Source of the DNA: Bacteroidota bacterium
Lineage (GTDB): Bacteria > Bacteroidota > Ignavibacteria > Ignavibacteriales > Ignavibacteriaceae
Direction: 5' to 3'
DNA: 64,000 nucleotides
Assembly: GCA_022564295.1 (NCBI GenBank)
Contig: JADFLR010000007.1
Location: 62,001 to 126,000 of the forward strand
The notes below the pieces were generated by a model. The model was given only the letters and a program-made list of their open reading frames with translations, made no database searches and was not told the DNA's origin. The translations under genes were made by a program, and so were the position numbers. How positions within the stretch are numbered: the first letter of the stretch is position 1; every line of letters starts with the position of its first letter. This document shows, piece after piece, positions 1-64,000 of this stretch.

Positions 1-1
1 A

Positions 2-376
2 AAAGGATACCTTACAGTCAGCAGGAGATTTGGAACTTACCTGCCTGAACCATCCAAAGTTGGGAGTTTTGATGTTGATATTATTGCAAGGTATAAAAAG
101 GATTATGCTATTGGATTAACTCTTACTGAACAAGATCTTCAAAATATAAATCTTAGCAAGAAGCTAACTTATTTAGCTACACGGCACACAAAATACACAA
201 ATAAAAAAGTAAAACTTTTCGTTGGTGTTTTGTCTATTTGTTTTAAACAAGCAAAAATATTAATTGAACGACTGGATCCGGATGTTCAAAAAAATATTAA
301 GCTATTTCAAATTATAAATGAAAGACTTCCTTCTGTAAGAAAAAATAAACGTGTACCGAATGTTCTTTTTTCATAG
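2..376 (+). CDS. C-terminal part of an unrecognised protein (5' end outside window)
   Basis: An open frame runs from base 2 to a TAG at 374-376, giving 124 residues with no start in the window. The frame is uninterrupted while the frame starting at base 1 stops early, which supports it being coding. The residues include a FDVDIIARYKKDYAIGL stretch followed by a basic helical part and a conserved-looking KLFVGVLSICF strand. A D-x-D/hydrophobic strand pattern like this is seen in some nuclease-fold proteins, but no catalytic motif is complete enough to name a family. Function unknown. It is separated from uppS by about 200 bases and is probably not part of that operon. Confidence 0.55.
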   Translation, partial: KGYLTVSRRFGTYLPEPSKVGSFDVDIIARYKKDYAIGLTLTEQDLQNINLSKKLTYLATRHTKYTNKKVKLFVGVLSICFKQAKILIERLDPDVQKNIKLFQIINERLPSVRKNKRVPNVLFS

Positions 377-580
377 GTTCGTTTAACTTTGTAATTAAAT
401 CTGATAATTCCATACTTCACTTATAAATAATCTCCCCTATTTTTTTACCTTTTCCAGCAAAACTATACTCTATATTATTAACTGTTCAATTAATTTTAGC
501 TATTAAAATGTATTGATATCTTGACATTATAGAACTGTAAGTTTAATTTTACAAGCTTAATCATTTTTAAAGAGTCAACT

Positions 581-1399
581 TTGGGTAAAAAACAACCTAA
601 CTCGGATAAACTGTTACAAGAGGAACTTAAAAAATCAGGAGAAATGCCTGCTCATATTGCTATAATAATGGATGGTAATGGAAGGTGGGCGAAGCGGAAA
701 GGACTACCCAGGGCGGCAGGGCATAAGAGAGGTGTTGATACAGTTAGGGATATAGTGGAAGCTTGTGCTGAAATTGGAGTTAAATATTTAACTCTTTATA
801 CTTTCTCAACGGAAAATTGGAACAGACCAAAGGACGAAGTTTCTACTCTTATGAGACTGCTGTTAAGCAGTTTAAAAGCACGCTTAAGAGAGTTGGATAA
901 AAATGACATCAAACTTACCTCTGTTGGCGATTTAAGTTCTTTACCTGTTGGGGTACAAAAGCAGTTAAATACTGATATTGAAAAAACCAAGAATAATAAA
1001 AGAATGACATTAAATCTTGCTCTTAGCTATAGTGGACGGTGGGAACTAATTAAAGCGGTAAAGAGTATTTCAGAGCAGGTTGCTGAAGGTAAATTAAGAA
1101 CCGAAGATATAGACGAAAAAATCATTTCTGATAATTTAACAACAAGGGATTTACCCGATCCTGATTTACTGATTAGAACCAGCGGTGAATTCAGAGTGAG
1201 TAACTTTTTGCTATGGCAAATTGCATACACAGAGTTTGTAATTTTAGATGTATTGTGGCCCGATTTTAAACGGGAACATCTCTATAATTCAATCAAAGAA
1301 TTTCAGAACAGAGAACGAAGATTCGGCAAAGTAAGTGAACAAATTCAGAATAGTAAAGGCGTTAAGGATGTTCAGAATCTCCCTACGGAAATCATTTAG
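581..1399 (+). CDS. uppS: Isoprenyl transferase (undecaprenyl diphosphate synthase)
   Basis: Condenses isopentenyl diphosphate onto farnesyl diphosphate to make the C55 carrier lipid used for peptidoglycan and LPS. The 272-residue length is normal for the cis-prenyltransferase family. The catalytic Asp31 sits in IIMDGNGRWA (residues 28-37), the allylic-substrate region has TFSTENWNRP (74-83), and the second signature RTSGEFRVSNF (199-209) is present; position 203 is Phe-Arg where many relatives have Gln-Arg. The start is TTG at 581, preceded by AAAGAG six bases upstream, and the next Met would fall close to the catalytic loop. It is the first gene of the envelope block and its end overlaps the start of bamA by about 32 bases, suggesting translational coupling. 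Confidence 0.95.
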   Translation: MGKKQPNSDKLLQEELKKSGEMPAHIAIIMDGNGRWAKRKGLPRAAGHKRGVDTVRDIVEACAEIGVKYLTLYTFSTENWNRPKDEVSTLMRLLLSSLKARLRELDKNDIKLTSVGDLSSLPVGVQKQLNTDIEKTKNNKRMTLNLALSYSGRWELIKAVKSISEQVAEGKLRTEDIDEKIISDNLTTRDLPDPDLLIRTSGEFRVSNFLLWQIAYTEFVILDVLWPDFKREHLYNSIKEFQNRERRFGKVSEQIQNSKGVKDVQNLPTEII

Positions 1400-3866
1400 T
1401 TTTTTTATAGTAGTTATTTTATTTCCTTTTTTTGCAACGGTAATTGCACAACAGCCAACCACCTATAAAATATTAGGTATTTCGGTTGAGGGTAACAAAA
1501 CCGCTGACCCTTCTACAATTATCCTGAACAGCGGGTTAAAGGTTGGTGATGAAATTCAAATACCGGGAGACAAAACTCTTAATGCCATAAGGCAGCTTTG
1601 GGCGCTTAATATATTTAAAGACATTCAGATACTAATTGACAGAGAAATTGCTGATGGTGTATTCCTTCTTATTAAAGTATCAGAGTATTCGAGAGTTGAA
1701 CGTGTAATTATTGAGGGGAATGATGGAATTGATACAGATGATATCGAGAAGGAAATTACTTTCCTGAGGGGATCAATTTTAAAACCACAGGATATATCTA
1801 AATTAAAAGGGAGAATATTGGACCTCTATAAAAAAGAGGGATATTTAAACGCATTCGTGAAAATCGAACGGTTCGTTTATTTTTCTGCCGATACATTAGA
1901 TGATGATATAACTGTAATCTGGAGAAATGAAAAAGACCTTTCGGATGAGTTACCGGTGGAATATTTTTCAGGAGAGAGATCCTATTCCAATTTGATAAGC
2001 AGAATAAAAGATCGTATTGTTCTAAAAATGACGATTGAAGAAGGAGATGAAGTTGTAGTCAGAAATATCAGTTTTTTAGGGAACACTGCTTTTGAAGAAG
2101 GCGACCTTGAAAGTGCAATGGATGAAACGAGCGAGGCAGTTTGGTGGCAGTTTTGGTCGAGTGCTGAATTTAATCCCGATAATTTTAAAAAAGATATGGA
2201 ACTGATTGTGGATTACTACCGCAGCCAGGGCTACAGAGATGCGGAAATAGCGTTAGACACCCTGATTTATTATAATAATAATAAAGACCTTGATATAGTT
2301 ATGAGGGTTTATGAGGGGCCTCAATATAAAATTAGAAATATAATCTGGGAAGGGAATACTGTTTACCCGGATCAAGTGTTAGCGCAAAGATTGGAATTTA
2401 GAAAAGGTGATATCTACGATTATAAAAAGTTTCAGGAAAACTTAAGAGGCAATGAAAGGCAATCGGATGTATCTGCATTATACCTCGATAACGGTTATCT
2501 TACTTTTAATCTTATACCTGAAGAAATAAGAGTCGCTGAAGATTCGGTAGATCTTTTAATTAGGGTTGAAGAAAGAAAACAATTTAGAATATCGAGAGTA
2601 GATATAACGGGAAACAGCAAAACAAAAGATAAAGTAATAAGAAGGGAACTTTATACAATTCCCGGAGATTATTTTAACCGTGGGTTACTTTTCAGAAGCG
2701 TTCAGCAGCTTGCTAATCTTAACTATTTTAGTGTTGAAAAATTATACGGTCCGCAGGGAATAGGAACTCAGATTGAAAGTGACAGTACTGTTGCCGTATC
2801 ATTTAATGTTGAAGAAAAATCGAGTGATTACCTTAATGCATCTGTAGGTTACAGCGGCAGTTTCGGATTCAGCGGCTCACTTGGAGTTACATTAACTAAC
2901 TTCTCAATTGCAGAACCGTTTTCGATGGGCGGCGGACAAGTACTTAGTTTTAATTGGCAGTTTGGTGTTGGAAACGTTTTCCGTACTTTTACTATTGGTT
3001 TTACAGAACCATGGTTTCTTGATACTCCAACTTCTGTCGGCATAGATTTTTTCGATACAAGACAACAGTTTGTTTATGATTTAAGACAAACAGGTACAAC
3101 CTTACGAGTTGGGCGCAGGCTAAGATTTCCCGATGATTTTTTCTTTGTTCAGGGTCTGTTTCGTTATCAGTTTAATAATGTAATTGAGGGTCAAAATTTT
3201 TACCGCGAAGGGATAACAAATCAGTTTACAGTTGGTGTAACACTTAGCCGCAGGAATATTGATAACCCAATATTTCCTTCTCAGGGCTCAGTGTTCTCGA
3301 TTAGTGCAGAAGTTTCAGGCGGACCATTTTTACCCGGTGATGTTGATTACCTAAAAATGGGTTTTAAGGCAGAATGGTATAAGCGGCTTTTTAACACAAA
3401 TAAACTCGTTTTTTATACCGTTGCTGATTTTGGTTACATCGATGAGTTTGTTAAAAATACACCTATTCAGCCCTTCGAGTTTTTCTTTATGGGTGGTAAT
3501 GGATTAGTAATTGCCACCGTTCCTTTAAGAGGATATGATGATCGTACGGTTGGACCGCGGAATGTTTTCGGCCAAATTATCGGTGGGCGAGTGATGACAA
3601 AGTTCGGTGCGGAAATAAGGTTTGCTGTTGCACTTGAACCCATACCTCTTTATGTTCTTGCATTTGCCGAAGCCGGAAATGTTTTTGAAAGTTTTGAGAA
3701 AACTGATATTTTCGACCTTCGAAGGTCTGTTGGTTTTGGAGCCCGAATACTTATTAACCCTATTGGCTTAATTGGTTTCGATTTTGGATACGGGTTTGAC
3801 AGACGAATTACTGATGGAAGAGACCCCGAGTGGTTATTCCACTTTCAGTTCGGAAGAGGATTTTAA
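1368..3866 (+). CDS. bamA: Outer membrane protein assembly factor BamA
   Basis: Central Omp85-family subunit of the machine that folds beta-barrel proteins into the outer membrane. I choose the ATG at 1368 over the upstream GTG at 1335 because it is preceded by AAAGG/TAAGG and gives a clean signal peptide (SFFIVVILFPFFATVIA, cleavage before QQ); the protein is then 832 residues. The N-terminal half, about residues 30-420, has repeated POTRA-like units (for example ILGISVEGNKTADPSTI, ISRVDITGNSKTKDKVI). The C-terminal half is a 16-strand-type barrel with the VPLRGYDDRTVGP loop-6 motif (L-R-G-Y) and ends in aromatic Phe (FQFGRGF), the usual beta-signal. Followed by two skp genes and lpx genes, the typical bam-skp-lpx order. 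Confidence 0.95.
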   Translation: MFRISLRKSFSFFIVVILFPFFATVIAQQPTTYKILGISVEGNKTADPSTIILNSGLKVGDEIQIPGDKTLNAIRQLWALNIFKDIQILIDREIADGVFLLIKVSEYSRVERVIIEGNDGIDTDDIEKEITFLRGSILKPQDISKLKGRILDLYKKEGYLNAFVKIERFVYFSADTLDDDITVIWRNEKDLSDELPVEYFSGERSYSNLISRIKDRIVLKMTIEEGDEVVVRNISFLGNTAFEEGDLESAMDETSEAVWWQFWSSAEFNPDNFKKDMELIVDYYRSQGYRDAEIALDTLIYYNNNKDLDIVMRVYEGPQYKIRNIIWEGNTVYPDQVLAQRLEFRKGDIYDYKKFQENLRGNERQSDVSALYLDNGYLTFNLIPEEIRVAEDSVDLLIRVEERKQFRISRVDITGNSKTKDKVIRRELYTIPGDYFNRGLLFRSVQQLANLNYFSVEKLYGPQGIGTQIESDSTVAVSFNVEEKSSDYLNASVGYSGSFGFSGSLGVTLTNFSIAEPFSMGGGQVLSFNWQFGVGNVFRTFTIGFTEPWFLDTPTSVGIDFFDTRQQFVYDLRQTGTTLRVGRRLRFPDDFFFVQGLFRYQFNNVIEGQNFYREGITNQFTVGVTLSRRNIDNPIFPSQGSVFSISAEVSGGPFLPGDVDYLKMGFKAEWYKRLFNTNKLVFYTVADFGYIDEFVKNTPIQPFEFFFMGGNGLVIATVPLRGYDDRTVGPRNVFGQIIGGRVMTKFGAEIRFAVALEPIPLYVLAFAEAGNVFESFEKTDIFDLRRSVGFGARILINPIGLIGFDFGYGFDRRITDGRDPEWLFHFQFGRGF

Positions 3867-3906
3867 TAGTTAAGAATATTATTCATTTAAATAAAGGAAC
3901 ATATTA

Positions 3907-4434
3907 GTGAAAAAGAACTTAATAATAATTGCTGCTATATTGTTTATTAGCTCAACTTCGATGTTTGCTCAAGGCGAAAAAATCGGATATGTTGATTCAC
4001 AAATAATTCTTACTCAATATCCAGCGGCTATTAAAGCACAAGGTGATCTTGATGCACTAACAAATTTGTGGTCAGTTAAGTTAGATTCAATGACTCTTGA
4101 ATACCAGCAAGCGTTGTCAAACTATCAGCAGCAAGCTAACACTATGCCCGAAGATCAACAATTAGCTGCTCAGCAAAATATTGTTGGAATGGAACAAAGA
4201 ATAGTTGAATTCAGAAGACAAAAATTTTCTCAGCCGGACGGTGAAATTTTCCTGAAACAAGAGGAAATTTTTGCACCCGTAAAGTCTAGTATCTATACTG
4301 CTATTGAAAATGTTGCAAAAGAAGAAGGAATGAAATTCATTTTCGATAAGAGTGGAGACATTCTTCTTCTTTATGCCGATAGTGCATACGATGTCACTTT
4401 TAAAGTACTCGATCACTTGAAAAGAGGAAAATAA
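3907..4434 (+). CDS. OmpH/Skp family periplasmic chaperone, first copy
   Basis: A 175-residue Skp-type chaperone that is expected to hold unfolded outer-membrane proteins in the periplasm for BamA. Starts at GTG 3907 with a signal peptide (NLIIIAAILFISSTSMFAQ). After cleavage comes the family opening KIGYVDSQIILTQYP, a long charged and Gln-rich helical middle (residues about 45-125) forming the tentacle coiled coil, and the closing strand pattern MKFIFDKSGDILLLYAD. A rho-independent terminator lies between this gene and the second copy, so the two may not be made in equal amounts. Two skp genes after bamA is common in Bacteroidota and relatives. Confidence 0.9.
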   Translation: MKKNLIIIAAILFISSTSMFAQGEKIGYVDSQIILTQYPAAIKAQGDLDALTNLWSVKLDSMTLEYQQALSNYQQQANTMPEDQQLAAQQNIVGMEQRIVEFRRQKFSQPDGEIFLKQEEIFAPVKSSIYTAIENVAKEEGMKFIFDKSGDILLLYADSAYDVTFKVLDHLKRGK

Positions 4435-4463
4435 TTCTAATGACATTTTCCTGGATTTTTTTT

Positions 4464-4492
4464 AGGTTCCTAAAGTAAACAGGAACCTTTTT
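4464..4492 (+). terminator. Rho-independent terminator between the two skp genes
   Basis: An 8-bp perfect stem, AGGTTCCT (4464-4471) with AGGAACCT (4481-4488), a 9-base loop and a T run at 4488-4492. It falls 30 bases after the first skp stop codon and 28 bases before the second skp start. It could end transcription of the bamA-skp unit or act as a partial terminator that sets the ratio of the two chaperones. Confidence 0.7.
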
Positions 4493-4519
4493 AATTCATA
4501 ATCACTTTTTTTATTAGTT

Positions 4520-5035
4520 ATGAAAAAAATAATCTTTATTCTTTCCTTTATTGGTTTTTTAACTTCGCCTCTGTTCGCACAATTAAAAATTGGGTATATC
4601 GATTCGGATATTATTATGGATAACTTGCCCGATGTGCAGGATGCCAGAAAAAAACTGGATGCTTTGATTAGGGATTGGCAAACTGAATTAAGAAATTTGG
4701 AAACTGAGTTTAAAAAGAAAAAAGACGATTTTGATAAAAGAAATTTGATTATGACCGACCAAACCAGAACTGAAGCGGAAAAAGAATTGGGTGATCTGGA
4801 AAGAAATATTTCTGATTTCAGAGATAAAAAATTTGGACCTAAGGGCGAACTCTTTCAACAGCAGGATGAATTGATGAAACCTTTGCAGAATAAAATTTTT
4901 AACGTTATTCAGGAAATTGCTGTTGAAGAAGACCTAGATTTTGTGTTTGACAGAAGCGGTGATATAATATTTCTCTATGCAAAATCGGAGTATGACCTTA
5001 CTGCCAAAGTTTTAGAGCAGCTTCAGTTGGAGTAA
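4520..5035 (+). CDS. OmpH/Skp family periplasmic chaperone, second copy
   Basis: A 171-residue paralogue of the upstream Skp-like protein, with signal peptide (IIFILSFIGFLTSPLFAQ), the KIGYIDSDIIMDNLPD opening, and a highly charged coiled-coil region (RNLETEFKKKKDDFDKR and onward) that is richer in Lys/Glu than the Gln-rich first copy. The tail VFDRSGDIIFLYAKSEYD matches the first copy's FDKSGDILLLYADSAYD, showing common origin. The stop is four bases from the lpxD start, so it is likely co-transcribed with the lpx genes. Precise client proteins are not predictable from sequence. Confidence 0.9.
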   Translation: MKKIIFILSFIGFLTSPLFAQLKIGYIDSDIIMDNLPDVQDARKKLDALIRDWQTELRNLETEFKKKKDDFDKRNLIMTDQTRTEAEKELGDLERNISDFRDKKFGPKGELFQQQDELMKPLQNKIFNVIQEIAVEEDLDFVFDRSGDIIFLYAKSEYDLTAKVLEQLQLE

Positions 5036-5039
5036 CGGG

Positions 5040-6092
5040 ATGAACTTTACTATAAAAGAGGCAGCGCAGCTTATCGGTGGTAAAATTTGCGGTGATGAAA
5101 ACATTAGCATTTCGAAAGTTGCAAGAATTGAAGAAGCACTAAAAGGGGAATTAACATTTCTTTATCATCCAACCTACGAAAAATATTATCCTTCAACCAA
5201 AGCTTCAGTAATATTGGTGAAACCGGATTTTAAGAAGACAAGGGATGACATTACTTACATCGAAGTTGAATCACCTGATAAAGCTTTTGGAAAAATCATC
5301 ATAAAATACTTTACACCCGATTTTAATTTAAACGGAATTAATGACTTAGCTTTTATTCATAATGATGCTTTGATAGGCAAGGGTATTAGTTTGGGAATGA
5401 ATGTAGTCATTTCAGCAGGTTGTAAAATCGGAAACAACGTAAAGATATTTCACAATACAGTTTTGCTCGAAAACGTTGAAGTTGGAGATGATACAATCAT
5501 GTATCAAAATGTTAGCATAAGAGAAAAATGCAGGATCGGTGAACGTGTACTAATCCATTCGGGCGTTGTAATTGGTTCAGATGGATTTGGATTTAATCCC
5601 GATGAAAAAGGAATTTATCAAAAAGTGCCGCAAATCGGAAATGTAATTATAGAAGACGATGTGGAACTTGGCGCAAACACTACTATTGATCGTGCAGCAG
5701 TTGGCTCGACTATTATAGGTTGCAGAACGAAAATTGATAACCTTGTTCAAATTGGTCACAATGTTGTTGTTGGTGAAGATACTGTTATCTCTGCACAGTG
5801 CGGAATTTCCGGAAGTACTAAAATTGGAAGTAATTGTATTTTAGCCGGGCAGGTTGGAGTTGGAGGACACCTGGAAATTGTGGATAAAGTTGTTATCTTA
5901 GGCAAAACAGGTGTTACAAAATCTTTAACCGAAGAGGGATATTATTATGGATATCCTGTAAAGAAAATGAGAATTGCTCACCGTCTCGAAGCACACATCA
6001 GAAATCTTCCGGATTACTCCGAAAGAATTAAAAAAATTGAGAATGAAATAAAAAAAATGAAAGATCAATTATTGCAAAAAACGACACATTAA
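5040..6092 (+). CDS. lpxD: UDP-3-O-(3-hydroxyacyl)glucosamine N-acyltransferase LpxD
   Basis: Third step of lipid A synthesis: transfers a hydroxyacyl chain from acyl carrier protein to the 2-amino group of the UDP-glucosamine intermediate. The 350 residues show an N-terminal uridine-binding domain (about 1-100), then a left-handed beta-helix of hexapeptide repeats (about 105-310), and a C-terminal charged helix (ERIKKIENEIKKMKDQ). The catalytic His240 is in QIGHNVVVGED, matching the E. coli position almost exactly. Downstream is lpxC-fabZ and lpxA, so the window contains three consecutive lipid A enzymes in one direction. Confidence 0.96.
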   Translation: MNFTIKEAAQLIGGKICGDENISISKVARIEEALKGELTFLYHPTYEKYYPSTKASVILVKPDFKKTRDDITYIEVESPDKAFGKIIIKYFTPDFNLNGINDLAFIHNDALIGKGISLGMNVVISAGCKIGNNVKIFHNTVLLENVEVGDDTIMYQNVSIREKCRIGERVLIHSGVVIGSDGFGFNPDEKGIYQKVPQIGNVIIEDDVELGANTTIDRAAVGSTIIGCRTKIDNLVQIGHNVVVGEDTVISAQCGISGSTKIGSNCILAGQVGVGGHLEIVDKVVILGKTGVTKSLTEEGYYYGYPVKKMRIAHRLEAHIRNLPDYSERIKKIENEIKKMKDQLLQKTTH

Positions 6093-6192
6093 ATATGTTG
6101 TGCTGTATCTTTTTTTGTAATTCTTACTTCATCTTACTATTTTTTCAATCAATTATTAAAACTAAATTCTTTATTATTTAAACAACCAATCC

Positions 6193-7605
6193 ATGCTTGA
6201 ACAACAAAGAACTTTAAAAAAATCCGTGTCAATGTCCGGAATAGGATTACACACTGGTACCGAATGTAAAATGACCTTTAAACCCGCTCCTGAAAATTAC
6301 GGCATTAGATTTATACGAGCCGACCTCGGTGGTAGACCTGAAATTCCAGCAATTGCTGATAATGTAATTGATGTTTCGAGAGGTACTACTATAGGAATTG
6401 GCGAAGCAAAAGTTCACACGATAGAGCATGTTCTCGCTGCGGTTGCGGGACTACAGATAGATAACATCATTATTGAAATTAATGGAATAGAACCTCCTGT
6501 GGGAGACGGCAGTGCAATGCCATATGTAAAAGTGTTACAAAAAGCCGGTTTCGAACAACAGGATGCACCGAAAGATTATTTGGTTATCGATAAGACAATT
6601 ATGTTTCATGATGAAGAAAAAAATATCGATATAGTAGCTCTTCCACTCGATGCTTACAGATTGACAGTAATGGTTGACTATCAAAATCCTGCATTAGGCA
6701 GCCAACATACGGGTTTGTTCGATCTTGAAAAGGAATTTGTAAAAGATTTTGCAGATGCACGTACATTTTGTTTCCTAAGTGAGGTTGAAGACCTTGCAAA
6801 CCAGGGGTTAATTAAAGGTGGGGCTCTTGATAATGCTGTTGTTATTGTCGATCACAATCTTACAGATGATGAACTGAAAACGTTAGGAAAAAAAATTGGG
6901 GTCAAGGAAGATTTTATACTTGGCGAGAAAGGCATTTTAAACAATAAAAAACTTCGTCATAAAAATGAACCTGTAAGACATAAACTGCTTGATTTGATTG
7001 GTGATCTCGCTCTTATTGGTGCACCAATCAAAGCACAAATATTGGCTGCACGTCCGGGTCATCAAGCAAATGTTGAATTTGCCAAGCAGGTAAGAAAGCT
7101 TTACCAGCAGAAAAAGCTGGTGAAGAAATTTCAACTTGTAAAAAAAGAGGGAGTTGTTTTCGATACAGCTGCAATTGAACGAATTATTCCTCACCGTTAT
7201 CCTTTTCTTTTAGTGGATAAAATAATTGAGCTCGAAATGGATAATAAAATAATCGGCGTAAAATCTGTTACTATGAATGAACCTTTTTTTCAGGGGCATT
7301 TCCCTGGCAACCCTATTATGCCCGGAGTATTAATTATTGAAGCAATGGCTCAAACAGGGGGAGTGTTATTGTTAAACTCAATTCCTAATCCCGAAGAAAA
7401 GCTTGTTTACTTTATGCAGATAAACAATGCAAAATTCAGAAAACCTGTTGTACCGGGAGATCAGTTAATTATGGAAGTAATACTTGTGAATAAAAAAAGA
7501 ACAATTGCTACAATGAAAGGCAGATCGTTTGTGAATGATGTATTAGTTGCTGAAGCTGATTTTATGGCAGGGGTAGTTGACAGACCAAAAATAAGTGAGG
7601 AATAA
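6193..7605 (+). CDS. lpxC-fabZ: Bifunctional UDP-3-O-acyl-GlcNAc deacetylase / 3-hydroxyacyl-ACP dehydratase (LpxC-FabZ fusion)
   Basis: A 470-residue fusion. Residues 1-310 are LpxC, the zinc deacetylase that commits flux to lipid A: GIGLHTG near the start, TIEHVLAAVAGL (a zinc His), the hydrophobic-passage region, RHKLLDLIGDLALIG (second zinc His and Asp) and RPGHQANVEFA (the third catalytic His). Residues about 322-470 are FabZ, the hot-dog dehydratase of fatty acid elongation: IIPHRYPFLLVDK with the active His334, and QGHFPGNPIMPGVLIIEAMAQ carrying the partner Glu. There is no frameshift between the domains. This fusion is well known in Bacteroidota and their relatives and links hydroxyacyl-ACP supply to lipid A demand. 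The 5' gap of 100 bases after lpxD shows no terminator. Confidence 0.96.
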   Translation: MLEQQRTLKKSVSMSGIGLHTGTECKMTFKPAPENYGIRFIRADLGGRPEIPAIADNVIDVSRGTTIGIGEAKVHTIEHVLAAVAGLQIDNIIIEINGIEPPVGDGSAMPYVKVLQKAGFEQQDAPKDYLVIDKTIMFHDEEKNIDIVALPLDAYRLTVMVDYQNPALGSQHTGLFDLEKEFVKDFADARTFCFLSEVEDLANQGLIKGGALDNAVVIVDHNLTDDELKTLGKKIGVKEDFILGEKGILNNKKLRHKNEPVRHKLLDLIGDLALIGAPIKAQILAARPGHQANVEFAKQVRKLYQQKKLVKKFQLVKKEGVVFDTAAIERIIPHRYPFLLVDKIIELEMDNKIIGVKSVTMNEPFFQGHFPGNPIMPGVLIIEAMAQTGGVLLLNSIPNPEEKLVYFMQINNAKFRKPVVPGDQLIMEVILVNKKRTIATMKGRSFVNDVLVAEADFMAGVVDRPKISEE

Positions 7606-7616
7606 ATAATGTTACC

Positions 7617-8393
7617 ATGAATAATATTCATCCGACAGCTGTTATTTCAGGTAAAGCAAAACTTGGAGACAATAATACTATAAGTGCTTTTGTTGTTGTG
7701 GAAGATGATGTGGAAATTGGTAATGATTGTGAAATCGGTCCGAACGCAGTTATCTACAATGGTGCAAGGTTAGGCAATAGAGTAAAGATAAAACAAGGTG
7801 CGGCTGTTTCAAATGTATCACAGGATTTAAAATACAAAAACGAAGAAGCGTTTTTTTACGTAGAGGATGATACCACTATCCGTGAATTCGTAACCCTTCA
7901 TAAGGGTACAAAAGAGACAGGTTTTTCTAAGGTTGGAAAGAATTGTTTATTAATGGCTTATTCCCATGTTGCTCACGATGTTGTAATCGGTGATCATTGC
8001 ATTATTGCAAACGGTGTTCAGATCGGCGGGCTGGCAACCATTGAAGAGTATGTTATTATCGGTGGCGGTACACCTGTTCATCAATTTTCAAAAATCGGAA
8101 AGCATTCTATGGTTGCTGGTGCTTTTAGAGTTATAAAAGATATACCGCCTTACATTATTGCCGGAGGTGAGCCTCTTAAATTTGCAGGGTTGAATATTAT
8201 TGGTTTGCGCAGACGCGGATTTTCAAATGATGATATTATGACTTTAAAGAAAACTTACAAATTACTTTATAATTCCGGCTTGAATTTTTCCGACGCAGTC
8301 AAAAAGATAACCATAGAATTTGGTGATAATGAACATGTACAAAACGTTGTGGAGTTTATTAAGAAAAGCGATAGAGGTATAATAGGACGATGA
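7617..8393 (+). CDS. lpxA: Acyl-ACP--UDP-N-acetylglucosamine O-acyltransferase LpxA
   Basis: First lipid A enzyme; moves a 3-hydroxyacyl chain from ACP to the 3-OH of UDP-GlcNAc. 258 residues: about ten hexapeptide turns from residue 4 to about 190 (HPTAVISGKAKLGDNNTISA), then an alpha-helical C-terminal domain. The likely general base is His120 in YSHVAHDVVIGDH, with His117 beside it. The acyl-length ruler region around PVHQFSKIGKHSMVAGAF is present. The gene ends in an ATGA overlap with the following ligase-like gene, which points to translational coupling. Confidence 0.96.
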   Translation: MNNIHPTAVISGKAKLGDNNTISAFVVVEDDVEIGNDCEIGPNAVIYNGARLGNRVKIKQGAAVSNVSQDLKYKNEEAFFYVEDDTTIREFVTLHKGTKETGFSKVGKNCLLMAYSHVAHDVVIGDHCIIANGVQIGGLATIEEYVIIGGGTPVHQFSKIGKHSMVAGAFRVIKDIPPYIIAGGEPLKFAGLNIIGLRRRGFSNDDIMTLKKTYKLLYNSGLNFSDAVKKITIEFGDNEHVQNVVEFIKKSDRGIIGR

Positions 8394-9154
8394 TTTGGAA
8401 ATTAATAGACAGCGGCTTGAACCCAGGTATGTATAACATGGATTTTGATTTGATGCTTGCACAATCATTGAAAGCCAATGAAGCTATTCTTCGTCTATAT
8501 GGATGGAAACCTTACTGTATTTCTCTCGGTGCAAATCAATCTGAAGACTCTTTAAATATTGAAAAAGTAATTAATGACAAACTTGATTTTGTTAAACGGC
8601 CCACAGGCGGCAGAGCGATTCTTCACGCCCAAGAGTTAACTTATTCGGTTATGTATCCTTCCAATAAAAATTTTTCGCTTAGCGATCTTTATAAGCAAGT
8701 TAATCTTGCATTAAAAAAAGGACTTTCTTTATTTGATGAAAAATTAAAGAAAGTTGGTCTCGAACATACAGAACCGCATTTCCCATCTTTTTATAAAGAA
8801 GAAAAAAGTGCTGTATGTTTTGCAGTCTCTTCAAGAAATGAAATTAATTATGAAGGTAAAAAACTTGTGGGCAGTGCACAACGAAATTTAGGTAATGTTT
8901 TTCTTCAGCACGGTTCAATTTTGTGTGGTGATTATCACAAAAAAATTGTTGAGTATCTAAATCTTCAAAAAATATCTATAGATGAAATAAGTAATGAGAT
9001 GGATAACACAACAACCGATTTAAAAGAAATTCTAAAATATAAAATTGGAATAGAAAAATTAAAAAGTTCAATAAAAACCGGGTTTGAAGATCACTTTGGT
9101 TTCAGTTTTTATCATTGGGAAAAAGAATTCGATCTCGCATTATCGCAGGCTTAA
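8390..9154 (+). CDS. Lipoate/octanoate transferase of the LplA-LipM family
   Basis: A 254-residue BPL/LPL-fold protein. It carries the acyl-binding motif RPTGGRAILHAQELTYSV (residues 70-87) and a conserved Lys in GKKLVGSAQRN (156-166). Cys143 in the AVCFAVSSRNE stretch lies where LipM-type octanoyl-ACP:protein transferases have their acyl-enzyme cysteine, so an octanoyltransferase role in lipoic acid synthesis seems more likely than free-lipoate ligation; a LipL-like amidotransferase is another possibility. There is no separate lipoate-ligase adenylation tail. It overlaps lpxA by 4 bases and is followed by panB, so it sits in a block that combines envelope and cofactor genes. Confidence 0.8.
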   Translation: MIWKLIDSGLNPGMYNMDFDLMLAQSLKANEAILRLYGWKPYCISLGANQSEDSLNIEKVINDKLDFVKRPTGGRAILHAQELTYSVMYPSNKNFSLSDLYKQVNLALKKGLSLFDEKLKKVGLEHTEPHFPSFYKEEKSAVCFAVSSRNEINYEGKKLVGSAQRNLGNVFLQHGSILCGDYHKKIVEYLNLQKISIDEISNEMDNTTTDLKEILKYKIGIEKLKSSIKTGFEDHFGFSFYHWEKEFDLALSQA

Positions 9155-9160
9155 TATTTT

Positions 9161-9976
9161 ATGAGTATAGAAAAAGAAATAAAAAGAGTTACAACTAAAA
9201 CACTCGCGCTTCTTAAAAAAAACAGAGTAAAAATATCTGCTTTAACCGCGTATGATTTTATTACCGCAAAACTTTTGGATGAAGCAGGCATTGATGTAAT
9301 TTTAGTCGGTGATTCATTGAGCAACGTTTTTCAGGGAAATGAAACCACTTTGTCAGTAACTATGGATGAAATGATCTATCACACAAAGGCAGTGGCAAAG
9401 GGTGTTCACCGAGCAATGATTGTAGTTGATATGCCGTTTATGTCATATCAACTAAATGTTGATGAGGCATTCCGAAATGCAGGAAGAATCATGAAGGAAA
9501 CACCCGCTGGGGTTGTTAAACTTGAAGGTGGCGAAAGAATTGCCGAAACAATTAACAAGATAACTAAATACGGATTACCTGTAATGGGGCATATTGGTTT
9601 GATGCCACAAAGCATTCATTCGTATGGAGGGTACCGTGAACGCGGAAAGACAAACGAAGAAGCAAAAGAAATTATAAAAGATGCTAAAGTTATTGAAGAG
9701 GCAGGTGCATTTGCATTAGTGCTGGAAAAAATCCCCGCAAAATTAGCAAAAGAAATAACAGCATCTGTTACCATACCAACTATTGGCATAGGTGCGGGAG
9801 TTGATTGCGACGGACAAATTTTGGTTACTCCCGATATGCTTGGTCTTAATACTGATTTCCATCCTCGTTTTGTAAGATATTATGCAGAGCTTGCTGAAGA
9901 AATAAACAAGGCAGTTAAATCTTATATCGAAGATGTAAAAAACAATGACTTCCCTTCAGAGAAAGAAAGTTATTAG
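9161..9976 (+). CDS. panB: 3-methyl-2-oxobutanoate hydroxymethyltransferase
   Basis: Makes ketopantoate from alpha-ketoisovalerate and methylene-tetrahydrofolate, the first committed step to pantothenate and coenzyme A. 271 residues, a usual length. Visible family motifs: [20 protein letters not shown] with the metal-binding Asp, [17 protein letters not shown], and [15 protein letters not shown]. The TIM-barrel's last region [18 protein letters not shown] is intact. Starts at ATG six bases after the upstream gene's stop, so it is probably in the same transcript. No panC or panD is seen in the window. Confidence 0.95.
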
Positions 9977-9993
9977 AAACTTCTTATAACAAG

Positions 9994-11088
9994 ATGAAAA
10001 CATTTTTAACTTTTATCATTACATTTTTAATCATAACAAATCTAACAGCCCAGGTAGAATCTGAAATATTTTTAGAAGGAGCAAAGGTAATTGATATTGC
10101 TAAGCACGGCGATTACCTTTGGGTGGCTACTTACGGGCAGGGCGTTTACCGTTATTCATTAAATGAGCAGAAGTGGATTAATTTTTCTACCAAAAGCGGG
10201 AATCTTGATAACGATTTATTTTATGCAATAGAGGTTAATAATGATTTTGTTTGGGCAGGTTCTGCAGATGGATTGTTTATCTATAATAAAAAAAGAGAGA
10301 AGTGGAGTAAAAGAAAATTTGCCAAGGGCGGACAATTTGGTAACTGGATAAGAGCATTAAAATACGATCCTTCACAAAATGTATTGTGGATTGGAAGGTT
10401 CCGCAACATAACACGGCTTGATGTTAAGCGAAGAAGATATGCTGATATTAACAGGATACAGGGAAAGGATCAAAAATCCAATAACATAAAATCGATTGCA
10501 TTTGATGGCGATAGCTTGATTTGGTTTGGATGCGAGTCGGGTGTTCACCGTTATGAAAAGAAAAAGAAGTATAACAACGAATCTTCGTGGAAATATATTA
10601 CTAATAAAAAGCGGGGATTTAATGAAGAAGGAAAATCTGTATCCGTTTCTTCAATACTTTTTGAGGGCAATAGAATCTGGTTTGGTACAGATGAGTTCAC
10701 TTCTGCAAGCGATCCGGAGTTTAATGTCGGAGGGATTTATATTTTCGATCGCAGACTTGATTGGGACAAAATTTCTCAGATTGACGGACTTGCCGATAAC
10801 GGGATTTATGCTTTAGGAAGAACCGGAAATTATGTTTGGGCGGGTGTTTATTCCTTCGATAGAAAAGAAAATGTTGAACAGGGTAAGGGTCTGTTTTTAA
10901 TTAATCGTAATACATTGGAAGTAACAGAGATTGATCTGGATCAACTAAGGATCAGATCATCCACATTCCACATATTTTTATTTGATGGTGTATATATGTG
11001 GATCGGCAGTAATGCCGGATTGTTAAAAATTAAAATTTCTAATCCTCTCGCTAAATTAGAAAACAGCGGTACTAAAACAAACGGCTGA
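9994..11088 (+). CDS. Secreted beta-propeller protein (two-component-regulator propeller type)
   Basis: A 364-residue protein with a signal peptide (FLTFIITFLIITNLTAQ) and repeated units containing W-x-A/G-T/S and G-L/V-Y/F-x-Y motifs: GDYLWVATYGQGVYRYSLNEQKW, NDFVWAGSADGLFIYNKKREKW, NYVWAGVYSFDRKEN, GVYMWIGSNAGLLKI. These match the Reg_prop-like blades seen in extracellular sensor domains, but there is no membrane segment, kinase or T9SS tail after the propeller. It ends at the downstream boundary of the lpx-panB block. Role unknown; probably periplasmic or surface-bound binding protein. Confidence 0.6.
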   Translation: MKTFLTFIITFLIITNLTAQVESEIFLEGAKVIDIAKHGDYLWVATYGQGVYRYSLNEQKWINFSTKSGNLDNDLFYAIEVNNDFVWAGSADGLFIYNKKREKWSKRKFAKGGQFGNWIRALKYDPSQNVLWIGRFRNITRLDVKRRRYADINRIQGKDQKSNNIKSIAFDGDSLIWFGCESGVHRYEKKKKYNNESSWKYITNKKRGFNEEGKSVSVSSILFEGNRIWFGTDEFTSASDPEFNVGGIYIFDRRLDWDKISQIDGLADNGIYALGRTGNYVWAGVYSFDRKENVEQGKGLFLINRNTLEVTEIDLDQLRIRSSTFHIFLFDGVYMWIGSNAGLLKIKISNPLAKLENSGTKTNG

Positions 11089-11174
11089 TATTCTCTCCTG
11101 TGCGTTCCAACTTTTTTTCACACCCAAATTTTACCGGATTATTTTATACCGATTTAAATACTCACTAATCTTTA

Positions 11175-11196
11175 TTAAGTAATTATTTTTACTTAA
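11175..11196. promoter_or_regulatory. Possible operator: TTAAGT-N10-ACTTAA inverted repeat
   Basis: A 6-bp inverted repeat with a 10-base AT-rich spacer lies 35 bases before the ATG of the first T9SS-tail protein gene. The spacing of about one and a half helical turns is compatible with a dimeric regulator, but short AT-rich inverted repeats arise by chance in this composition. Confidence 0.25.
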
Positions 11197-11231
11197 ATTT
11201 AAATGCATGTTACATCTTTTACGGGGTAATT

Positions 11232-14186
11232 ATGAGAAATATTTTACTTTATCTGATTCCACTTCTTATTGGTTCCCCACAACTACATCTTTTGGCTCAA
11301 ATAGATGATATAACCCGTCTGCCAGTACAGAACCTTGCTCAATCAGTGAAAGAATCTGTTCCCGTATGGCTCTCAGATAATGAGATTATCATTTTTTACG
11401 TGTCACCTGAAAGGGATTCAATCTATTCGACGAAAAGCAATAATATAGGGTTAAACTGGGAAGAACCGAAAGAAGTGCAAACAGTTCAGATAGAGGACCA
11501 AAACCAGGAGCTTCTTTATCTTTCAGTTTTGAAAACAAATACCGGAAGATTAATTCTAAGCTGGTCAGTGTTAAAAGATGGAATGTATCTTGTTCATTCA
11601 GATGATGATGGAAGCACCTGGTCTGTTCCACAAAGGATTTTAGGTGGAGGTACAAATGATTTAACCCGGCAAAATTCAGAACATCTAAATTTGAGCCAGT
11701 TGAATGATGGGAGAATTCTTCTATGTTTTAACAAGGGAGCATTCTTAAATCAACTGTACTATAAAGAAAGTAGTGATGATGGAACTACATGGAGCGAGGA
11801 AGCAATAGAATTTCCCGGATTTGAATTAAGTGGTATGACCGAGCAAGATCTGTCGATAATTTCTTTAAATAATTCTGATTTACTCGCAATATTTCAAGCG
11901 AGACTTAACAATGTTTCGGGGATATTTAAACAAATAAGTATTGACAATGGAACAACCTGGTCGGATACTATCAGAATCCTAACAATTGGAAATTTTGATA
12001 AACCGGTTCCAAAAATTGTTAAGCGTGGCGATGGTTCACTGTTGCTTGCGTGTGTCAAAGAAGTGCCAACACAGATCTCAAATTTTAATCAAAAAGATAT
12101 TTATTATATAGTAAGTACAGATGGTGGAGAAATATGGCAGGAGGAAAAAAGATTTACAAAATATGTGGGTCATGATGAATATTTAAACATTTCACATTAC
12201 AACGGAAAAACTTTCGTATCTTTTGCAACTCAACGGTTTACAAATAAATTCCAAATATCCTACGGTATATTTGAGGAGTCTATTGAATCATTCACACCTC
12301 CCTATGTTATATCATCAAATTATTCACCTACGATTATAGAATTGGATTCACAGGAGTTTACTTTTCAAGCCACCATAATAGACAATAATTTAATCGAAAA
12401 CGTTTATGTAACATTTGCTGATTCATTGGTTGCAGGTGAACTTTTTGATGATGGTATGCATAATGATGAGGAACCGAACGATAATATATTTGCAAATACT
12501 TTCCCTTTGCCTAAAAGTTCCAATTCTATTTCACAGGTAATGACAGTAAATAATATTATACTTCCTTATAATAATAACGGCATATTAGCTGATGTAGAAG
12601 CAATGCATTCATTTAGTGCAAAAATACAATCAATTGATATTGACGGAAATGCAGGGAAATACTTTACTAACATTCAACTTAATTATTCGATTCATGGAGG
12701 CGAATATGAAGAGAGCGGTTTCTTATTCTCAGGAGGATTTTTCCTTTCAGGTTATACTAATGGAGAGCTATGGGCTAATGCCATGGCATCAGCATCGTTA
12801 ATTACTAACTATCTTCCGGGTAGAGTAAATGATGATCCTGACAATCCCAGAAATCTTGTGTATGTTATAAATTCAACCGATACACCATTCGGTATTAGAT
12901 GGCAGCAGTGGAAAGATGCTGTTCAATTAGGTGCTGATTTTTATGATGGAGACAAAAATGGTATTTATAGTCCTGTGGATAAAAACTGGAATGGTATCTG
13001 GGATCCGACAGAAGATATGCCTGATTTATTGGGTGATCAGACCGCCTGGTGTGTTTTTAATGATGGACAACCTGGAGATGAGAGACTACGTTTTGCCGGA
13101 GTTGATCCACAGGGAATCGAAATACAACAAACTCTTTTCGCATCTAGTTTGCCCGAATTGGAAAATGTAATTTTTATAAGATATAGAATTATAAACAGGG
13201 GCACGGTTTCTGAGATTCTGGATTCAGTATATTTTGCATTATGGAGTGATCCTGATCTGGGTGTTTTTTCTGACGATTTAGTGGGATCCGATACAACTCT
13301 TAGTTCTGCATTCTGTTATAATGAAAATGGGGATCAATTTTATGGCGAGAACCCGCCTGCATTTTTTACTACTTTGCTTCAAGGACCTGTAAAACTAACT
13401 TCCAATCCAAATGATTTAGGTTATGATCGAAAGGGACCACAGATCGGCAGCGAAGAATTTCCGGGTTATGAAAATCAGAGTATTACGTCATTTATACATT
13501 ATCGAAGTTCTGACCCGCTCCTCGGAGACCCTAATGATGAAATACAAGCACGGTATTATATGTTGGGATTAAATAAGGCAGGAAATCATATGAATCCTTG
13601 CGATGACCCCTGGGGTAGGGTACTGGGCGGGGTTGACTGCGGTGAAGTTAATCCTCTTTTTTGGTATTCGGGAGATCCGGTTGAAGAGATAGGATGGTTA
13701 ATGAACCTTAATGCGGATCAACGATCTATGCTAAGTACAGGTCCATTCAAATTGGAGAAAGATAAGCCAATAACTATAATCGGGGCGTATGTGATGGGAA
13801 GGGGAACAGATGCAATTAACTCAATAACTGTTGCAAGAGCAAATGTACAGAGAGCAATAGAAGAGTATAATAATAATTTCAGTTCACTTGCTTATGAACC
13901 TGGTGAACCAAGTTTTATTGTAACAGATTATATTCTATATCAAAACTATCCTAATCCGTTCAATCCTGTAACAACAATCAGGTATGAAATTCCTGAAGAT
14001 GGAATGGTAACAATAAAGATATATGATATACTAGGACAGGAAGTAAAAACAGTATTGAATGAATTCAAACAAGCAACCAGGTATGAAGTAGATTTTAATG
14101 CGAGTGGCTTAGCAAGCGGCGTTTACATTTACAGAATGCAAGTGAATGATTTTATCACAAGTAAGAAAATGATTTTAATAAAATAA
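11232..14186 (+). CDS. Secreted Asp-box (BNR) protein with calcium-loop core and T9SS sorting tail
   Basis: A 984-residue export protein. Signal peptide at 1-23 (LLYLIPLLIGSPQLHLLAQ). Residues about 60-340 contain sialidase-like Asp boxes (SDDDGSTWSVPQ, SSDDGTTWSEEA, SIDNGTTWSDT, STDGGEIWQEE), which fold as a propeller but do not by themselves prove sialidase activity; I see no FRIP motif or catalytic set. Residues about 480-890 form a second module shared with the gene at 15505, with Asp-rich loops (DGDKNGIYSPVDKNWNG) like calcium-binding sites. The last 80 residues are a type A T9SS tail: YQNYPNPFNPVTTIRYEIP to GVYIYRMQVNDFITSKKMIL. Expected to be exported across the outer membrane and attached to the surface or released. 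Native substrate unknown. Confidence 0.75.
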   Translation: MRNILLYLIPLLIGSPQLHLLAQIDDITRLPVQNLAQSVKESVPVWLSDNEIIIFYVSPERDSIYSTKSNNIGLNWEEPKEVQTVQIEDQNQELLYLSVLKTNTGRLILSWSVLKDGMYLVHSDDDGSTWSVPQRILGGGTNDLTRQNSEHLNLSQLNDGRILLCFNKGAFLNQLYYKESSDDGTTWSEEAIEFPGFELSGMTEQDLSIISLNNSDLLAIFQARLNNVSGIFKQISIDNGTTWSDTIRILTIGNFDKPVPKIVKRGDGSLLLACVKEVPTQISNFNQKDIYYIVSTDGGEIWQEEKRFTKYVGHDEYLNISHYNGKTFVSFATQRFTNKFQISYGIFEESIESFTPPYVISSNYSPTIIELDSQEFTFQATIIDNNLIENVYVTFADSLVAGELFDDGMHNDEEPNDNIFANTFPLPKSSNSISQVMTVNNIILPYNNNGILADVEAMHSFSAKIQSIDIDGNAGKYFTNIQLNYSIHGGEYEESGFLFSGGFFLSGYTNGELWANAMASASLITNYLPGRVNDDPDNPRNLVYVINSTDTPFGIRWQQWKDAVQLGADFYDGDKNGIYSPVDKNWNGIWDPTEDMPDLLGDQTAWCVFNDGQPGDERLRFAGVDPQGIEIQQTLFASSLPELENVIFIRYRIINRGTVSEILDSVYFALWSDPDLGVFSDDLVGSDTTLSSAFCYNENGDQFYGENPPAFFTTLLQGPVKLTSNPNDLGYDRKGPQIGSEEFPGYENQSITSFIHYRSSDPLLGDPNDEIQARYYMLGLNKAGNHMNPCDDPWGRVLGGVDCGEVNPLFWYSGDPVEEIGWLMNLNADQRSMLSTGPFKLEKDKPITIIGAYVMGRGTDAINSITVARANVQRAIEEYNNNFSSLAYEPGEPSFIVTDYILYQNYPNPFNPVTTIRYEIPEDGMVTIKIYDILGQEVKTVLNEFKQATRYEVDFNASGLASGVYIYRMQVNDFITSKKMILIK

Positions 14187-14201
14187 AAGAAGAGTGCAAA
14201 T

Positions 14202-15494
14202 ATGAAGTTAATTTTTTCTATAATTCTTTTTATAACTTCACTCTATCCTCAAAATGAGTGGTTAATATTAAATAAAAATAATTCACCAATAATAAGTAAT
14301 AAAGTATATAATTCTGTACAGGATATTGATGGAAATTATTATATAAATACAAATCAATCATTCTTTAAATTGTCTCCCCCAAATAATTGGGTGCGATTAG
14401 ATACTTTAAACTCGGTTTTTACTACTCCTCCATTTCGTTTATTTAAAGATAAATTTAATACAATCTGGGCTGCTGGAGATAATCTTTATTATTTGAAGAA
14501 TGGAATTTGGATTGAAATTAATGATAGTTTACCATCGAACGATGGTATTTCTGCAATTGCAGTTGAAGATACTAATACAATATGGTGTGGGACATATTAT
14601 AATGGTTTATATAAATATGATTTTAATCAATGGATAAAAGTGGGAAATGATCTATTTAATTATGAAATAAATCAAATAATTATTGATTCCTCAAATAGCA
14701 TTTGGATTGCAATGGATGATGGAGGTGGATTGGTTAAGTTAACTGGTTCCGATACAGTTAGAATTTACCATCCTGATTTTATCTCTCCAACAAGTGGTTG
14801 GACAAGCACAAACGGATTATTAATAGACAAAGAAAATCAGAATAAATTATTAATTACTGCAGAGCATATTATGCCACATACTAATACTAATTTCCTTGCA
14901 GAGTATGATATGGCAAATGATAACTGGACGTTATATGATAGTGCTGCTGTAAATAGTAGAGTATTGCCTTCTAAATTGGTCCTTACAAATGACCAGAATA
15001 ATAAGAAGTGGATTGGAACAATGACAACAGGAATATTAACTTTTGATAATGGCACTTTTAATTTTATTACAAAAGATAATTCTGGTTTGCCTGAAAACAC
15101 TGTCTGGAGCTTAATGATAGATTCATATAATAACAAATGGATTTCAGGTTATCCTAATTATGGGATTGCAATATTTAATGAAAATGGTATAGTAAATATT
15201 ACTTCTGTTGATTACAATTTTAATAGTACTCAAGATTTTCAGCTTTATCAAAACTACCCAAACCCCTTTAATCCATTTACAAAAATCAGTTATCAAATTC
15301 CACGGCAAGGTTTTGTAACTCTAAAAATATTTGATGTACTTGGAAGAGAAATTGCAACCCTTGTAAATGAAGAAAAACCGGAAGGAAGATATGAGGTTAA
15401 TTTTTCTGCCACTGGCTTAACTAGTGGTGTTTACATTTATAGAATGCAAGTGAATGATTTTATCACAAGTAAAAAGATGATATTGATCAAATAA
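14202..15494 (+). CDS. Secreted propeller protein with T9SS sorting tail
   Basis: A 430-residue protein starting 15 bases after the previous gene. Signal peptide at residues 1-16 (LIFSIILFITSLYPQ). Residues about 25-330 hold Reg_prop-like blades: NTIWCGTYYNGLYKYDFNQW, SNSIWIAMDDGGGLVKL, NKKWIGTMTTGILTFDNG, NKWISGYPNYGIAIFNENG. The final 80 residues are a type A T9SS tail (YQNYPNPFNPFTKISYQIP). The DNA for that tail is a mosaic: its first 164 bases are almost identical to the tail of the next gene, and its last 54 bases share a perfect 32-base run with the tail of the preceding gene. Substrate unknown; likely part of a small surface-protein operon with its two neighbours. Confidence 0.7.
   Translation: MKLIFSIILFITSLYPQNEWLILNKNNSPIISNKVYNSVQDIDGNYYINTNQSFFKLSPPNNWVRLDTLNSVFTTPPFRLFKDKFNTIWAAGDNLYYLKNGIWIEINDSLPSNDGISAIAVEDTNTIWCGTYYNGLYKYDFNQWIKVGNDLFNYEINQIIIDSSNSIWIAMDDGGGLVKLTGSDTVRIYHPDFISPTSGWTSTNGLLIDKENQNKLLITAEHIMPHTNTNFLAEYDMANDNWTLYDSAAVNSRVLPSKLVLTNDQNNKKWIGTMTTGILTFDNGTFNFITKDNSGLPENTVWSLMIDSYNNKWISGYPNYGIAIFNENGIVNITSVDYNFNSTQDFQLYQNYPNPFNPFTKISYQIPRQGFVTLKIFDVLGREIATLVNEEKPEGRYEVNFSATGLTSGVYIYRMQVNDFITSKKMILIK
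15243..15406 (+). repeat. Direct repeat copy A: T9SS tail-coding segment
   Basis: 164 bases that match 16969-17132 with only three differences, all adjacent (15302-15304 against 17028-17030). The flanking DNA of the two genes is much less alike, so the near-identity is restricted to the sorting-tail coding segment. Confidence 0.95.
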
Positions 15495-15504
15495 GAGGTG
15501 TGAA

Positions 15505-17220
15505 ATGAAAATAATTATTATACTATTAGCCGTGAGTAGTTTCTACTTGAATGTGACTTTCTCTCAGGATGGTTACAGGATTAATATCAACAAGCTTAAT
15601 ATTCCGATAGACAATAGTGGAATTATTGCGCATGTTGATATTCCCTTGGATGGTTGGGGAGGAAGGTTTGAAGAGGCACTTTTTGTCTTTTCGGGTGGAT
15701 TTTTTATTTCAGGTTTTAACGCCGATACACTGTGGGCTTGTGGGCAAGCTACTTCTTCCCTGGTTGTAAACTTTTTCCCTGGTAACGTTGGTAGTAACCA
15801 GTTCGATCCGAGATACAAAGTTTATGTAGTGAAAAAATCTGACCCTGAATTTGGATCAAGCTGGCAGGAGTGGGCATTTGCAGTGGATATTGGTGCTGAA
15901 TTCTATGATGGAAATAACGACGGAATATATACACCAGTTGACTTAAACGGAAATGGAGAATGGGATATAAATGAGGACAGACCTGATATCATAGGAGATT
16001 TAACTACGTGGTGTGTTTTTAATGATGGACAGCCAAGTGCTCGAAGACTCAGATTTGCTGGTGTCCATCCACAGGGAATTGAAATACAGCAAACGGTTTT
16101 TGCATACAATCTTGGCAAAATGTATTTACAGAATGCAATCTTTATTAGGTATAAAATCTTTAATGCCGGGAATAATAATCCAGTATTAGATTCAGTTTAC
16201 TTTTCGGTTTGGGCAGATGGAGACATCGGAGACAACTTTAACTCCGATTTGGTTGGAACAGATACGCTCGTAAGTTCTATTTACACGTATAAGAATGTAC
16301 CGGATGCTGATTCAGGTTATGGTGCAAATCCCCCTGCATTCTTCAAGAGCTTCCTTCAAGGCCCTCACACCTATATTCCCGGAGTAACATTTATTGATAA
16401 TAATTTTAATGGAACTTATGAGGACAGTATAGATACACCATTAGATTCAGCAACGAATTTTATGGGAAGTATAAGAGGAATACAATGGATACCGGGAGCT
16501 ACTAATTTGAATTTAACTTCTACAATGAATTATCATCAATCCGATCCATGGCATGGTGATCCATCTCATCAATCAGAAGCCAGAAATTATATGTTAGGAT
16601 TAAACAAATTTGGTGAAATTATCGATCCTTGCACCTGGCAATATGGAGAAGTATTTGGAGGGATAAACTGCTCTGAAGTAAATCCGTATTTCATTTATTC
16701 AGGTGATCCGACCTCGAATGTTGGTTGGATTAATACAATGCATACTAATCAAAAAACAATATTAAACACTGGTCCGTTTACATTGAGGGAAAATGAATCT
16801 GTTTACATTATTGCAGCTTATATTGTTGGAAGAGGTGATAATCCGTTGAGTTCTATTCCTGCTGCTTCTGAAATTGCAGCATTTGTTCAACAGTTTTATC
16901 AATCCAACTTTGATGATAACCTTGTAGATGTAAATGATGATATGGAATTAGTTATCAATGATTATGTCCTTTATCAAAACTACCCAAACCCCTTTAATCC
17001 ATTTACAAAAATCAGTTATCAAATTCCTTAGCAAGGTTTTGTAACTCTAAAAATATTTGATGTACTTGGAAGAGAAATTGCAACCCTTGTAAATGAAGAA
17101 AAACCGGAAGGAAGATATGAGGTTAATTTTTCCTCCAAAGGTATAGCAAGCGGGGTTTACATCTACAGGATGAAGGTGAATGATTTTATTGAAAGTAAGA
17201 AAATGATTTTACTGCGCTGA
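15505..17220 (+). pseudogene. Secreted calcium-loop protein with T9SS tail interrupted by in-frame TAG
   Basis: The frame opens at ATG 15505 with a signal peptide (IIIILLAVSSFYLNVTFSQ) and carries the same core module as the 11232 gene: GGRFEEALFVFSGGFFISGF, DGNNDGIYTPVDLNGNGEWD, WCVFNDGQPSARRLRFAG, HPQGIEIQQT. The reading frame stops at TAG 17029-17031, after YQNYPNPFNPFTKISYQIP, i.e. inside the sorting tail. Without a shift, 62 more codons then follow to TGA at 17218-17220 and encode the rest of a normal tail (QGFVTLKIFDVLGREIATLV to NDFIESKKMILLR). The 508-residue product would have its catalytic or binding core but lack most of the signal needed for T9SS export. A single G-to-T change from GAG would explain the stop. 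Either recent inactivation, readthrough, or a sequence error. Confidence 0.8.
16969..17132 (+). repeat. Direct repeat copy B: T9SS tail-coding segment with TAG
   Basis: Partner of 15243-15406 (161 of 164 bases identical). The only differences change CCA-CGG to CCT-TAG, creating the nonsense codon at 17029-17031. Direct orientation, about 1.7 kb apart. Confidence 0.95.
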
Positions 17221-17396
17221 AAAGTTAAATATGATTTTTGAGTATATGTTTTAATAATCGATACTAATTCGGTAAATGGAATTTGTTTTTGATATTTCAA
17301 TCGGCTCAACCACTTATTGCTGTCTCCCATTTCTCTTTAACAACATTCATATTATCACTATTTTAAACATTACTTTTCAAATATTCAGGATGGATA

Positions 17397-18392
17397 ATGA
17401 TAAAACTCTCTGAGAACCGAATAAAAGAATTAAAACATAATTTTGAGGGAAAAAGAATTGCGATAATTGGTGATATGATGCTTGACGGTTACTTTTGGGG
17501 TGATGTAAAAAGAATTTCGCCTGAAGCCCCTGTTCCTGTTCTTGAAGTTGAAGAAGAGTTTTTCCGTTTTGGCGGTGCAGCTAATGTTGCGTTAAATATT
17601 TCTACTCTTGGTGGAATTCCTATTCCAATCGGTGTAATTGGTGATGATAACAATGGTGCAATTTTTTCCTCTCTTCTTAACGATTCAAAAATATCTGATA
17701 ACGGGATAATTATTGATGATACAAGACCAACAACAACTAAAACAAGAGTTATTGCTGACAGCCAGCATGTTGTTAGGATTGATAAAGAAAGCAAGGAATA
17801 TTTAAATAGCAAAATGGAGGGGAAAATATTCGATTATGTTAAAAAAAATATTAATGATCTTGATGGAATAATTCTTCAGGATTATAATAAAGGTGTTTTA
17901 ACCGAATTGCTTATAACAAAAATTGTTAATGAATCAAATGAAATGAATAAACTTATAACTGTTGATCCGAAATTTGAAAATTTTTGGAGCTATAAAAATG
18001 TAACTGTATTCAAACCAAACAGAAAAGAAGTTGAGGAGAAACTCGGACTAAAAATTACTTCATCCGAAGATGTTTCTTTTGCAGGCAGTAAGCTACTTGA
18101 AAAATTAAACGTACAATATGTTCTTTTAACTTTAGGCGAAGAGGGAATTGCCGTATTTGAAAAAGGCAAAGAAGAAAAACGGATGCCAACTAAAGCAAGA
18201 AAAGTTGCCGATGTTTCAGGTGCGGGCGATACGGTTATCTCAACTTTAACTTTATCACTTGCTGCCGGAGCAGATATTTTAGAAGCATCTTATCTTGCAA
18301 ATTATGCAGGAGGAATAGTATGTGGCGAGGTTGGAATTGTACCTGTTGATAAAGAAAAATTATTTACAACTATTATTGATGATAATAAATGA
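17397..18392 (+). CDS. rfaE1: D-glycero-beta-D-manno-heptose-7-phosphate kinase (HldE kinase half)
   Basis: Phosphorylates heptose 7-phosphate at C1 on the way to ADP-heptose for the LPS inner core. 331-residue PfkB/ribokinase-fold protein: FRFGGAANVALNISTLGG near residue 57, substrate region DEDTRPTTTKTRVIADSQHVVRID-like segment (residues about 104-126), and the ATP/anion-hole motif ADVSGAGDTVISTLTL near residue 270 with the catalytic Asp. Not fused to the nucleotidyltransferase, which is the next gene and overlaps by 4 bases. The starting ATG follows GATAATG with a weak GGA box upstream. Confidence 0.9.
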   Translation: MIKLSENRIKELKHNFEGKRIAIIGDMMLDGYFWGDVKRISPEAPVPVLEVEEEFFRFGGAANVALNISTLGGIPIPIGVIGDDNNGAIFSSLLNDSKISDNGIIIDDTRPTTTKTRVIADSQHVVRIDKESKEYLNSKMEGKIFDYVKKNINDLDGIILQDYNKGVLTELLITKIVNESNEMNKLITVDPKFENFWSYKNVTVFKPNRKEVEEKLGLKITSSEDVSFAGSKLLEKLNVQYVLLTLGEEGIAVFEKGKEEKRMPTKARKVADVSGAGDTVISTLTLSLAAGADILEASYLANYAGGIVCGEVGIVPVDKEKLFTTIIDDNK

Positions 18393-18868
18393 ACTCTATA
18401 AAAACCCTTGGGGTAATGAAGGAGATAAGGCAGCAGCTTAAAGATAAAAATAAAAAGGTGGTTTTTACAAACGGCTGTTTCGATCTTATTCACGCAGGGC
18501 ACATCGATTATCTTTCAAAAGCGAAAGCATTCGGAGATGTTCTGATAATTGGTTTAAATAGCGATGCCTCTGTGAAGAGAATTAAAGGAAGTGAACGACC
18601 AATTCTTAAAGAAACCGAGCGTGGTTTTATCATTTCAAATCTAAAACCGGTTGATTATGTTGTGTTGTTTGATGAAGACACACCAAAGTTGCTTATAGAG
18701 GAACTGTTACCCGACATTTTAGTTAAAGGTGCAGACTGGGAGATTGAAAATATTGTAGGCAAGGATGTTGTTCTTGCCAAAGGCGGAGAAGTGAAGACGA
18801 TAGAATTTGTTAATGATCAGTCCACATCAAAAATTATTAAGATCATAGTTGATAGATTTAAAGATTAG
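18389..18868 (+). CDS. rfaE2: D-glycero-beta-D-manno-heptose 1-phosphate adenylyltransferase (HldE transferase half)
   Basis: Adds AMP from ATP to heptose 1-phosphate, giving ADP-heptose. 159 residues of nucleotidyltransferase (cytidylyltransferase-like) fold: VVFTNGCFDLIHAGHIDYL with the HxGH motif, then LIIGLNSDASVKRIKGSERPI and the C-terminal ADWEIENIVGKDVVLAKGG segment. Starts with an ATGA overlap on the kinase gene, so the two halves of what E. coli makes as one HldE protein are translated together. Split genes are the normal arrangement in many non-enterobacterial lineages. Confidence 0.92.
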   Translation: MNSIKTLGVMKEIRQQLKDKNKKVVFTNGCFDLIHAGHIDYLSKAKAFGDVLIIGLNSDASVKRIKGSERPILKETERGFIISNLKPVDYVVLFDEDTPKLLIEELLPDILVKGADWEIENIVGKDVVLAKGGEVKTIEFVNDQSTSKIIKIIVDRFKD

Positions 18869-18883
18869 AATATAGGTTAAGAT

Positions 18884-21800
18884 TTGCTCTTCAGAAAAGA
18901 CCCTAAAATAAAACGATCACTTTTCCGAAAAATTGTGAACGGCTTTATTTATTTTGGAATTGGTATAATTGCTGCGCTTTTGATGCTTTTTGCTTTTTCT
19001 CAAACTTCGACATTCCGTGATTGGCTTCGGGAAAAAGTTGTTACAACAGTAAACGGTTCTATAAACGGTGAACTATCAATTGAAAGTATAGACGGCACTG
19101 TTTTTACTGCTTTAATTCTTAACAACACTGTTTTAGTGCAGGGGCGCGATACTTTACTCTATGCTGAGAAAATTGAATTACGTACAAGTCCCCTCAAAAT
19201 TCTTTTCAAAACTATCTACTTCCGAAAAATTGAACTAACAAATGCTAATATCTATTTCCTAAAAGATGAAGCGGGTGAGTTTAATATTTCAAAGCTCACA
19301 AAACCATCGGAGGAGGAGGAAATAGAAGACTCTGTTTCTTCAGAGTTCACATTTAAAATACAGGTTGCCGATTTCTCCTTAAATAATGTTGATCTCAATC
19401 TTCAATCTTTCGAGAATAAAAACAGTGCGGAAGTTTATGATACTCTTTATACTGATGACCTAAGACTAAAGAATATCAACCTTTCACTAAATGCATTCGC
19501 TGATTTCTCAAGCAAAGAAATACGACTGAGTATAAATAATTTTTCGGTTAAACCTAATTTGCGCGGTTTTGTAGTGGAAAATCTTACGGGTGATTTTTTG
19601 ATTAACAACGATGAAGTAATTGTAAGTGGACTGAATCTAAAAACTAAGCGTTCAAATATTTCGTTAAATGTTTCGGTTAAGAATTTTCCGGTATTGGGCG
19701 GCGATATACAAATCGAAAAAGTCCCCTTTCGCTTAGATTTATTTGCTGATGAATTTAATTTTGATGACCTGGCAAATTTTGTACCTGCAATTGAGTTACT
19801 TGAGGGTTCGATAAAAACAAATATTCGCATCCGCGGAACTCTTGATGAACTTAATATACAAAACCTTGATATTGCGATTAACAAAACACGATTACGGGGA
19901 AGAGGAAATGTTAAAAATGTTTTGGATGGTGCACAAATGCTGATTGATGTAAATTTCTCGGAAAGTTATATCCATTCGGCTGATCCCGATTCGATATTAA
20001 GAACAATAGATATTCCTGTTTATGATGGTTACGGCACAATTAAATTCGACTCTCTATATTTTAAAGGTGAACCGCTGAAGTTTAAAGCCGGAATGCTTGT
20101 AAAAACCGATAGGGGACAGTTTGATGCAATTGTTGCACTGGATTTAACTAAAGATGATATAATTTATGATGCAGTTATGCTAACTCAGAATTTTGATTTG
20201 GCTCCTTTTACAGGTTTATCCACAACTTTGAACAGTCATATTATTGTAAAGGGCAAAGGGACTTCTCCGGATAGTATGGACACTCACATTTCAGTTATTG
20301 GCAACTGGTCTGAAATACAAAACAGAAATTATCAAAAACTAATCTTTGATTTAACGGCATCTGGCGGCGATATTATTTACGATCTTTCATTTAAATCTGA
20401 TACCACTACTGGTGATGTTTCCGGTAAAATTAATTTTACAGATCTTTCTAATCCTGTTTATGAAATTAACGCCTCCTTACGAAATTTTAATATCGCAAAT
20501 CTGATTCCCGGTTCTGAACTGGAAACAAATATTAACATAAATATTACAGCCAGTGGAAATCATTTTGATCCTGATAGTATTGAACTTTTTGCCGTCTTCG
20601 CACTCGATAGTTCTATAGTCGGAGATATTGAATTGAATAATAAAAAAGTAATAGTTGACTTAAGAAATGATTACGAAGGCAGCAGAGTGATAAACGTTGT
20701 TTCAAACCTGGCTGATATAACTTTAAGCGGTCAGTTTTCAATTTTGGATATTGCTTCAGTCATTACGGCTGAAGCAAATCTGATTACTGATTTTATAGAT
20801 CAAAGTATTGAAAAAATCAACCCTTCTGAAACTAATGTGTCTTATGATCAAACCGAACCGGTGTATTTGCCGGAGAATATGGTGGATATTAATTATTCCA
20901 TAGAGTTTAAAGATTTTGAACTCCTTTCTTTATTGCTCGGAAGTATTGACATAGAAATCGATGGTGATATAAGTGGATTCATTAAACGTAACGGCGATTC
21001 ATTGTCAGTTTCCGCTTTGCTGGATGTAAATTATTTTAAATATCTGGAAGCAGGTGAACTTTATTTTATATCGGGTATGAAACTTAACGCGGAAGTAATT
21101 AACGATTTTTCCATTGAATTCCCCTCATCATTTACCTCGAAAATTGACTTATCTGTACACGAAATGTTTCTTAATGAAAAGATTCACGATTTAGATTTTG
21201 CTGCTGAAATAAATCATCATGATGTAACGTTAGATTTCAGCGGGCAGTTAGATAATTATCTTACAACTCAGCTTAATGGCAGTATCGTTTTAAATGATAA
21301 CATTGCCAGTTTGCTGCTTGATTCTTTAATTATTACGTACAACAATTTTGATTTATGGAATAAAAATAAAATTAATATTACATATTCAAATGAGCAATTT
21401 ATTTTTAATGAATTTACCATGACTCATAATCCGGGAGATATTGAAATAAACGGATTGTTTTCCCTCACTAATGATCAAAACCTCTCGCTGCATATTAAAA
21501 ATCTGTCCGGAGAAGATGTGAGTCGCGATGTATTTAAAGTACCTCCCGAAACAGGTTTTAATTCAAATATTGATCTAACAGCTTTTTGGCAGGGTACTGC
21601 TGTTTCACCATTGTTAAATATGAATTTAAATGTGGATGATATTAGTATAAAGAAAAGGAAAATAGGTACGCTTATTACCTCATTGATTTATGATAACAGC
21701 GGATTGAATGTCGATCTTAATTTTTTAGATACTCTTTATAATATTAAAAACCCAAAACTTAAAATTGAAGGAGTACTTCCAATTGATCTTTCATTGCAAC

Positions 21801-23371
21801 AATCAGAACTAAGAGAATACGGTAAAAAATTACATCTTTCGCTGGAAGCGAATGATTTTGAGTTGGTTACATTATCCGGTTTAATTCCATTTATTAAAGA
21901 TTTAAAAGGAGAATTGATTGGTGAAATAAATATTGATGGAACAATGGAAGATTTGAATATTTCAGGTAATGCAGCAATACATGATGTTTCCTTTACGGCA
22001 GAACTAAATAATATAAAATATGAAGCGTTTGCTAGTGTTTTACTTGAGAATGATGACATTATAATAGACAGCTTATATCTTAAAAATACCGAAGGCACAA
22101 ATGGCGGAGGCACGATTGTAGGTGGAGGAAAAATCACACATAAAAATTTAGAAGTTGGAAAAATGATTTTTACTGCTGAGGGAAAGTTAAAAGTTTTAGC
22201 AAAAGAAACCCGGGCTGCAAATCCAACTATTTATGGCGATCTATCAATCACTACCCACGGCAATATGGTTTATATTTATGATGATAATGAAAATTCCTTC
22301 AGTGCAGAGTTATTAATTAATAAAGGTGCCGAAGTAACTATTACGCCGGCTCGTTCCGGATTCTCCACCTCATCCGAAAGATTTATTTACCAGTATAAAA
22401 CATATTTATCAACTTATGGTGATAATGCTTTGATTGATAGTTTAATTGTTCTCAGCGACTTAATAAGCAAGCGAAGGGGAACAAAACCTTCTCGTCCGAA
22501 TAATCTTAACCTTCGAATAAAAATTGATGTTGAAGATGAAGTAAAAATTGTTTTTGTGCTTTCACCCGAGTTCAAACAAAATCTTACTGCTTACCTTGCC
22601 GGGAATTTTGAATATTCAATAGTTGACAATAATCCAGTTGCAAGAGGAGAATTGAACTTACTCGAAGGTTCAAAGTTAGAATTTATCAAACCTTTCGAAG
22701 CATTGGGCTCTGTTAAATTTTTCGATGAGATTGATAATCCTTATTTAGATGTAACTGCTTCCTATCACGATTATTACTTAACATCTGATACGGTTGGAGT
22801 AACCAGCGGTGAGAAGGAAGTTGAAATCAGAATACAGCTTGAAGGTCCATTAAATGAGATGAACAAGAATTTCATTCAGCAGGAAGGAAATATTAGCGTT
22901 TATATTCGAGATAATAATCTGGCTGATTACCAGCTTGATGCAACCAAAACTTCTTCGGATGCAATAATGTTTATCATAGTTGGTAAGTTTACGGATGATG
23001 CGACAAATCAGGATAGAAATGTTGCTGCTTCAACAGCCGCATCTTTTGCCGGTTCGTTGGTCGGCAGTTTCCTGAATCAAAAATTTGGAAATTATATTAG
23101 GAGTGTACGTTTTCAGAAAGTTGGTTCGGAAACAAAATTCAGCTTAATTGGTAAAGCAGATATATCTAGTTTGGAGTTCCGTTATGAATTTGGCGGTACT
23201 TCACAGGTATTTCAGGATTTAAGCCGCGCGAATGTTAAAATTGAAACTTCGCCAATCACACCTTTGAGAAATTTAATATTAAGATTTCAAAGAAGAGAGC
23301 CATTACAAGGTAACTCAACCTACGGAGAAATGATCGATGAGTTCGGAATAAAATACAGGTTTGATTTTTAA
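18884..23371 (+). CDS. tamB: TamB-like translocation and assembly module protein (DUF490 C-terminus)
   Basis: A very long periplasm-spanning protein (1495 residues) of the TamB/AsmA-like family, anchored by one N-terminal membrane helix (FIYFGIGIIAALLMLFAFS, about residues 24-42). These proteins form a hydrophobic-groove bridge between membranes and are linked to autotransporter assembly and phospholipid movement. The body is repetitive beta-strand sequence; the DUF490 region in the last ~400 residues includes IKIDVEDEVKIVFVLSPEFK, DYQLDATKTSSDAIMFIIVGKF and SLLGKADISSLEF-like strands, ending RYEFGGT...GIKYRFDF. Start is TTG at 18884, with AGGTTAAG upstream. No canonical TamA is next to it; the Omp85-like protein at 25481 is two genes downstream. 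Confidence 0.88.
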   Translation: MLFRKDPKIKRSLFRKIVNGFIYFGIGIIAALLMLFAFSQTSTFRDWLREKVVTTVNGSINGELSIESIDGTVFTALILNNTVLVQGRDTLLYAEKIELRTSPLKILFKTIYFRKIELTNANIYFLKDEAGEFNISKLTKPSEEEEIEDSVSSEFTFKIQVADFSLNNVDLNLQSFENKNSAEVYDTLYTDDLRLKNINLSLNAFADFSSKEIRLSINNFSVKPNLRGFVVENLTGDFLINNDEVIVSGLNLKTKRSNISLNVSVKNFPVLGGDIQIEKVPFRLDLFADEFNFDDLANFVPAIELLEGSIKTNIRIRGTLDELNIQNLDIAINKTRLRGRGNVKNVLDGAQMLIDVNFSESYIHSADPDSILRTIDIPVYDGYGTIKFDSLYFKGEPLKFKAGMLVKTDRGQFDAIVALDLTKDDIIYDAVMLTQNFDLAPFTGLSTTLNSHIIVKGKGTSPDSMDTHISVIGNWSEIQNRNYQKLIFDLTASGGDIIYDLSFKSDTTTGDVSGKINFTDLSNPVYEINASLRNFNIANLIPGSELETNININITASGNHFDPDSIELFAVFALDSSIVGDIELNNKKVIVDLRNDYEGSRVINVVSNLADITLSGQFSILDIASVITAEANLITDFIDQSIEKINPSETNVSYDQTEPVYLPENMVDINYSIEFKDFELLSLLLGSIDIEIDGDISGFIKRNGDSLSVSALLDVNYFKYLEAGELYFISGMKLNAEVINDFSIEFPSSFTSKIDLSVHEMFLNEKIHDLDFAAEINHHDVTLDFSGQLDNYLTTQLNGSIVLNDNIASLLLDSLIITYNNFDLWNKNKINITYSNEQFIFNEFTMTHNPGDIEINGLFSLTNDQNLSLHIKNLSGEDVSRDVFKVPPETGFNSNIDLTAFWQGTAVSPLLNMNLNVDDISIKKRKIGTLITSLIYDNSGLNVDLNFLDTLYNIKNPKLKIEGVLPIDLSLQQSELREYGKKLHLSLEANDFELVTLSGLIPFIKDLKGELIGEINIDGTMEDLNISGNAAIHDVSFTAELNNIKYEAFASVLLENDDIIIDSLYLKNTEGTNGGGTIVGGGKITHKNLEVGKMIFTAEGKLKVLAKETRAANPTIYGDLSITTHGNMVYIYDDNENSFSAELLINKGAEVTITPARSGFSTSSERFIYQYKTYLSTYGDNALIDSLIVLSDLISKRRGTKPSRPNNLNLRIKIDVEDEVKIVFVLSPEFKQNLTAYLAGNFEYSIVDNNPVARGELNLLEGSKLEFIKPFEALGSVKFFDEIDNPYLDVTASYHDYYLTSDTVGVTSGEKEVEIRIQLEGPLNEMNKNFIQQEGNISVYIRDNNLADYQLDATKTSSDAIMFIIVGKFTDDATNQDRNVAASTAASFAGSLVGSFLNQKFGNYIRSVRFQKVGSETKFSLIGKADISSLEFRYEFGGTSQVFQDLSRANVKIETSPITPLRNLILRFQRREPLQGNSTYGEMIDEFGIKYRFDF

Positions 23372-25467
23372 TGAAAAGAAGAATAAAGAACTTTTTTGAG
23401 AGAAATCCCCGCACAGCATTTAAAACAAAAGCAATTTCAAAACTGTTTAAAATAAAAAACGAAGAACAGTACAATCTTTTAAAAATCACTCTTCATAAAT
23501 TGCTTGAAGAAGAATACCTTTCAAAAAAAGGTAAACGATATCAATTATACACAATGCCGGATACTAATAAACTATTTGGCACACTGCAGCTTCATCAGGA
23601 TGGTTACGGATTTGTAACTTCTAATAAGAAAAATCTCGGAGATATTTTTGTAGCAGAAAGAAATATTGGACCTGCATTCGATGGAGACAAAGTTGAAGTG
23701 GTTCTGTTTGCCAAACAAAAAGGGAAAAACCTTGAAGGACAAATAATAAAAGTAATTGAAAGGAAAAGTAATGAAATAATAGGAACGCTGCACAAATCAA
23801 AATCGTTTTATTTTGTTAATCCTGATGACTACCGAATTCACCGCGATATTTATATCGATAAAATAAATTTGAAAAATGCAAAAGAAAATGATAAAGTTAT
23901 TGTTGGAAACATAGAGTGGGAAAAATCAATGCTCAATCCCGAAGGAGTAATAATTGAAGTTTTAGGTGAAGAAGGTTCTTCGGATGCAGAACTTGCAGCT
24001 ATTGCACGGGAGTTCAATCTGCTGAATAAATTTCCTGCTAAAGTCCTAAAAGAAACGAAAGCAATTGAACTTGTCAATTCTCAGCAGGAACTTAAAAACA
24101 GGTTAGATCTGAGAAAAGAAAATATATTCACGATCGATCCTGTTGATGCAAAGGATTTCGATGATGCATTATCAGTCGAGCAATTAGATAATGGAAACCT
24201 TAAAATCGGTGTTCATATTGCAGATGTTAGCTATTATGTAAAAAAAGATGCTGCATTGGATAAGCATGCCTTATTGCGGGGTAATAGTGTTTATCTTGTT
24301 GGTAAAGTAATTCCAATGCTGCCGGAAAAACTTTCGAACGGAGTTTGTTCTCTTGTGCCAAATGAAGATAGGTTTACATTCTCGGTTATATTTGAGATAA
24401 CAAAACGCGCAAAAATAATTAACCACAATATTGTTAAAACAATTATCAACAGTAAAAGAAGATTTACTTATGAGGAAGTTCAAGAAATAATTGAAACAAA
24501 TGAAGGAGATTTTTCTGAAGAGATAATTCTGCTGAATAATTTAGCACGCACCTTGCGCAAATTAAGAATAAAAACCGGTAGTATCGAATTCTTCACACCG
24601 GAAATAAAATTTGAGCTTGACGAATGTGGAAAACCTTTAGCTATAACCAGCAAAGTGCTTAAAGAAAGTAATATGCTTGTGGAAGAGTTTATGCTTCTGG
24701 CAAATAAAACTGTTGCAAAACACTTAACTCAACATAAGAAATCGGCAAGAAAACCATTTATTTACAGAGTGCACGATAAACCTGAACGTGAAAGAATTGA
24801 AGAATTTGCCAGGTTTGTAAAATCTCTCGGTTATACATTCAATCTTAATTCTTTATCCTCTTCGGCTGAAATACAGAGTGTAATATCACAGGTAAAAAAC
24901 ACAGAGGAAGAAACAGTAGTAAATGAATTGGCAATTCGTTCCATGGCTAAAGCCGTATATTCAGCAAAAAATTTGGGACATTTTGGTTTGGGCTTCAGAT
25001 TCTACACTCATTTTACATCACCTATCCGCAGATATTCTGATTTAGTAGTTCATCGTCTTGTACATTCTTACACCAAAAATAAAGGCGGGGCGATTTACTC
25101 CCTTGAACAAATCGATAAAATTAGCGATCATATTTCTGCTTGTGAAAAAAATGCTGTAGAAGCTGAAAGAAAATCTATAAAGATGAAACAAATTGACTAC
25201 TTAAAGAATCATATAGGTGAAGAATTTAATGCAGTTGTTTCAGGTGTTATTAATTATGGGATTTTTGTTAAAATTATAGATAATTTAGCTGAAGGCTTGA
25301 TTAAGGTAAAAGATTTGGAGGGAGATTTTTACGTTTATGATGACAAAAAATATTCGTTAATTGGACAGCATTCTAAAAAAAGATTTAGATTAGGAGATAA
25401 ATTATTGGTAAAACTTGTACGAGTTGACTTAGATAAATTAGAGTTGGATTTTACAACAACAAATTAA
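23371..25467 (+). CDS. rnr: Ribonuclease R (RNB-family 3'-5' exoribonuclease)
   Basis: Degrades structured RNA from the 3' end. 698 residues: an N-terminal winged-helix-like part (about 1-60), cold-shock-type RNA-binding domains (GTLQLHQDGYGFVTSNKK, about 70-230), the RNB catalytic domain with the magnesium Asp cluster IDPVDAKDFDDALSVEQ (about residues 252-268), HFTSPIRRYSDLVVHRLVHS with the conserved Arg pair, and a C-terminal S1 domain (FNAVVSGVINYGIFVKI). Starts at the A of a TAATG overlap with tamB, so it is likely translated from the same transcript. The Lys-rich tail of E. coli RNase R is absent. Confidence 0.95.
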   Translation: MKRRIKNFFERNPRTAFKTKAISKLFKIKNEEQYNLLKITLHKLLEEEYLSKKGKRYQLYTMPDTNKLFGTLQLHQDGYGFVTSNKKNLGDIFVAERNIGPAFDGDKVEVVLFAKQKGKNLEGQIIKVIERKSNEIIGTLHKSKSFYFVNPDDYRIHRDIYIDKINLKNAKENDKVIVGNIEWEKSMLNPEGVIIEVLGEEGSSDAELAAIAREFNLLNKFPAKVLKETKAIELVNSQQELKNRLDLRKENIFTIDPVDAKDFDDALSVEQLDNGNLKIGVHIADVSYYVKKDAALDKHALLRGNSVYLVGKVIPMLPEKLSNGVCSLVPNEDRFTFSVIFEITKRAKIINHNIVKTIINSKRRFTYEEVQEIIETNEGDFSEEIILLNNLARTLRKLRIKTGSIEFFTPEIKFELDECGKPLAITSKVLKESNMLVEEFMLLANKTVAKHLTQHKKSARKPFIYRVHDKPERERIEEFARFVKSLGYTFNLNSLSSSAEIQSVISQVKNTEEETVVNELAIRSMAKAVYSAKNLGHFGLGFRFYTHFTSPIRRYSDLVVHRLVHSYTKNKGGAIYSLEQIDKISDHISACEKNAVEAERKSIKMKQIDYLKNHIGEEFNAVVSGVINYGIFVKIIDNLAEGLIKVKDLEGDFYVYDDKKYSLIGQHSKKRFRLGDKLLVKLVRVDLDKLELDFTTTN

Positions 25468-25480
25468 GCTCGGATAAATT

Positions 25481-28400
25481 ATGTTGAAAAAAATATTATA
25501 TCTCTTGACTGTTATAATTTTATTTCAGACGAATTCTTTCTCTCAATTCGGTCAGAATAAAGTACAATATAAAACATTCGATTGGTACTACATACAAACC
25601 AATCATTTTGATATATACTTTGACGAGCAGGGTGATGCGCTTGCGGAATTTACTGCATACGCTGCTGAAGATGCCCTTGAAAAAATTCTGGATAGTTTCA
25701 ATTATAATATAAATAACAGAATAACCATTATCGTTTACAACTCGCAGAATGATTTTCAGGAAACAAACGTTACCGATTCTTATCTTAGTGAAGGCATTCA
25801 GGGGTTCACAGAATTATTCAAGAACAGAGTAGTTGTTCAATTTACCGGTTCATACAAAGCATTACGGCATCTCATCCATCACGAACTATCACACGCTGTT
25901 ATTAATGATATGTTTTACGGTGGTTCTCTGCAAAATATTATTTCAAATAACATAACTCTTCAGCTACCACTTTGGTTTAATGAAGGATTAGCAGAGTATC
26001 AAGCTCTAGGTTGGAATATTGAGGAAGATATGTTTATTCGAGATGCTGCCATTGGTGAGTATTTGCCGGATGTATCACAATTAACTGGTTTCTTTGCTTA
26101 TCGCGGCGGTCAGGCAGTGTTCTATTATATTGCAAAAAAATACGGTAAGGAAAAGATTGGCGAACTTATCCACAAACTAAAAGGTGTTGGTAATATAAAT
26201 GAGGCATTCAAACAAACATTGGGTTTATCGATAAAAGAATTTAATGAGCGCTGGAGGAAGGATATTAAGCGAACGTATTGGCCCGATATTGAAGTAATGT
26301 TTGATCCCGATGAATATGCAAAAAGATTGACTGATCCTGAAGAAGATGATGGATATTATAATACAGGACCGGCACTTTCTCCTAAGGGTGATAAAGTTGC
26401 TTTTATAACAAATCGTGATTTCTTTTTTAGTTTATACCTGATGGATGCTCATACCGGCGAAATTATAAAAGAGCTTGCTGAAGGTAACATTGCTCCCGAT
26501 TTCGAGGAACTTAATATAATCGCTCCCGGCTTAACCTGGTCTCCCGATGGAAAAACACTTGCAATATCTGCATTAAGCCATGGTTACGATTTAATATATT
26601 TATTAGATGTTGAGAATGAAGAGTTTACAACAATCTCGCTTGATCTTGATGCGATTAACGGCTTAAGCTGGTCATGGGATGGAAAGTCTTTGGCTTTCGT
26701 AGGTCAAACACCCCGTCAATCGGACATTTATGTATATAACCTCGAAACTGAAGAACTTAAAAATCTTACAGATGATATTTTCAGCGATAGTGACCCTGAA
26801 TGGAACCATAAGGGAGATGAAATATATTTTATATCCGATCGCAGTAATTATTTAACAAAGGATTCCGTTCCCGAAGGGTTTAAGATTAATAAACACAATT
26901 ATAAACAAACCGATATTTATGTTGTTAATGTTAACACATTAAAAGTCGGACGAATAACTGATCTCCCCAACAGTGATGAATCATTTCCGGTTGTTAGCGA
27001 AGACGATAAAGAAATACTGTTCATTTCGGATATGAGCGGCATTAAAAATATTTATAAGAAAAGGATTGTATTTTCAAGATCGGATGAAAACATCAGCAGT
27101 ATAACAGAAGTTAAATCTGTCCCTGTTACAAATTCACAAAGCGGATTGTATCATCTTTCGGCTTCTCAGGATGGTAAAAAAATAGTTTTCACTTCCTTAT
27201 ATAACAGGTCGTACAATATCTTTTTAATGAACAATCCATTCGAATATGATTTAGAGCTTGATTCATTGCCCCTTACAAAATTCAGGAAAGGACTTTTTGA
27301 TATCTCAAGATCAACTGAAGTTGTTTCGCAGCATAAAGATGAAGAACAAACAGATGAATCGGAAACAGATATAAATGTCGATTCACCTTTCTTTACGGGA
27401 AATGTTATTGATACTTCAAGTGTTTACGGCGATTCAATTCAAGTTGATTACGGCAATTATGTTTTTGGTGGAAAGAATGAAATTAATAAACCGGCGAAAG
27501 ACAGTGCAAACATTGCGTTTAATCCAACAGATAACCTGGATGAGGACGGCAACTTTTTAGTTAATAAATATAAAGTCACATTTGGTCCCGATCTTATATA
27601 CGCAAATGCGGGTTATAATACTCTTTACGGATTTGTCGGTACCACGGTCATCAGTTTTAGTGACGTTCTTGGTAATCATAGGTTAATAGGAATAACAGGT
27701 TTACAAATTGATTTAAAAAACAGTGATTATGGTTTGGCTTACTTCTATCTTGCTAAAAGAATTAATTGGGGAATCCAGGGTTTCCACACAGCCAGGTTCA
27801 TCAATCTTCTGAGAGGAAATCGTGTAGAACTTATCAGGTACCGGAACTTTGGTCTTGTAGGTACAGCAAGTTATCCTCTCAATCGTTTTTACAGGTTCGA
27901 GTTGGGAGTTAGCTGGCTAAACATTAAAAGTGAGAATTTAGTTACTATCGCTGAAGAGCCGGAAAGTGTTTCGCTTGTTGTCCCCTCGATAAGTTTTGTT
28001 CACGATAATATTTTGTGGGGATATACGGCTCCCATAGAAGGAACACGTTATAGAGTTGATGTTCTCGGAAATCTTGGATTTGATGATCCGAAATTAAGTT
28101 TTGTTTCTCTTTTAGGTGATTACAGGACCTACTTTAGATTTTTCACAGATCATTCTTTAGCATTAAGATTTTCCGGCGGATTCTCAGACGGAAATAATCC
28201 ACAGCGATTTTTTATAGGAGGAATAGATAATTGGATCAACCGCTCGTATGCAACTACCGAAGTTCCAATTGAATCAGTTTCAGATTTTGCTTTTCTTTCT
28301 GCTGCTCTACCACTAAGAGGTTATAATTATGCTGAACAGATTGGAACAAGATATGCGCTAATGAATATTGAATTAAGATTTCCTCTTATCAGGTATCTTG

Positions 28401-28669
28401 TTACAGGAGGTCTTCCCATTTTGTTAAGTAATGTCCAGGGCGTTGCATTTATTGATATTGGAACCGCCTGGAGTAAAAACAGCGAACTTAGTTTGTTCAA
28501 AAGAGATAGATTCGGCAATCTTGTTACAGATGATTTGCTGGTGGGAACAGGTGTTGGTGCTAGAGTTTTCTTCCTTTACTTTTTATTAAGATTTGATATG
28601 GCATGGGCTTATAATATTGAAGGTTTTTCAAGTCCCAAATTCTATTTCTCCATAGGCGCAGATTTTTAA
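25481..28669 (+). CDS. Gluzincin peptidase / TolB-like propeller / Omp85-like barrel fusion protein
   Basis: A 1062-residue protein with a signal peptide (ILYLLTVIILFQTNSFS). Residues 134-138 are HELSH, a zinc HExxH motif, followed 30 residues later by WFNEGLAEY with Glu168 as a likely third ligand; this matches the peptidase-MA-like gluzincin pattern. Residues about 295-600 contain six PD40-type blades (LSPKGDKVAFITNR, TWSPDGKTLAIS, SWSWDGKSLAFVG, EWNHKGDEIYFISDRS, VVSEDDKEILFISDMS, SASQDGKKIVFTS). Residues about 690-1062 look like an outer-membrane barrel with an LRGY motif at 945-948 (PLRGYNYAEQIGTRYALMNI), the loop-6 signature of Omp85 proteins, and a Phe at the end. POTRA domains are not visible. 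Database records may call relatives TolB or a peptidase. Function unproven. Confidence 0.7.
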   Translation: MLKKILYLLTVIILFQTNSFSQFGQNKVQYKTFDWYYIQTNHFDIYFDEQGDALAEFTAYAAEDALEKILDSFNYNINNRITIIVYNSQNDFQETNVTDSYLSEGIQGFTELFKNRVVVQFTGSYKALRHLIHHELSHAVINDMFYGGSLQNIISNNITLQLPLWFNEGLAEYQALGWNIEEDMFIRDAAIGEYLPDVSQLTGFFAYRGGQAVFYYIAKKYGKEKIGELIHKLKGVGNINEAFKQTLGLSIKEFNERWRKDIKRTYWPDIEVMFDPDEYAKRLTDPEEDDGYYNTGPALSPKGDKVAFITNRDFFFSLYLMDAHTGEIIKELAEGNIAPDFEELNIIAPGLTWSPDGKTLAISALSHGYDLIYLLDVENEEFTTISLDLDAINGLSWSWDGKSLAFVGQTPRQSDIYVYNLETEELKNLTDDIFSDSDPEWNHKGDEIYFISDRSNYLTKDSVPEGFKINKHNYKQTDIYVVNVNTLKVGRITDLPNSDESFPVVSEDDKEILFISDMSGIKNIYKKRIVFSRSDENISSITEVKSVPVTNSQSGLYHLSASQDGKKIVFTSLYNRSYNIFLMNNPFEYDLELDSLPLTKFRKGLFDISRSTEVVSQHKDEEQTDESETDINVDSPFFTGNVIDTSSVYGDSIQVDYGNYVFGGKNEINKPAKDSANIAFNPTDNLDEDGNFLVNKYKVTFGPDLIYANAGYNTLYGFVGTTVISFSDVLGNHRLIGITGLQIDLKNSDYGLAYFYLAKRINWGIQGFHTARFINLLRGNRVELIRYRNFGLVGTASYPLNRFYRFELGVSWLNIKSENLVTIAEEPESVSLVVPSISFVHDNILWGYTAPIEGTRYRVDVLGNLGFDDPKLSFVSLLGDYRTYFRFFTDHSLALRFSGGFSDGNNPQRFFIGGIDNWINRSYATTEVPIESVSDFAFLSAALPLRGYNYAEQIGTRYALMNIELRFPLIRYLVTGGLPILLSNVQGVAFIDIGTAWSKNSELSLFKRDRFGNLVTDDLLVGTGVGARVFFLYFLLRFDMAWAYNIEGFSSPKFYFSIGADF

Positions 28670-28696
28670 TCTAGTAACTTATCGGATATCAAAAAC

Positions 28697-28732
28697 AAAG
28701 CCCGCAATATTTTTTATATCACGGGCTTTTTT
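28697..28732. terminator. Bidirectional rho-independent terminator
   Basis: Stem AAAGCCCG (28697-28704) with CGGGCTTT (28722-28729), loop of 17 bases, flanked by A-rich 5' and T-rich 3' sides so it can end transcripts from both sides. It sits between the converging genes 25481-28669 and 28759-29037. Confidence 0.8.
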
Positions 28733-28758
28733 ATTATGCCAAATCAATTTTAAAAATA

Positions 28759-29037
28759 TTACTTAGGGGATTTCTCAGACGTATCTTTTGTCTTTTTCGG
28801 TGCTTCGGTAACAGTAGAAGTTTTTTTATCACTTTTTTGATTAGAGTCATTCGAAGAATTTTTATAATCAGTTTGATAAAATCCGCTTCCTTTAAAAATC
28901 GGACCTGCCCCTGCGCCAATAAGTCTTTTTACTTTGCCGCCACATTTCGGGCAGCTTGATAAATGTTTCTCGGTCATATATTGGAACACTTCAAAGTTGT
29001 TCCCGCAACTTAGACATCTGTAGTCGTATGTGGGCAT
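28759..29037 (-). CDS. FmdB-type zinc ribbon protein
   Basis: A 92-residue protein that opens MPTYDYRCLSCGNNFEVFQYM and has paired C-x2-C at residues 8/11 and 29/32 (CPKCGGKVKRLIG), the usual single zinc ribbon of the FmdB/CxxC-CxxC-SSSS family. The following GPIFKGSGFYQTDYKN is the family's conserved linker, and the last 35 residues are Lys/Ser/Thr rich and likely disordered. Members are called putative regulators but a defined biochemical role is lacking. Transcribed toward the terminator at 28697. Confidence 0.8.
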   Translation of the reverse strand: MPTYDYRCLSCGNNFEVFQYMTEKHLSSCPKCGGKVKRLIGAGAGPIFKGSGFYQTDYKNSSNDSNQKSDKKTSTVTEAPKKTKDTSEKSPK

Positions 29038-29177
29038 AATAAATTCCTAACTTTTTTATTAATCGGGCGAAAAACTAACAAGAACTTCTTAATAATTCCA
29101 TAAATGTGATTCACAACATATAAAATGGATTCAAAAATACTCTTATATTAACTGTACAAATATTTCAATTTTCTTAC

Positions 29178-29846
29178 ATGATAAATTTACTCAATAAAAT
29201 ACTTGTTGTACTAATCCTGTTTTATTTTACCAGCTGCCTAAATTATGTACAGGAAGTAAAGCTTTATCCTGATGGCTCAGGTAAAACGCATATTGATTAT
29301 TGGATGAAACTACCTGATGAAGAAAGTAAAACGGTTGCCGGTAATATTGGAATTTTTAATCCAGATTCAATCAGGAGTGAATTTAGCTCGGTTCATATTA
29401 ATATAGTAAGTATTGAAGTTCATACCGATACAACAGACAGTACAACCCACGCGATTATTGATTTCACTTTTGACCATATTGATTCACTAAACCTCACTAA
29501 AGCTTTTAGTGATGCCAATTTCACTTTTCAGGAAGGTCCATCGGGCGTGATAAATTTCACACAATTCATCCCCTCTATTGCAACAGGTTTTGGCATTGAT
29601 GCAACTCAATATAACGTATCATATATCTATACTTTTTCCGGAACAATCTTAAGGCATAACGCTCATCTGGTTGAGAAAAGAACTTTGACCTGGAATTACT
29701 CTTTAGCAGATATTGGTGGTGGTAAAACAATATCCGTAACATTCAGACCTTACAAGCTTAAAGAAACCCCCAACTGGATATATATGCTTACAGGTACAGT
29801 ATTGGCTTTGGTAATATTTTTTCTCTTAAGAAAGCAAAAAGTTTGA
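29178..29846 (+). CDS. Lipoprotein-like protein with C-terminal membrane helix
   Basis: A 222-residue protein with an N-terminal hydrophobic segment ending in YFTSC, a probable lipobox with Cys20, and a C-terminal hydrophobic helix (WIYMLTGTVLALVIFFLLR) followed by KQKV. Between them are mostly beta strands (VQEVKLYPDGSGKTHIDYW). The combination of a lipobox and a C-terminal anchor is seen in some envelope proteins of this group. I do not recognise a family or catalytic motif. Confidence 0.6.
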   Translation: MINLLNKILVVLILFYFTSCLNYVQEVKLYPDGSGKTHIDYWMKLPDEESKTVAGNIGIFNPDSIRSEFSSVHINIVSIEVHTDTTDSTTHAIIDFTFDHIDSLNLTKAFSDANFTFQEGPSGVINFTQFIPSIATGFGIDATQYNVSYIYTFSGTILRHNAHLVEKRTLTWNYSLADIGGGKTISVTFRPYKLKETPNWIYMLTGTVLALVIFFLLRKQKV

Positions 29847-29968
29847 TTTTTCAAGAATCCTTATTGTAAAGTGAAGTTGACTAGTGTAACAGATTATTGA
29901 CTAAACTCAATCTTTTCATTATCTTTTAATTCTGTATTTTAAATCAATTGGATTGATTATTAAGCTTT

Positions 29969-30916
29969 ATGGCTGCCAACGATTATATGATCTTTTCCGG
30001 TAGTGCAAATTTACCTCTGTCGAAAAAGATTGCAACCAGATTAGGAAAAGATTTAGGTTTAATTGAATTAAAAAGATTCAGCGACGGCGAAATTTGGGTT
30101 AAGTACAGCGAAAATATTCGTGGGCAAGATGTTTTTATAATTCAGTCCACCAATCCTCCTGCAGAAAATATTATGGAATTGCTGATAATGATTGATGCTG
30201 CTAAACGAGCATCTGCAAGGACTATAAATGCAGTAATCCCTTATTTCGGTTATGCACGGCAGGATAGGAAAGACCAACCCAGAGTTTCGATATCGGCAAA
30301 GTTAGTTGCTAACTTAATTACGATAGCCGGAACCGATAGAGTTGTAACAATGGATTTGCATGCACCGCAAATTCAAGGCTTCTTTGATATTCCTTTTGAT
30401 CACTTATATGGCTCCTCTGTTTTTCGCAGCCAATTCGATCGTTTTGAAAATAATCTTGTAATAGTATCTCCCGATGTTGGTGGAATCAAAATAGCAAGAG
30501 CGTATGCAAAGTTGCTTCATTGCGGTTTGGTTGTAATTGATAAAAGACGACCCCAACAGAATATGGTGGAAATTGTTAATATTATTGGAGAAGTTGAAGA
30601 TAAAGATGTTTTAATAGTCGATGATCTAATCGATACAGCAGGTACTTTTGTAGGTGCGGTAAGTGCATTAAAGGATGAAGGAGCAAAGAATATATTTGGC
30701 GCAGTAACGCATCCATTATTATCGGGAGAAGCTATTGAAAGGATTGAAAAATCCAACCTTAGTAAATTGTTTGTTACCGATACAATAGATTTTAGTAATA
30801 AACAAAAATCTGAAAAAATAAAAGTATTGTCGGCGGCTGATCTTTTTGCCGAGGCAATACGAAGAACTTTTAATAACGAATCAATAAGTTCACTATTTAA
30901 CATAGATAAAGGATAA
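29969..30916 (+). CDS. prs: Ribose-phosphate pyrophosphokinase (PRPP synthetase)
   Basis: Makes PRPP from ribose 5-phosphate and ATP, feeding purine, pyrimidine, histidine and tryptophan pathways. 315 residues, normal length. Motifs: FSDGEIWVKYSENIRGQDVF, RASARTINAVIPYFGYARQDRKD (ATP region with the YARQDRK Arg), and the PRPP loop VLIVDDLIDTAGTFVGA around residues 210-226. It starts a + strand housekeeping run: prs, rplY, pth. Confidence 0.96.
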   Translation: MAANDYMIFSGSANLPLSKKIATRLGKDLGLIELKRFSDGEIWVKYSENIRGQDVFIIQSTNPPAENIMELLIMIDAAKRASARTINAVIPYFGYARQDRKDQPRVSISAKLVANLITIAGTDRVVTMDLHAPQIQGFFDIPFDHLYGSSVFRSQFDRFENNLVIVSPDVGGIKIARAYAKLLHCGLVVIDKRRPQQNMVEIVNIIGEVEDKDVLIVDDLIDTAGTFVGAVSALKDEGAKNIFGAVTHPLLSGEAIERIEKSNLSKLFVTDTIDFSNKQKSEKIKVLSAADLFAEAIRRTFNNESISSLFNIDKG

Positions 30917-30934
30917 TATTTTTCTGGAGAAGAA

Positions 30935-31597
30935 ATGGAAAAAGTAGTAGTAGAAGCAAAAGAAAGAAAAACAATAAATAAGAGAAGCAGAAACAACCTT
31001 CGAAACGAAGGAAGAGTACCCGGAGTTTTGTATGGAAGCAGATTGGATCCGATTCCGATAGATGTTACTCGTGCGGCAATACATCCCCTGGTTTTTACTG
31101 CCAAGACTCATCTGCTCTCACTAAAACTTGATGGGCACGAAGAGTACGATTGTATAATTAAAGATGTACAGTTCGATCCGGTTAGTGATGAAATTATTCA
31201 TTTTGATTTAATAGGATTAACACGCGATGAAAAAATTCAGCTTGAAGTGCCAATACGATTATTGGGTAGTGCTGTTGGTGTTAAAGAAGGTGGACTTCTG
31301 CAGGAAAGTATGCATAAGTTAAATGTTGAATGCCTCCCAAATAACATTCCGCAATCATTAGAGATTGATGTAACAGAATTAAATGTTGGTGATTCTATTC
31401 ACGTTGCTGATTTAAGTTTTGAGCATATAACCATCATTAATCCTGAAGATACAATAGTTGTTTCAGTTGTTCTTCCGAAGGTTGAACAAGAAGTTGAGCC
31501 TGATGAAGAAGGAGAAGAATTTGCTGAAGAAGAGGGAGCAGACGAACCTGAAGTTATTGGCAAGGGTAAAGAACCTGAAGAAGAAAACAAAGATTAA
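30935..31597 (+). CDS. rplY: 50S ribosomal protein L25/CTC
   Basis: Binds 5S rRNA in the large subunit; the CTC form has an extra C-terminal domain compared with short E. coli L25. 220 residues: N-terminal RNA-binding domain (NKRSRNNLRNEGRVPGVLYGSR), middle domain, then TL5/CTC extension ending in an acidic tail (EVEPDEEGEEFAEEEGADEPE). Ribosome binding AGGAG-like (TGGAGAAG) is just before the ATG. Located between prs and pth, a common order. Confidence 0.93.
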   Translation: MEKVVVEAKERKTINKRSRNNLRNEGRVPGVLYGSRLDPIPIDVTRAAIHPLVFTAKTHLLSLKLDGHEEYDCIIKDVQFDPVSDEIIHFDLIGLTRDEKIQLEVPIRLLGSAVGVKEGGLLQESMHKLNVECLPNNIPQSLEIDVTELNVGDSIHVADLSFEHITIINPEDTIVVSVVLPKVEQEVEPDEEGEEFAEEEGADEPEVIGKGKEPEEENKD

Positions 31598-31609
31598 TAT
31601 TGAACTTAA

Positions 31610-32203
31610 GTGCGGGCAGTATTGGGTATAGGAAATATCGGTTTGCGTTACCAGCGGAACAGACACAACGCTGGTTTTTTAATATTGGATTATTTTGCTC
31701 AAAACCGGTCAATCAAATTTAGAGCAGCCGAAGGTGATTATTATTTCTCCGAAGGGGATCTGAATCAAGTTCATTATTTTCTCATTAAACCCAGCAATTA
31801 TGTTAATAATTCCGGAGTTGTTGCGTTACAATTTTTAAAGATAAATAAGATAGATCTATCAGATTTACTTGTTGTTTGTGATGATGTAAATATGAATATG
31901 GGGAAGCTGCGAGTAAGAAGAAGCGGTGGAGATGGTGGTCATAATGGCTTGGCATCACTTATTTATCATTTAAATTCAAATCAGTTCCCAAGATTAAGAG
32001 TAGGAATTGGTAGTGATTATAAAGAAGGGGAACTTTCATCGTATGTTCTTGATGATTTTAGTGAAGATGATGATAAAATATTCGAGACAGTGCTTAAAAA
32101 TTCATCGTTTTTAGTTGAAGAATTTATTAGCGGTGGAATTGAAGCAATGCTTAACGCCAATAGTAAGCTTTATAATAATGATTCATCAGCAGAATTTAAT
32201 TAA
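31610..32203 (+). CDS. pth: Peptidyl-tRNA hydrolase
   Basis: Frees tRNA from prematurely released peptidyl-tRNA. 197 residues. His19 in RNRHNAGF and Asp91 in VVCDDVNM are the catalytic pair, and PSNYVNNSG and RSGGDGGHNGLAS are the substrate-binding segments. Starts with GTG at 31610, with a possible AACTTAAG spacer and no strong ribosome site, 12 bases after the rplY stop. The residue before the second Asp is Cys where many family members have His. Confidence 0.93.
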   Translation: MRAVLGIGNIGLRYQRNRHNAGFLILDYFAQNRSIKFRAAEGDYYFSEGDLNQVHYFLIKPSNYVNNSGVVALQFLKINKIDLSDLLVVCDDVNMNMGKLRVRRSGGDGGHNGLASLIYHLNSNQFPRLRVGIGSDYKEGELSSYVLDDFSEDDDKIFETVLKNSSFLVEEFISGGIEAMLNANSKLYNNDSSAEFN

Positions 32204-32233
32204 TGTAATTTTTAAAAGGATGAAGGAGCTCAA

Positions 32234-34420
32234 ATGGGTTTAATTCTTTATATAATTCCTTGTTTAGGGTTACTGGGTTTATTATATACTTTGTGGAAAT
32301 CAGCCTGGGTTCAGAAACAAGACCCCGGAACAGAAAAAATGCAGAAAATCGCTAATCATATTTATGAAGGATCGATGGCATTTTTAAAATCCGAGTACAA
32401 AGTTTTAAGTGTGTTTATTATTGCAGTGGCTATTCTGCTTGCAGTTAGTGCTGACAGTGAATATTCATCACCATTAGTTGCTGTCTCGTTTTTAGTGGGC
32501 GCACTTTGCTCTGCTATTGCCGGTTTGATAGGAATGAAAGTGGCAACAAAGGCAAATGTTAGAACAACAAATGCTGCCCGAACCAGTTTAGGCAAAGCTT
32601 TGGAGATTGCTTTCGCTGGTGGTTCTGTAATGGGTATGGGTGTTGTTGGTCTTGGTGTTCTTGGATTGAGCATTCTCTTTATCATATACAGCAACACATT
32701 CGGTGTAAGTCAGGCGGCTGATGTGAACAGGGTTATAACTATTATCACAGGGTTTTCATTTGGTGCTTCATCTATTGCGTTGTTTGCACGTGTTGGCGGC
32801 GGAATTTATACAAAAGCTGCAGATGTTGGTGCCGATCTGGTTGGAAAAGTTGAAGCAGGTATTCCTGAAGACCATCCTCTTAATCCCGCTACAATTGCTG
32901 ATAATGTTGGCGACAATGTTGGTGATGTTGCTGGAATGGGCGCCGATCTTTTTGAATCCTTCGTTGGATCAATAGTAGGAACGATGGTGCTCGGTGCATC
33001 ATTTTTTGGCATTGCTGAGTTTGCAAATTATTCGAATGGTTTGGGAGCAGTTATACTTCCAATGGTAATAGCCGGTGTTGGAATAGTTATGTCCATATTG
33101 GGCACTTTCTTTGTTAAAGTTAAAGAAGGCGGAAGTCTTCAAAAAGCTTTGAACATGGGTGAGTTCGGGTCTTCGTTTATAATGATTGGTGCAATGTATT
33201 TTATTATTGATTTTATGCTTCCAGTTGAATGGGTGTACAACGATAAATTATTCGGTGAAACTTATACAATTACTTCATTGAACATCTTCTTTGCAACCGT
33301 AATCGGATTAATCGCAGGTGTGCTTATAGGAGTTGTTACCGAACACTTTACAGGCACGGGGAAAAAACCTGTTATTCACATTGTTAATCAATCTGTGACA
33401 GGTGCGGCAACAAATATAATTGCAGGTTTAGGTACAGGAATGATCTCAACTGCAATTCCTATTTTAATTCTTGCCGCGGCAATTATTTCAGCTTTCGAAC
33501 TTGGCGGTTTGTATGGCATCGCAATAGCCGCAGTTGGTATGCTTTCAAATACAGGTATCCAATTAGCTGTGGATGCCTACGGACCAATTTCCGATAATGC
33601 CGGAGGAATTGCAGAAATGTCTGAACTTCCTAAAGAAGTAAGGCAACGAACCGACAAACTTGATGCTGTTGGTAACACTACAGCAGCAATCGGGAAGGGG
33701 TTTGCTATTGCTTCTGCAGCATTGACTGCCTTAGCACTATTTGGTGCCTTCATGACTGCTACAAGCATAACCTCAATTAATATTGCGAAAGCACCAATTA
33801 TGGCAGGACTTTTTGTGGGTGCAATGCTCCCATATCTTTTTTCTGCTTTAGCAATGAATGCTGTTGGAACTGCTGCAATGGCAATGATTCAGGAAGTTAG
33901 AAGACAATTTAATACCATACCTGCCTTATCGGCTGCTCTTGATGTGATGAAAAAATATACTGGTAAAGAGAAGTCGGAATGGACAAAAGAAGATATTACA
34001 ACTTTCGAAGCAGCTGAAGGTGCTGCAGAATACGGTAAGTGTGTTGAAATCTCTACCAATGCAGCAATTCGTAAAATGGTTGTGCCTGGATTACTGGCGG
34101 TACTTACACCTGTAGTATTTGGTTTTCTTGGAGGAGCGGAAATGCTTGGTGGATTGTTAGCAGGTGTTACTTCTTCAGGCGTTCTGATGGCTATATTTCA
34201 GGCAAATGCTGGTGGTGCTTGGGATAATGCTAAAAAGATGATTGAAGAAGGTGTGGAAATTGACGGTAAAAGTTATGGAAAAGGATCTGAACCTCACAAA
34301 GCTGCAGTAGTTGGTGATACTGTTGGAGATCCGTTCAAAGATACTTCGGGCCCGTCGATAAACATTTTAATTAAGTTGATGGCTGTAGTTTCGCTTGTTA
34401 TTGCGCCATTAATTAAATAA
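32234..34420 (+). CDS. hppA: Membrane-bound pyrophosphatase (ion pump), K+-dependent type
   Basis: An integral-membrane enzyme, 728 residues with about 16 hydrophobic segments, that couples hydrolysis of pyrophosphate to export of H+ or Na+. Hallmark substrate loops are present: [45 protein letters not shown] (residues about 210-240) and the final [18 protein letters not shown]. The subclass position reads [10 protein letters not shown] (480-489), with Ala484 and Gly487 where K+-independent enzymes have Lys and Thr. Whether it moves H+ or Na+ cannot be told safely by eye. The start ATG is preceded by GAAGGAG, a strong ribosome site. Confidence 0.94.
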
Positions 34421-34454
34421 ATTTTGATATATAATATAGATATTTATGAACCCT

Positions 34455-34480
34455 GCTCTTATCTAATACACGATAAGGGC
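34455..34480 (+). promoter_or_regulatory. Leader hairpin before the rpsF operon
   Basis: Arms 34455-34462 (GCTCTTAT) and 34473-34480 (ATAAGGGC) can pair over 8 bp with one G-U, loop of 10 bases. It lies about 30 bases before the AGGGAGG ribosome site of rpsF and is not followed by a T run, so it is unlikely to be a simple terminator. S6-S18 autoregulatory leader RNAs occur at this spot in many bacteria, but the conserved CCG bulge is not obvious here. Confidence 0.4.
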
Positions 34481-34511
34481 CTTAAGTCCATAGGGAGGTA
34501 AAAAGAACTGA

Positions 34512-34937
34512 ATGACAAAGAAAATGTATGAAAGCGCCGTTCTTATTAATGCCGCTTTAGAAGACGATCAAATTCAATCTATTATTTCACACATCAAGGA
34601 ATTAATTTCTTCAAACGATGGTGAAATAACTGATGTTGAAGAGTGGGGAAGAAGAAGATTGGCTTATATGATTAAAAGGAGTAAGATTGGTTACTATATC
34701 ATATTCCAATTTAACGCCTATCCGCAGATTATTTCTTCATTGGAAAAATTTTATAAACTTGATGAAAATATCCTCAGATATCTTAGCATCAAGCTTACAA
34801 AAAATGCGTTGGAACAAATTGAAAAAAATAAAGAACAATTATTAGCCGAGGCAGATAATGTTATTGTGGAAAATGAGGTATTTGCCAAAGCAGAAAATGA
34901 TAAAATAGATTCGATTGAAACCGAGAATAATTCTTAA
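34512..34937 (+). CDS. rpsF: 30S ribosomal protein S6
   Basis: Small-subunit protein that pairs with S18 on the platform. 141 residues, with MYESAVLINAALEDDQI at the start and EEWGRRRLAYMIKRSKIGYYI as the RNA-contact region. The C-terminal ~35 residues are an acidic extension (EADNVIVENEVFAKAENDKID) that is longer than in many bacteria. Strong ribosome site AGGGAGG upstream. First gene of rpsF-ssb-rpsR-rplI. Confidence 0.95.
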   Translation: MTKKMYESAVLINAALEDDQIQSIISHIKELISSNDGEITDVEEWGRRRLAYMIKRSKIGYYIIFQFNAYPQIISSLEKFYKLDENILRYLSIKLTKNALEQIEKNKEQLLAEADNVIVENEVFAKAENDKIDSIETENNS

Positions 34938-34965
34938 ACTTTGATCTAGTATGGAGGAATAAACT

Positions 34966-35493
34966 ATGGCTGATCTGAAAATGCCGGAAATTAACTATGT
35001 TATTGTCGCGGGAAATCTGACTAAAGATCCCATATTCAGACAAACCACTAACAAAACTCCTGTGGTTAATTTTTCTATGGCATCTAATAGGAGATACAAG
35101 GACAGTTCTAATCAATGGCAGGAAGATGTTTGCTACGTTGGAATAGTGGCGTGGAACAGACTCGCTGAAAGCTGTAGGGACAGATTGAAAAAAGGTTCCG
35201 CAGTTTTAGTTGATGGAGAACTGCAAAGCAGAAGCTGGAAGACCGACGACGGACATAACAGAAGTATTGTTGAAATAAAAGCAAGAAGAATCCAATTTCT
35301 AAATAAACGTATTTTTATTAATGATGTGGAACCGGATATTCTTGCTGAAGAAGAAAATAAACTTACAAATACTTTTATAATTAATGAAAATGGTAATGAT
35401 TCTATCGATGAAACTAAAAGTGTTGACTATACCGAAGATTCATTCGATAAATTTTTATCAAGTGAAGAATCAGATTTAATTAAAGAAGATTAA
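34966..35493 (+). CDS. ssb: Single-stranded DNA-binding protein (Ssb family) in the rpsF operon
   Basis: OB-fold single-stranded-DNA-binding protein of 175 residues: INYVIVAGNLTKDPIFRQT, TPVVNFSMASNRRY, CYVGIVAWNRLAESCRDRLKKGSAVLVDGELQSRSW, SIVEIKARRIQFL. After the fold (about 110) comes an acidic linker. The tail ends EESDLIKED, without the usual C-terminal aromatic DDDIPF-type tip that recruits partner proteins. Placed between rpsF and rpsR as in many bacteria, with GGAGG upstream. Another Ssb with a normal tip may exist elsewhere. Confidence 0.88.
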   Translation: MADLKMPEINYVIVAGNLTKDPIFRQTTNKTPVVNFSMASNRRYKDSSNQWQEDVCYVGIVAWNRLAESCRDRLKKGSAVLVDGELQSRSWKTDDGHNRSIVEIKARRIQFLNKRIFINDVEPDILAEEENKLTNTFIINENGNDSIDETKSVDYTEDSFDKFLSSEESDLIKED

Positions 35494-35507
35494 TCAGGAT
35501 AAACTAA

Positions 35508-35732
35508 ATGGCTATGAGAAACAAGAAGATTTGCAGATTCACACAAAACAATGTAAAGTACATTGATTATAAAGATGTAAAACTATTGCAACGTTATGTA
35601 AATGAACAGGGCAGGATAATTCCTAAAAGAATTACCGGTACAAGCGCTAAATATCAGCGCGAATTATCTACCGCTATTAAGCGTGCAAGACATATGGCAC
35701 TATTGCCTTTTGTTTCAGATACTGTAAGATAA
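35508..35732 (+). CDS. rpsR: 30S ribosomal protein S18
   Basis: 74 residues, normal size. [26 protein letters not shown], then [34 protein letters not shown]. Only one of the zinc-site cysteines (Cys10) is present, so it is of the zinc-free form. Starts 14 bases after ssb; pairs with S6 encoded two genes before. Confidence 0.96.
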
Positions 35733-35754
35733 AAAAAGAGTTTTAGGAGTTAAT

Positions 35755-36198
35755 ATGAAAGTGATATTAAGAAAAGATATCGAAACGCTTGGAAATATAG
35801 GCGATATAGTAGATGTTAGGGAAGGTTATGCAAGAAACTTTCTCATTCCACGAAAAATTGCCTATACTGCTCTCAATGGAAATCTGAAGGCACTGGAAGA
35901 CGAAAAGAAAAGCATTGCCCGTAAATCGGAGAAGGAATTGCACGCTGCCGAAAAATTATCGACTGAACTCGAAAAAGTATCGGTTACTATTCCAGTGCAG
36001 ATAGGAGAAGAAGATAAAATTTTTGGCTCTGTAACAACACAAATGATAGCTGATGCTTTAAAAGAAAAAGATTTCGATATTGATAAAAGAAAGATTGAAA
36101 TTGAAGAATCAATTAAGACCTTAGGCATTTATAATGCAAATATTAAAATATATTCCAATGTTAGCGTAAATATAAAAGTATGGGTTGTGCGCGAGTAG
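35755..36198 (+). CDS. rplI: 50S ribosomal protein L9
   Basis: 147 residues with the N-terminal rRNA-binding signature MKVILRKDIETLGNIGDIVDVREGYARNFLIPRKIA, the long connecting helix (about 40-75), and the C-terminal domain (VTIPVQIGEEDKIFGSVTTQMIADAL). Last gene of the ribosomal operon, followed by a strong terminator at 36223. Confidence 0.96.
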   Translation: MKVILRKDIETLGNIGDIVDVREGYARNFLIPRKIAYTALNGNLKALEDEKKSIARKSEKELHAAEKLSTELEKVSVTIPVQIGEEDKIFGSVTTQMIADALKEKDFDIDKRKIEIEESIKTLGIYNANIKIYSNVSVNIKVWVVRE

Positions 36199-36222
36199 CA
36201 GTTTTTAGTATGTAGATATAAT

Positions 36223-36253
36223 AAAAAGGGAAGCAGTAATTGCTTCCCTTTTT
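36223..36253. terminator. Strong bidirectional rho-independent terminator
   Basis: A perfect 13-bp stem (36223-36235 with 36241-36253) and 5-base loop, A run on the left and T run on the right. Ends rplI on the + strand and rpmB on the - strand. Confidence 0.9.
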
Positions 36254-36274
36254 ATTTTTAAAAAATCGGATGAA

Positions 36275-36514
36275 TTATCTAACTTTTAACTCTCCTGCTC
36301 TAATCATCTTTGCAATGCGAGCTGTTCCGTTTTTCGAGATATTTTTGATTTCACTTGTTGAAAGTTTTAGTGAAACAAAGCGGTTTAATTCCTGTACCCA
36401 AATTCTTTTCTTTTGAAGATTGGGAAGAAATCTTCTTTTTGTTTTATTGTGTGCGTGAGAAATATTATTTCCGGTTATGGGTCCCACGCCCGATACTTGG
36501 CATTTTCTGGCCAT
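36275..36514 (-). CDS. rpmB: 50S ribosomal protein L28
   Basis: 79 residues: [37 protein letters not shown], then [33 protein letters not shown]. The Cys5 pattern is of the zinc-free kind (only one Cys). Stands alone on the minus strand facing the S6-L9 operon, rather than beside rpmG. Confidence 0.94.
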
Positions 36515-36648
36515 AAAATCTCCTTAATATCCTTGCAATCTAAAAATTCGAATAATAAATATACAAAATAATTCTAAAAAATAATCTGTTTTAGTGTGTA
36601 AATTTTGCAAAATTTAAAATAATTATCTTCTTTTACTCCGGAAAAATA

Positions 36649-36682
36649 TTGACAAAGACAATTAGCTTTATATCTTTATAAT
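36649..36682 (+). promoter_or_regulatory. Candidate promoter for tsaC
   Basis: TTGACA at 36649-36654 is followed by TATCTT at 36671 (16-base spacer) and TATAAT at 36677 (22-base spacer). The -35 is perfect for a housekeeping sigma factor but the better -10 is at an unusual distance. About 90 bases upstream of the ATG. Confidence 0.35.
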
Positions 36683-36769
36683 ATATTACCTACAAATATT
36701 TTTTCTAGAATATAAATTTAAATATAGTATTTCTTTTAATTAATTGGGTTTTAAAGAAAGATTAAATTC

Positions 36770-37381
36770 ATGGAATTTTATGAACTGCATCCCGAAAATC
36801 CACAGTTTAGATATATAAATAAAGCAGTGAATGTTTTAAGAGAGGGCGGAGTAATAATCTATCCTACAGATACTGTCTATGGAATTGGATGTGATATATT
36901 TAACAAGGAAGCATTACAAAGAGTTAAAGATATAAAAATTGATCCTGACATTAAGTTATTAAGTTTTATTTGTTCAGGTTTTAAGGATATATCTAAATAC
37001 GCAAAAATATCAGATTATGCTTACCGGACTATGAAACATCTTTTACCCGGACCCTACACATTTATTTTGCCGGCTGCAAGGCAGGTCCCCAAAAAGCTAT
37101 GGTCAAAAAGAAAAACCGTGGGAATAAGGATACCAGACAACCTAATTGCATTAAAAATAGTTGATGATCTTGGGAACCCTATAATCAGCACTTCAACAAC
37201 AAATAGAAAAGGTGATGTGCTTTACGATCCTTATGAAATAAAATTAATATTTAACTCACAAGTGAACCTGATGCTCTCTTCAGGCAATCTTTCTGGAAAA
37301 TCTTCTAGTGTAATTGATTTAAGTAATGATGAACCTGTTATAATTCGTGAAGGTGCGGGTGATATAAGCATGTTCGTTTGA
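36770..37381 (+). CDS. tsaC: Threonylcarbamoyl-AMP synthase (TsaC/YrdC/Sua5 domain)
   Basis: Makes threonylcarbamoyl-AMP from threonine, bicarbonate and ATP, the first step of the universal t6A37 tRNA modification. 203 residues, single YrdC domain (no Sua5 extension). Signature: GGVIIYPTDTVYGIGCDIFN near residue 27, KLLSFICSGFKDISKYA, HLLPGPYTFILPA, and the KTVGIRIPDN and ISTSTTN segments of the binding pocket. The promoter candidate at 36649 is upstream. Confidence 0.92.
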   Translation: MEFYELHPENPQFRYINKAVNVLREGGVIIYPTDTVYGIGCDIFNKEALQRVKDIKIDPDIKLLSFICSGFKDISKYAKISDYAYRTMKHLLPGPYTFILPAARQVPKKLWSKRKTVGIRIPDNLIALKIVDDLGNPIISTSTTNRKGDVLYDPYEIKLIFNSQVNLMLSSGNLSGKSSSVIDLSNDEPVIIREGAGDISMFV

Positions 37382-37401
37382 TCTTATTAAATATATTGAA
37401 A

Positions 37402-38175
37402 TTACTGTTTACGAATGACCATAGTTGGTGATGCCTGCGCTAATGGCGTTAGTATTACTTCATTAATATTAACATGCTCTGCTCTTGTAGCACAGAAAAA
37501 TACTGCATCTGCAATATCCTCGGCAGTTAGAGGGATTATCCCTTTATATACATTACTCGCTTTTTCTTCATCACCGAAAAAACGAACAACACTGAATTCT
37601 GTTTCAACCAGACCAGGATCGACAGTGCTGACTTTAATATTTTTATCCAGCACATCCATCCTTATAGATTTTGTTAAAGCATTAACGGCAAACTTTGTGG
37701 CTGAATAAACATTTCCCAATGGATAAGTTTCGTGCCCGGCTACAGAACCAATGTTAATTATATGTCCTCTTTGCTGTTCAACCATTTTGGGAAGAACCTG
37801 CCGTGTAACATAAAGTAATCCCTTTATATTCGTATCGATCATCTCTTCCCAATCATCAATTTTGCCTTCGTATATTTTATTATATCCTCTTGCCAGCCCT
37901 GCATTATTAATTAAGATATCAATGTCTTTCCATTCATCTTCCAACGATGACAGGGTGTTTTTAACTTCACTGTGATTCCTGACATCAAGCTTTATTGGTT
38001 TAACTTTTATTCCATATTTGCCAGTCAACGCTTCAGCAAGTTCGTGTAATCTTTCTATTCTTCTTGCTGCAAGAAGGAGATCAGCGTCTGCTTCTGCAAA
38101 AGCCAATGCACACGCTTTACCAATACCGGCTGAAGCACCGGTTATAAACACAGTTTTATTTTTTAAATTTTTCAT
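37402..38175 (-). CDS. Short-chain dehydrogenase/reductase (SDR)
   Basis: A 257-residue classical SDR. I start it at the ATG at 38175, where AAAGGATT is a good ribosome site; a longer open frame to 38301 adds 42 residues with no family match. The Rossmann motif is TGASAGIGKACALAF (residues about 10-24), the strand-4 NNAGLARGY marker is present, and the catalytic YSATK (with Ser in GSVAGHET) is intact. The basic RRIERL after strand 2 suggests NADP(H) use. Substrate unknown; relatives are serine dehydrogenase/YdfG-like. Confidence 0.8.
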   Translation of the reverse strand: MKNLKNKTVFITGASAGIGKACALAFAEADADLLLAARRIERLHELAEALTGKYGIKVKPIKLDVRNHSEVKNTLSSLEDEWKDIDILINNAGLARGYNKIYEGKIDDWEEMIDTNIKGLLYVTRQVLPKMVEQQRGHIINIGSVAGHETYPLGNVYSATKFAVNALTKSIRMDVLDKNIKVSTVDPGLVETEFSVVRFFGDEEKASNVYKGIIPLTAEDIADAVFFCATRAEHVNINEVILTPLAQASPTMVIRKQ

Positions 38176-38281
38176 ATTTAATCCTTTACAAGGATAATCA
38201 ATGGGGAATTGAAATAATAAATTAAAATTGTATTTAAATTTATAAATTATTTTGAAAGGATATAACCGGTGGGACGATTCT

Positions 38282-39319
38282 TTATTTAAAAACTCCGTCA
38301 ATTAATGTGTTGCAGTTATTACACCTTCCATCGGTTAAATTATCCGAAATAACAGTATGCCAATCTCTGCGAATTAGATTTTCTCCACAGTCGGGACAAA
38401 AAGTGGTCTGCCCTTCAATGTTATGTACATTACCTACATAACAATATTTAATTCCCATCGATAGTGCAATGCCCCTTGCTTTTGTAAGTGTGTATTCGGG
38501 AGTGTTTTCTTTATCTTTCATTTTAAAGTCGGGATGGAATGCAGTAAAATGAAGAGGTACATTATCCGCAAGATTTTTTAAGATCCATTCGCATTCTAAT
38601 TTTAATTCTTCTTCGGAGTCATTTTCATCGGGGATTAATAATGTAGTAATTTCGATCCAAACATCGGTTTCATTTTTTAGCCAGATCAATGTATCGAGCA
38701 CATCATCTAAATGAGAAAAAGTAGTCTTCCAGTAAAACCTTTCCGTGAATCCTTTCAGATCAACATTGGCAGCATCAATGTATTTGTAAACATCTTTGCG
38801 CGCTTCTTTATCGATGTAACCTGCAGTTACCATAACAGATTTGATGTTTTCTTCTCTGCCGAGTTTTGAAATATCTATTACATATTCGCCAAAAATTGTA
38901 GGATCGTTATAAGTATATGCTATAGACGGTGTGTTATTTTCTTTTGCGAGGGCAATTACATCTTCCGGTGTTGCGTAAACAGAATTCAAATCATCTATTT
39001 TTGCTTTGCTTATAGACCAGTTTTGGCAAAACTTACACCCGAGATTGCAGCCCGCAGTTCCAAAACTTAAAACTTTAGTTCCTGGCAAAAAATGATTGAG
39101 TGGTTTCTTTTCAATCGGGTCTATAGCAAACCCTGAGGGTCTTGCATAACCAAGCGTGTATAACTTACCGTTATGATTCTGCCTGATATAGCAAAAGCCC
39201 GGCTGCCCATCACCTATCTTGCAATATCTTGGGCAAAGAGTACAGAGAATCTTTTCGTTCTCCACAGGTTCCCACCATTTGGCTTCAACATAATTATTAC
39301 GTTTACTTAAAATATTCAT
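38282..39319 (-). CDS. amrS: AmmeMemoRadiSam-type radical SAM protein (AmrS-like)
   Basis: 345-residue radical SAM enzyme with the cluster motif C91-NLG-C95-KF-C98 (GCNLGCKFCQNWS). N-terminal Cys at 26, 29, 33 and 43 and two C-terminal C-x2-C knuckles (CPDC, CNNC) suggest extra metal sites. The EKKPLNHFLPGTKVLSFGTAGCNLGC region is typical of proteins long called pyruvate-formate-lyase activating-enzyme homologues. The usual partners (AMMECR1 and Memo domains) are not encoded in this window. It starts immediately after the pyk stop and is probably co-transcribed with pyk and the Lon-like gene. Reaction not established for this family. Confidence 0.8.
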   Translation of the reverse strand: MNILSKRNNYVEAKWWEPVENEKILCTLCPRYCKIGDGQPGFCYIRQNHNGKLYTLGYARPSGFAIDPIEKKPLNHFLPGTKVLSFGTAGCNLGCKFCQNWSISKAKIDDLNSVYATPEDVIALAKENNTPSIAYTYNDPTIFGEYVIDISKLGREENIKSVMVTAGYIDKEARKDVYKYIDAANVDLKGFTERFYWKTTFSHLDDVLDTLIWLKNETDVWIEITTLLIPDENDSEEELKLECEWILKNLADNVPLHFTAFHPDFKMKDKENTPEYTLTKARGIALSMGIKYCYVGNVHNIEGQTTFCPDCGENLIRRDWHTVISDNLTDGRCNNCNTLIDGVFK

Positions 39320-40756
39320 TTACATTACTTCAAATCTTAACCAATTAACTCTACTTTTCTCAGAGAACGGAGTGCCTGCCATAAATATAACCATATCTTC
39401 CTCAATTACAAGTCCGGTATTCAGTATCATTGCTTTTGCTTTATCAATTGCCATGTGTTCTTTGTCAATTTTCTCCATAAACAATGGGGCAACACCCCAA
39501 CGAAGACATAATGAATTCATAGTTGCAAATTTATCAGAGATTGCAATTATTTTTGCCGCGGGTTTATATTTTGAAATACGTCGAGCAGCCCTTCCTTTAT
39601 AAGTGAAAACTACAATTGCTTGAGCATTTATTTGTTTAATTGTTTCTGATATGCCGCGAAATACTGAATCGAATAAATTTTCTTCAAGATTAGCGGGAAT
39701 TACAAAATTCAACTCGTATTTGTTTACGGGATGTTTTTCCGAATTAAGAATTACCTCATTCATCAATTGAACTGTTTGAATAGGGAATTTACCTATTGAA
39801 GTTTCACCGCTTAACATAACAACATCCGTCCCATCCCATACAGCATTTGCTACATCCGATGCCTCAGCACGTGTGGGTATTGGCGAATAAATCATTGATT
39901 CGAGCATTTGTGTTGCGGTAATTACCAGTTTGCCTTCTTCATTACATCTTTTGATTATTTGTTTTTGAATGACTGGTACTTCCTGCGGTGAGAGTTCAAC
40001 TCCGAGGTCACCGCGTGCAATCATTATTCCCTCACATACTTTTAAAATTGAATCAAAATCATCAATAGCTTCCTTCTTTTCTATTTTAGCAATTACCGGA
40101 ATTATTTGTTTTTTATCTTTAAGCCATTCTTTTAATTCAATTAAATCTTTTGAAGAACGAACAAATGAAAGCGCGATATAATCAACACGATGCTTTATAA
40201 TGAACTCAAGATCACGGTAATCTTTTTCAGTAATTGAAGGGGTGGAAAGTTTCATACCCGGAAGGTTCATCCCTTTCCTGGGAGATAAAATCCCGCCGTT
40301 TTCAATATCGCATATTATAGAACTATTCTTTTTCTCTTTTATTCTTAACCTGATCAGTCCATCATTGATTAATATCGGTGAATCAATTTGTGCATCATCA
40401 ATTAATTGTTTATATGAGGTAGAAATAATCTTCTCGTCGCCTTTTATATCATCTATGGTTATTTCAATTTGTTCACCGGTTTCTATAAAAATAGATGGTC
40501 TTATTAGTTCACCAATCCTTATTTTGGGTCCTTGCAAATCAACTAATGTAGCCAAGGGCGATTCAAGCTCAAGGCAGGCGATATTAATGTTCTCAAACAA
40601 TTCGGTAAAGAAATTATAATTACCGTGGGACATATTAAATCTGACTCCGTCTACTCCTGCTTTAATCAGTTCCTTTATTGTTTCAGCGGAAGAAGTTTGA
40701 GGTCCAAGTGTCGCAAGTATTTTTGTTCTTGCCCTGTTCGTTTTGTATGATATCAT
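39320..40756 (-). CDS. pyk: Pyruvate kinase
   Basis: Catalyses the last ATP-yielding step of glycolysis. 478 residues. ATLGPQTSSAETI and GVDGVRFNMSHG near the N-terminus, LQGPKIRIGEL, the catalytic Lys/Glu segment IPVIAKIEKKEAIDDFDSILKVCEGIMIARGDLGVEL, and ATQMLESMIYSPIPTRAEASDVANAVWDGTDVVMLSGETS are all intact. Its start overlaps the end of the Lon-like gene by 4 bases. No separate allosteric domain beyond the usual C-terminal one. Confidence 0.96.
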   Translation of the reverse strand: MISYKTNRARTKILATLGPQTSSAETIKELIKAGVDGVRFNMSHGNYNFFTELFENINIACLELESPLATLVDLQGPKIRIGELIRPSIFIETGEQIEITIDDIKGDEKIISTSYKQLIDDAQIDSPILINDGLIRLRIKEKKNSSIICDIENGGILSPRKGMNLPGMKLSTPSITEKDYRDLEFIIKHRVDYIALSFVRSSKDLIELKEWLKDKKQIIPVIAKIEKKEAIDDFDSILKVCEGIMIARGDLGVELSPQEVPVIQKQIIKRCNEEGKLVITATQMLESMIYSPIPTRAEASDVANAVWDGTDVVMLSGETSIGKFPIQTVQLMNEVILNSEKHPVNKYELNFVIPANLEENLFDSVFRGISETIKQINAQAIVVFTYKGRAARRISKYKPAAKIIAISDKFATMNSLCLRWGVAPLFMEKIDKEHMAIDKAKAMILNTGLVIEEDMVIFMAGTPFSEKSRVNWLRFEVM

Positions 40757-43203
40757 TTTCGTTTTTTCTTTCGCGGAGTGGTTTTTTTCTTCATTGCTCT
40801 TGCTTTAGCGTACATATCTTTTATTTTCTTTTCAACCAGGTCAAACACTGACCCATTATCATATCCGGTTTTGGTTTTTGTTCCCGCCGCGACTCCTGTG
40901 AGTATTTCGATTCCTTCTTCAACTCTTTCAATCGGATAAATATGAAACTCTCTTTTCTTTACAGCTTCAATTACATCTTCTCTCAACATCAAATCTTTAA
41001 CATTTTGTATTGGAATTATCACTCCCTGCTTTTTGTTCAATCCGGTTGATTTACACACATCATAAAATCCTTCTATCTTTTCATTCACTCCGCCAATTGG
41101 CTGTACATCACCTTTTTGATTAAGCGAACCTGTAACTGCAATAGATTGTTTTATCGGCAAACCGGAAAGTGTAGAAAGCAATACGAATATTTCGGTACAT
41201 GACGCACTATCACCGTCAACTGTTCCGTAAGATTGTTCGAAGACAAGATTTGCATTAAACGCAAGTGGTAACTCCTGTCCGAAAGTTTCTTTAAAGTAAC
41301 CTGAAATAATTAAGACACCTTTGTTAAAATGGCGTCCGCTCATTCCTGCTTCACGCTCGACATTAATAATATTTCCGCTTCCTAAAGAAACCGTAGCCGT
41401 AATTCTCGTTGGTCTTCCGAAGGAATAAAAATCTGCTGAGTAAATTGCCAAACCGTTTATTTGCCCGCACCGTTCGCCGGTAACATCCATCAAAAAAGTT
41501 TTATCTTCGTACATTTCAGATATTTTAGATTCCAGCATACCATGCCGTTCTCGTGCATTCTGATACGCTTTTTCGATATGAACAGCAGTTACGATATCGG
41601 CACCATCGTCTGTTGCCCAAAAGCTTGCTTCCCTGGCAAGATCAGCAATTTTAGAAAACCTTGTTGTAAGTTTATCTTTTCGTCCGGCAAATATTGCAGC
41701 AATTTCAAGCAGATATGCTATAGCATATTTATCAAATTCTTTCAAGTTTTCATCTTTAATAAATTTCTTTATAACACGAGCATACTCTACTAAAACAGTA
41801 TTAGTGCGTTTCATTTCATAATCAAAATCTGCTTTTATTTTAAACATCTTTTTAAAATCGTATTCGTTCTCTGATAGGTAAGAATATACAAACTGACTTC
41901 CTATAAGTATTACTTTTACATCAAGCTCAATTGGTTCAGGTTTTACGGTAGAGGTGTTTAATTGAAAAAGACCTGGTGAATGCTGAATTTCGAGTTTGTG
42001 ATATGTCAGAACTCTTTTAAGCGTCTTCCAAACACCCGGTTCTTCAAAAAGATGCATTACATTTAATACCAGGTAACCACTGTTTGCTCTTAGTAACGAA
42101 CCGGCTTTAATATTTGTAAAATCGCTGTAAAAGTTTCCATGCCCGTCACCAACTCTTTCAACTGCGCCAAACAAATTAGAATATGTTGGTGAAGTTTCAA
42201 TTATTATAGGGCATTCATTAGTTGTGCTGTTATCGAGAATAATATTTACATCATAATCTCTGAAATAATCAATTACATATCCTTCGGTAGTTGTATCGCC
42301 CTGAGGTTTTGTGCCTTTAAATATTTGAATATTTTCAAGAATGTTTTCTTCCACCTGTTTTAAATAAAATTGTACTTGTGGTTGAGGGTAATTATCCTTC
42401 AGGTTTTCTATTATTGCCTTAACTACGTCGCGGGCACATTCTATTTCCAAATCTTCCAATTTTTTCTGGAATTCCTGTCCGATTTTAAGTCCCTTTTTAA
42501 ATAATAGATGTAGTTCTTCTTGATGATCGTTATATTTTTTTATTATCTCTTTTGCTTTTCCCTCTTTCAATTTTCCGTCTTTTACTTTCTGTTCAAGTTG
42601 GAAGATCGGAACCTGCTCGTCATCTATAATCGGAATTATATCGGGGCGTGCAACCTCACCGATTTTTACATGTCCCAAAGACATGCCTTCTTTTCTTAGT
42701 TCCATATCAAAACCGCTCATTAATTCTTCTTCTTTTTTTCCATACAATGAAACAATATTTTTCTTCTTTTCAATGTATAGTTCACTTTCAAAAGCTTGCG
42801 GAATTTTTTGTTTTAGCATTTCGATGGCTGAGTGAAGTGCGCTTTTAAAGAATTTTGCTTTACCTTTTGGGAAAACAAGGAGCATCGGTCTGTCGGAATC
42901 ATGAAAATTATTTACATAAGTGTAATCGAAAACTTCCGGGCAGGTTGAACCAATCACTTTTAGCATTTGCTTTACACTTGTAGCTTTACCTGAGCCTGAA
43001 AGTCCCGCCATGTAAATATTATAACCCGGTCCTTTTAATTCCACGCCCAACCTTAATGCTTTTAGTGCACGCTCTTGTCCTAATATTCCTTCAATTGGTT
43101 CAATATCGCTTGTTGAGGTAAACTCAAAAATATCGGAATCACATTTCCAACGCAGTTCTTCGGGTTTTAGTTCTTTATGTTTTTTTGCTTTCGGAGAAAT
43201 CAT
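40753..43203 (-). CDS. Lon-related ATP-dependent protease (AAA_32 plus Lon S16 domain)
   Basis: An 816-residue protein of the Lon-like group known as AAA_32 with a C-terminal Lon protease domain, distinct from the classical Lon. Walker A is GLSGSGKAT (residues 67-75). The protease domain shows GDSAS (664-668) with Ser666 as nucleophile, and GGVNEKIEGF with Lys709 as the general base. The basic tail MKKKTTPRKKKRK (residues about 804-816) might bind nucleic acid. The N-terminal region is helical coiled coil. Upstream of pyk and AmrS in a minus-strand group. Confidence 0.9.
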   Translation of the reverse strand: MISPKAKKHKELKPEELRWKCDSDIFEFTSTSDIEPIEGILGQERALKALRLGVELKGPGYNIYMAGLSGSGKATSVKQMLKVIGSTCPEVFDYTYVNNFHDSDRPMLLVFPKGKAKFFKSALHSAIEMLKQKIPQAFESELYIEKKKNIVSLYGKKEEELMSGFDMELRKEGMSLGHVKIGEVARPDIIPIIDDEQVPIFQLEQKVKDGKLKEGKAKEIIKKYNDHQEELHLLFKKGLKIGQEFQKKLEDLEIECARDVVKAIIENLKDNYPQPQVQFYLKQVEENILENIQIFKGTKPQGDTTTEGYVIDYFRDYDVNIILDNSTTNECPIIIETSPTYSNLFGAVERVGDGHGNFYSDFTNIKAGSLLRANSGYLVLNVMHLFEEPGVWKTLKRVLTYHKLEIQHSPGLFQLNTSTVKPEPIELDVKVILIGSQFVYSYLSENEYDFKKMFKIKADFDYEMKRTNTVLVEYARVIKKFIKDENLKEFDKYAIAYLLEIAAIFAGRKDKLTTRFSKIADLAREASFWATDDGADIVTAVHIEKAYQNARERHGMLESKISEMYEDKTFLMDVTGERCGQINGLAIYSADFYSFGRPTRITATVSLGSGNIINVEREAGMSGRHFNKGVLIISGYFKETFGQELPLAFNANLVFEQSYGTVDGDSASCTEIFVLLSTLSGLPIKQSIAVTGSLNQKGDVQPIGGVNEKIEGFYDVCKSTGLNKKQGVIIPIQNVKDLMLREDVIEAVKKREFHIYPIERVEEGIEILTGVAAGTKTKTGYDNGSVFDLVEKKIKDMYAKARAMKKKTTPRKKKRK

Positions 43204-43384
43204 AAATTGACCTTATTTATATTAAATAGGTAAGAATTAATCATTCAAATATTAGTTGCAAAAATCTAAATATTATTCAAGTTAATAGCAAAGAACAAAA
43301 ATGCAATGAGGTTAAATGTCGTTGAATTGTCATTCGTAATTTTTAGTTATTTTTATTGTGATCTTAATAACAAATATTGATAAA

Positions 43385-44521
43385 ATGAAAACAAATGAAA
43401 TAAATAAAGCACGAAAACTCTTCCCTTATCTCAAAAAGGGAGTTGTATATTTTAATCATGCATCAACGGGACCAATGTCTTCACGGGTTAAAGAATCATT
43501 AAATGAATTGCTCTATTTAAAAAGTGAAGGGAAAATTGATGATTATAAAGAATTATTAAGAAGAGCAGATGAATCAAAACAATTGTTTGGAAAATTGCTG
43601 AATACAACTGCGGATAGAATCGCTTTTACAAGCAATACATCTTCGGGATTGAATATTCTTGCACAGGGAATTCGATGGGAAAAAGGCGATAGAATAATTC
43701 TTGCCGATGTAGAATTTCCGGCAAATGTTTACCCGTTTATGAATTTAAAAGAAATCGGAGTTGAAATCGATTTTGTGAAATCAGAAAATGGTATTGTAAC
43801 TGCTGAAGATCTGATTCATACAATCACTCCGAAAACTAAATTGATCTCGGTAAGTTTTGTTCAATTTCTCAGCGGTTACAGAATCGATCTTGAAAAACTT
43901 GGAACTACTTGCAAAGAGAGAGGAATAATTTTATCTCTTGATGCAATCCAGGGATTGGGTGCACTTACGCTCGATGTACAAAAGTGCAATATTGATTTCA
44001 TATCCTGCGGAACTCAAAAGTGGATGCTTGGCCTACAGGGAATGGCTTTCATCTATATAAGTGAAGAACTGCAAAGTAGCTTAAAAACATCATCTGTCGG
44101 CTGGCTTTCGGTTGAGAATGCGTGGGACTTAATTGATCATAATTTTACGTTGAAGAAAACAGCTAACAGGTATCAACCGGGAACGCTAAATACATTTGGC
44201 ATATATACAATTAATGCATCTTTAAAAATGTTTGATGAATTCGGTTTTAATAATATTGAAGAGCAGGTTTTATCAAATTCACAATATTTAATCGAGCAAT
44301 TAGCCAATACCGAGTTTATTCCATTATTAAAAAACTTTAGTAAGAAAAATCTTGCAGGAATTGTTAGTTTTAAAAGAGAAGATGCGGAAAATATTTTTAA
44401 TTATCTACAGGAAAAAAATATTGTAACTGCTGCAAGAGAAGGAATTGTTAGATTATCGCCACATTTTTACAATACTAAAGACGAGATAAATAATGTGGTT
44501 GCTGAATTAAAAAATTATTAA
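43385..44521 (+). CDS. Class V aminotransferase (cysteine desulfurase/selenocysteine-lyase-like)
   Basis: A 378-residue PLP enzyme. I choose ATG 43385 rather than the GTG 27 bases upstream, since the family's conserved helix begins soon after. Features: YFNHASTGPMSSRV near the start, AFTSNTSSGLNILAQGIRW, and SCGTQKWMLGLQGMAFIYI in which the Lys in GTQKW is the PLP Schiff-base residue. I see no active-site Cys loop typical of IscS/SufS, so kynureninase-like or isopenicillin-epimerase-like chemistry is possible. Divergent from the Lon-like gene, sharing a 180-base intergenic region. Confidence 0.8.
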   Translation: MKTNEINKARKLFPYLKKGVVYFNHASTGPMSSRVKESLNELLYLKSEGKIDDYKELLRRADESKQLFGKLLNTTADRIAFTSNTSSGLNILAQGIRWEKGDRIILADVEFPANVYPFMNLKEIGVEIDFVKSENGIVTAEDLIHTITPKTKLISVSFVQFLSGYRIDLEKLGTTCKERGIILSLDAIQGLGALTLDVQKCNIDFISCGTQKWMLGLQGMAFIYISEELQSSLKTSSVGWLSVENAWDLIDHNFTLKKTANRYQPGTLNTFGIYTINASLKMFDEFGFNNIEEQVLSNSQYLIEQLANTEFIPLLKNFSKKNLAGIVSFKREDAENIFNYLQEKNIVTAAREGIVRLSPHFYNTKDEINNVVAELKNY

Positions 44522-44572
44522 AATATTTACTAATATTAAAGCATAGTTATTAATAATTATTTGAGGAATAAC

Positions 44573-45127
44573 ATGAGACACATTTGCCGATTAAATATTA
44601 ACCTGCTATTATTAATAATCTCTTTTGCTATGATATCCAGCCAAAGCTTTGCACAAAATGATAAAAAAGTAAGAATAAGTCCTAAAGCAACTGTAATCCA
44701 AACCGTTGGATTTACAGAAGTTAGAATTGACTATAATCGACCTGCTGTAAAGGGAAGAGTTATTTGGAGTGGGTTGGTGCCGTATGATAAAGTATGGCGT
44801 GCAGGTGCAAACGAAGCAACTAAGATTACATTTTCAACCGATGTGAAAATTAATGGCAAAACATTAAAAGCAGGCAGCTACAGTTTCTTTGCAATCCCCA
44901 CAAAAGAAAAATGGACATTGATATTTAACAAAGTAGCAGACCAATGGGGTGCATTTGAATACAATGAAGCCGAAGATGCTTTGAGATTTGAGGTTACTCC
45001 CGAAGAAGGCAGTATGCAAGAATGGCTGGCTTACACAGTTACAAAAACATTAAAAAATTCTGCGGTAGTAAAACTTGAATGGGAAAAGTTAAAAGTTCCG
45101 TTTACGATTGAGGTTTCAGTAAAATAA
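44573..45127 (+). CDS. DUF2911 secreted protein
   Basis: A 184-residue exported protein. The ATG at 44573 is used because TTGAGGAATAAC upstream contains GAGG at the right distance; the TTG at 44561 would start inside that site. Signal segment LLLLIISFAMISSQSFAQ. The core shows the family pattern ATVIQTVGFTEVRIDYNRPAVKGRVIWSGLVPYDKVWRAGANEATKITFS. DUF2911 proteins are widespread in Bacteroidota and their role is unknown. Confidence 0.85.
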   Translation: MRHICRLNINLLLLIISFAMISSQSFAQNDKKVRISPKATVIQTVGFTEVRIDYNRPAVKGRVIWSGLVPYDKVWRAGANEATKITFSTDVKINGKTLKAGSYSFFAIPTKEKWTLIFNKVADQWGAFEYNEAEDALRFEVTPEEGSMQEWLAYTVTKTLKNSAVVKLEWEKLKVPFTIEVSVK

Positions 45128-45175
45128 TTTATAAAAAAGTTAATGGGTGTTAGTCACCTTCATAGAAATTAAGTT

Positions 45176-45197
45176 AGATGTGACTGGCACATTTTTT
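45176..45197 (+). terminator. Likely rho-independent terminator
   Basis: Stem AGATGTG (45176-45182) with CACATTT-side bases 45188-45194, loop ACTGG, one wobble pair, then a T run to 45197. Lies between the converging DUF2911 gene and phosphohexomutase. Confidence 0.5.
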
Positions 45198-45211
45198 AAA
45201 CCTTTTAAAAA

Positions 45212-46558
45212 CTATCCTCTAATTATCTTCAACAATTCTTTAGTTTTTTTCTTCAGTAGTTTCTCATCATTCTTTGTTTCAACATTTAATCGCAACATCG
45301 GTTCGGTGTTGGACATTCTTAAATTGAATCTCCAGTCATTGTAATCAACAGATAAACCATCCATTTTATCAATTTTTCCGTCGGAATATTTTTCCTCAAC
45401 TTCTGCTATTTTAGCAGCAGGATCATCAATCTTTGAGTTTATTTCACCGGAACAGGGATAAGCTGTTATCATTTCATCTACAAGTTGGGAGAATTTTTTC
45501 TTCTCTTCACTCATCAACTGAAGCACTAATAAAAATGGTATCATCCCGCTATCGGAATAAGAATTATCTCTAAAGTAATGATGCGCAGACATTTCACCGC
45601 CGTAAATTGCATTCACCTCTCTCATTTTTTCTTTTATATAAGCGTGTCCGCTTTTTGATACGACAGCTTTGCCGCCAGCTTTTTTAACAATGTCTAAAGT
45701 GTTCCAAACAAGGCGCGGGTCGTGCACAATATTTTCTCCCGGATGATTTTTTAGAATTGATTTTGCCAGTAATCCTACAATGTAATATCCTTCAATAAAA
45801 TTTCCCATTTCATCAAAAAAGAAACAGCGGTCGTAATCACCATCCCATGCAACTCCAAGGTCAGCTTCGCTTTTTATTACAGCTTCAATGGTTGGTTTCC
45901 TGTTCTCGGGTAGTAATGGATTTGGAACTCCATTAGGGAAATTCGAATCGGGATCTGTGAAGACCTTTATCATTTCAATCGGAAGTTTATCTTCAATTGC
46001 ATCCAGGGCAGCACCAACGCATCCATTTCCACCGTTAACAACAACTTTTAATTTATCTATTTTTGCAGGATCATAAAACTGGTTAAGGTTTTCTATAAAA
46101 ACGTCCATCACATCTTGCATTCTTAATGTACCCTTTTTTTCACTAACATCTCCGAGATTATTATCAAATATCATCTGTTCAACTTCATTCAAACCGGAAT
46201 CGTATCCAACCGGAACAGAATCCCTTTTTACGAATTTCATTCCATTGTATTCCGGCGGGTTATGGCTTGCGGTTATCATTATACCGCCATCTGCATCAAA
46301 ATGTGGAGTGGCAAAGTAAACCATTTCAGTGCCGCATAATCCGATATCAATCACATCAGTTCCACTGTGGTTTATTCCCCTTATCAATGCTTCGGAAAGT
46401 TCATCGGAGGATTTTCGTACATCGCGTCCTACAACAATCTTATTTGCATCGACAAGTTTTGAATAAACTCGCCCAATTTTATATGCCAAATCTGCATTCA
46501 ATTCACCCGGAACCTTTCCCCGGATGTCGTATGCTTTAAATCCATTAATTTTTGCCAT
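45212..46558 (-). CDS. Phosphomannomutase/phosphoglucomutase
   Basis: 448-residue member of the alpha-D-phosphohexomutase superfamily. Ser98 in TASHNPPEYNGMKFV is the phosphate-carrying residue, WDGDYDRCFFFD is the magnesium loop, GEMSAHHYFRD is the sugar loop, and RMSNTEPMLRLN is the phosphate-binding loop. The GEMSAHH form suits bifunctional PMM/PGM enzymes that feed GDP-mannose or UDP-glucose pathways for LPS and exopolysaccharide. Transcribed alone on the minus strand. Confidence 0.92.
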   Translation of the reverse strand: MAKINGFKAYDIRGKVPGELNADLAYKIGRVYSKLVDANKIVVGRDVRKSSDELSEALIRGINHSGTDVIDIGLCGTEMVYFATPHFDADGGIMITASHNPPEYNGMKFVKRDSVPVGYDSGLNEVEQMIFDNNLGDVSEKKGTLRMQDVMDVFIENLNQFYDPAKIDKLKVVVNGGNGCVGAALDAIEDKLPIEMIKVFTDPDSNFPNGVPNPLLPENRKPTIEAVIKSEADLGVAWDGDYDRCFFFDEMGNFIEGYYIVGLLAKSILKNHPGENIVHDPRLVWNTLDIVKKAGGKAVVSKSGHAYIKEKMREVNAIYGGEMSAHHYFRDNSYSDSGMIPFLLVLQLMSEEKKKFSQLVDEMITAYPCSGEINSKIDDPAAKIAEVEEKYSDGKIDKMDGLSVDYNDWRFNLRMSNTEPMLRLNVETKNDEKLLKKKTKELLKIIRG

Positions 46559-46775
46559 AAAATTAAACTCCTGGTAGATAGTAGAATTTAATTGATATAT
46601 TATTCAAGTACTGCGAAATGTATTTTTCTATAGTATAAAAGGTAATATTTTTATTCTCTGATTAATTCAGAGTGGAAAAATAATCATAGCTCAATTGAGA
46701 AAAAACTAAATAAGAGATTTTTTTTTCAATGGACTTTAAAGTAATAACTTTTTACATTGTGTATACAAATTAATT

Positions 46776-47096
46776 GTGGAGAGAGTTATCGGAAATACTG
46801 ATACTGTAAAGTGGCACTTCGCTAAATGCAACAATTCTAAATGTAACTCAATTTTCCTTGTGAATCCTGAGGAATCCCCAGGCGAGTTAGGTTTCATTTG
46901 CCCTGAATGCAGCGCAAAAACTACAACATCGCATGTTGTTCAATGTTCGAGCTGCAAAACTATTTTAAATTTCGTAAGGGCAGCTCCCAGTGAAGAAAAA
47001 GTAGTTTTCAATGTACCTAAGTGTTCGCACTGCATTGGTACTATTGAAGATGAATGGGAAATTGAACCGCTTTATCAGCCGGAATCATATATTTAG
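46776..47096 (+). CDS. Small zinc-ribbon protein, function unknown
   Basis: A 106-residue protein starting at GTG 46776; no strong ribosome site. Eight cysteines in four pairs (C18/C23 as C-x4-C, C42/C45, C57/C60, C83/C86) suggest two zinc sites or a double zinc ribbon. The first site is preceded by KWHFAKC and contains SIFLVNPEE; the end EDEWEIEPLYQPESYI is acidic. The two-site design resembles zinc fingers in rubredoxin-like or recruitment proteins, but I do not recognise a family. Confidence 0.6.
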   Translation: MERVIGNTDTVKWHFAKCNNSKCNSIFLVNPEESPGELGFICPECSAKTTTSHVVQCSSCKTILNFVRAAPSEEKVVFNVPKCSHCIGTIEDEWEIEPLYQPESYI

Positions 47097-47273
47097 GTAT
47101 TGCATCTCAGGCTGATTTATTTTGAGTTCGGACATATTATTACATCGGAGTGCTATATTCAATCCGGTAAATATGTTTGATGAATTGGGTTGCAGCGGAA
47201 TACCTATTCTTACATTTAGTTTATGTGAGATCAATTTCCTCCCCCCTACTATTCATCAAATCATCCATTTGTT

Positions 47274-47303
47274 AAGAACTTAAATAATAGTTGGTTCTTT
47301 TTT
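47274..47303 (+). terminator. Weak terminator-like hairpin
   Basis: AAGAAC (47274-47279) can pair with GTTCTT (47294-47299) over a 14-base loop, followed by a T run. It is about 180 bases after the zinc-protein stop and before the S46 peptidase. Short stem, so uncertain. Confidence 0.25.
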
Positions 47304-47368
47304 CATTTCGGATCTTTATCCGAAAATTTCGTTTGAAAATTGTTTAAAATAATTGAGGTATAATTGAA

Positions 47369-49501
47369 ATGAAGAAGTCATTACTTTTCCTGTGTATAGT
47401 AATTGCTTTTGCTACTTTAATAAATGCTCAAGTCAGCAACAATTGGTTCGATCTTGATACGGTTAAGGCAGGAAAATTTGATACCGGCAAAATGTGGACT
47501 TTTGAATATCCACCCATCGATTATTTTGAAAAAGAATACCGGTTTACTCCCGATGAAGATTGGTTTGATCATGTAAGAATGGCAGCATTAAAGTTTGCCA
47601 CTTACTGTTCAGCTTCGTTTGTTTCGGAAGATGGGCTTGTAATGACAAATCATCACTGTGCCAGGCGAAGTGTTACCCTCGTTACTCTTGAAGGAGAGGA
47701 CCTTCATGAGAACGGATTTATTTCATACATTCTTGATGATGAAAGACTTGTTCCCGGTTTGTTTGTTGATCAGTTAGTTTATTTTCAAGACGTAACTGAT
47801 GAAATCCAGGATGCAATGGATGAAGGAAAAACAGAGGATGAAAAATTAGCAATCAAATCAAGAATTGTTGAAGAAATTGAAACAAGGGTTGCAGAAGAAA
47901 CAGGATTAGATGTTTCAATCACACCTTTATATGAAGGCGGGCGCTACTCTCTTTATGGTTATAAAAGATATAATGATGTGCGGCTCGTTTTTGCTCCCGA
48001 AGAACAATTAGGCTCTTTTGGAGGAGATGATGATAATTTCACTTATCCTCGTTATAACCTGGATTATTCATTCTTCAGAGTTTATGATGATGACGGTGAA
48101 CCTCTTAAAACTGATCACTACTACAAATGGAGTGATAAAGGAGCAGAGGTTAATGAGCCGGTGTTTGTTGTTGGTAATCCCGGATCAACAAACCGATTGA
48201 AAACTGTGGCACAGTTGGAATATTTCAGAGATATTTCTTATCCGCGTACTTTGGAACTTATTAAAGGACTCATCGACACTTATGAAACACTTATTGAAAA
48301 TGATCCTGAGAGAGAGTTAGAATTGAAAGACAGACTACTTAACTTTCTTAATTCTAAAAAAGCATACTCAGGTATGCTGAAAGGATTAAGAGACCCAATA
48401 CTGATGCAAAGGAAAAGAGATTTTGAGAATAATTTTATATTAGCAGTTCAATCCGATGAAGAATTAAATGAAAAATACAGCGACCTTTGGGAAAATATTG
48501 AAGAGATAAGAAGTGAATTAAGCAAAATATCTAATAAAAGATTCTCGTTGAGAATGAGCGGGTTCACCACTCCTAGATATTTCTTTATTGCTGAGGAGTT
48601 AGTAAATATTGCAGAAGAACTTAAGAAACCTGAAAGTGAAAGAGATGACCTGTATGTTGGTAAAGAGTTGGATCTATCAATCGAATCAATGATGCCCGAA
48701 GATTTTGATTATGACATGAACAACAAATTATTGAAGCAAAAAATTAAAATCCTTTCAGAGAATTTGGGAAACGATAAAGAAATCATTCAAAAAATGACCG
48801 ATGGAAAAACAGGTGATGAAGCTGTTGATTACATTCTTTCAAATTCTTCTTTAACTAATGCAGATGATATAAAAGAACTTGTTGCAGAAGGACCTGATGC
48901 TATTCTGAATGGAGACGATCCTTTTATTTACTTTATCCTTACTACAAAAGAAACGAGCGAAGAACTCAATGCCAAAGTGGATGAACTGACAGAACTTGAA
49001 GACATCTATAATGAAAAATTAGGAAGAGCTTTATTTGAAGTTTACGGTACTTCTATTCCACCTGATGCAACATTTACACTTAGAATTTCTGACGGTGTTG
49101 TAAAAGGTTTTCCGTACAACGGTACCATAGCGCCTCCATATACAACATTTTATGGAATGTATGACAGATATTATTCTTTCAATAAAGAATTTCCCTGGAG
49201 CTTACCTGAAAGATGGGAAAACCCTTCGGAAGATTTTGATCTTTCTACGAAATTCAATTTTGTTACAACTAATGATATTACCGGAGGAAGCTCCGGCAGC
49301 GCAATGATAAACAAAGATGCTGAAGTAGTTGGTATTGCCTTTGATGGTAATGTTCAGGGTTTACCCGGTATCTTTATATTCAGAACTGAAGTAAACAGAA
49401 CTGTTGGCGTTCACTCTTCAGGAATAATGGAAGCGCTGGAAAACATTTATAATCTTAACCGTATCTTGGAAGAACTGAAGAGCGGGCAAATGGTTAGATA
49501 A
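47369..49501 (+). CDS. S46 family dipeptidyl peptidase (DPP7/DPP11 type)
   Basis: A secreted serine exopeptidase that removes N-terminal dipeptides from oligopeptides. 710 residues, the usual size. Signal peptide LLFLCIVIAFATLINA. Catalytic-site landmarks: the His pair 95-96 in LVMTNHHCARRS, GGDDDNFTYPRYNLDYSFFR with the Asp, and GGSSGSAMINKDAEVVGIAFDGN with nucleophile Ser642. The residue eighteen after Ser642 is Gly660; in this family Gly at that place goes with DPP7-like cleavage after hydrophobic residues, and Arg with DPP11-like cleavage after Asp/Glu. Likely works with the following S9 peptidase in peptide scavenging. Confidence 0.93.
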   Translation: MKKSLLFLCIVIAFATLINAQVSNNWFDLDTVKAGKFDTGKMWTFEYPPIDYFEKEYRFTPDEDWFDHVRMAALKFATYCSASFVSEDGLVMTNHHCARRSVTLVTLEGEDLHENGFISYILDDERLVPGLFVDQLVYFQDVTDEIQDAMDEGKTEDEKLAIKSRIVEEIETRVAEETGLDVSITPLYEGGRYSLYGYKRYNDVRLVFAPEEQLGSFGGDDDNFTYPRYNLDYSFFRVYDDDGEPLKTDHYYKWSDKGAEVNEPVFVVGNPGSTNRLKTVAQLEYFRDISYPRTLELIKGLIDTYETLIENDPERELELKDRLLNFLNSKKAYSGMLKGLRDPILMQRKRDFENNFILAVQSDEELNEKYSDLWENIEEIRSELSKISNKRFSLRMSGFTTPRYFFIAEELVNIAEELKKPESERDDLYVGKELDLSIESMMPEDFDYDMNNKLLKQKIKILSENLGNDKEIIQKMTDGKTGDEAVDYILSNSSLTNADDIKELVAEGPDAILNGDDPFIYFILTTKETSEELNAKVDELTELEDIYNEKLGRALFEVYGTSIPPDATFTLRISDGVVKGFPYNGTIAPPYTTFYGMYDRYYSFNKEFPWSLPERWENPSEDFDLSTKFNFVTTNDITGGSSGSAMINKDAEVVGIAFDGNVQGLPGIFIFRTEVNRTVGVHSSGIMEALENIYNLNRILEELKSGQMVR

Positions 49502-49596
49502 TTAATATTAAATCTTTAATTTAAAGTCGTCCTTGCGCTACTTTTTTTATATATAACTACTTATTCGATTTATCCATATTTATACGGAGCATCAAA

Positions 49597-51639
49597 ATGC
49601 TAAGGTTATTCACTTATTCTTTTCTTTCACTAATGTTTTTTCTAACTGCTGCTCTTACTGCACAGGAAAACACTTTCACGTCATACGATTTACTAAGAAT
49701 GAGGTTTGTGGTTGAAACATCAATCTCACCCGATGGCAATTTTATAGCTTATACGGTTCACGCTCCGCGGCAGCTAACGGATAAACCAGGTAAACATTAC
49801 CGTTATTTATATTTGTATGATTTGGCGAATGAAAAATCTATGGAGTTATTGGGTGATAAAGTTTTAATTTCCTCAATTGCCTGGATGCCTGATTCAAAAT
49901 CCATAACTTTCCTTGCCAAGTTAAATGATGATAAATACATTCAGGTATATCAGTTAATGATAGATTCCGGCGAACCCGCTGCAATAACAAACTCTTTTCA
50001 CAATGTTTTGCAGTATCAAATGAGTAAAGATGGAAATCAGTTAGCTTTTGTTTCCACTTCTGTGGTTAGTGAAGAAAAACAAAACTTACTTGAAAACGGT
50101 TTTGATGCAGAAATTTATGAGGAAGAATATCTTGATAGAAATCTTTATCTGCTAAATCTTAAATCGCAAAGCATGGATCCTCGCCAGCTAACCGAAAATG
50201 TTTCTGTTTACGACTTTCGATGGAGTCCTGACGGAAAACAAATTGCAGCATTCATTGCCGATAAAAACCTTGTCGATTATTCCTATATGTTTAAAAGAGT
50301 TTACCTTATCGATACATTCACTGGAAAACGTTCGTTACATTTGGAAAATCCAGGTAAGATAAGTCAAATGGTTTGGAGCCCTGATAGTAAGCACATCGCT
50401 TTCATAGCAGCATCAGGCATTAATGATGCTGTAACCGGAAGTCTCTTCATTACCGAAGTTCCGAATACAAATAAGTTTGAGGAGTTAAAAAATTATGCTG
50501 AGGGTCTTGAGCTTTCTATCAGAAAAGTTGAATGGAAAGATGATAATACAGTGTTATTCCTTTCGGAGGAAGGTGTGGATATTTCTTTAAGTGAACAAGG
50601 AATTGATAATGCAGAACGAAAGATGCTCATCAATCCCGGGCAAATCGTGTTCAGAAGTTTTGATGTTAATGATGATTTTATCTCTTTAGCAGGAAACAAT
50701 TCTAAACATCCATCAGAGTTATACAGTTTTACAATTATAGATAAGAAACTTGCTAAATTAACCGACGTTAATCCCTGGCTGCAAGAATTAAATCTAGCGA
50801 AACAGGAGAAAATAATTTACAATGCTCGCGACGGATTGGAAATTCAAGCCACACTTATCTATCCCGTAGATTATGAAAAAGGGAAAAAATATCCGCTAAT
50901 ATGTATGATACATGGAGGTCCCGAAAGTGCTCTCCAAAATGGCTGGCAAACTTCTTATAACCGTTGGGGACAAATTGCTGCTGCTAATGGTTTTTTTGTA
51001 TTTATGCCAAATTATAGAGCGGGTTCCGGCAGAGGAGTTGATTTTACGATGAAAGGTTTTGGTGATACAGGTGGTGCAGAGTTCACCGATGTACTTGACG
51101 GAATTGATTACTTAGTTAAACAAGGGCTAATTGATAAAAAACGAGTTGGTATTGGCGGTGGTTCTTATGGTGGATTCTTTGCTGCGTTGGGTGCAACAAG
51201 ATACACAGATTATTTTGCCGCTTCGGTAATGTTTGTTGGTGTAACTGACCAGGTTTCGAAAAGATTAACTACTGATATTCCGTTCGAGGATTATTTTGTG
51301 CATTGGGGATTTTGGACTTACGAAAATGAAGACCTTGTTTGGGCAAGAAGTCCTGTACGATATGTTAAGGATAGCAAAACACCTACTTTAATTCTTGGCG
51401 GAAAAGAAGATACCCGGGTTCATCCTTCCCAGAGTTTGGAACTTTACAGAGGATTAAAAGTTCATGGCGTTGCTCCAGTTCGTTTAATACGATATCCGGG
51501 TGAAGCACATGGTAACCGTAAAAACACTTCGAGGTTGGATTACAGTTTAAGAACTATGCGCTGGTTTAATTATTATTTGAATAGTGATAATCCGAAAGAT
51601 GAAATGCCAAACAAGTATTTGGAAATAGAACTCCAATAA
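49597..51639 (+). CDS. S9 family prolyl oligopeptidase-type peptidase
   Basis: 680-residue secreted peptidase. Signal peptide FLSLMFFLTAALTAQ. Residues about 45-390 are a WD40/PD40-like propeller (ISPDGNFIAYTVH, WMPDSKSITFLAK, WSPDGKQIAAFIAD, WSPDSKHIAFIAA) that restricts access to the active site. The alpha/beta-hydrolase domain has the Ser in IGGGSYGGFFAA, Asp in LGGKEDTRVHP and His in YPGEAHGN. The substrate may be dipeptides or acylated peptides; exact specificity not shown. Followed by a palindromic repeat/terminator. Confidence 0.92.
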   Translation: MLRLFTYSFLSLMFFLTAALTAQENTFTSYDLLRMRFVVETSISPDGNFIAYTVHAPRQLTDKPGKHYRYLYLYDLANEKSMELLGDKVLISSIAWMPDSKSITFLAKLNDDKYIQVYQLMIDSGEPAAITNSFHNVLQYQMSKDGNQLAFVSTSVVSEEKQNLLENGFDAEIYEEEYLDRNLYLLNLKSQSMDPRQLTENVSVYDFRWSPDGKQIAAFIADKNLVDYSYMFKRVYLIDTFTGKRSLHLENPGKISQMVWSPDSKHIAFIAASGINDAVTGSLFITEVPNTNKFEELKNYAEGLELSIRKVEWKDDNTVLFLSEEGVDISLSEQGIDNAERKMLINPGQIVFRSFDVNDDFISLAGNNSKHPSELYSFTIIDKKLAKLTDVNPWLQELNLAKQEKIIYNARDGLEIQATLIYPVDYEKGKKYPLICMIHGGPESALQNGWQTSYNRWGQIAAANGFFVFMPNYRAGSGRGVDFTMKGFGDTGGAEFTDVLDGIDYLVKQGLIDKKRVGIGGGSYGGFFAALGATRYTDYFAASVMFVGVTDQVSKRLTTDIPFEDYFVHWGFWTYENEDLVWARSPVRYVKDSKTPTLILGGKEDTRVHPSQSLELYRGLKVHGVAPVRLIRYPGEAHGNRKNTSRLDYSLRTMRWFNYYLNSDNPKDEMPNKYLEIELQ

Positions 51640-51651
51640 TGTTTTGTGATC

Positions 51652-51687
51652 GTAGGGGCGTAATGCATTACGTCCTAACTTTTTCTT
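51652..51687 (+). terminator. Palindromic intergenic repeat acting as terminator
   Basis: A palindrome with centre ATGCAT: GGGGCGTAATGCATTACG, with slightly imperfect outer arms (GTAGGGG against TCCTAAC), followed by T-rich CTTTTTCTTTTTTT. This kind of palindromic repeat (GTAGGGGCG-type) is widely scattered in some bacterial genomes. It lies between two converging genes. Confidence 0.6.
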
Positions 51688-51690
51688 TTT

Positions 51691-52239
51691 TTACAACGTA
51701 TAATTGAAATAAAAATTAAGAGAAGAATATTGTACAAGTGTATTATTAAATGTTAATCCGTATTCAATACCTGCACCTAATTTAAAACCGCTCAGGCTAA
51801 AACCCCGCAAATCCCAACCTGCTGAAAGAGAAAGCACAACACCGTAACCCCAAACATCAGTATCACTGAATGTTCTGTCATTAAGAGCCAACAAGCCAAC
51901 TCCTTCCTCAATAAAAATCCCCTCTTCAAAATATTGTGTAGCTATTCCTTTAAAAGAAAAACCCTGAACAAACGGGAAATATGGTTTTCGAACATTTGGA
52001 ATAATTGCATTAAAATCCTTTGCGTAAATATAGCTCAATCTTGGAGTAACTTCTAAAAACATAGCAAAGTTTGTTTCGATGTAAATGGAAGCAGTGAATG
52101 CAGCAATGGAAGGGGATTCCCCTGTGATAGTACCGCCGCCGATAGAACCACCCGCACCAAATCTTAATTGTGCGAAGGCGATTGATGATAAAAAAAATAT
52201 AAACAGCAGAACTTTTATTGGTATAGAGAATAATTTCAT
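51691..52239 (-). CDS. Small outer-membrane barrel-like protein
   Basis: 182 residues with signal peptide (VLLFIFFLSSIAFAQ) and alternating polar/hydrophobic strands such as LRFGAGGSIGGGTITG, IYIETNFAMFLEVTPRLSYIYA and GYGVVLSLSAGWDLRG, ending NFYFNYTL with a terminal aromatic pattern. The length suggests about eight strands. No enzyme motif. Could be a small porin-like or adhesin-like protein; I cannot name a family. Confidence 0.65.
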   Translation of the reverse strand: MKLFSIPIKVLLFIFFLSSIAFAQLRFGAGGSIGGGTITGESPSIAAFTASIYIETNFAMFLEVTPRLSYIYAKDFNAIIPNVRKPYFPFVQGFSFKGIATQYFEEGIFIEEGVGLLALNDRTFSDTDVWGYGVVLSLSAGWDLRGFSLSGFKLGAGIEYGLTFNNTLVQYSSLNFYFNYTL

Positions 52240-52362
52240 TTAATTTTCTATAATTGGTTTAATTAATTTATTTTTACATCATCAAAGATAAAGGTAAAAA
52301 ATGAAGCGTACACTCTATACTTATAAAACTGCTTTTACATTAGTGTACGAATAAAAATAATT

Positions 52363-52698
52363 ATGAATAAAAAATCAGAAATAAAAATATCCGTTGAACT
52401 TGATGATAATAAAATGCCTGTAAAGATTGAGTGGGAAGCCGCCGATGCTAATTTTAAAGGTACAAAACCCGCAAAAACTTTAATGCTTTCTCTTTGGGAT
52501 GAAAAAGAAAATGTTACACTAGGAATTGATCTCTGGACAAAAGAGATGAGCGTTGAGGAAATGAATTTGCATTACCATCAAATACTGCTTAAAATGGCGG
52601 ATACATTTGAACGAGCAACACGCAATACAGAAGCCGCAAATCTATTAAGAGATTTCAACAGCAAGTTTGCAAGGAAACTGGAATTGAAGGAGAAATGA
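52363..52698 (+). CDS. gldC: Gliding motility protein GldC-like
   Basis: 111 residues closely fitting GldC: KKSEIKISVELDDNKMPVKIEWEAAD near the start, MLSLWDEKENVTLGIDLWTKEMSVEEMN, and YHQILLKMADTFERATRNTEAANLLRDF. GldC was found in the gliding set of Flavobacterium, but its role is accessory and it occurs in non-gliding relatives. Known gliding or T9SS partners (gldB, gldK-N) are not near it here. Stand-alone between two minus-strand genes. Confidence 0.85.
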   Translation: MNKKSEIKISVELDDNKMPVKIEWEAADANFKGTKPAKTLMLSLWDEKENVTLGIDLWTKEMSVEEMNLHYHQILLKMADTFERATRNTEAANLLRDFNSKFARKLELKEK

Positions 52699-52879
52699 AT
52701 AGTGAATTGACGGTCTGGCTATGTCCGTTAACGAATTTTGTAATACTTCTGTTTCGGCTTTTAATTCTGCTATTAAATTTTCAATTGAATAATAGTTATA
52801 CTCTAAGCGGAATTCAACCTGCACACAGAAATTTGTTCTAACAACAAAATAGCAAATAAAATATTTATTACATTTGCAA

Positions 52880-53401
52880 TTATACACCTTTCTCTTTATC
52901 CGGGTTTTGATTATATGTATTACTCCTGCCGCGAGGTATAGACAATGATATCCATTCCTTCCCAACGATCATTCTTGCTATATAAACTATTTGCCCAACA
53001 TGGTAACTTACGTGCGCAAGCGAACGGTGGAGTGCATCGGCTACGGTTAATTCTTTTTCTCTTATTGTAACAGTTTTATCCAAATCATCATCCGATAACT
53101 CATCCAGAGTTGTTAGAAGCACAATCCATCCATCATCCCATAACTGCAATAGTTCTGATTTTGTTAGATTTCTTTCCTCAAATTCTGCATCACGTTTCCT
53201 CCACGGTTTCTCTCCGTCTGTTGTCATAAAATCAGTAAACCTTGAATTGAGATTGCCTGAAATGTGAGCTACAATAACAGATATTGAATTATTATCATCA
53301 CCGAATAGCTTATTTACTCCATTTTCCGGTGTCTGTTTTATAGCACCTTCGCCAAGTTTTTTATAACGAAGATATTCAGCTTTAATTGATGATATTATCA
53401 T
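52880..53401 (-). CDS. DUF1572/DinB-like four-helix protein
   Basis: A 173-residue DinB-fold protein. Three His candidates for a metal site lie in VIVAHISGN, ADALHRSLAHVSYHVGQIVYIARMI. The SYHVGQ motif is standard for DUF1572/DinB-like families, some of which use a metal for thiol transfer or related chemistry; no substrate is known here. The next gene in the same direction is a nitrilase-family protein, with repeat R1 in between. Confidence 0.75.
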   Translation of the reverse strand: MIISSIKAEYLRYKKLGEGAIKQTPENGVNKLFGDDNNSISVIVAHISGNLNSRFTDFMTTDGEKPWRKRDAEFEERNLTKSELLQLWDDGWIVLLTTLDELSDDDLDKTVTIREKELTVADALHRSLAHVSYHVGQIVYIARMIVGKEWISLSIPRGRSNTYNQNPDKEKGV

Positions 53402-53429
53402 TTGTTAATCCTTTCAAATTTTGAACTCT

Positions 53430-53507
53430 TCTGTGTCTTCCCCTTATCAAAGAGGAGAAAAAAACATCCTTCATCCCACATTCTAAAAGGGGGGAAAGAG
53501 GGGATTA
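53430..53507 (-). repeat. Dispersed imperfect palindromic repeat, copy R1
   Basis: Two back-to-back palindromic units: CCCCTTATCAAAGAGG near the left and CATTCTAAAAGGGGGG near the right. Similar in order to copy R2 at 54367-54437. The right edge runs to the stop codon (TTA on the + strand at 53505-53507) of the nitrilase-like gene. Confidence 0.5.
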
Positions 53508-54326
53508 CTTAGTTAACCAATCTTCATATAATTCCGGTCTTCTATCCCTTAAAAATAATTTATTTGCGTGTGAAGTTTTTACTTTTTCCTGATCAATATC
53601 GCAGTAAAGTATCTCATCTTTTCCTCTTTTAGCTTTTGCAATTACAATGCCTTCGGGATTGCAGACAAAAGACTCCCCTGAGAAAGTTAAACATTCTTCT
53701 TCACCAACTCTGTTACACAAAGCTGTAAAATATCCATTTTGAAATGATGCTACTCTTAACTCAGCTTCGTAGAGACCTTCGGGCCATTCGCCTACTGTAC
53801 CTGCTTGCGGAATGAAGACCACTTCGGCTCCTTTCAATGCAAGTGCGCGCATATATTCCGGGTAGTGTCTATCATAACAAATTGCAATTCCTATTTTACC
53901 GAACTTAGTTTCATAAACAGGTGCTCCGTTATTTCCGGGTGAATAATATCCTTTTTCATGAAAGCATGCATAATCTGTAATATGTATCATTCTTGTTACA
54001 CCAAGAATATTTCCATCAATATTAATTACTGGTGAGGAATCATAAAAGTTGTCACCATCTTTTTCATAAATATTTAGAATAATCACAACTCCAAATTCTA
54101 TTGCGAATTTTGAAAACACTTCAGTAATCGGACCCGGAATAGTTTCAGCAAGTTTTATTTTATTTTCACCAACAGGTTTCTGTGGATAGAAGGGAGTAAA
54201 AGTAAGTTCGGCAAAACAGATAATGTTTGCTCCATTTCCCGCAGCTTCTTTAACAGAATGAACTGCTTTGTTTATATTTGATTTAATATCTTTTGATGCG
54301 GTTTGTTGGATAAGTGCTATTTTCAT
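53505..54326 (-). CDS. Carbon-nitrogen hydrolase (nitrilase superfamily) with unusual triad
   Basis: A 273-residue nitrilase-fold protein related to N-carbamoylputrescine amidases. Glu40 (CFAELTFTPFYP) and nucleophile Cys150 (IGIAICYDRHYPEYMR) are in place. The segment that normally reads R-K-x-H with the catalytic Lys reads TRMIHI (111-116), so Lys is apparently replaced by Met113; the later HEKGYYSPG supplies the second conserved Glu. Activity is therefore uncertain, and the protein may use another residue or be a non-hydrolysing relative. Upstream on the minus strand is a sugar-dehydrogenase-like lipoprotein gene. Confidence 0.75.
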   Translation of the reverse strand: MKIALIQQTASKDIKSNINKAVHSVKEAAGNGANIICFAELTFTPFYPQKPVGENKIKLAETIPGPITEVFSKFAIEFGVVIILNIYEKDGDNFYDSSPVINIDGNILGVTRMIHITDYACFHEKGYYSPGNNGAPVYETKFGKIGIAICYDRHYPEYMRALALKGAEVVFIPQAGTVGEWPEGLYEAELRVASFQNGYFTALCNRVGEEECLTFSGESFVCNPEGIVIAKAKRGKDEILYCDIDQEKVKTSHANKLFLRDRRPELYEDWLTK

Positions 54327-54366
54327 TTTTATTTATCCCTGCTTTCTAAGAGTTTTTCGAACCCTT

Positions 54367-54437
54367 GTCTGTCTCCACTTTACCAAAGGGAAAAAATAAA
54401 TTCCACCCTTTGAAAAGGAAGAAAAAGGGAAGTATTA
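54367..54437 (-). repeat. Dispersed imperfect palindromic repeat, copy R2
   Basis: Related to R1: CTGTCTCCACTTTACCAAAG, then an A-rich spacer, then CCACCCTTTGAAAAGGAAG. The right edge again coincides with a TAA stop (TTA on + at 54435-54437), this time of the sugar-dehydrogenase-like gene. Confidence 0.5.
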
Positions 54438-55553
54438 ATTACTATAACTTATTCTGTAAATCTTTCCTGCAAAATCATCAGAAACCAAAAGAGATCCATC
54501 AGGCATTTGTTGGATATCTACAGGTCTGCCTGAAACCGATTCACCTTTTAACCATCCTTCAGCAAAGGGTTCATAACTTATTACTGAACTGTCATTTAAC
54601 CTTACAAGTGTAATTCTATAACCGATTTTTTCACTCCTGTTCCAGCTTCCATGCTCAGCAATAAATATTTGATTTTTATACTCAGCAGGGAACATATTGC
54701 CTGTGTAGAAACGCATTCCGAGAGAAGCAACGTGAGGACCAAGTTCCTGAGCAGGCAAAGTAAACTCAGATGCAAAGTGACCGCTGCCGAATTCAGGATC
54801 AGGAACGTTTGTGCCGTGCCAGAAAGGAAAACCGAAATGTAAATCCTTTGCAGGTGCGTGGTTCAATTCATCGGGAGGAATATTATCGCCCAACATATCT
54901 CTTCCGTTATCTGTAAACCATAACTCATTTGTTACGGGATGCCAATCAAACCCAACTGTGTTGCGAACACCATTTGCAAAAATTTCAAAATCGGTTCCAT
55001 CAAAATTCATTCTTGTAATTGATGCAAAACGTTCATCTGATTCCAAACAAACATTGCACGGTGCTCCAACCGGAACATATAATTTTTCATCAGGCCCAAA
55101 CCTGATAAACTTCCATCCATGATGAGATTCAGTGGGAAAATCATCACGTACAATTACAGGAGAAGGATTGTCGCGAAAAGTGTTTTCGATATTTTCGTAC
55201 TTTAATATTCTGCTAACTTCGGCCACATAAAGAGCGCCATCTCTAATAGCGACACCGTTCGGCATTCTCAATCCCGATGCTACAACAATAATTTCATCCG
55301 CCTTATAATCATTATCGTTATCCACAACCGCATAAACTTTATCGGATGAACGTGTACCAACAAATAAAATTCCGTTTTCACTCAGCACCATCGACCTTGC
55401 ATTTGGAACATCTGCATAAGTTTCTATAATAAAACCAGGTGGCATAGATATTTCATCAGTGCTTATCTGCCCGATATTCGAATCGCAAGAAATTAGTGCA
55501 AGTGAAAGAAGACAAATTAACGCTGCAGGTTTACTGTAATTATATTTTTTCAT
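54435..55553 (-). CDS. PQQ-type sugar dehydrogenase-like lipoprotein (sorbosone dehydrogenase family)
   Basis: A 372-residue protein with lipobox LLSLALISCDSN (Cys23), so probably tethered to a membrane. The propeller body has RSMVLSENGILFVGTRSSDKVYAV, SGLRMPNGVAIRDGALYVAEVSRI, FDWHPVTNELWFTDNGRDMLGD, SHHGWKFIRFGPDEKLYVPVG and IFIAEHGSWNRSEKIGYRI. These match the sorbosone/glucose dehydrogenase family that binds PQQ. I do not see a haem domain. The sugar oxidised is unknown, and some members of this family may only bind ligands. Confidence 0.8.
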   Translation of the reverse strand: MKKYNYSKPAALICLLSLALISCDSNIGQISTDEISMPPGFIIETYADVPNARSMVLSENGILFVGTRSSDKVYAVVDNDNDYKADEIIVVASGLRMPNGVAIRDGALYVAEVSRILKYENIENTFRDNPSPVIVRDDFPTESHHGWKFIRFGPDEKLYVPVGAPCNVCLESDERFASITRMNFDGTDFEIFANGVRNTVGFDWHPVTNELWFTDNGRDMLGDNIPPDELNHAPAKDLHFGFPFWHGTNVPDPEFGSGHFASEFTLPAQELGPHVASLGMRFYTGNMFPAEYKNQIFIAEHGSWNRSEKIGYRITLVRLNDSSVISYEPFAEGWLKGESVSGRPVDIQQMPDGSLLVSDDFAGKIYRISYSN

Positions 55554-55558
55554 AATTA

Positions 55559-58411
55559 TTACCTCGTGGTTATTGTTTTTATTACTTCACATTGAAGCTG
55601 AGGAGTATTTTTAAATTTTGAATCTGTTAGTAATATTATGAATATTTTTTTATTCGGATCAATCCAAATCGAGGAACCGTTATCGGAAATATAACCAAAA
55701 GAAGAATCCGAAAAATCATTGCAAATATTTACTTCGGAAATATATGTGCTCCATCCCAATCCCGAATAACTTTCCGGTAATTGCGGAGCTGTAAATAGTT
55801 TTATAGTAGCCGCAGATATGTACTGCTCTCCATCATAATAACCATTTTGTAAAATCATTTGTACAAAGATTGATAGTTCGTCGGAACTGGAATATAAACC
55901 ATCAAATCCGGTAACGCCGTTCATTATCTTTTTTAATAACTTTGATTGTGAAAGATAACTTCCATATTGAAACCGGTTATTATTCATTATGTTATTATTC
56001 GAATTCAATTCTTTAGTGATGAGGAAAAACGTATTATCCATTCCAAGCGGTTCGAACAACCTTTCGTTCAGGAATTCGTTAAGAGGTTTTCCTGCTATCC
56101 GTTCAATAATTAATTGCAAAATTAAAGAATTTAATTCGCTGTAGAGTAATTGCTCACCTGTTTTGTATTTTAATTTAATGTTTGATAATGCGTTCATTAA
56201 ATCATCTTTGTTCCAATCGATATCCATCGAATCAATTTCCTGCCCAATACCAGAGTTATGAAGAAGCAAATTTTTAATTTTAATATTATCCTTTTCGTTT
56301 CCAATAAAATCATTAAGATGGTAGTAAACCTTATCATCGAGTAATAGTTTCCCGTCATCTATTAAAAGCATAACAGCGGAGGTTAATGCTACAGAACTTG
56401 TTAGCGTACCTAAATTTAAAACATCTTTTTTTATTAAACTGTTAGTCGTACTTACAATTTTTCCAAATGAATTCTGATAGATAATATAACCTGCCTTGCC
56501 TACGATAAGATCTGCTTTTAAAACTTTTTTATCTTTAATTGAATTAATGATAAGAGTATCAACACTAATAAATGAACTATTGTTTACTCTATAGGTAAGT
56601 TTCGTGATAATAGTATTATCCAGTTTTATACCATAACCTATATGATATTTAGTATTGGGGATCGAAACAGGCAATCTTCCGGTAATGTCGGTTTCGCCGA
56701 GCAAAGCTTTTAAACAAGCTTGCTGAGATGCAAGTGTATAACTGTATGCATTTAAATATGTACGAGTGATTGGAAAAGAAGATAAAAGATAAGGGTTTTT
56801 AAAGCTGATCATAACAACCGGCGCTTTTAACCGAAGCACCTTTTCTATAAAATTAATTTGATCTTTCCTTATTTTTTCCGTTCCTTCCTGTTCCTTAACT
56901 TCCATAAACACCGGCATTAAAATCAGATCGGATTTATTTAATGAAGTTAGAGCAATGTTGTATCCACGGTTCTTAGTTTTATTTGTAATTAAAATTTTGT
57001 TAATGTTTCCAATTCTATTTAAAAACTTATCCTGAAAATAAGTAGCTGTTTCATTTCCGTTACCATCCGTAACTGTAACGCAGGAAATGTTTTCGTACAT
57101 TGATAAATCCAGAGGAATTACCCCCTCATCATTTTTAATTAAAGTTATTGATTTCTCGGCTATCTTTTTCGCTAACCTGTTGTTACCCGAATTATTTATT
57201 GAATCGATAATTGAATGTGTATTTAGGTTTAACTTTTTATCAATTCTCAACCATCTCTTTGCAGAGAATATTTTTCGCACACTCTTTTCAATTCTTTCCT
57301 CAGATATTTCTCCGTTTATTACAGCATTATAAATTGCTTCAATAGCAATAGAGGGCTGCGGAGGTATAAGTAGAATATCGTTTCCTGCCTTTACTGCAAG
57401 AACAACTAATTCTTCCGGTGAAAAAGAATTGTAATTGTTTATAGCTTTCATGTTCATTGCATCAGTAACTATCAAACCATCGAACCCAAGAGTATTAATT
57501 AACAGGTTTATAATTATGGTTTTAGAAAGAGTTGCTGGAAGTGTATCGTATGCGGGCACTTCTAGATGACCAACCATAATAGATTGGACACCGAAATATA
57601 CCGCTTGTATAAAAGGATATAACTCGGTCGCAAATAATTTTTGTTTATCTCCTGAAATCATCGGCAAATCAGTATGGGAGTCAATTTCGGTATTGCCATG
57701 ACCGGGAAAATGTTTAACAGTTGCAATCACTCTGCCGTGTTTTGTCCCGAGTATAAATGAGGAGACAAATTCAGAAACAGTAAATTTACTTTCTGAAAAG
57801 GATCTTGTATTTATAACTGGATTGAGAGGATTGTTATTAATATCAGCGACAGGAGCAAAGTTTTGGTGTACTCCAATTAACCTGCTTTCAATGGCAATAG
57901 CAGTAGCCATTTCATAACCAAGCTGAGAATCTAATGAAGCACCAAGAGCCATACTGTGTGGAAATTCAAGTGCATCATCAATCCGGCTTCCCAATCCTCT
58001 TTCATAATCAGAAGCAATAAGCAGAGGAACATCGGATAATAATTGCATCTCCCGAATAAAATTAATTTCCTGTTCTAATTCTCCCTGAAACATTATCAAT
58101 CCGCCAATCTTATAATCTTTTACAAGAGCAACCGTGCTGTCGTAATCAGGTGATAAAGTATCCATATAACTTCTGTATACGGGTGCCATTATCATTTGTG
58201 CGCACTTTTCTCTTAGACTCATACCAGAGATTTGTTTTTCAATCCATTCTTTATCGGTTTCAGATAATGGAAATACCGAAGGATATTTTTCATCATTTAA
58301 AGTAATAAAAGACCTACTGTTTATATTTTTTTCATTTGCTGAAAAAATAAAAACAGATATTATTAATACAATAATTCGATATGAATAGAGTTTAAGTTTC
58401 AATGCCCTCAA
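55559..58411 (-). CDS. Exported NagZ-type GH3 glycosidase fused to a degenerate serine-hydrolase domain
   Basis: A 950-residue fusion. N-terminal membrane or signal segment (YRIIVLIISVFIFSANE). Residues about 50-390 are a GH3 beta-N-acetylhexosaminidase of the NagZ type: KHFPGHGNTEIDSHTDLPM (233-251) with His and Asp of the acid/base dyad, and nucleophile Asp317 in GLIVTDAMNMKAI. Residues about 410-600 are the GH3 C-terminal domain. Residues about 620-950 are a beta-lactamase/PBP-like domain that resembles the neighbouring serine hydrolase at 58451, but where that one has S-L-T-K this has T669-L-T-S672, and where that one has H-T-G this has Y907-I-S909. The Y-S-E motif (757-759) is partly kept. 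So the second domain looks inactive as a Ser-Lys enzyme. Confidence 0.88.
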   Translation of the reverse strand: MRALKLKLYSYRIIVLIISVFIFSANEKNINSRSFITLNDEKYPSVFPLSETDKEWIEKQISGMSLREKCAQMIMAPVYRSYMDTLSPDYDSTVALVKDYKIGGLIMFQGELEQEINFIREMQLLSDVPLLIASDYERGLGSRIDDALEFPHSMALGASLDSQLGYEMATAIAIESRLIGVHQNFAPVADINNNPLNPVINTRSFSESKFTVSEFVSSFILGTKHGRVIATVKHFPGHGNTEIDSHTDLPMISGDKQKLFATELYPFIQAVYFGVQSIMVGHLEVPAYDTLPATLSKTIIINLLINTLGFDGLIVTDAMNMKAINNYNSFSPEELVVLAVKAGNDILLIPPQPSIAIEAIYNAVINGEISEERIEKSVRKIFSAKRWLRIDKKLNLNTHSIIDSINNSGNNRLAKKIAEKSITLIKNDEGVIPLDLSMYENISCVTVTDGNGNETATYFQDKFLNRIGNINKILITNKTKNRGYNIALTSLNKSDLILMPVFMEVKEQEGTEKIRKDQINFIEKVLRLKAPVVMISFKNPYLLSSFPITRTYLNAYSYTLASQQACLKALLGETDITGRLPVSIPNTKYHIGYGIKLDNTIITKLTYRVNNSSFISVDTLIINSIKDKKVLKADLIVGKAGYIIYQNSFGKIVSTTNSLIKKDVLNLGTLTSSVALTSAVMLLIDDGKLLLDDKVYYHLNDFIGNEKDNIKIKNLLLHNSGIGQEIDSMDIDWNKDDLMNALSNIKLKYKTGEQLLYSELNSLILQLIIERIAGKPLNEFLNERLFEPLGMDNTFFLITKELNSNNNIMNNNRFQYGSYLSQSKLLKKIMNGVTGFDGLYSSSDELSIFVQMILQNGYYDGEQYISAATIKLFTAPQLPESYSGLGWSTYISEVNICNDFSDSSFGYISDNGSSIWIDPNKKIFIILLTDSKFKNTPQLQCEVIKTITTR

Positions 58412-58450
58412 AAAAATAATAATTGACTAGTATAATATAAGAATTGAATA

Positions 58451-59608
58451 TCAATCCAATGCGTTTATTACTGCATCGTGAAGTGCGGGGCGAACTTTAT
58501 ATAATTTTTTATTTTCCCTGGTAGGATAAACCCTGTTGGTTAAAAACACAACAAATAATTTTCTTATTGGATCAACCCAGACGGATGTTCCTGTAAAACC
58601 CGTATGCCCGAAAGAAGTAATATCAAATAATTTTCCCGCAGATGAGTTTCTCTCCGATTTTGTATCCCATCCCAATGCTCTTGTACTTTTATCAGAATAC
58701 CTGGTTGTGAAAAGTTTTACAGTTTCAGGTTTTATTATTTGACGTCCATTGAATGTTCTGTCATTCAATAGTAACTGCAGCAGACTGCTTATATCTTTAG
58801 CTGTTGAGAACAAACCAGCGTGTCCGGCAACTCTGTTTAACAATGAAGCGGTTTCATCATGAACTTCCCCCCACACTAATTTATTGCGCCAGTAATTGTC
58901 ATATTCTGTCGGAGCAATTTTATAGATTAATGAATCGGGCGGATTAAAAAAAGTTGAATTCATTTGGAGCGGTTTGAAAATCTCTTCTTTGCAAAAAGAA
59001 TCAAATCTTTTAACGGTTACTTTCTCAATTATTTTTGCTAAAGTTATAAATCCCAAATCCGAATAATCTGTATTGCTGCCCCGTTCGTAACTTAAAGGTG
59101 TTTTATAAATTTCTTTAATTACTTCGTCTGCCGAATAATTATTAGTATAGAATCTTTTAAATGCAGGTAATCCACTGTTGTGAAGCAGCAAATTTTTTAT
59201 TGTTACTTTTTCTTTTCCGCTCTGGGCAAACTCAGGGATATATTTTCCAACAGGATCATCGAGTGAAAACAACATTTTATCGTAACAGATCATTGCTGCG
59301 GTAGTAGTTGCAATCACTTTTGTTAATGATGCAATGTCGTAAATGGTATTTATAGTTACAGATGCGGAAGTATCATCATAAGTTAATTGCCCGAAAGCTT
59401 TTTCATAAATTATTTTTCCGTCTTTTGAAACTAAGACTACCGCTCCCGGGAAGGCACTATCTTTAATAGCCGATTGAATTATTTCATCTAGCTGAGTGAA
59501 ATCATATTCACTTTGCAGTTGTTTATTATTCTGGCAAGAAACATTCAATCCGTACAAAAGTACTGCTGCAAAAATTAACGGCATGTATATCATGCCTAAA
59601 CTATTCAT
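58451..59608 (-). CDS. Serine hydrolase (beta-lactamase/PBP4*-like), lipoprotein
   Basis: A 385-residue protein of the class C beta-lactamase/PBP family. Start chosen at ATG 59608; an upstream ATG at 59638 is within the permease gene. The signal segment ends with LNVSC, a lipobox (Cys25). Catalytic motifs are intact: S94-L-T-K97 in IASLTKVIATT, Y182-S-D in DYSDLGFI, and H335-T-G337 in FGHTGFTG. The enzyme could be a D,D-carboxypeptidase, endopeptidase or amide hydrolase of peptidoglycan fragments. Next to a GH3-fusion gene, an AmpG-like gene and a GlcNAc-kinase-like gene, which points to cell-wall salvage. Confidence 0.87.
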   Translation of the reverse strand: MNSLGMIYMPLIFAAVLLYGLNVSCQNNKQLQSEYDFTQLDEIIQSAIKDSAFPGAVVLVSKDGKIIYEKAFGQLTYDDTSASVTINTIYDIASLTKVIATTTAAMICYDKMLFSLDDPVGKYIPEFAQSGKEKVTIKNLLLHNSGLPAFKRFYTNNYSADEVIKEIYKTPLSYERGSNTDYSDLGFITLAKIIEKVTVKRFDSFCKEEIFKPLQMNSTFFNPPDSLIYKIAPTEYDNYWRNKLVWGEVHDETASLLNRVAGHAGLFSTAKDISSLLQLLLNDRTFNGRQIIKPETVKLFTTRYSDKSTRALGWDTKSERNSSAGKLFDITSFGHTGFTGTSVWVDPIRKLFVVFLTNRVYPTRENKKLYKVRPALHDAVINALD

Positions 59609-60890
59609 TTGTCGATTCTTTTTTCTTACCAAAATCATTATCCAAAGGAATAAACTTTGTAATGATAAATGAAGGAATTGTAGAGATTAAAACCAACATA
59701 AAAAATTGTTTATATCCGACTGATTCTTGGAGCCAACCGCTTATCATTCCGGGCAGCATATTACCGAGTGCCATAAAAGCAGTCGCGATTGCGTAATGAG
59801 TAGTTTTAAACTTACCTTCGGAAATATAAATGATATACAGAAGGAATGCGGCAAAGCCGAAACCATATCCGAATTGTTCGACGGCAATACAGATATTAAT
59901 AAGAAGTAAGTTAGATGTTTGTGTGTGTGCAAGAAAAATATAGACCGCATCAGGCAGGTTGATAGCGATCAACATCCACCAGATCCAAAACTTCAAACCT
60001 TGCTTGGCAACGGCAAAACCGCCTAAGATTCCTCCCAGAGATAAAGCAATCAGTCCGACCGTGCCGTAAACAAGACCGACTTGTGAAGTCGTCAGTGCCA
60101 AACCACCCTTTTCATATGCGTCAAGTAAAAAAGGCGATGCAAGTTTTGAAAGCTGTCCCTCACCCAATCTATATAAAAGTATAAACGCAATTATAATGAG
60201 TATCTTATCTCTTTTGAAAAAGATTATAAAAGTTTTAAAATAATCAGTTAGAAATGCTTTATAATCTTTTTCTTTTCTTTCCGCATCTTGTTTAGGGTGG
60301 GGAAGAATAAATAAATGATAAATAACGAAAAAGAGGAACAGTGCTGCGAGAATTAAAAAAGTTATCATCCAGGCAAAAGGAATATCGCCTGTCGTTTCTT
60401 CTAAATAACCCGCAAGAATTACCAATAATCCCTGCCCGGATATAAAAGCTATACGGTATGCAAGAGTGCGTACGCCTACAAACCATGCCTGCTGATGTTT
60501 GTCGAGAGAAATCATGTAATAACCGTCTGCTGCAATGTCCTGTGTAGCAGAACTGAAAGCCATAAGCCAGAAAAAAGCAAGCGTGTATCTGAAAAAGTTA
60601 TCTGCAGGAACAGTAAGAGCAACGCCCGCTAATCCCACGCCGATGAAGAACTGCATTATTAAAATCCAGAAACGTTTTGTTTTTAGAAGATCGACAACCG
60701 GACTCCACAACGGCTTAATAACCCACGGCAGGTAAAGCCAGCTTGTATAAAGTGCAAGCTCGGTGTTGGAAATGTTTAAGCGTTTATACATTATTCCCGA
60801 AACCATCATCACCATAACATAAGGGAGACCTTCTGCGACATACAGCGAAGGAACCCAAAGCCATGGATTTCGTGATTCCTTTTTAATCAC
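59601..60890 (-). CDS. AmpG-like muropeptide permease (MFS)
   Basis: A 429-residue major facilitator protein with about 12 hydrophobic segments. The opening RNPWLWVPSLYVAEGLPYVMV and the loop LYLPWVIKPLWSPVVDLLK (residues about 50-68) are AmpG-type signatures, as is FSSATQDIAADGYYMISLD. AmpG brings anhydromuropeptides across the inner membrane in Gram-negatives. Genes 55559 and 58451 downstream act on peptidoglycan, and the kinase gene upstream overlaps by 8 bases, so this is the transport step of the same route. Length is shorter than E. coli AmpG (491), with no long cytoplasmic tail. Confidence 0.85.
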   Translation of the reverse strand: MIKKESRNPWLWVPSLYVAEGLPYVMVMMVSGIMYKRLNISNTELALYTSWLYLPWVIKPLWSPVVDLLKTKRFWILIMQFFIGVGLAGVALTVPADNFFRYTLAFFWLMAFSSATQDIAADGYYMISLDKHQQAWFVGVRTLAYRIAFISGQGLLVILAGYLEETTGDIPFAWMITFLILAALFLFFVIYHLFILPHPKQDAERKEKDYKAFLTDYFKTFIIFFKRDKILIIIAFILLYRLGEGQLSKLASPFLLDAYEKGGLALTTSQVGLVYGTVGLIALSLGGILGGFAVAKQGLKFWIWWMLIAINLPDAVYIFLAHTQTSNLLLINICIAVEQFGYGFGFAAFLLYIIYISEGKFKTTHYAIATAFMALGNMLPGMISGWLQESVGYKQFFMLVLISTIPSFIITKFIPLDNDFGKKKESTNE

Positions 60891-61809
60891 TCAGCATTTC
60901 CTTTGCAAGAAGAATAGCTCCCTCAATTGGTGAGTATTTCGGTACAACTATTTTAACCGATGGAAGAGAAGTTTTGATTTTACCGCGAAGCATATCCGAA
61001 TAAACATTATTATTTAAGATTAAACTTCCGGCAAAAGAAACACTCAGATCAATCGTATTCATTTTTTTCATCATCGTGCTTAAATGATGAATTAGTTCCT
61101 CCGATTCTTCAAGTAGAATGTGATGTGCTATTTGATCTTCTTTTTTGGCTGCAATAATAACAACCTCGGCTACTGATGCGATATCAAAATTCTCTTTATA
61201 AACTTTTGCTATTAATTCATCCGTAGTTCTAATTGAATATTTTTCTTCAATTAGTTTAATAATTAAAGTTTCTTCCCCACGACCATCAAAATACTTTGCC
61301 GCTGCCTGCAGCCCTTTTTTTCCTATTGAAAAACCGCTTCCTTCATCACCTAACAATCTTCCAAATCCGCCGGTACGATAAATATTTCCTTTTTCATCCT
61401 TACCGTAAATTATCGAACCGGTTCCGGCAATCAATATACACCCTACTTCATTCGGGAAAGCACCTTGCAAAGCAATTTGTGCATCGCTTACAACTTTTAA
61501 AGATTTTATTTTAATTTCATCCGCAGAAAATATTTCGAGCAAAGAGCTTTCCAGTTTTTCAGCATCCTTTTTCCGTCCTGCACCTGCTGCACCGATCACT
61601 ATGTTCTCAATTTCAGAATAATCGGTGTTGAGCTTTTTTATACAATCATTTAGAAGAGACAATATTATCCTCGATGTTCCATCCGTTCCGGTAACTAAAA
61701 AATTAGCAGCACCGCCCGTAGTTGTATAAAGTATATTTCCATTAATATCAGTTAGGGCACATTCTGTTTTGGTTGCACCGCAGTCGAAACCGATAAGGTA
61801 TTTCATCAT
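60883..61809 (-). CDS. N-acetylglucosamine kinase-like protein (BadF/BadG ATPase family)
   Basis: 308 residues from the ATG at 61809 (MMKYLIGFDCGATKTECALTD); a longer frame to 61872 adds 21 hydrophobic residues that do not fit the fold, and AAAGA lies eight bases upstream of the chosen start. Phosphate-1 motif GFDCGATKTE, the adenosine motif IGAAGAG, and the sugar-binding AGTGSIIYGKDEKG and FGRLLGDEGSGFSIG match the eukaryote-like GlcNAc kinase group, including MurK/NagK. It would phosphorylate GlcNAc or MurNAc made by NagZ, feeding UDP-GlcNAc. First gene of the minus-strand salvage cluster. Confidence 0.85.
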   Translation of the reverse strand: MMKYLIGFDCGATKTECALTDINGNILYTTTGGAANFLVTGTDGTSRIILSLLNDCIKKLNTDYSEIENIVIGAAGAGRKKDAEKLESSLLEIFSADEIKIKSLKVVSDAQIALQGAFPNEVGCILIAGTGSIIYGKDEKGNIYRTGGFGRLLGDEGSGFSIGKKGLQAAAKYFDGRGEETLIIKLIEEKYSIRTTDELIAKVYKENFDIASVAEVVIIAAKKEDQIAHHILLEESEELIHHLSTMMKKMNTIDLSVSFAGSLILNNNVYSDMLRGKIKTSLPSVKIVVPKYSPIEGAILLAKEMLSD

Positions 61810-62161
61810 CAAATAATCTTTAATTAAACTTCCAGTTAAAATTAGAAAAAAGATTTTGGTTGTAAAAATCAATCATCTAAATTTAATGTTTTGAATGCTG
61901 TTATTTATTACTTTCGCAAAGTAGTCAAAGTACTTTAAATAAAGTTACAATAAATAATTGCGGACTGGATGATAGGTTGAATGGGAATAGGTTTTAATGC
62001 AGAATGAAAATTAAGAAGAGCAGACTACGAAAGAATTAATGATTCGTGCTAAGTCTCCGTTATCCATGAATCTGTCCAAGAAGTGCTATTTCAATCTTAA
62101 AAGTAATCTCATTCCAAATTATTCTTTTGCACTAAATATCTTATCTGTACCAAAAGATAAA
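61810..62161. other. Intergenic stretch with no gene identified
   Basis: 352 bases between the kinase gene start and the cysteine-synthase-like gene stop. I find no open frame with a convincing start and family, no tRNA and no strong terminator. A TTGACT box on the minus strand (61923-61928) lies upstream of the kinase gene, but no clear -10 is at the right distance. An AGTA/TACT inverted repeat (around 61921-61934) overlaps that box. Confidence 0.5.
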
Positions 62162-63526
62162 TTATTTTTTTACTATAGGAAAACCCTTTACTGTCCACCC
62201 CGTAGTCCCTCCATTTAAACTTTTAACATTTGAATAACCCAGGGATTTTAATATTAAAAGACCTTCGATTGATTCGTTACCAACATTGCAAACCGTAACA
62301 ATGGGATAATCTTTATCTTTAGGAAGTTTAGAATCACCGAGCAATAAATTATTTATAGGAATATTGATTGCATCAGTAATATGAGAAGCAGAATATTGAT
62401 CAGAAGACCTGACATCTATAAAAATGGGTTTTGTTTCGCTTCTTATATTATAGGCCTCATCTAATCCAATAGTATTTAAATCATTGCGGCTCAATTCTAT
62501 CATTTTATCAAGTAGTTCTTCTTTTTTGTTTTTAATATTGGATTGGGCAGGAGCACCCATCATATTTTCAAACATTTCCGGAAAATGTCTTTGAAAAGAA
62601 CTTGCATATTTAAAAGCATTGTCTGGAAATATAACCACCACCACTGCATTCTCATCATCTTGGATTACCTTTAAAGCACCTGCAAGGGCAAGTCCTGAAG
62701 AGGGTCCTGCAATAATACTTTCTTCCCTATTTATTCTTAAGCACAAGTCAAATGCTTCGCGGGTCGAAACTTCAACTAATTGATCATATAGTTCCGGACG
62801 AAATAATTTCGTTTGTCGCAATTGGATAATACTTCGTACACCCGGTATATCATGCCCTTCTTCCGGATGAACACCAATTAACTGTATAGAAGATTTTTTT
62901 TCTTTCAAATATGTTCCAGCACCAGTGAGTGTTCCGCAAGTACCTAAGGCTGCCACAAAATGAGTAATTTTGTGCTCAGTTTGTTTCCATACTTCAGGGC
63001 CTGTTGTTTTGTAATGGGCATTTGGATTGGCCTGGTTTACATATTGATTAAGCATATGAAATTCTGGTTTTTGTGCCGTATCCATGGCTAAGGCGATAGC
63101 ACCTTCTGGAGCGCCTGGCGCTGGACAGAGAGTATCTTCAACTTCCAAAACGTCGCAACCGAAAAATCTTAAAAGGGTCCTTTTTTCTATGGGGATCATA
63201 GATGAGAGGGTCGCCGTAATACTGTAGCCCTTGGCATTGGCTAACATGGTAAGAGCAAAACCTGTGTTTCCTGAAGTTGGTTCTACTAATTGATTAACTT
63301 CATCCAAAAGTCCTTCTTCTTCAGCATCGGCTAATAAATTCGCGCCAATTCTATCTTTTACAGAACTGAATGGATTATACCACTCCAGCTTAGCATATAA
63401 TTTTGTCTGATTATATGGGACAACACGATTTAGTTGAACTATCGGAGTAGGATTATCTTCACTGGATAGCATATCTTCTACTGAGTGATAGACTCGTTTA
63501 ATGTGATCTGTTTGTTTTCCCTTCAT
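62162..63526 (-). CDS. Cysteine synthase/cystathionine beta-synthase-like enzyme with C-terminal rhodanese domain
   Basis: 454 residues starting at ATG 63526, chosen because GGAG sits seven bases upstream and inside the alternative start at 63538. Residues about 25-330 are a fold-type II PLP enzyme: NPFSSVKDRIGANLL with the PLP Lys57, PTSGNTGFALTMLA for the PLP/substrate loop, and GTCGTLTGAGTYLK for the phosphate-binding loop. Residues about 345-454 are a rhodanese with Cys413 in VTVCNVGNES. The joining suggests sulfide or persulfide made or used by one domain passes to the other. Family name (CysK, CysM, CBS) is open. Lies downstream of an Rrf2 regulator gene. Confidence 0.88.
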   Translation of the reverse strand: MKGKQTDHIKRVYHSVEDMLSSEDNPTPIVQLNRVVPYNQTKLYAKLEWYNPFSSVKDRIGANLLADAEEEGLLDEVNQLVEPTSGNTGFALTMLANAKGYSITATLSSMIPIEKRTLLRFFGCDVLEVEDTLCPAPGAPEGAIALAMDTAQKPEFHMLNQYVNQANPNAHYKTTGPEVWKQTEHKITHFVAALGTCGTLTGAGTYLKEKKSSIQLIGVHPEEGHDIPGVRSIIQLRQTKLFRPELYDQLVEVSTREAFDLCLRINREESIIAGPSSGLALAGALKVIQDDENAVVVVIFPDNAFKYASSFQRHFPEMFENMMGAPAQSNIKNKKEELLDKMIELSRNDLNTIGLDEAYNIRSETKPIFIDVRSSDQYSASHITDAINIPINNLLLGDSKLPKDKDYPIVTVCNVGNESIEGLLILKSLGYSNVKSLNGGTTGWTVKGFPIVKK

Positions 63527-63734
63527 AATTTTCTCCATATCATGGCCCGGATGATCAAGCTAAATATAGAATGATATAATAGGTCTCGATGGTATTAGGG
63601 TTCTATCTAAAAAATATTTTGAGAATCCTTCAATTTATTTTATAATAATTAAAAATTATATACCGATGCTATTTATCTATCTTATCAGAAAATCTTCCAT
63701 CATAATTCTGCTGAAAATGCATAAATTCTCCAAG

Positions 63735-64000
63735 TTAAACGTACAAATTATTAATTCTTTCAGCATAGTTGCCCACCAAAAGATCCACATCTTCTTCTTT
63801 TCCCAACAGATCCTGGAGAGTGATCTGAATTAATATATCATCAATCATTCTTTGAATTGTTTTCCAGAGTGAACGGATACTGCAATCAATTGAGTTAGTG
63901 CAAATAGTTTCGATGCCTGCATGCAAATCACAAAAATCAGATTCATAAAGCTTTCCACCTAATGCAATCATTACATCATTCACAACTATTTCTTTTGGTG
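63735..64000 (-). CDS. Rrf2-family transcriptional regulator, C-terminal part (5' end outside window)
   Basis: The open frame continues to the window edge: residues before the GTG at 63983 are PKEIVV, and PKEIVVNDVMIALGGKL matches the Rrf2 wing/dimer region. The dimer helix has RSLWKTIQRMIDDILIQITLQDLL. Cysteines at relative positions 18, 28 and 34 (DFCDLHAG, TICTNS, IDCSIR) are spaced like an iron-sulfur-binding trio, though the C-x9-C-x5-C spacing differs from IscR's C-x5-C-x5-C. CymR-type relatives control cysteine metabolism, which suits the neighbouring cysteine-synthase-like gene. The DNA-binding helix-turn-helix lies outside the window. Confidence 0.85.
   Translation of the reverse strand, partial: PKEIVVNDVMIALGGKLYESDFCDLHAGIETICTNSIDCSIRSLWKTIQRMIDDILIQITLQDLLGKEEDVDLLVGNYAERINNLYV

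Follow-up and report, generated by a model that had tools for sequence, protein, structure and literature searches.

The open reading frame at 25481-28669 on the plus strand of the window, the whole 64,000-nucleotide stretch analysed here, starts with ATG and encodes a 1062-residue protein that joins a predicted zinc peptidase, a propeller and an Omp85 barrel in one chain; among the minus-strand open reading frames of at least 100 residues listed for the window, none overlaps it. An earlier note had proposed this three-part layout, and Pfam, an AlphaFold2 model of the whole protein (pLDDT 84.3, pTM 0.82) and fold matches now agree on it. The features are listed below, where A2 denotes an alignment of the query with 59 further sequences: 80 loci were collected, 66 passed a filter that required the tag motif close to the start, a length of 700 to 1250 residues and a sequence free of undetermined residues, and seven partial or unclear-start sequences were excluded.

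17367..18865, +, stop-bounded frames for a PfkB kinase and a cytidylyltransferase, which we take to be of heptose/LPS precursor type
18884..23371, +, TamB gene (PF04357, 1.6e-13, hmmscan of the protein)
23371..25467, +, RNase R gene, 13 nt upstream (RNB domain, 1.6e-111)
25481..25546, +, signal peptide, residues 1-22, signal-peptidase-I type (sequence by eye; pLDDT <50)
25547..25570, +, mature N-terminal tag FGQNKVQY, residues 23-30 (similar tag in paralogues and dead-peptidase homologues)
25586..26344, +, predicted gluzincin-type zinc-peptidase domain, residues 36-288 (PF13485; fold matches)
25880..25894, +, HELSH zinc-binding motif, residues 134-138 (sequence, A2)
25982..25984, +, E168, predicted third zinc ligand (invariant in A2)
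26099..26101, +, Y207, predicted transition-state tyrosine (invariant in A2; spacing close to E242/Y315 of 7bb9)
26345..27250, +, six-bladed TolB-like propeller, residues 289-590 (PD40; TolB Z 27.3; blades counted by hand)
27314..27514, +, disordered linker, residues 612-678 (pLDDT <50; no invariant column in residues 591-690)
27551..28666, +, Omp85 16-strand barrel with terminal Phe, residues 691-1062 (PF01103; TamA/BamA folds; strand count)
28313..28324, +, loop-6 LRGY motif, residues 945-948 (R946 and G947 invariant in A2)

Anatomy of the three domains

Read by eye, the signal peptide (residues 1-22) has no lipobox cysteine, and the mature N-terminus that follows carries a tag with the consensus FG[KRQ]N[KR]xxY. 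This tag served both in the A2 filter and in the collection scan, and its invariance in A2 is therefore partly by construction; its occurrence in paralogues and in the dead-peptidase branch described below is independent evidence, as both were found by protein search. A degenerate form of the pattern gave four matches in the genome, including this gene and its C37 paralogue, and a reversed control gave three.

HELSH at 134-138 and E168 within WFNEGLAEY, from which the earlier note had argued for a peptidase, can be read directly in the sequence, and the assignment itself is borne out by a Pfam match of the whole protein to Peptidase_MA_2 (residues 61-263, E 4.7e-11, 43.3 bits against a cut-off of 32.4). 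The protein thus has the HExxH and downstream Glu ligand that characterise gluzincins. Because the best 50 Foldseek matches of the whole model were propeller proteins and barrels, the peptidase domain was folded alone, and the predicted fold is thermolysin-like, matching M9 with a Z score of 18.1 and an rmsd of 3.3 over 225 residues. Across the whole domain it resembles the M9 collagenases and M30 lugdulysin, and also the M1 fold, although identity to M9 and M30 is just 10-15% over the aligned part; no peptidase is among the solved structures that the domain matches by profile. Motif and fold together lead us to predict a clan MA gluzincin with zinc peptidase activity. The M9 and M30 families have HExxH, a later Glu and a Tyr. 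Y207, which lies 72 residues beyond E135 and was absent from the earlier note, is likely to be a further catalytic residue, and the spacing of E135/Y207 is close to that of the E242/Y315 pair that PDB entry 7bb9 names in its title.

The six propeller blades claimed from the sequence are supported by a Pfam PD40 match (E 3.7e-12) and by a hand count in the AlphaFold2 model, in which residues 293-585 form six blades of three or four strands each. The predicted propeller matches TolB with Z scores of up to 27.3 and scores 113.3 bits on the TolB model TIGR02800, below its cut-off of 343.15; the fold is shared with TolB, whereas the present protein has two further domains beside it.

Better-known Omp85 relatives carry substrate-gathering POTRA domains ahead of the barrel. 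Their claimed absence from this protein stands, with no PF07244 match in the whole protein or its pieces, nor in the 20 members of the set A1. The proposed C-terminal Omp85 barrel is likewise recovered when residues 691-1062 are searched alone (PF01103, E 9.4e-12, 45.5 bits, above the cut-off of 24); the whole-protein Pfam scan does not list Omp85 for the query and lists it for 6 of the 20 members of A1. Sixteen long strands, the number that the earlier note had suggested checking, were counted by hand between residues 701 and 1058 of the AlphaFold2 model. The LRGY motif and terminal Phe are present as claimed, the former (945-948) in the long loop that joins strands 11 and 12 (residues 905-956), where model and alignment place the [VL]RG[FY] of Omp85 proteins. 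TamA was the best Foldseek match of the barrel-bearing model (4.4e-11). In the parts of the literature covered, BamA, TamA and TamL have the 16-strand barrel and loop-6 RG motif in common with this protein (VRGF/Y; LRGY in F. johnsoniae BamA), which in contrast to them lacks POTRA and scores far under their curated cut-offs: the whole protein reaches 36.3 bits against 400 on TamL (NCBIfam, E 2.2e-9) and 18.9 against 1050 on the Deinococcus-type BamA model, and the barrel alone 26.5 against 297.15 on the BamA model (NCBIfam). By hand count in the model, loops after odd strands sum to 105 residues and turns after even strands to 32, so a location of the N-terminal domains in the periplasm would fit.

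Conservation and loss of the peptidase site

In all 60 sequences of A2, query included, H134, E135, H138, E168, E172 and Y207 are invariant, which rules out a chance HExxH, and the peptidase is the most conserved domain (mean identity 55%, against 48% for the barrel and 44% for the propeller). HExxH with the Glu is also retained in 5 of 5 rows of group B and in all 14 rows first called group C. The idea that group C lacked an Omp85 barrel was withdrawn, since whole-protein scans miss true members too. Its C-terminal pieces score on NCBIfam BamA or Omp85 models in five of seven cases, all below cut-off, and on Pfam Omp85 in none of the seven; L087, initially in this group, has VRGY and falls inside the main branch in the first tree.

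All 20 full-length homologues examined from six other families of this phylum have lost HExxH; the same families include further genomes outside this sample (G162 and G115, for example). The same 20 retain the mature N-terminal tag and a loop-6 [LM]RG[FY], and the terminal Phe is kept in each of the 19 rows that are complete. Catalysis therefore cannot be indispensable in those lineages, and we infer that the protease site has gone while a chaperone or scaffold part has been retained. A coupling of proteolysis to insertion, which the earlier note raised, is hypothetical. The barrel of this branch is assigned from full-length alignment and motif; none of three C-terminal pieces matches Pfam Omp85 at 0.1, and one of two matched an NCBIfam Omp85 model, below cut-off. 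A mixture-model tree that includes 18 of the 20 dead rows places them as sister to the main branch, which fits a single loss of the peptidase site. The first tree, built with no mixture model, had put the dead rows beside paralogues and was set aside with a long-branch warning.

Distribution and gene neighbourhood

The protein is present in all 59 genomes sampled from the window's genus, family and order, and further carriers are found among named Ignavibacteria, Balneolaceae, Calditrichota, KSB1 and Marinimicrobia, which rules out a protein unique to the source genome. It is an old, widely and vertically inherited protein of Bacteroidota and neighbouring phyla. At E 1e-15, 134 of 198 phylum genomes gave a match and 64 gave none, so its role is replaceable. 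The genome also encodes a BamA and other Omp85 proteins that bear POTRA domains, and the peptidase-propeller-Omp85 protein is therefore additional to these.

The neighbouring tamB raises the possibility, in our view an unlikely one, that the protein is an outer-membrane partner of TamB, with TamB spanning the envelope, the barrel receiving its cargo (lipid or protein) and the peptidase processing or guarding that cargo. In the window tamB lies two genes upstream, and tamB and rnr stand upstream on the same strand, tamB within four genes and rnr nearer, in 42 of 98 loci, a non-random sample in which some loci are cut by contig ends and two (L081 and L178) are near-identical; these 98 come from 100 loci, of which L171 and L173 gave no target. 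Protein search finds one TamB in the genome (a PF04357 profile search of the genome gave no match, though hmmscan of the TamB protein does), the barrel scores on TamL, far under the cut-off, and the POTRA-bearing Omp85 protein at C13, the best TamL scorer in the genome, is encoded away from this locus, before a YicC-like gene. That same protein (TamL 1e-48, BamA 1.1e-51, under both cut-offs) is nevertheless a more conventional choice for the role of TamA, and a function of the present protein as sole stand-in for TamA is not supported. Moreover, tamB/rnr linkage was not seen in the Marinimicrobia, KSB1 and Calditrichota loci or in several of the window's own class, and no tamB linkage was recognised by eye in dead-peptidase loci. 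The synteny may reflect expression rather than function.

It is also conceivable, if rather improbable, that the protein serves the type IX secretion system, for example by helping to assemble or clear away the giant SprA barrel or secreted cargo. SprA is present in 133 of the 134 phylum genomes with a match, is lacking in 43 of the 64 without, and occurs in 21 of 22 genomes of the named loci, including Marinimicrobia, KSB1 and Calditrichota; in family f32 all four loci read place the gene close to porU and a PorV-like gene (one porU scanned, the rest by eye), and in three genomes sprA is no more than about 8 kb away. Against this, 21 SprA genomes (families f22, f25 and f30) have no match, and the 19 listed of the 43 joint absences all belong to family f21; the joint absences are perhaps one event, and phylogeny alone may explain the overlap.

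A possible assembly or quality-control factor

Propeller-Omp85 proteins were named the WD40-Omp85 subfamily in 2014 (Heinz & Lithgow, PMC4104836), the main text of which describes a TolB-like propeller ahead of an Omp85 barrel without POTRA. The same arrangement is found here and, judged from that main-text description, this protein likely belongs to the published set. The word 'peptidase' occurs 0 times in the main text, which describes neither a tamB linkage nor a dead branch for WD40-Omp85, and the literature searched yielded no mention of a peptidase in propeller-Omp85 proteins. What the present analysis adds to the naming is the conservation of the peptidase with the loss of its site in one branch, the tamB/rnr linkage and the SprA overlap.

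The protein probably contributes to construction or surveillance of the outer membrane. By analogy, we tentatively favor a periplasm-facing assembly or quality-control factor, akin to BepA and BamA combined, as a reading that is quite possible, if short of probable; it draws on the folds, the barrel match, the topology, the peptidase conservation, the tamB/rnr synteny, the features kept in the dead branch and the precedent of BepA. BepA is a soluble protein. As described in the part of PMC8423444 covered, this E. coli M48 metallopeptidase is a periplasmic zinc enzyme that acts both as a chaperone-like factor and as a protease when outer-membrane proteins are assembled; it promotes LptD maturation and also degrades LptD. 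It differs in that M48 is another peptidase family and in that BepA works on a separate BAM complex. In the favored reading, the 16-strand barrel would be seated in the outer membrane, with the peptidase and propeller hanging in the periplasm in place of POTRA; the propeller and tagged N-terminus would take in clients or partners or give them a docking site, the Omp85 barrel would be where these are inserted or kept, and the zinc endopeptidase would trim or remove stalled clients. BepA's division of labour at BAM, chaperone-like and protease, would then reside in a single chain with its own barrel. A bolder proposal, which we hold to be doubtful, is an ancient, hitherto unrecognised assembly component of the FCB superphylum, an Omp85 insertase that receives its clients by protease and propeller in place of POTRA, that became a pseudoprotease one time, in the ancestor of one branch of the phylum, and whose tag is a docking epitope. 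Among the genomes sampled, nearly every carrier also has the type IX translocon, so large barrels such as SprA could be clients of this component.

In 2025, new BAM subunits changed the picture of outer-membrane assembly in Bacteroidota, and the part of PMC12611786 covered describes BamA, D, G, H, M and P in F. johnsoniae. Its main text contains 'peptidase' and 'propeller' 0 times, which argues against membership of the F. johnsoniae BAM complex, and by that description the present family is not among the subunits. A conserved barrel with a built-in protease, together with the natural experiment of the dead branch, which kept the protein after its protease site was lost, allows two questions to be put directly: do Omp85 proteins need POTRA domains, and does a single machine carry out both assembly and quality control?

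PlpD-type proteins have POTRA between passenger and barrel. In PlpD and the patatin-like Omp85 proteins (type Vd) an enzyme domain precedes an Omp85 barrel, as here, though the present protein has another enzyme and an added propeller. The passenger-then-barrel order and long disordered linker could point to an exporter of its own N-terminal domains, with peptidase and propeller ending up on the cell surface, much as PlpD carries a lipolytic domain there (PMC4104836, section 10). We consider this a poor prospect: POTRA is missing between passenger and barrel, whereas the patatin-Omp85 protein of this genome has POTRA, and the passenger's active site has been lost in one branch that keeps the tag and loop-6 motif. 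Finally, that the peptidase domain is non-catalytic everywhere and acts as a folded docking module only is very unlikely, for while the dead branch persists, the other branch keeps the catalytic residues unchanged in all 60 of its aligned sequences, and HExxH with Glu is kept throughout group B (5/5) and the rows first called group C (14/14).

Domain architecture and predicted structure

The ORF at 25481-28669 (+) reads as one intact gene of 1062 codons from ATG through stop; the ORF listing holds no overlapping minus-strand ORF of at least 100 aa, and the minus frame that was read contains many stops. The motifs named in the earlier note are all present in the translated sequence, namely HELSH at residues 134-138, E168 within WFNEGLAEY, the LRGY loop-6 motif (945-948) and a terminal Phe. 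The three domains it had proposed are likewise matched in Pfam, with Peptidase_MA_2 at 61-263 (4.7e-11, 43.3 bits against a cut-off of 32.4), PD40 at 3.7e-12 and, when the barrel was scanned alone, Omp85 at 9.4e-12 (45.5 bits; cut-off 24). Omp85 is absent from the match list when the whole protein is scanned, and whole-protein scans of a 20-member alignment, query included, found the peptidase and PD40 in 20/20 members and Omp85 in 6/20. POTRA domains were looked for in the query, its pieces and these 20 members, and none was found.

The full-length AlphaFold2 model, built from 60 aligned sequences, has a pLDDT of 84.3 and a pTM of 0.82. Blades and barrel strands were counted by hand, omitting short strands.

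Regions of the protein (residue numbers; folds as predicted in the model)
1-22: low model confidence
immediately following the predicted signal cleavage: the tag, FG[KRQ]N[KR]xxY or similar
36-280: mixed domain, much helix
293-585: propeller, six blades
612-678: disordered
701-1058: barrel, sixteen long strands

The sixteen strands agree with the barrel size that had been anticipated. In the model LRGY sits in a long loop (905-956) that joins strand 11 to strand 12; F. johnsoniae BamA, too, has LRGY as its loop-6 motif (PMC12611786). By hand count the loops after odd strands hold 105 residues against 32 in the turns after even strands, as would be expected if the N-terminal domains were periplasmic. 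Foldseek returned TamA (8us1) at 4.4e-11, with TolB and BamA also among the top hits, and VIA-align gave a Z of 27.3 for TolB (rmsd 2.4, 247 residues) and 24.7 for F. johnsoniae BamA (rmsd 3.9, 313 residues).

The peptidase domain modelled separately (pLDDT 85.1, pTM 0.83) aligns with M9 collagenases at Z 18.1 (rmsd 3.3, 225 residues), with M30 lugdulysin at Z 16.2 (rmsd 6.2) and with M1 aminopeptidases at Z 14.5 or below (rmsd 7.7; another at Z 14.0, rmsd 3.4). The spacing of E135 and Y207 is 72, close to the 73 between E242 and Y315 of lugdulysin (residues named in the title of entry 7bb9), and Y207 is therefore probably the transition-state tyrosine.

Conservation and apparent loss of the peptidase

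Across the query and 59 homologues (37-74% identity to it), H134, E135, H138, E168, E172 and Y207 are invariant. Mean identity is highest in the peptidase (55%), followed by the barrel (48%), the propeller (44%) and residues 591-690 (23%), a pattern consistent with a working enzyme.

A diverged homologue searched against 9 genomes and an alignment searched against 41 together brought in 20 full-length homologues, each from a different genome and spread over six families (f20 and f32, 6 each; f29, 4; f33, 2; f31 and f40, 1 each). HExxH is gone in 20/20 of these "dead" homologues and the loop-6 motif [LM]RG[FY] is present in 20/20, with the tag read as FG[KRQ][NV]R in 19/20 and YGKNR in the other. 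For the copy in G232, which has a TAA within its match, the open frame alone was used. A 21st protein of the alignment search, from family f35, has an intact peptidase site and falls in the main, live branch. Pfam Omp85 matched none of three dead C-terminal pieces at 0.1, and an NCBIfam Omp85 model matched one of two (6.9e-8, under cut-off); alignment and motif together suggest that these proteins keep the barrel.

Two paralogue groups have intact sites. Group B is represented in the source genome by a 942-aa protein (contig C37) with peptidase, propeller and Omp85 matches. Group C (13 rows, L087 having been transferred to the main branch) combines peptidase and propeller with a C-terminal region that shows no LRG where the alignment would place it. 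Pfam Omp85 matched 0/7 of its C-terminal pieces, and 5/7 score on NCBIfam BamA/Omp85 models (best 7.3e-11, all under cut-off), so that these too are probably diverged Omp85-type barrels.

In a mixture-model tree, obtained by a short search with SH-aLRT support alone, 18/20 dead rows group as a single clade whose sister comprises 19 live rows, and groups B and C lie outside both when group C is set as the outgroup. Given that root, the simplest reading would be that catalysis was lost once and the protein long retained thereafter. A previous tree, run with no mixture model and carrying a long-branch warning, had grouped the dead rows with the paralogues and was set aside.

The tag occurs in 5/5 group-B rows and in 9/14 rows first called C; L087 lacks it, and the other four were displayed too short to judge. 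A degenerate pattern matched the source genome four times, against three matches for the reversed control; two of the four are the gene and its paralogue, and one of the remaining two runs across a stop codon. Model confidence here is moderate, with a mean of 69 over residues 21-30 of the full model and 56 over the first ten residues of the separately folded domain. A mature N-terminus that is both conserved and weakly structured may serve as a docking epitope.

Distribution and genomic context

The peptidase-propeller-Omp85 protein is real, well conserved and widely distributed. A match is present in 59/59 genomes from the window's genus, family and order (its own genome counted), with at least 51% identity where a single piece covers almost the full query and at least 47% in the few split in two. 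In a phylum sample 134/198 genomes match at 1e-15, paralogue types counted in. A scan of named genomes confirmed at least 572 stretches among at least 590, the best 80 of which include Ignavibacteria, Melioribacter, Chlorobiota, Kapaibacterium, Balneolaceae, Roseithermus, Calditrichota, KSB1 and Marinimicrobia. The mixture-model tree places Roseithermus (Rhodothermota) with Balneolota and Marinimicrobia with Calditrichota, as vertical descent would give.

Genes upstream of the gene in the window
18884-23371: tamB
23371-25467: rnr (RNase R), ending 13 nt short of the start codon

Among 98 loci with an identified target, some shortened by contig ends, 42 carry, on the target's strand, rnr at most two and tamB at most four called genes upstream; in these, the stop-bounded frames of target and preceding gene either overlap or are separated by no more than 128 nt. 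The 42 belong to the window's class, Balneolaceae and families f16, f26 and f27; the arrangement was not seen in the Marinimicrobia, KSB1 or Calditrichota loci, nor in several of the window's own class. Genes farther upstream of tamB are presumably of heptose type. A 222-aa protein (window 29178-29846), without a Pfam match over cut-off, often lies one or two genes downstream in Ignavibacteria.

In each of the four loci of f32 that were read, porU (called from PF01364 in the single locus scanned) and a PorV-like gene recognised by eye are close to the dead homologue. A YicC-like frame, also by eye, adjoins it in 3/4.

SprA_N (PF14349), marking the type IX translocon, is present in 133/134 phylum genomes with a match and 21/64 without; the sole match genome lacking it, G060, has a best match of group-C type. 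SprA also occurs in 21/22 genomes of the named loci, the exception being that of L170. This overlap may reflect shared ancestry, since all 19 listed of the 43 joint absences belong to f21, and f22, f25 and f30 have SprA and no match. A few genes upstream in the window (11169-15491) are two proteins that carry type IX sorting tails (Por_Secre_tail) together with BNR or regulator-propeller repeats.

Possible function and other Omp85 proteins

E. coli BepA helps LptD to mature, and it also degrades LptD that has stalled and BamA that is misassembled (PMC8423444). We infer that a protein joining peptidase, propeller and Omp85 barrel could do both jobs at one place; the dead branch would retain the non-proteolytic half.

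The architecture is partly in print already: the portions of Heinz and Lithgow (PMC4104836) seen name a WD40-Omp85 class and liken it to a BamA-BamB fusion. Their main text never uses the word "peptidase", and the class they call "Metallo" is another domain, PF00149. Listings of open-licence papers showed no other description of WD40-Omp85, POTRA-less Omp85 or Omp85-TamB in these phyla, no paper combining the Pfam names of the domains and no functional study of the protein, which is not mentioned in the parts seen of the TamL (PMC12045153) and F. johnsoniae BAM (PMC12611786) papers. To this the present analysis adds a peptidase site that is live in the main branch and was apparently lost once, together with the tag and the linkage to tamB and rnr.

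Eleven places in the source genome have an Omp85 match. BamA itself, over the BamA cut-off, is encoded at about 1335-3863 of the window, some 22 kb upstream of the gene, and is followed by LpxD/LpxC/LpxA-like frames (by eye). A POTRA-bearing protein (L182:9161-12441), followed by a YicC-like frame (by eye), scores on TamL and BamA under both cut-offs, and L183:7700-10432 encodes a PlpD-like patatin-POTRA-Omp85 protein. Three Omp85-family proteins without POTRA matches (877, 880 and 629 aa) stand in a row at L186:7522-15088 (contig C30). On contig C31 (12432-13197; loci L005 and L007), TolB-like propeller repeats run across two frames, a frameshift or pseudogene, beside a TIR-like protein recognised by eye.
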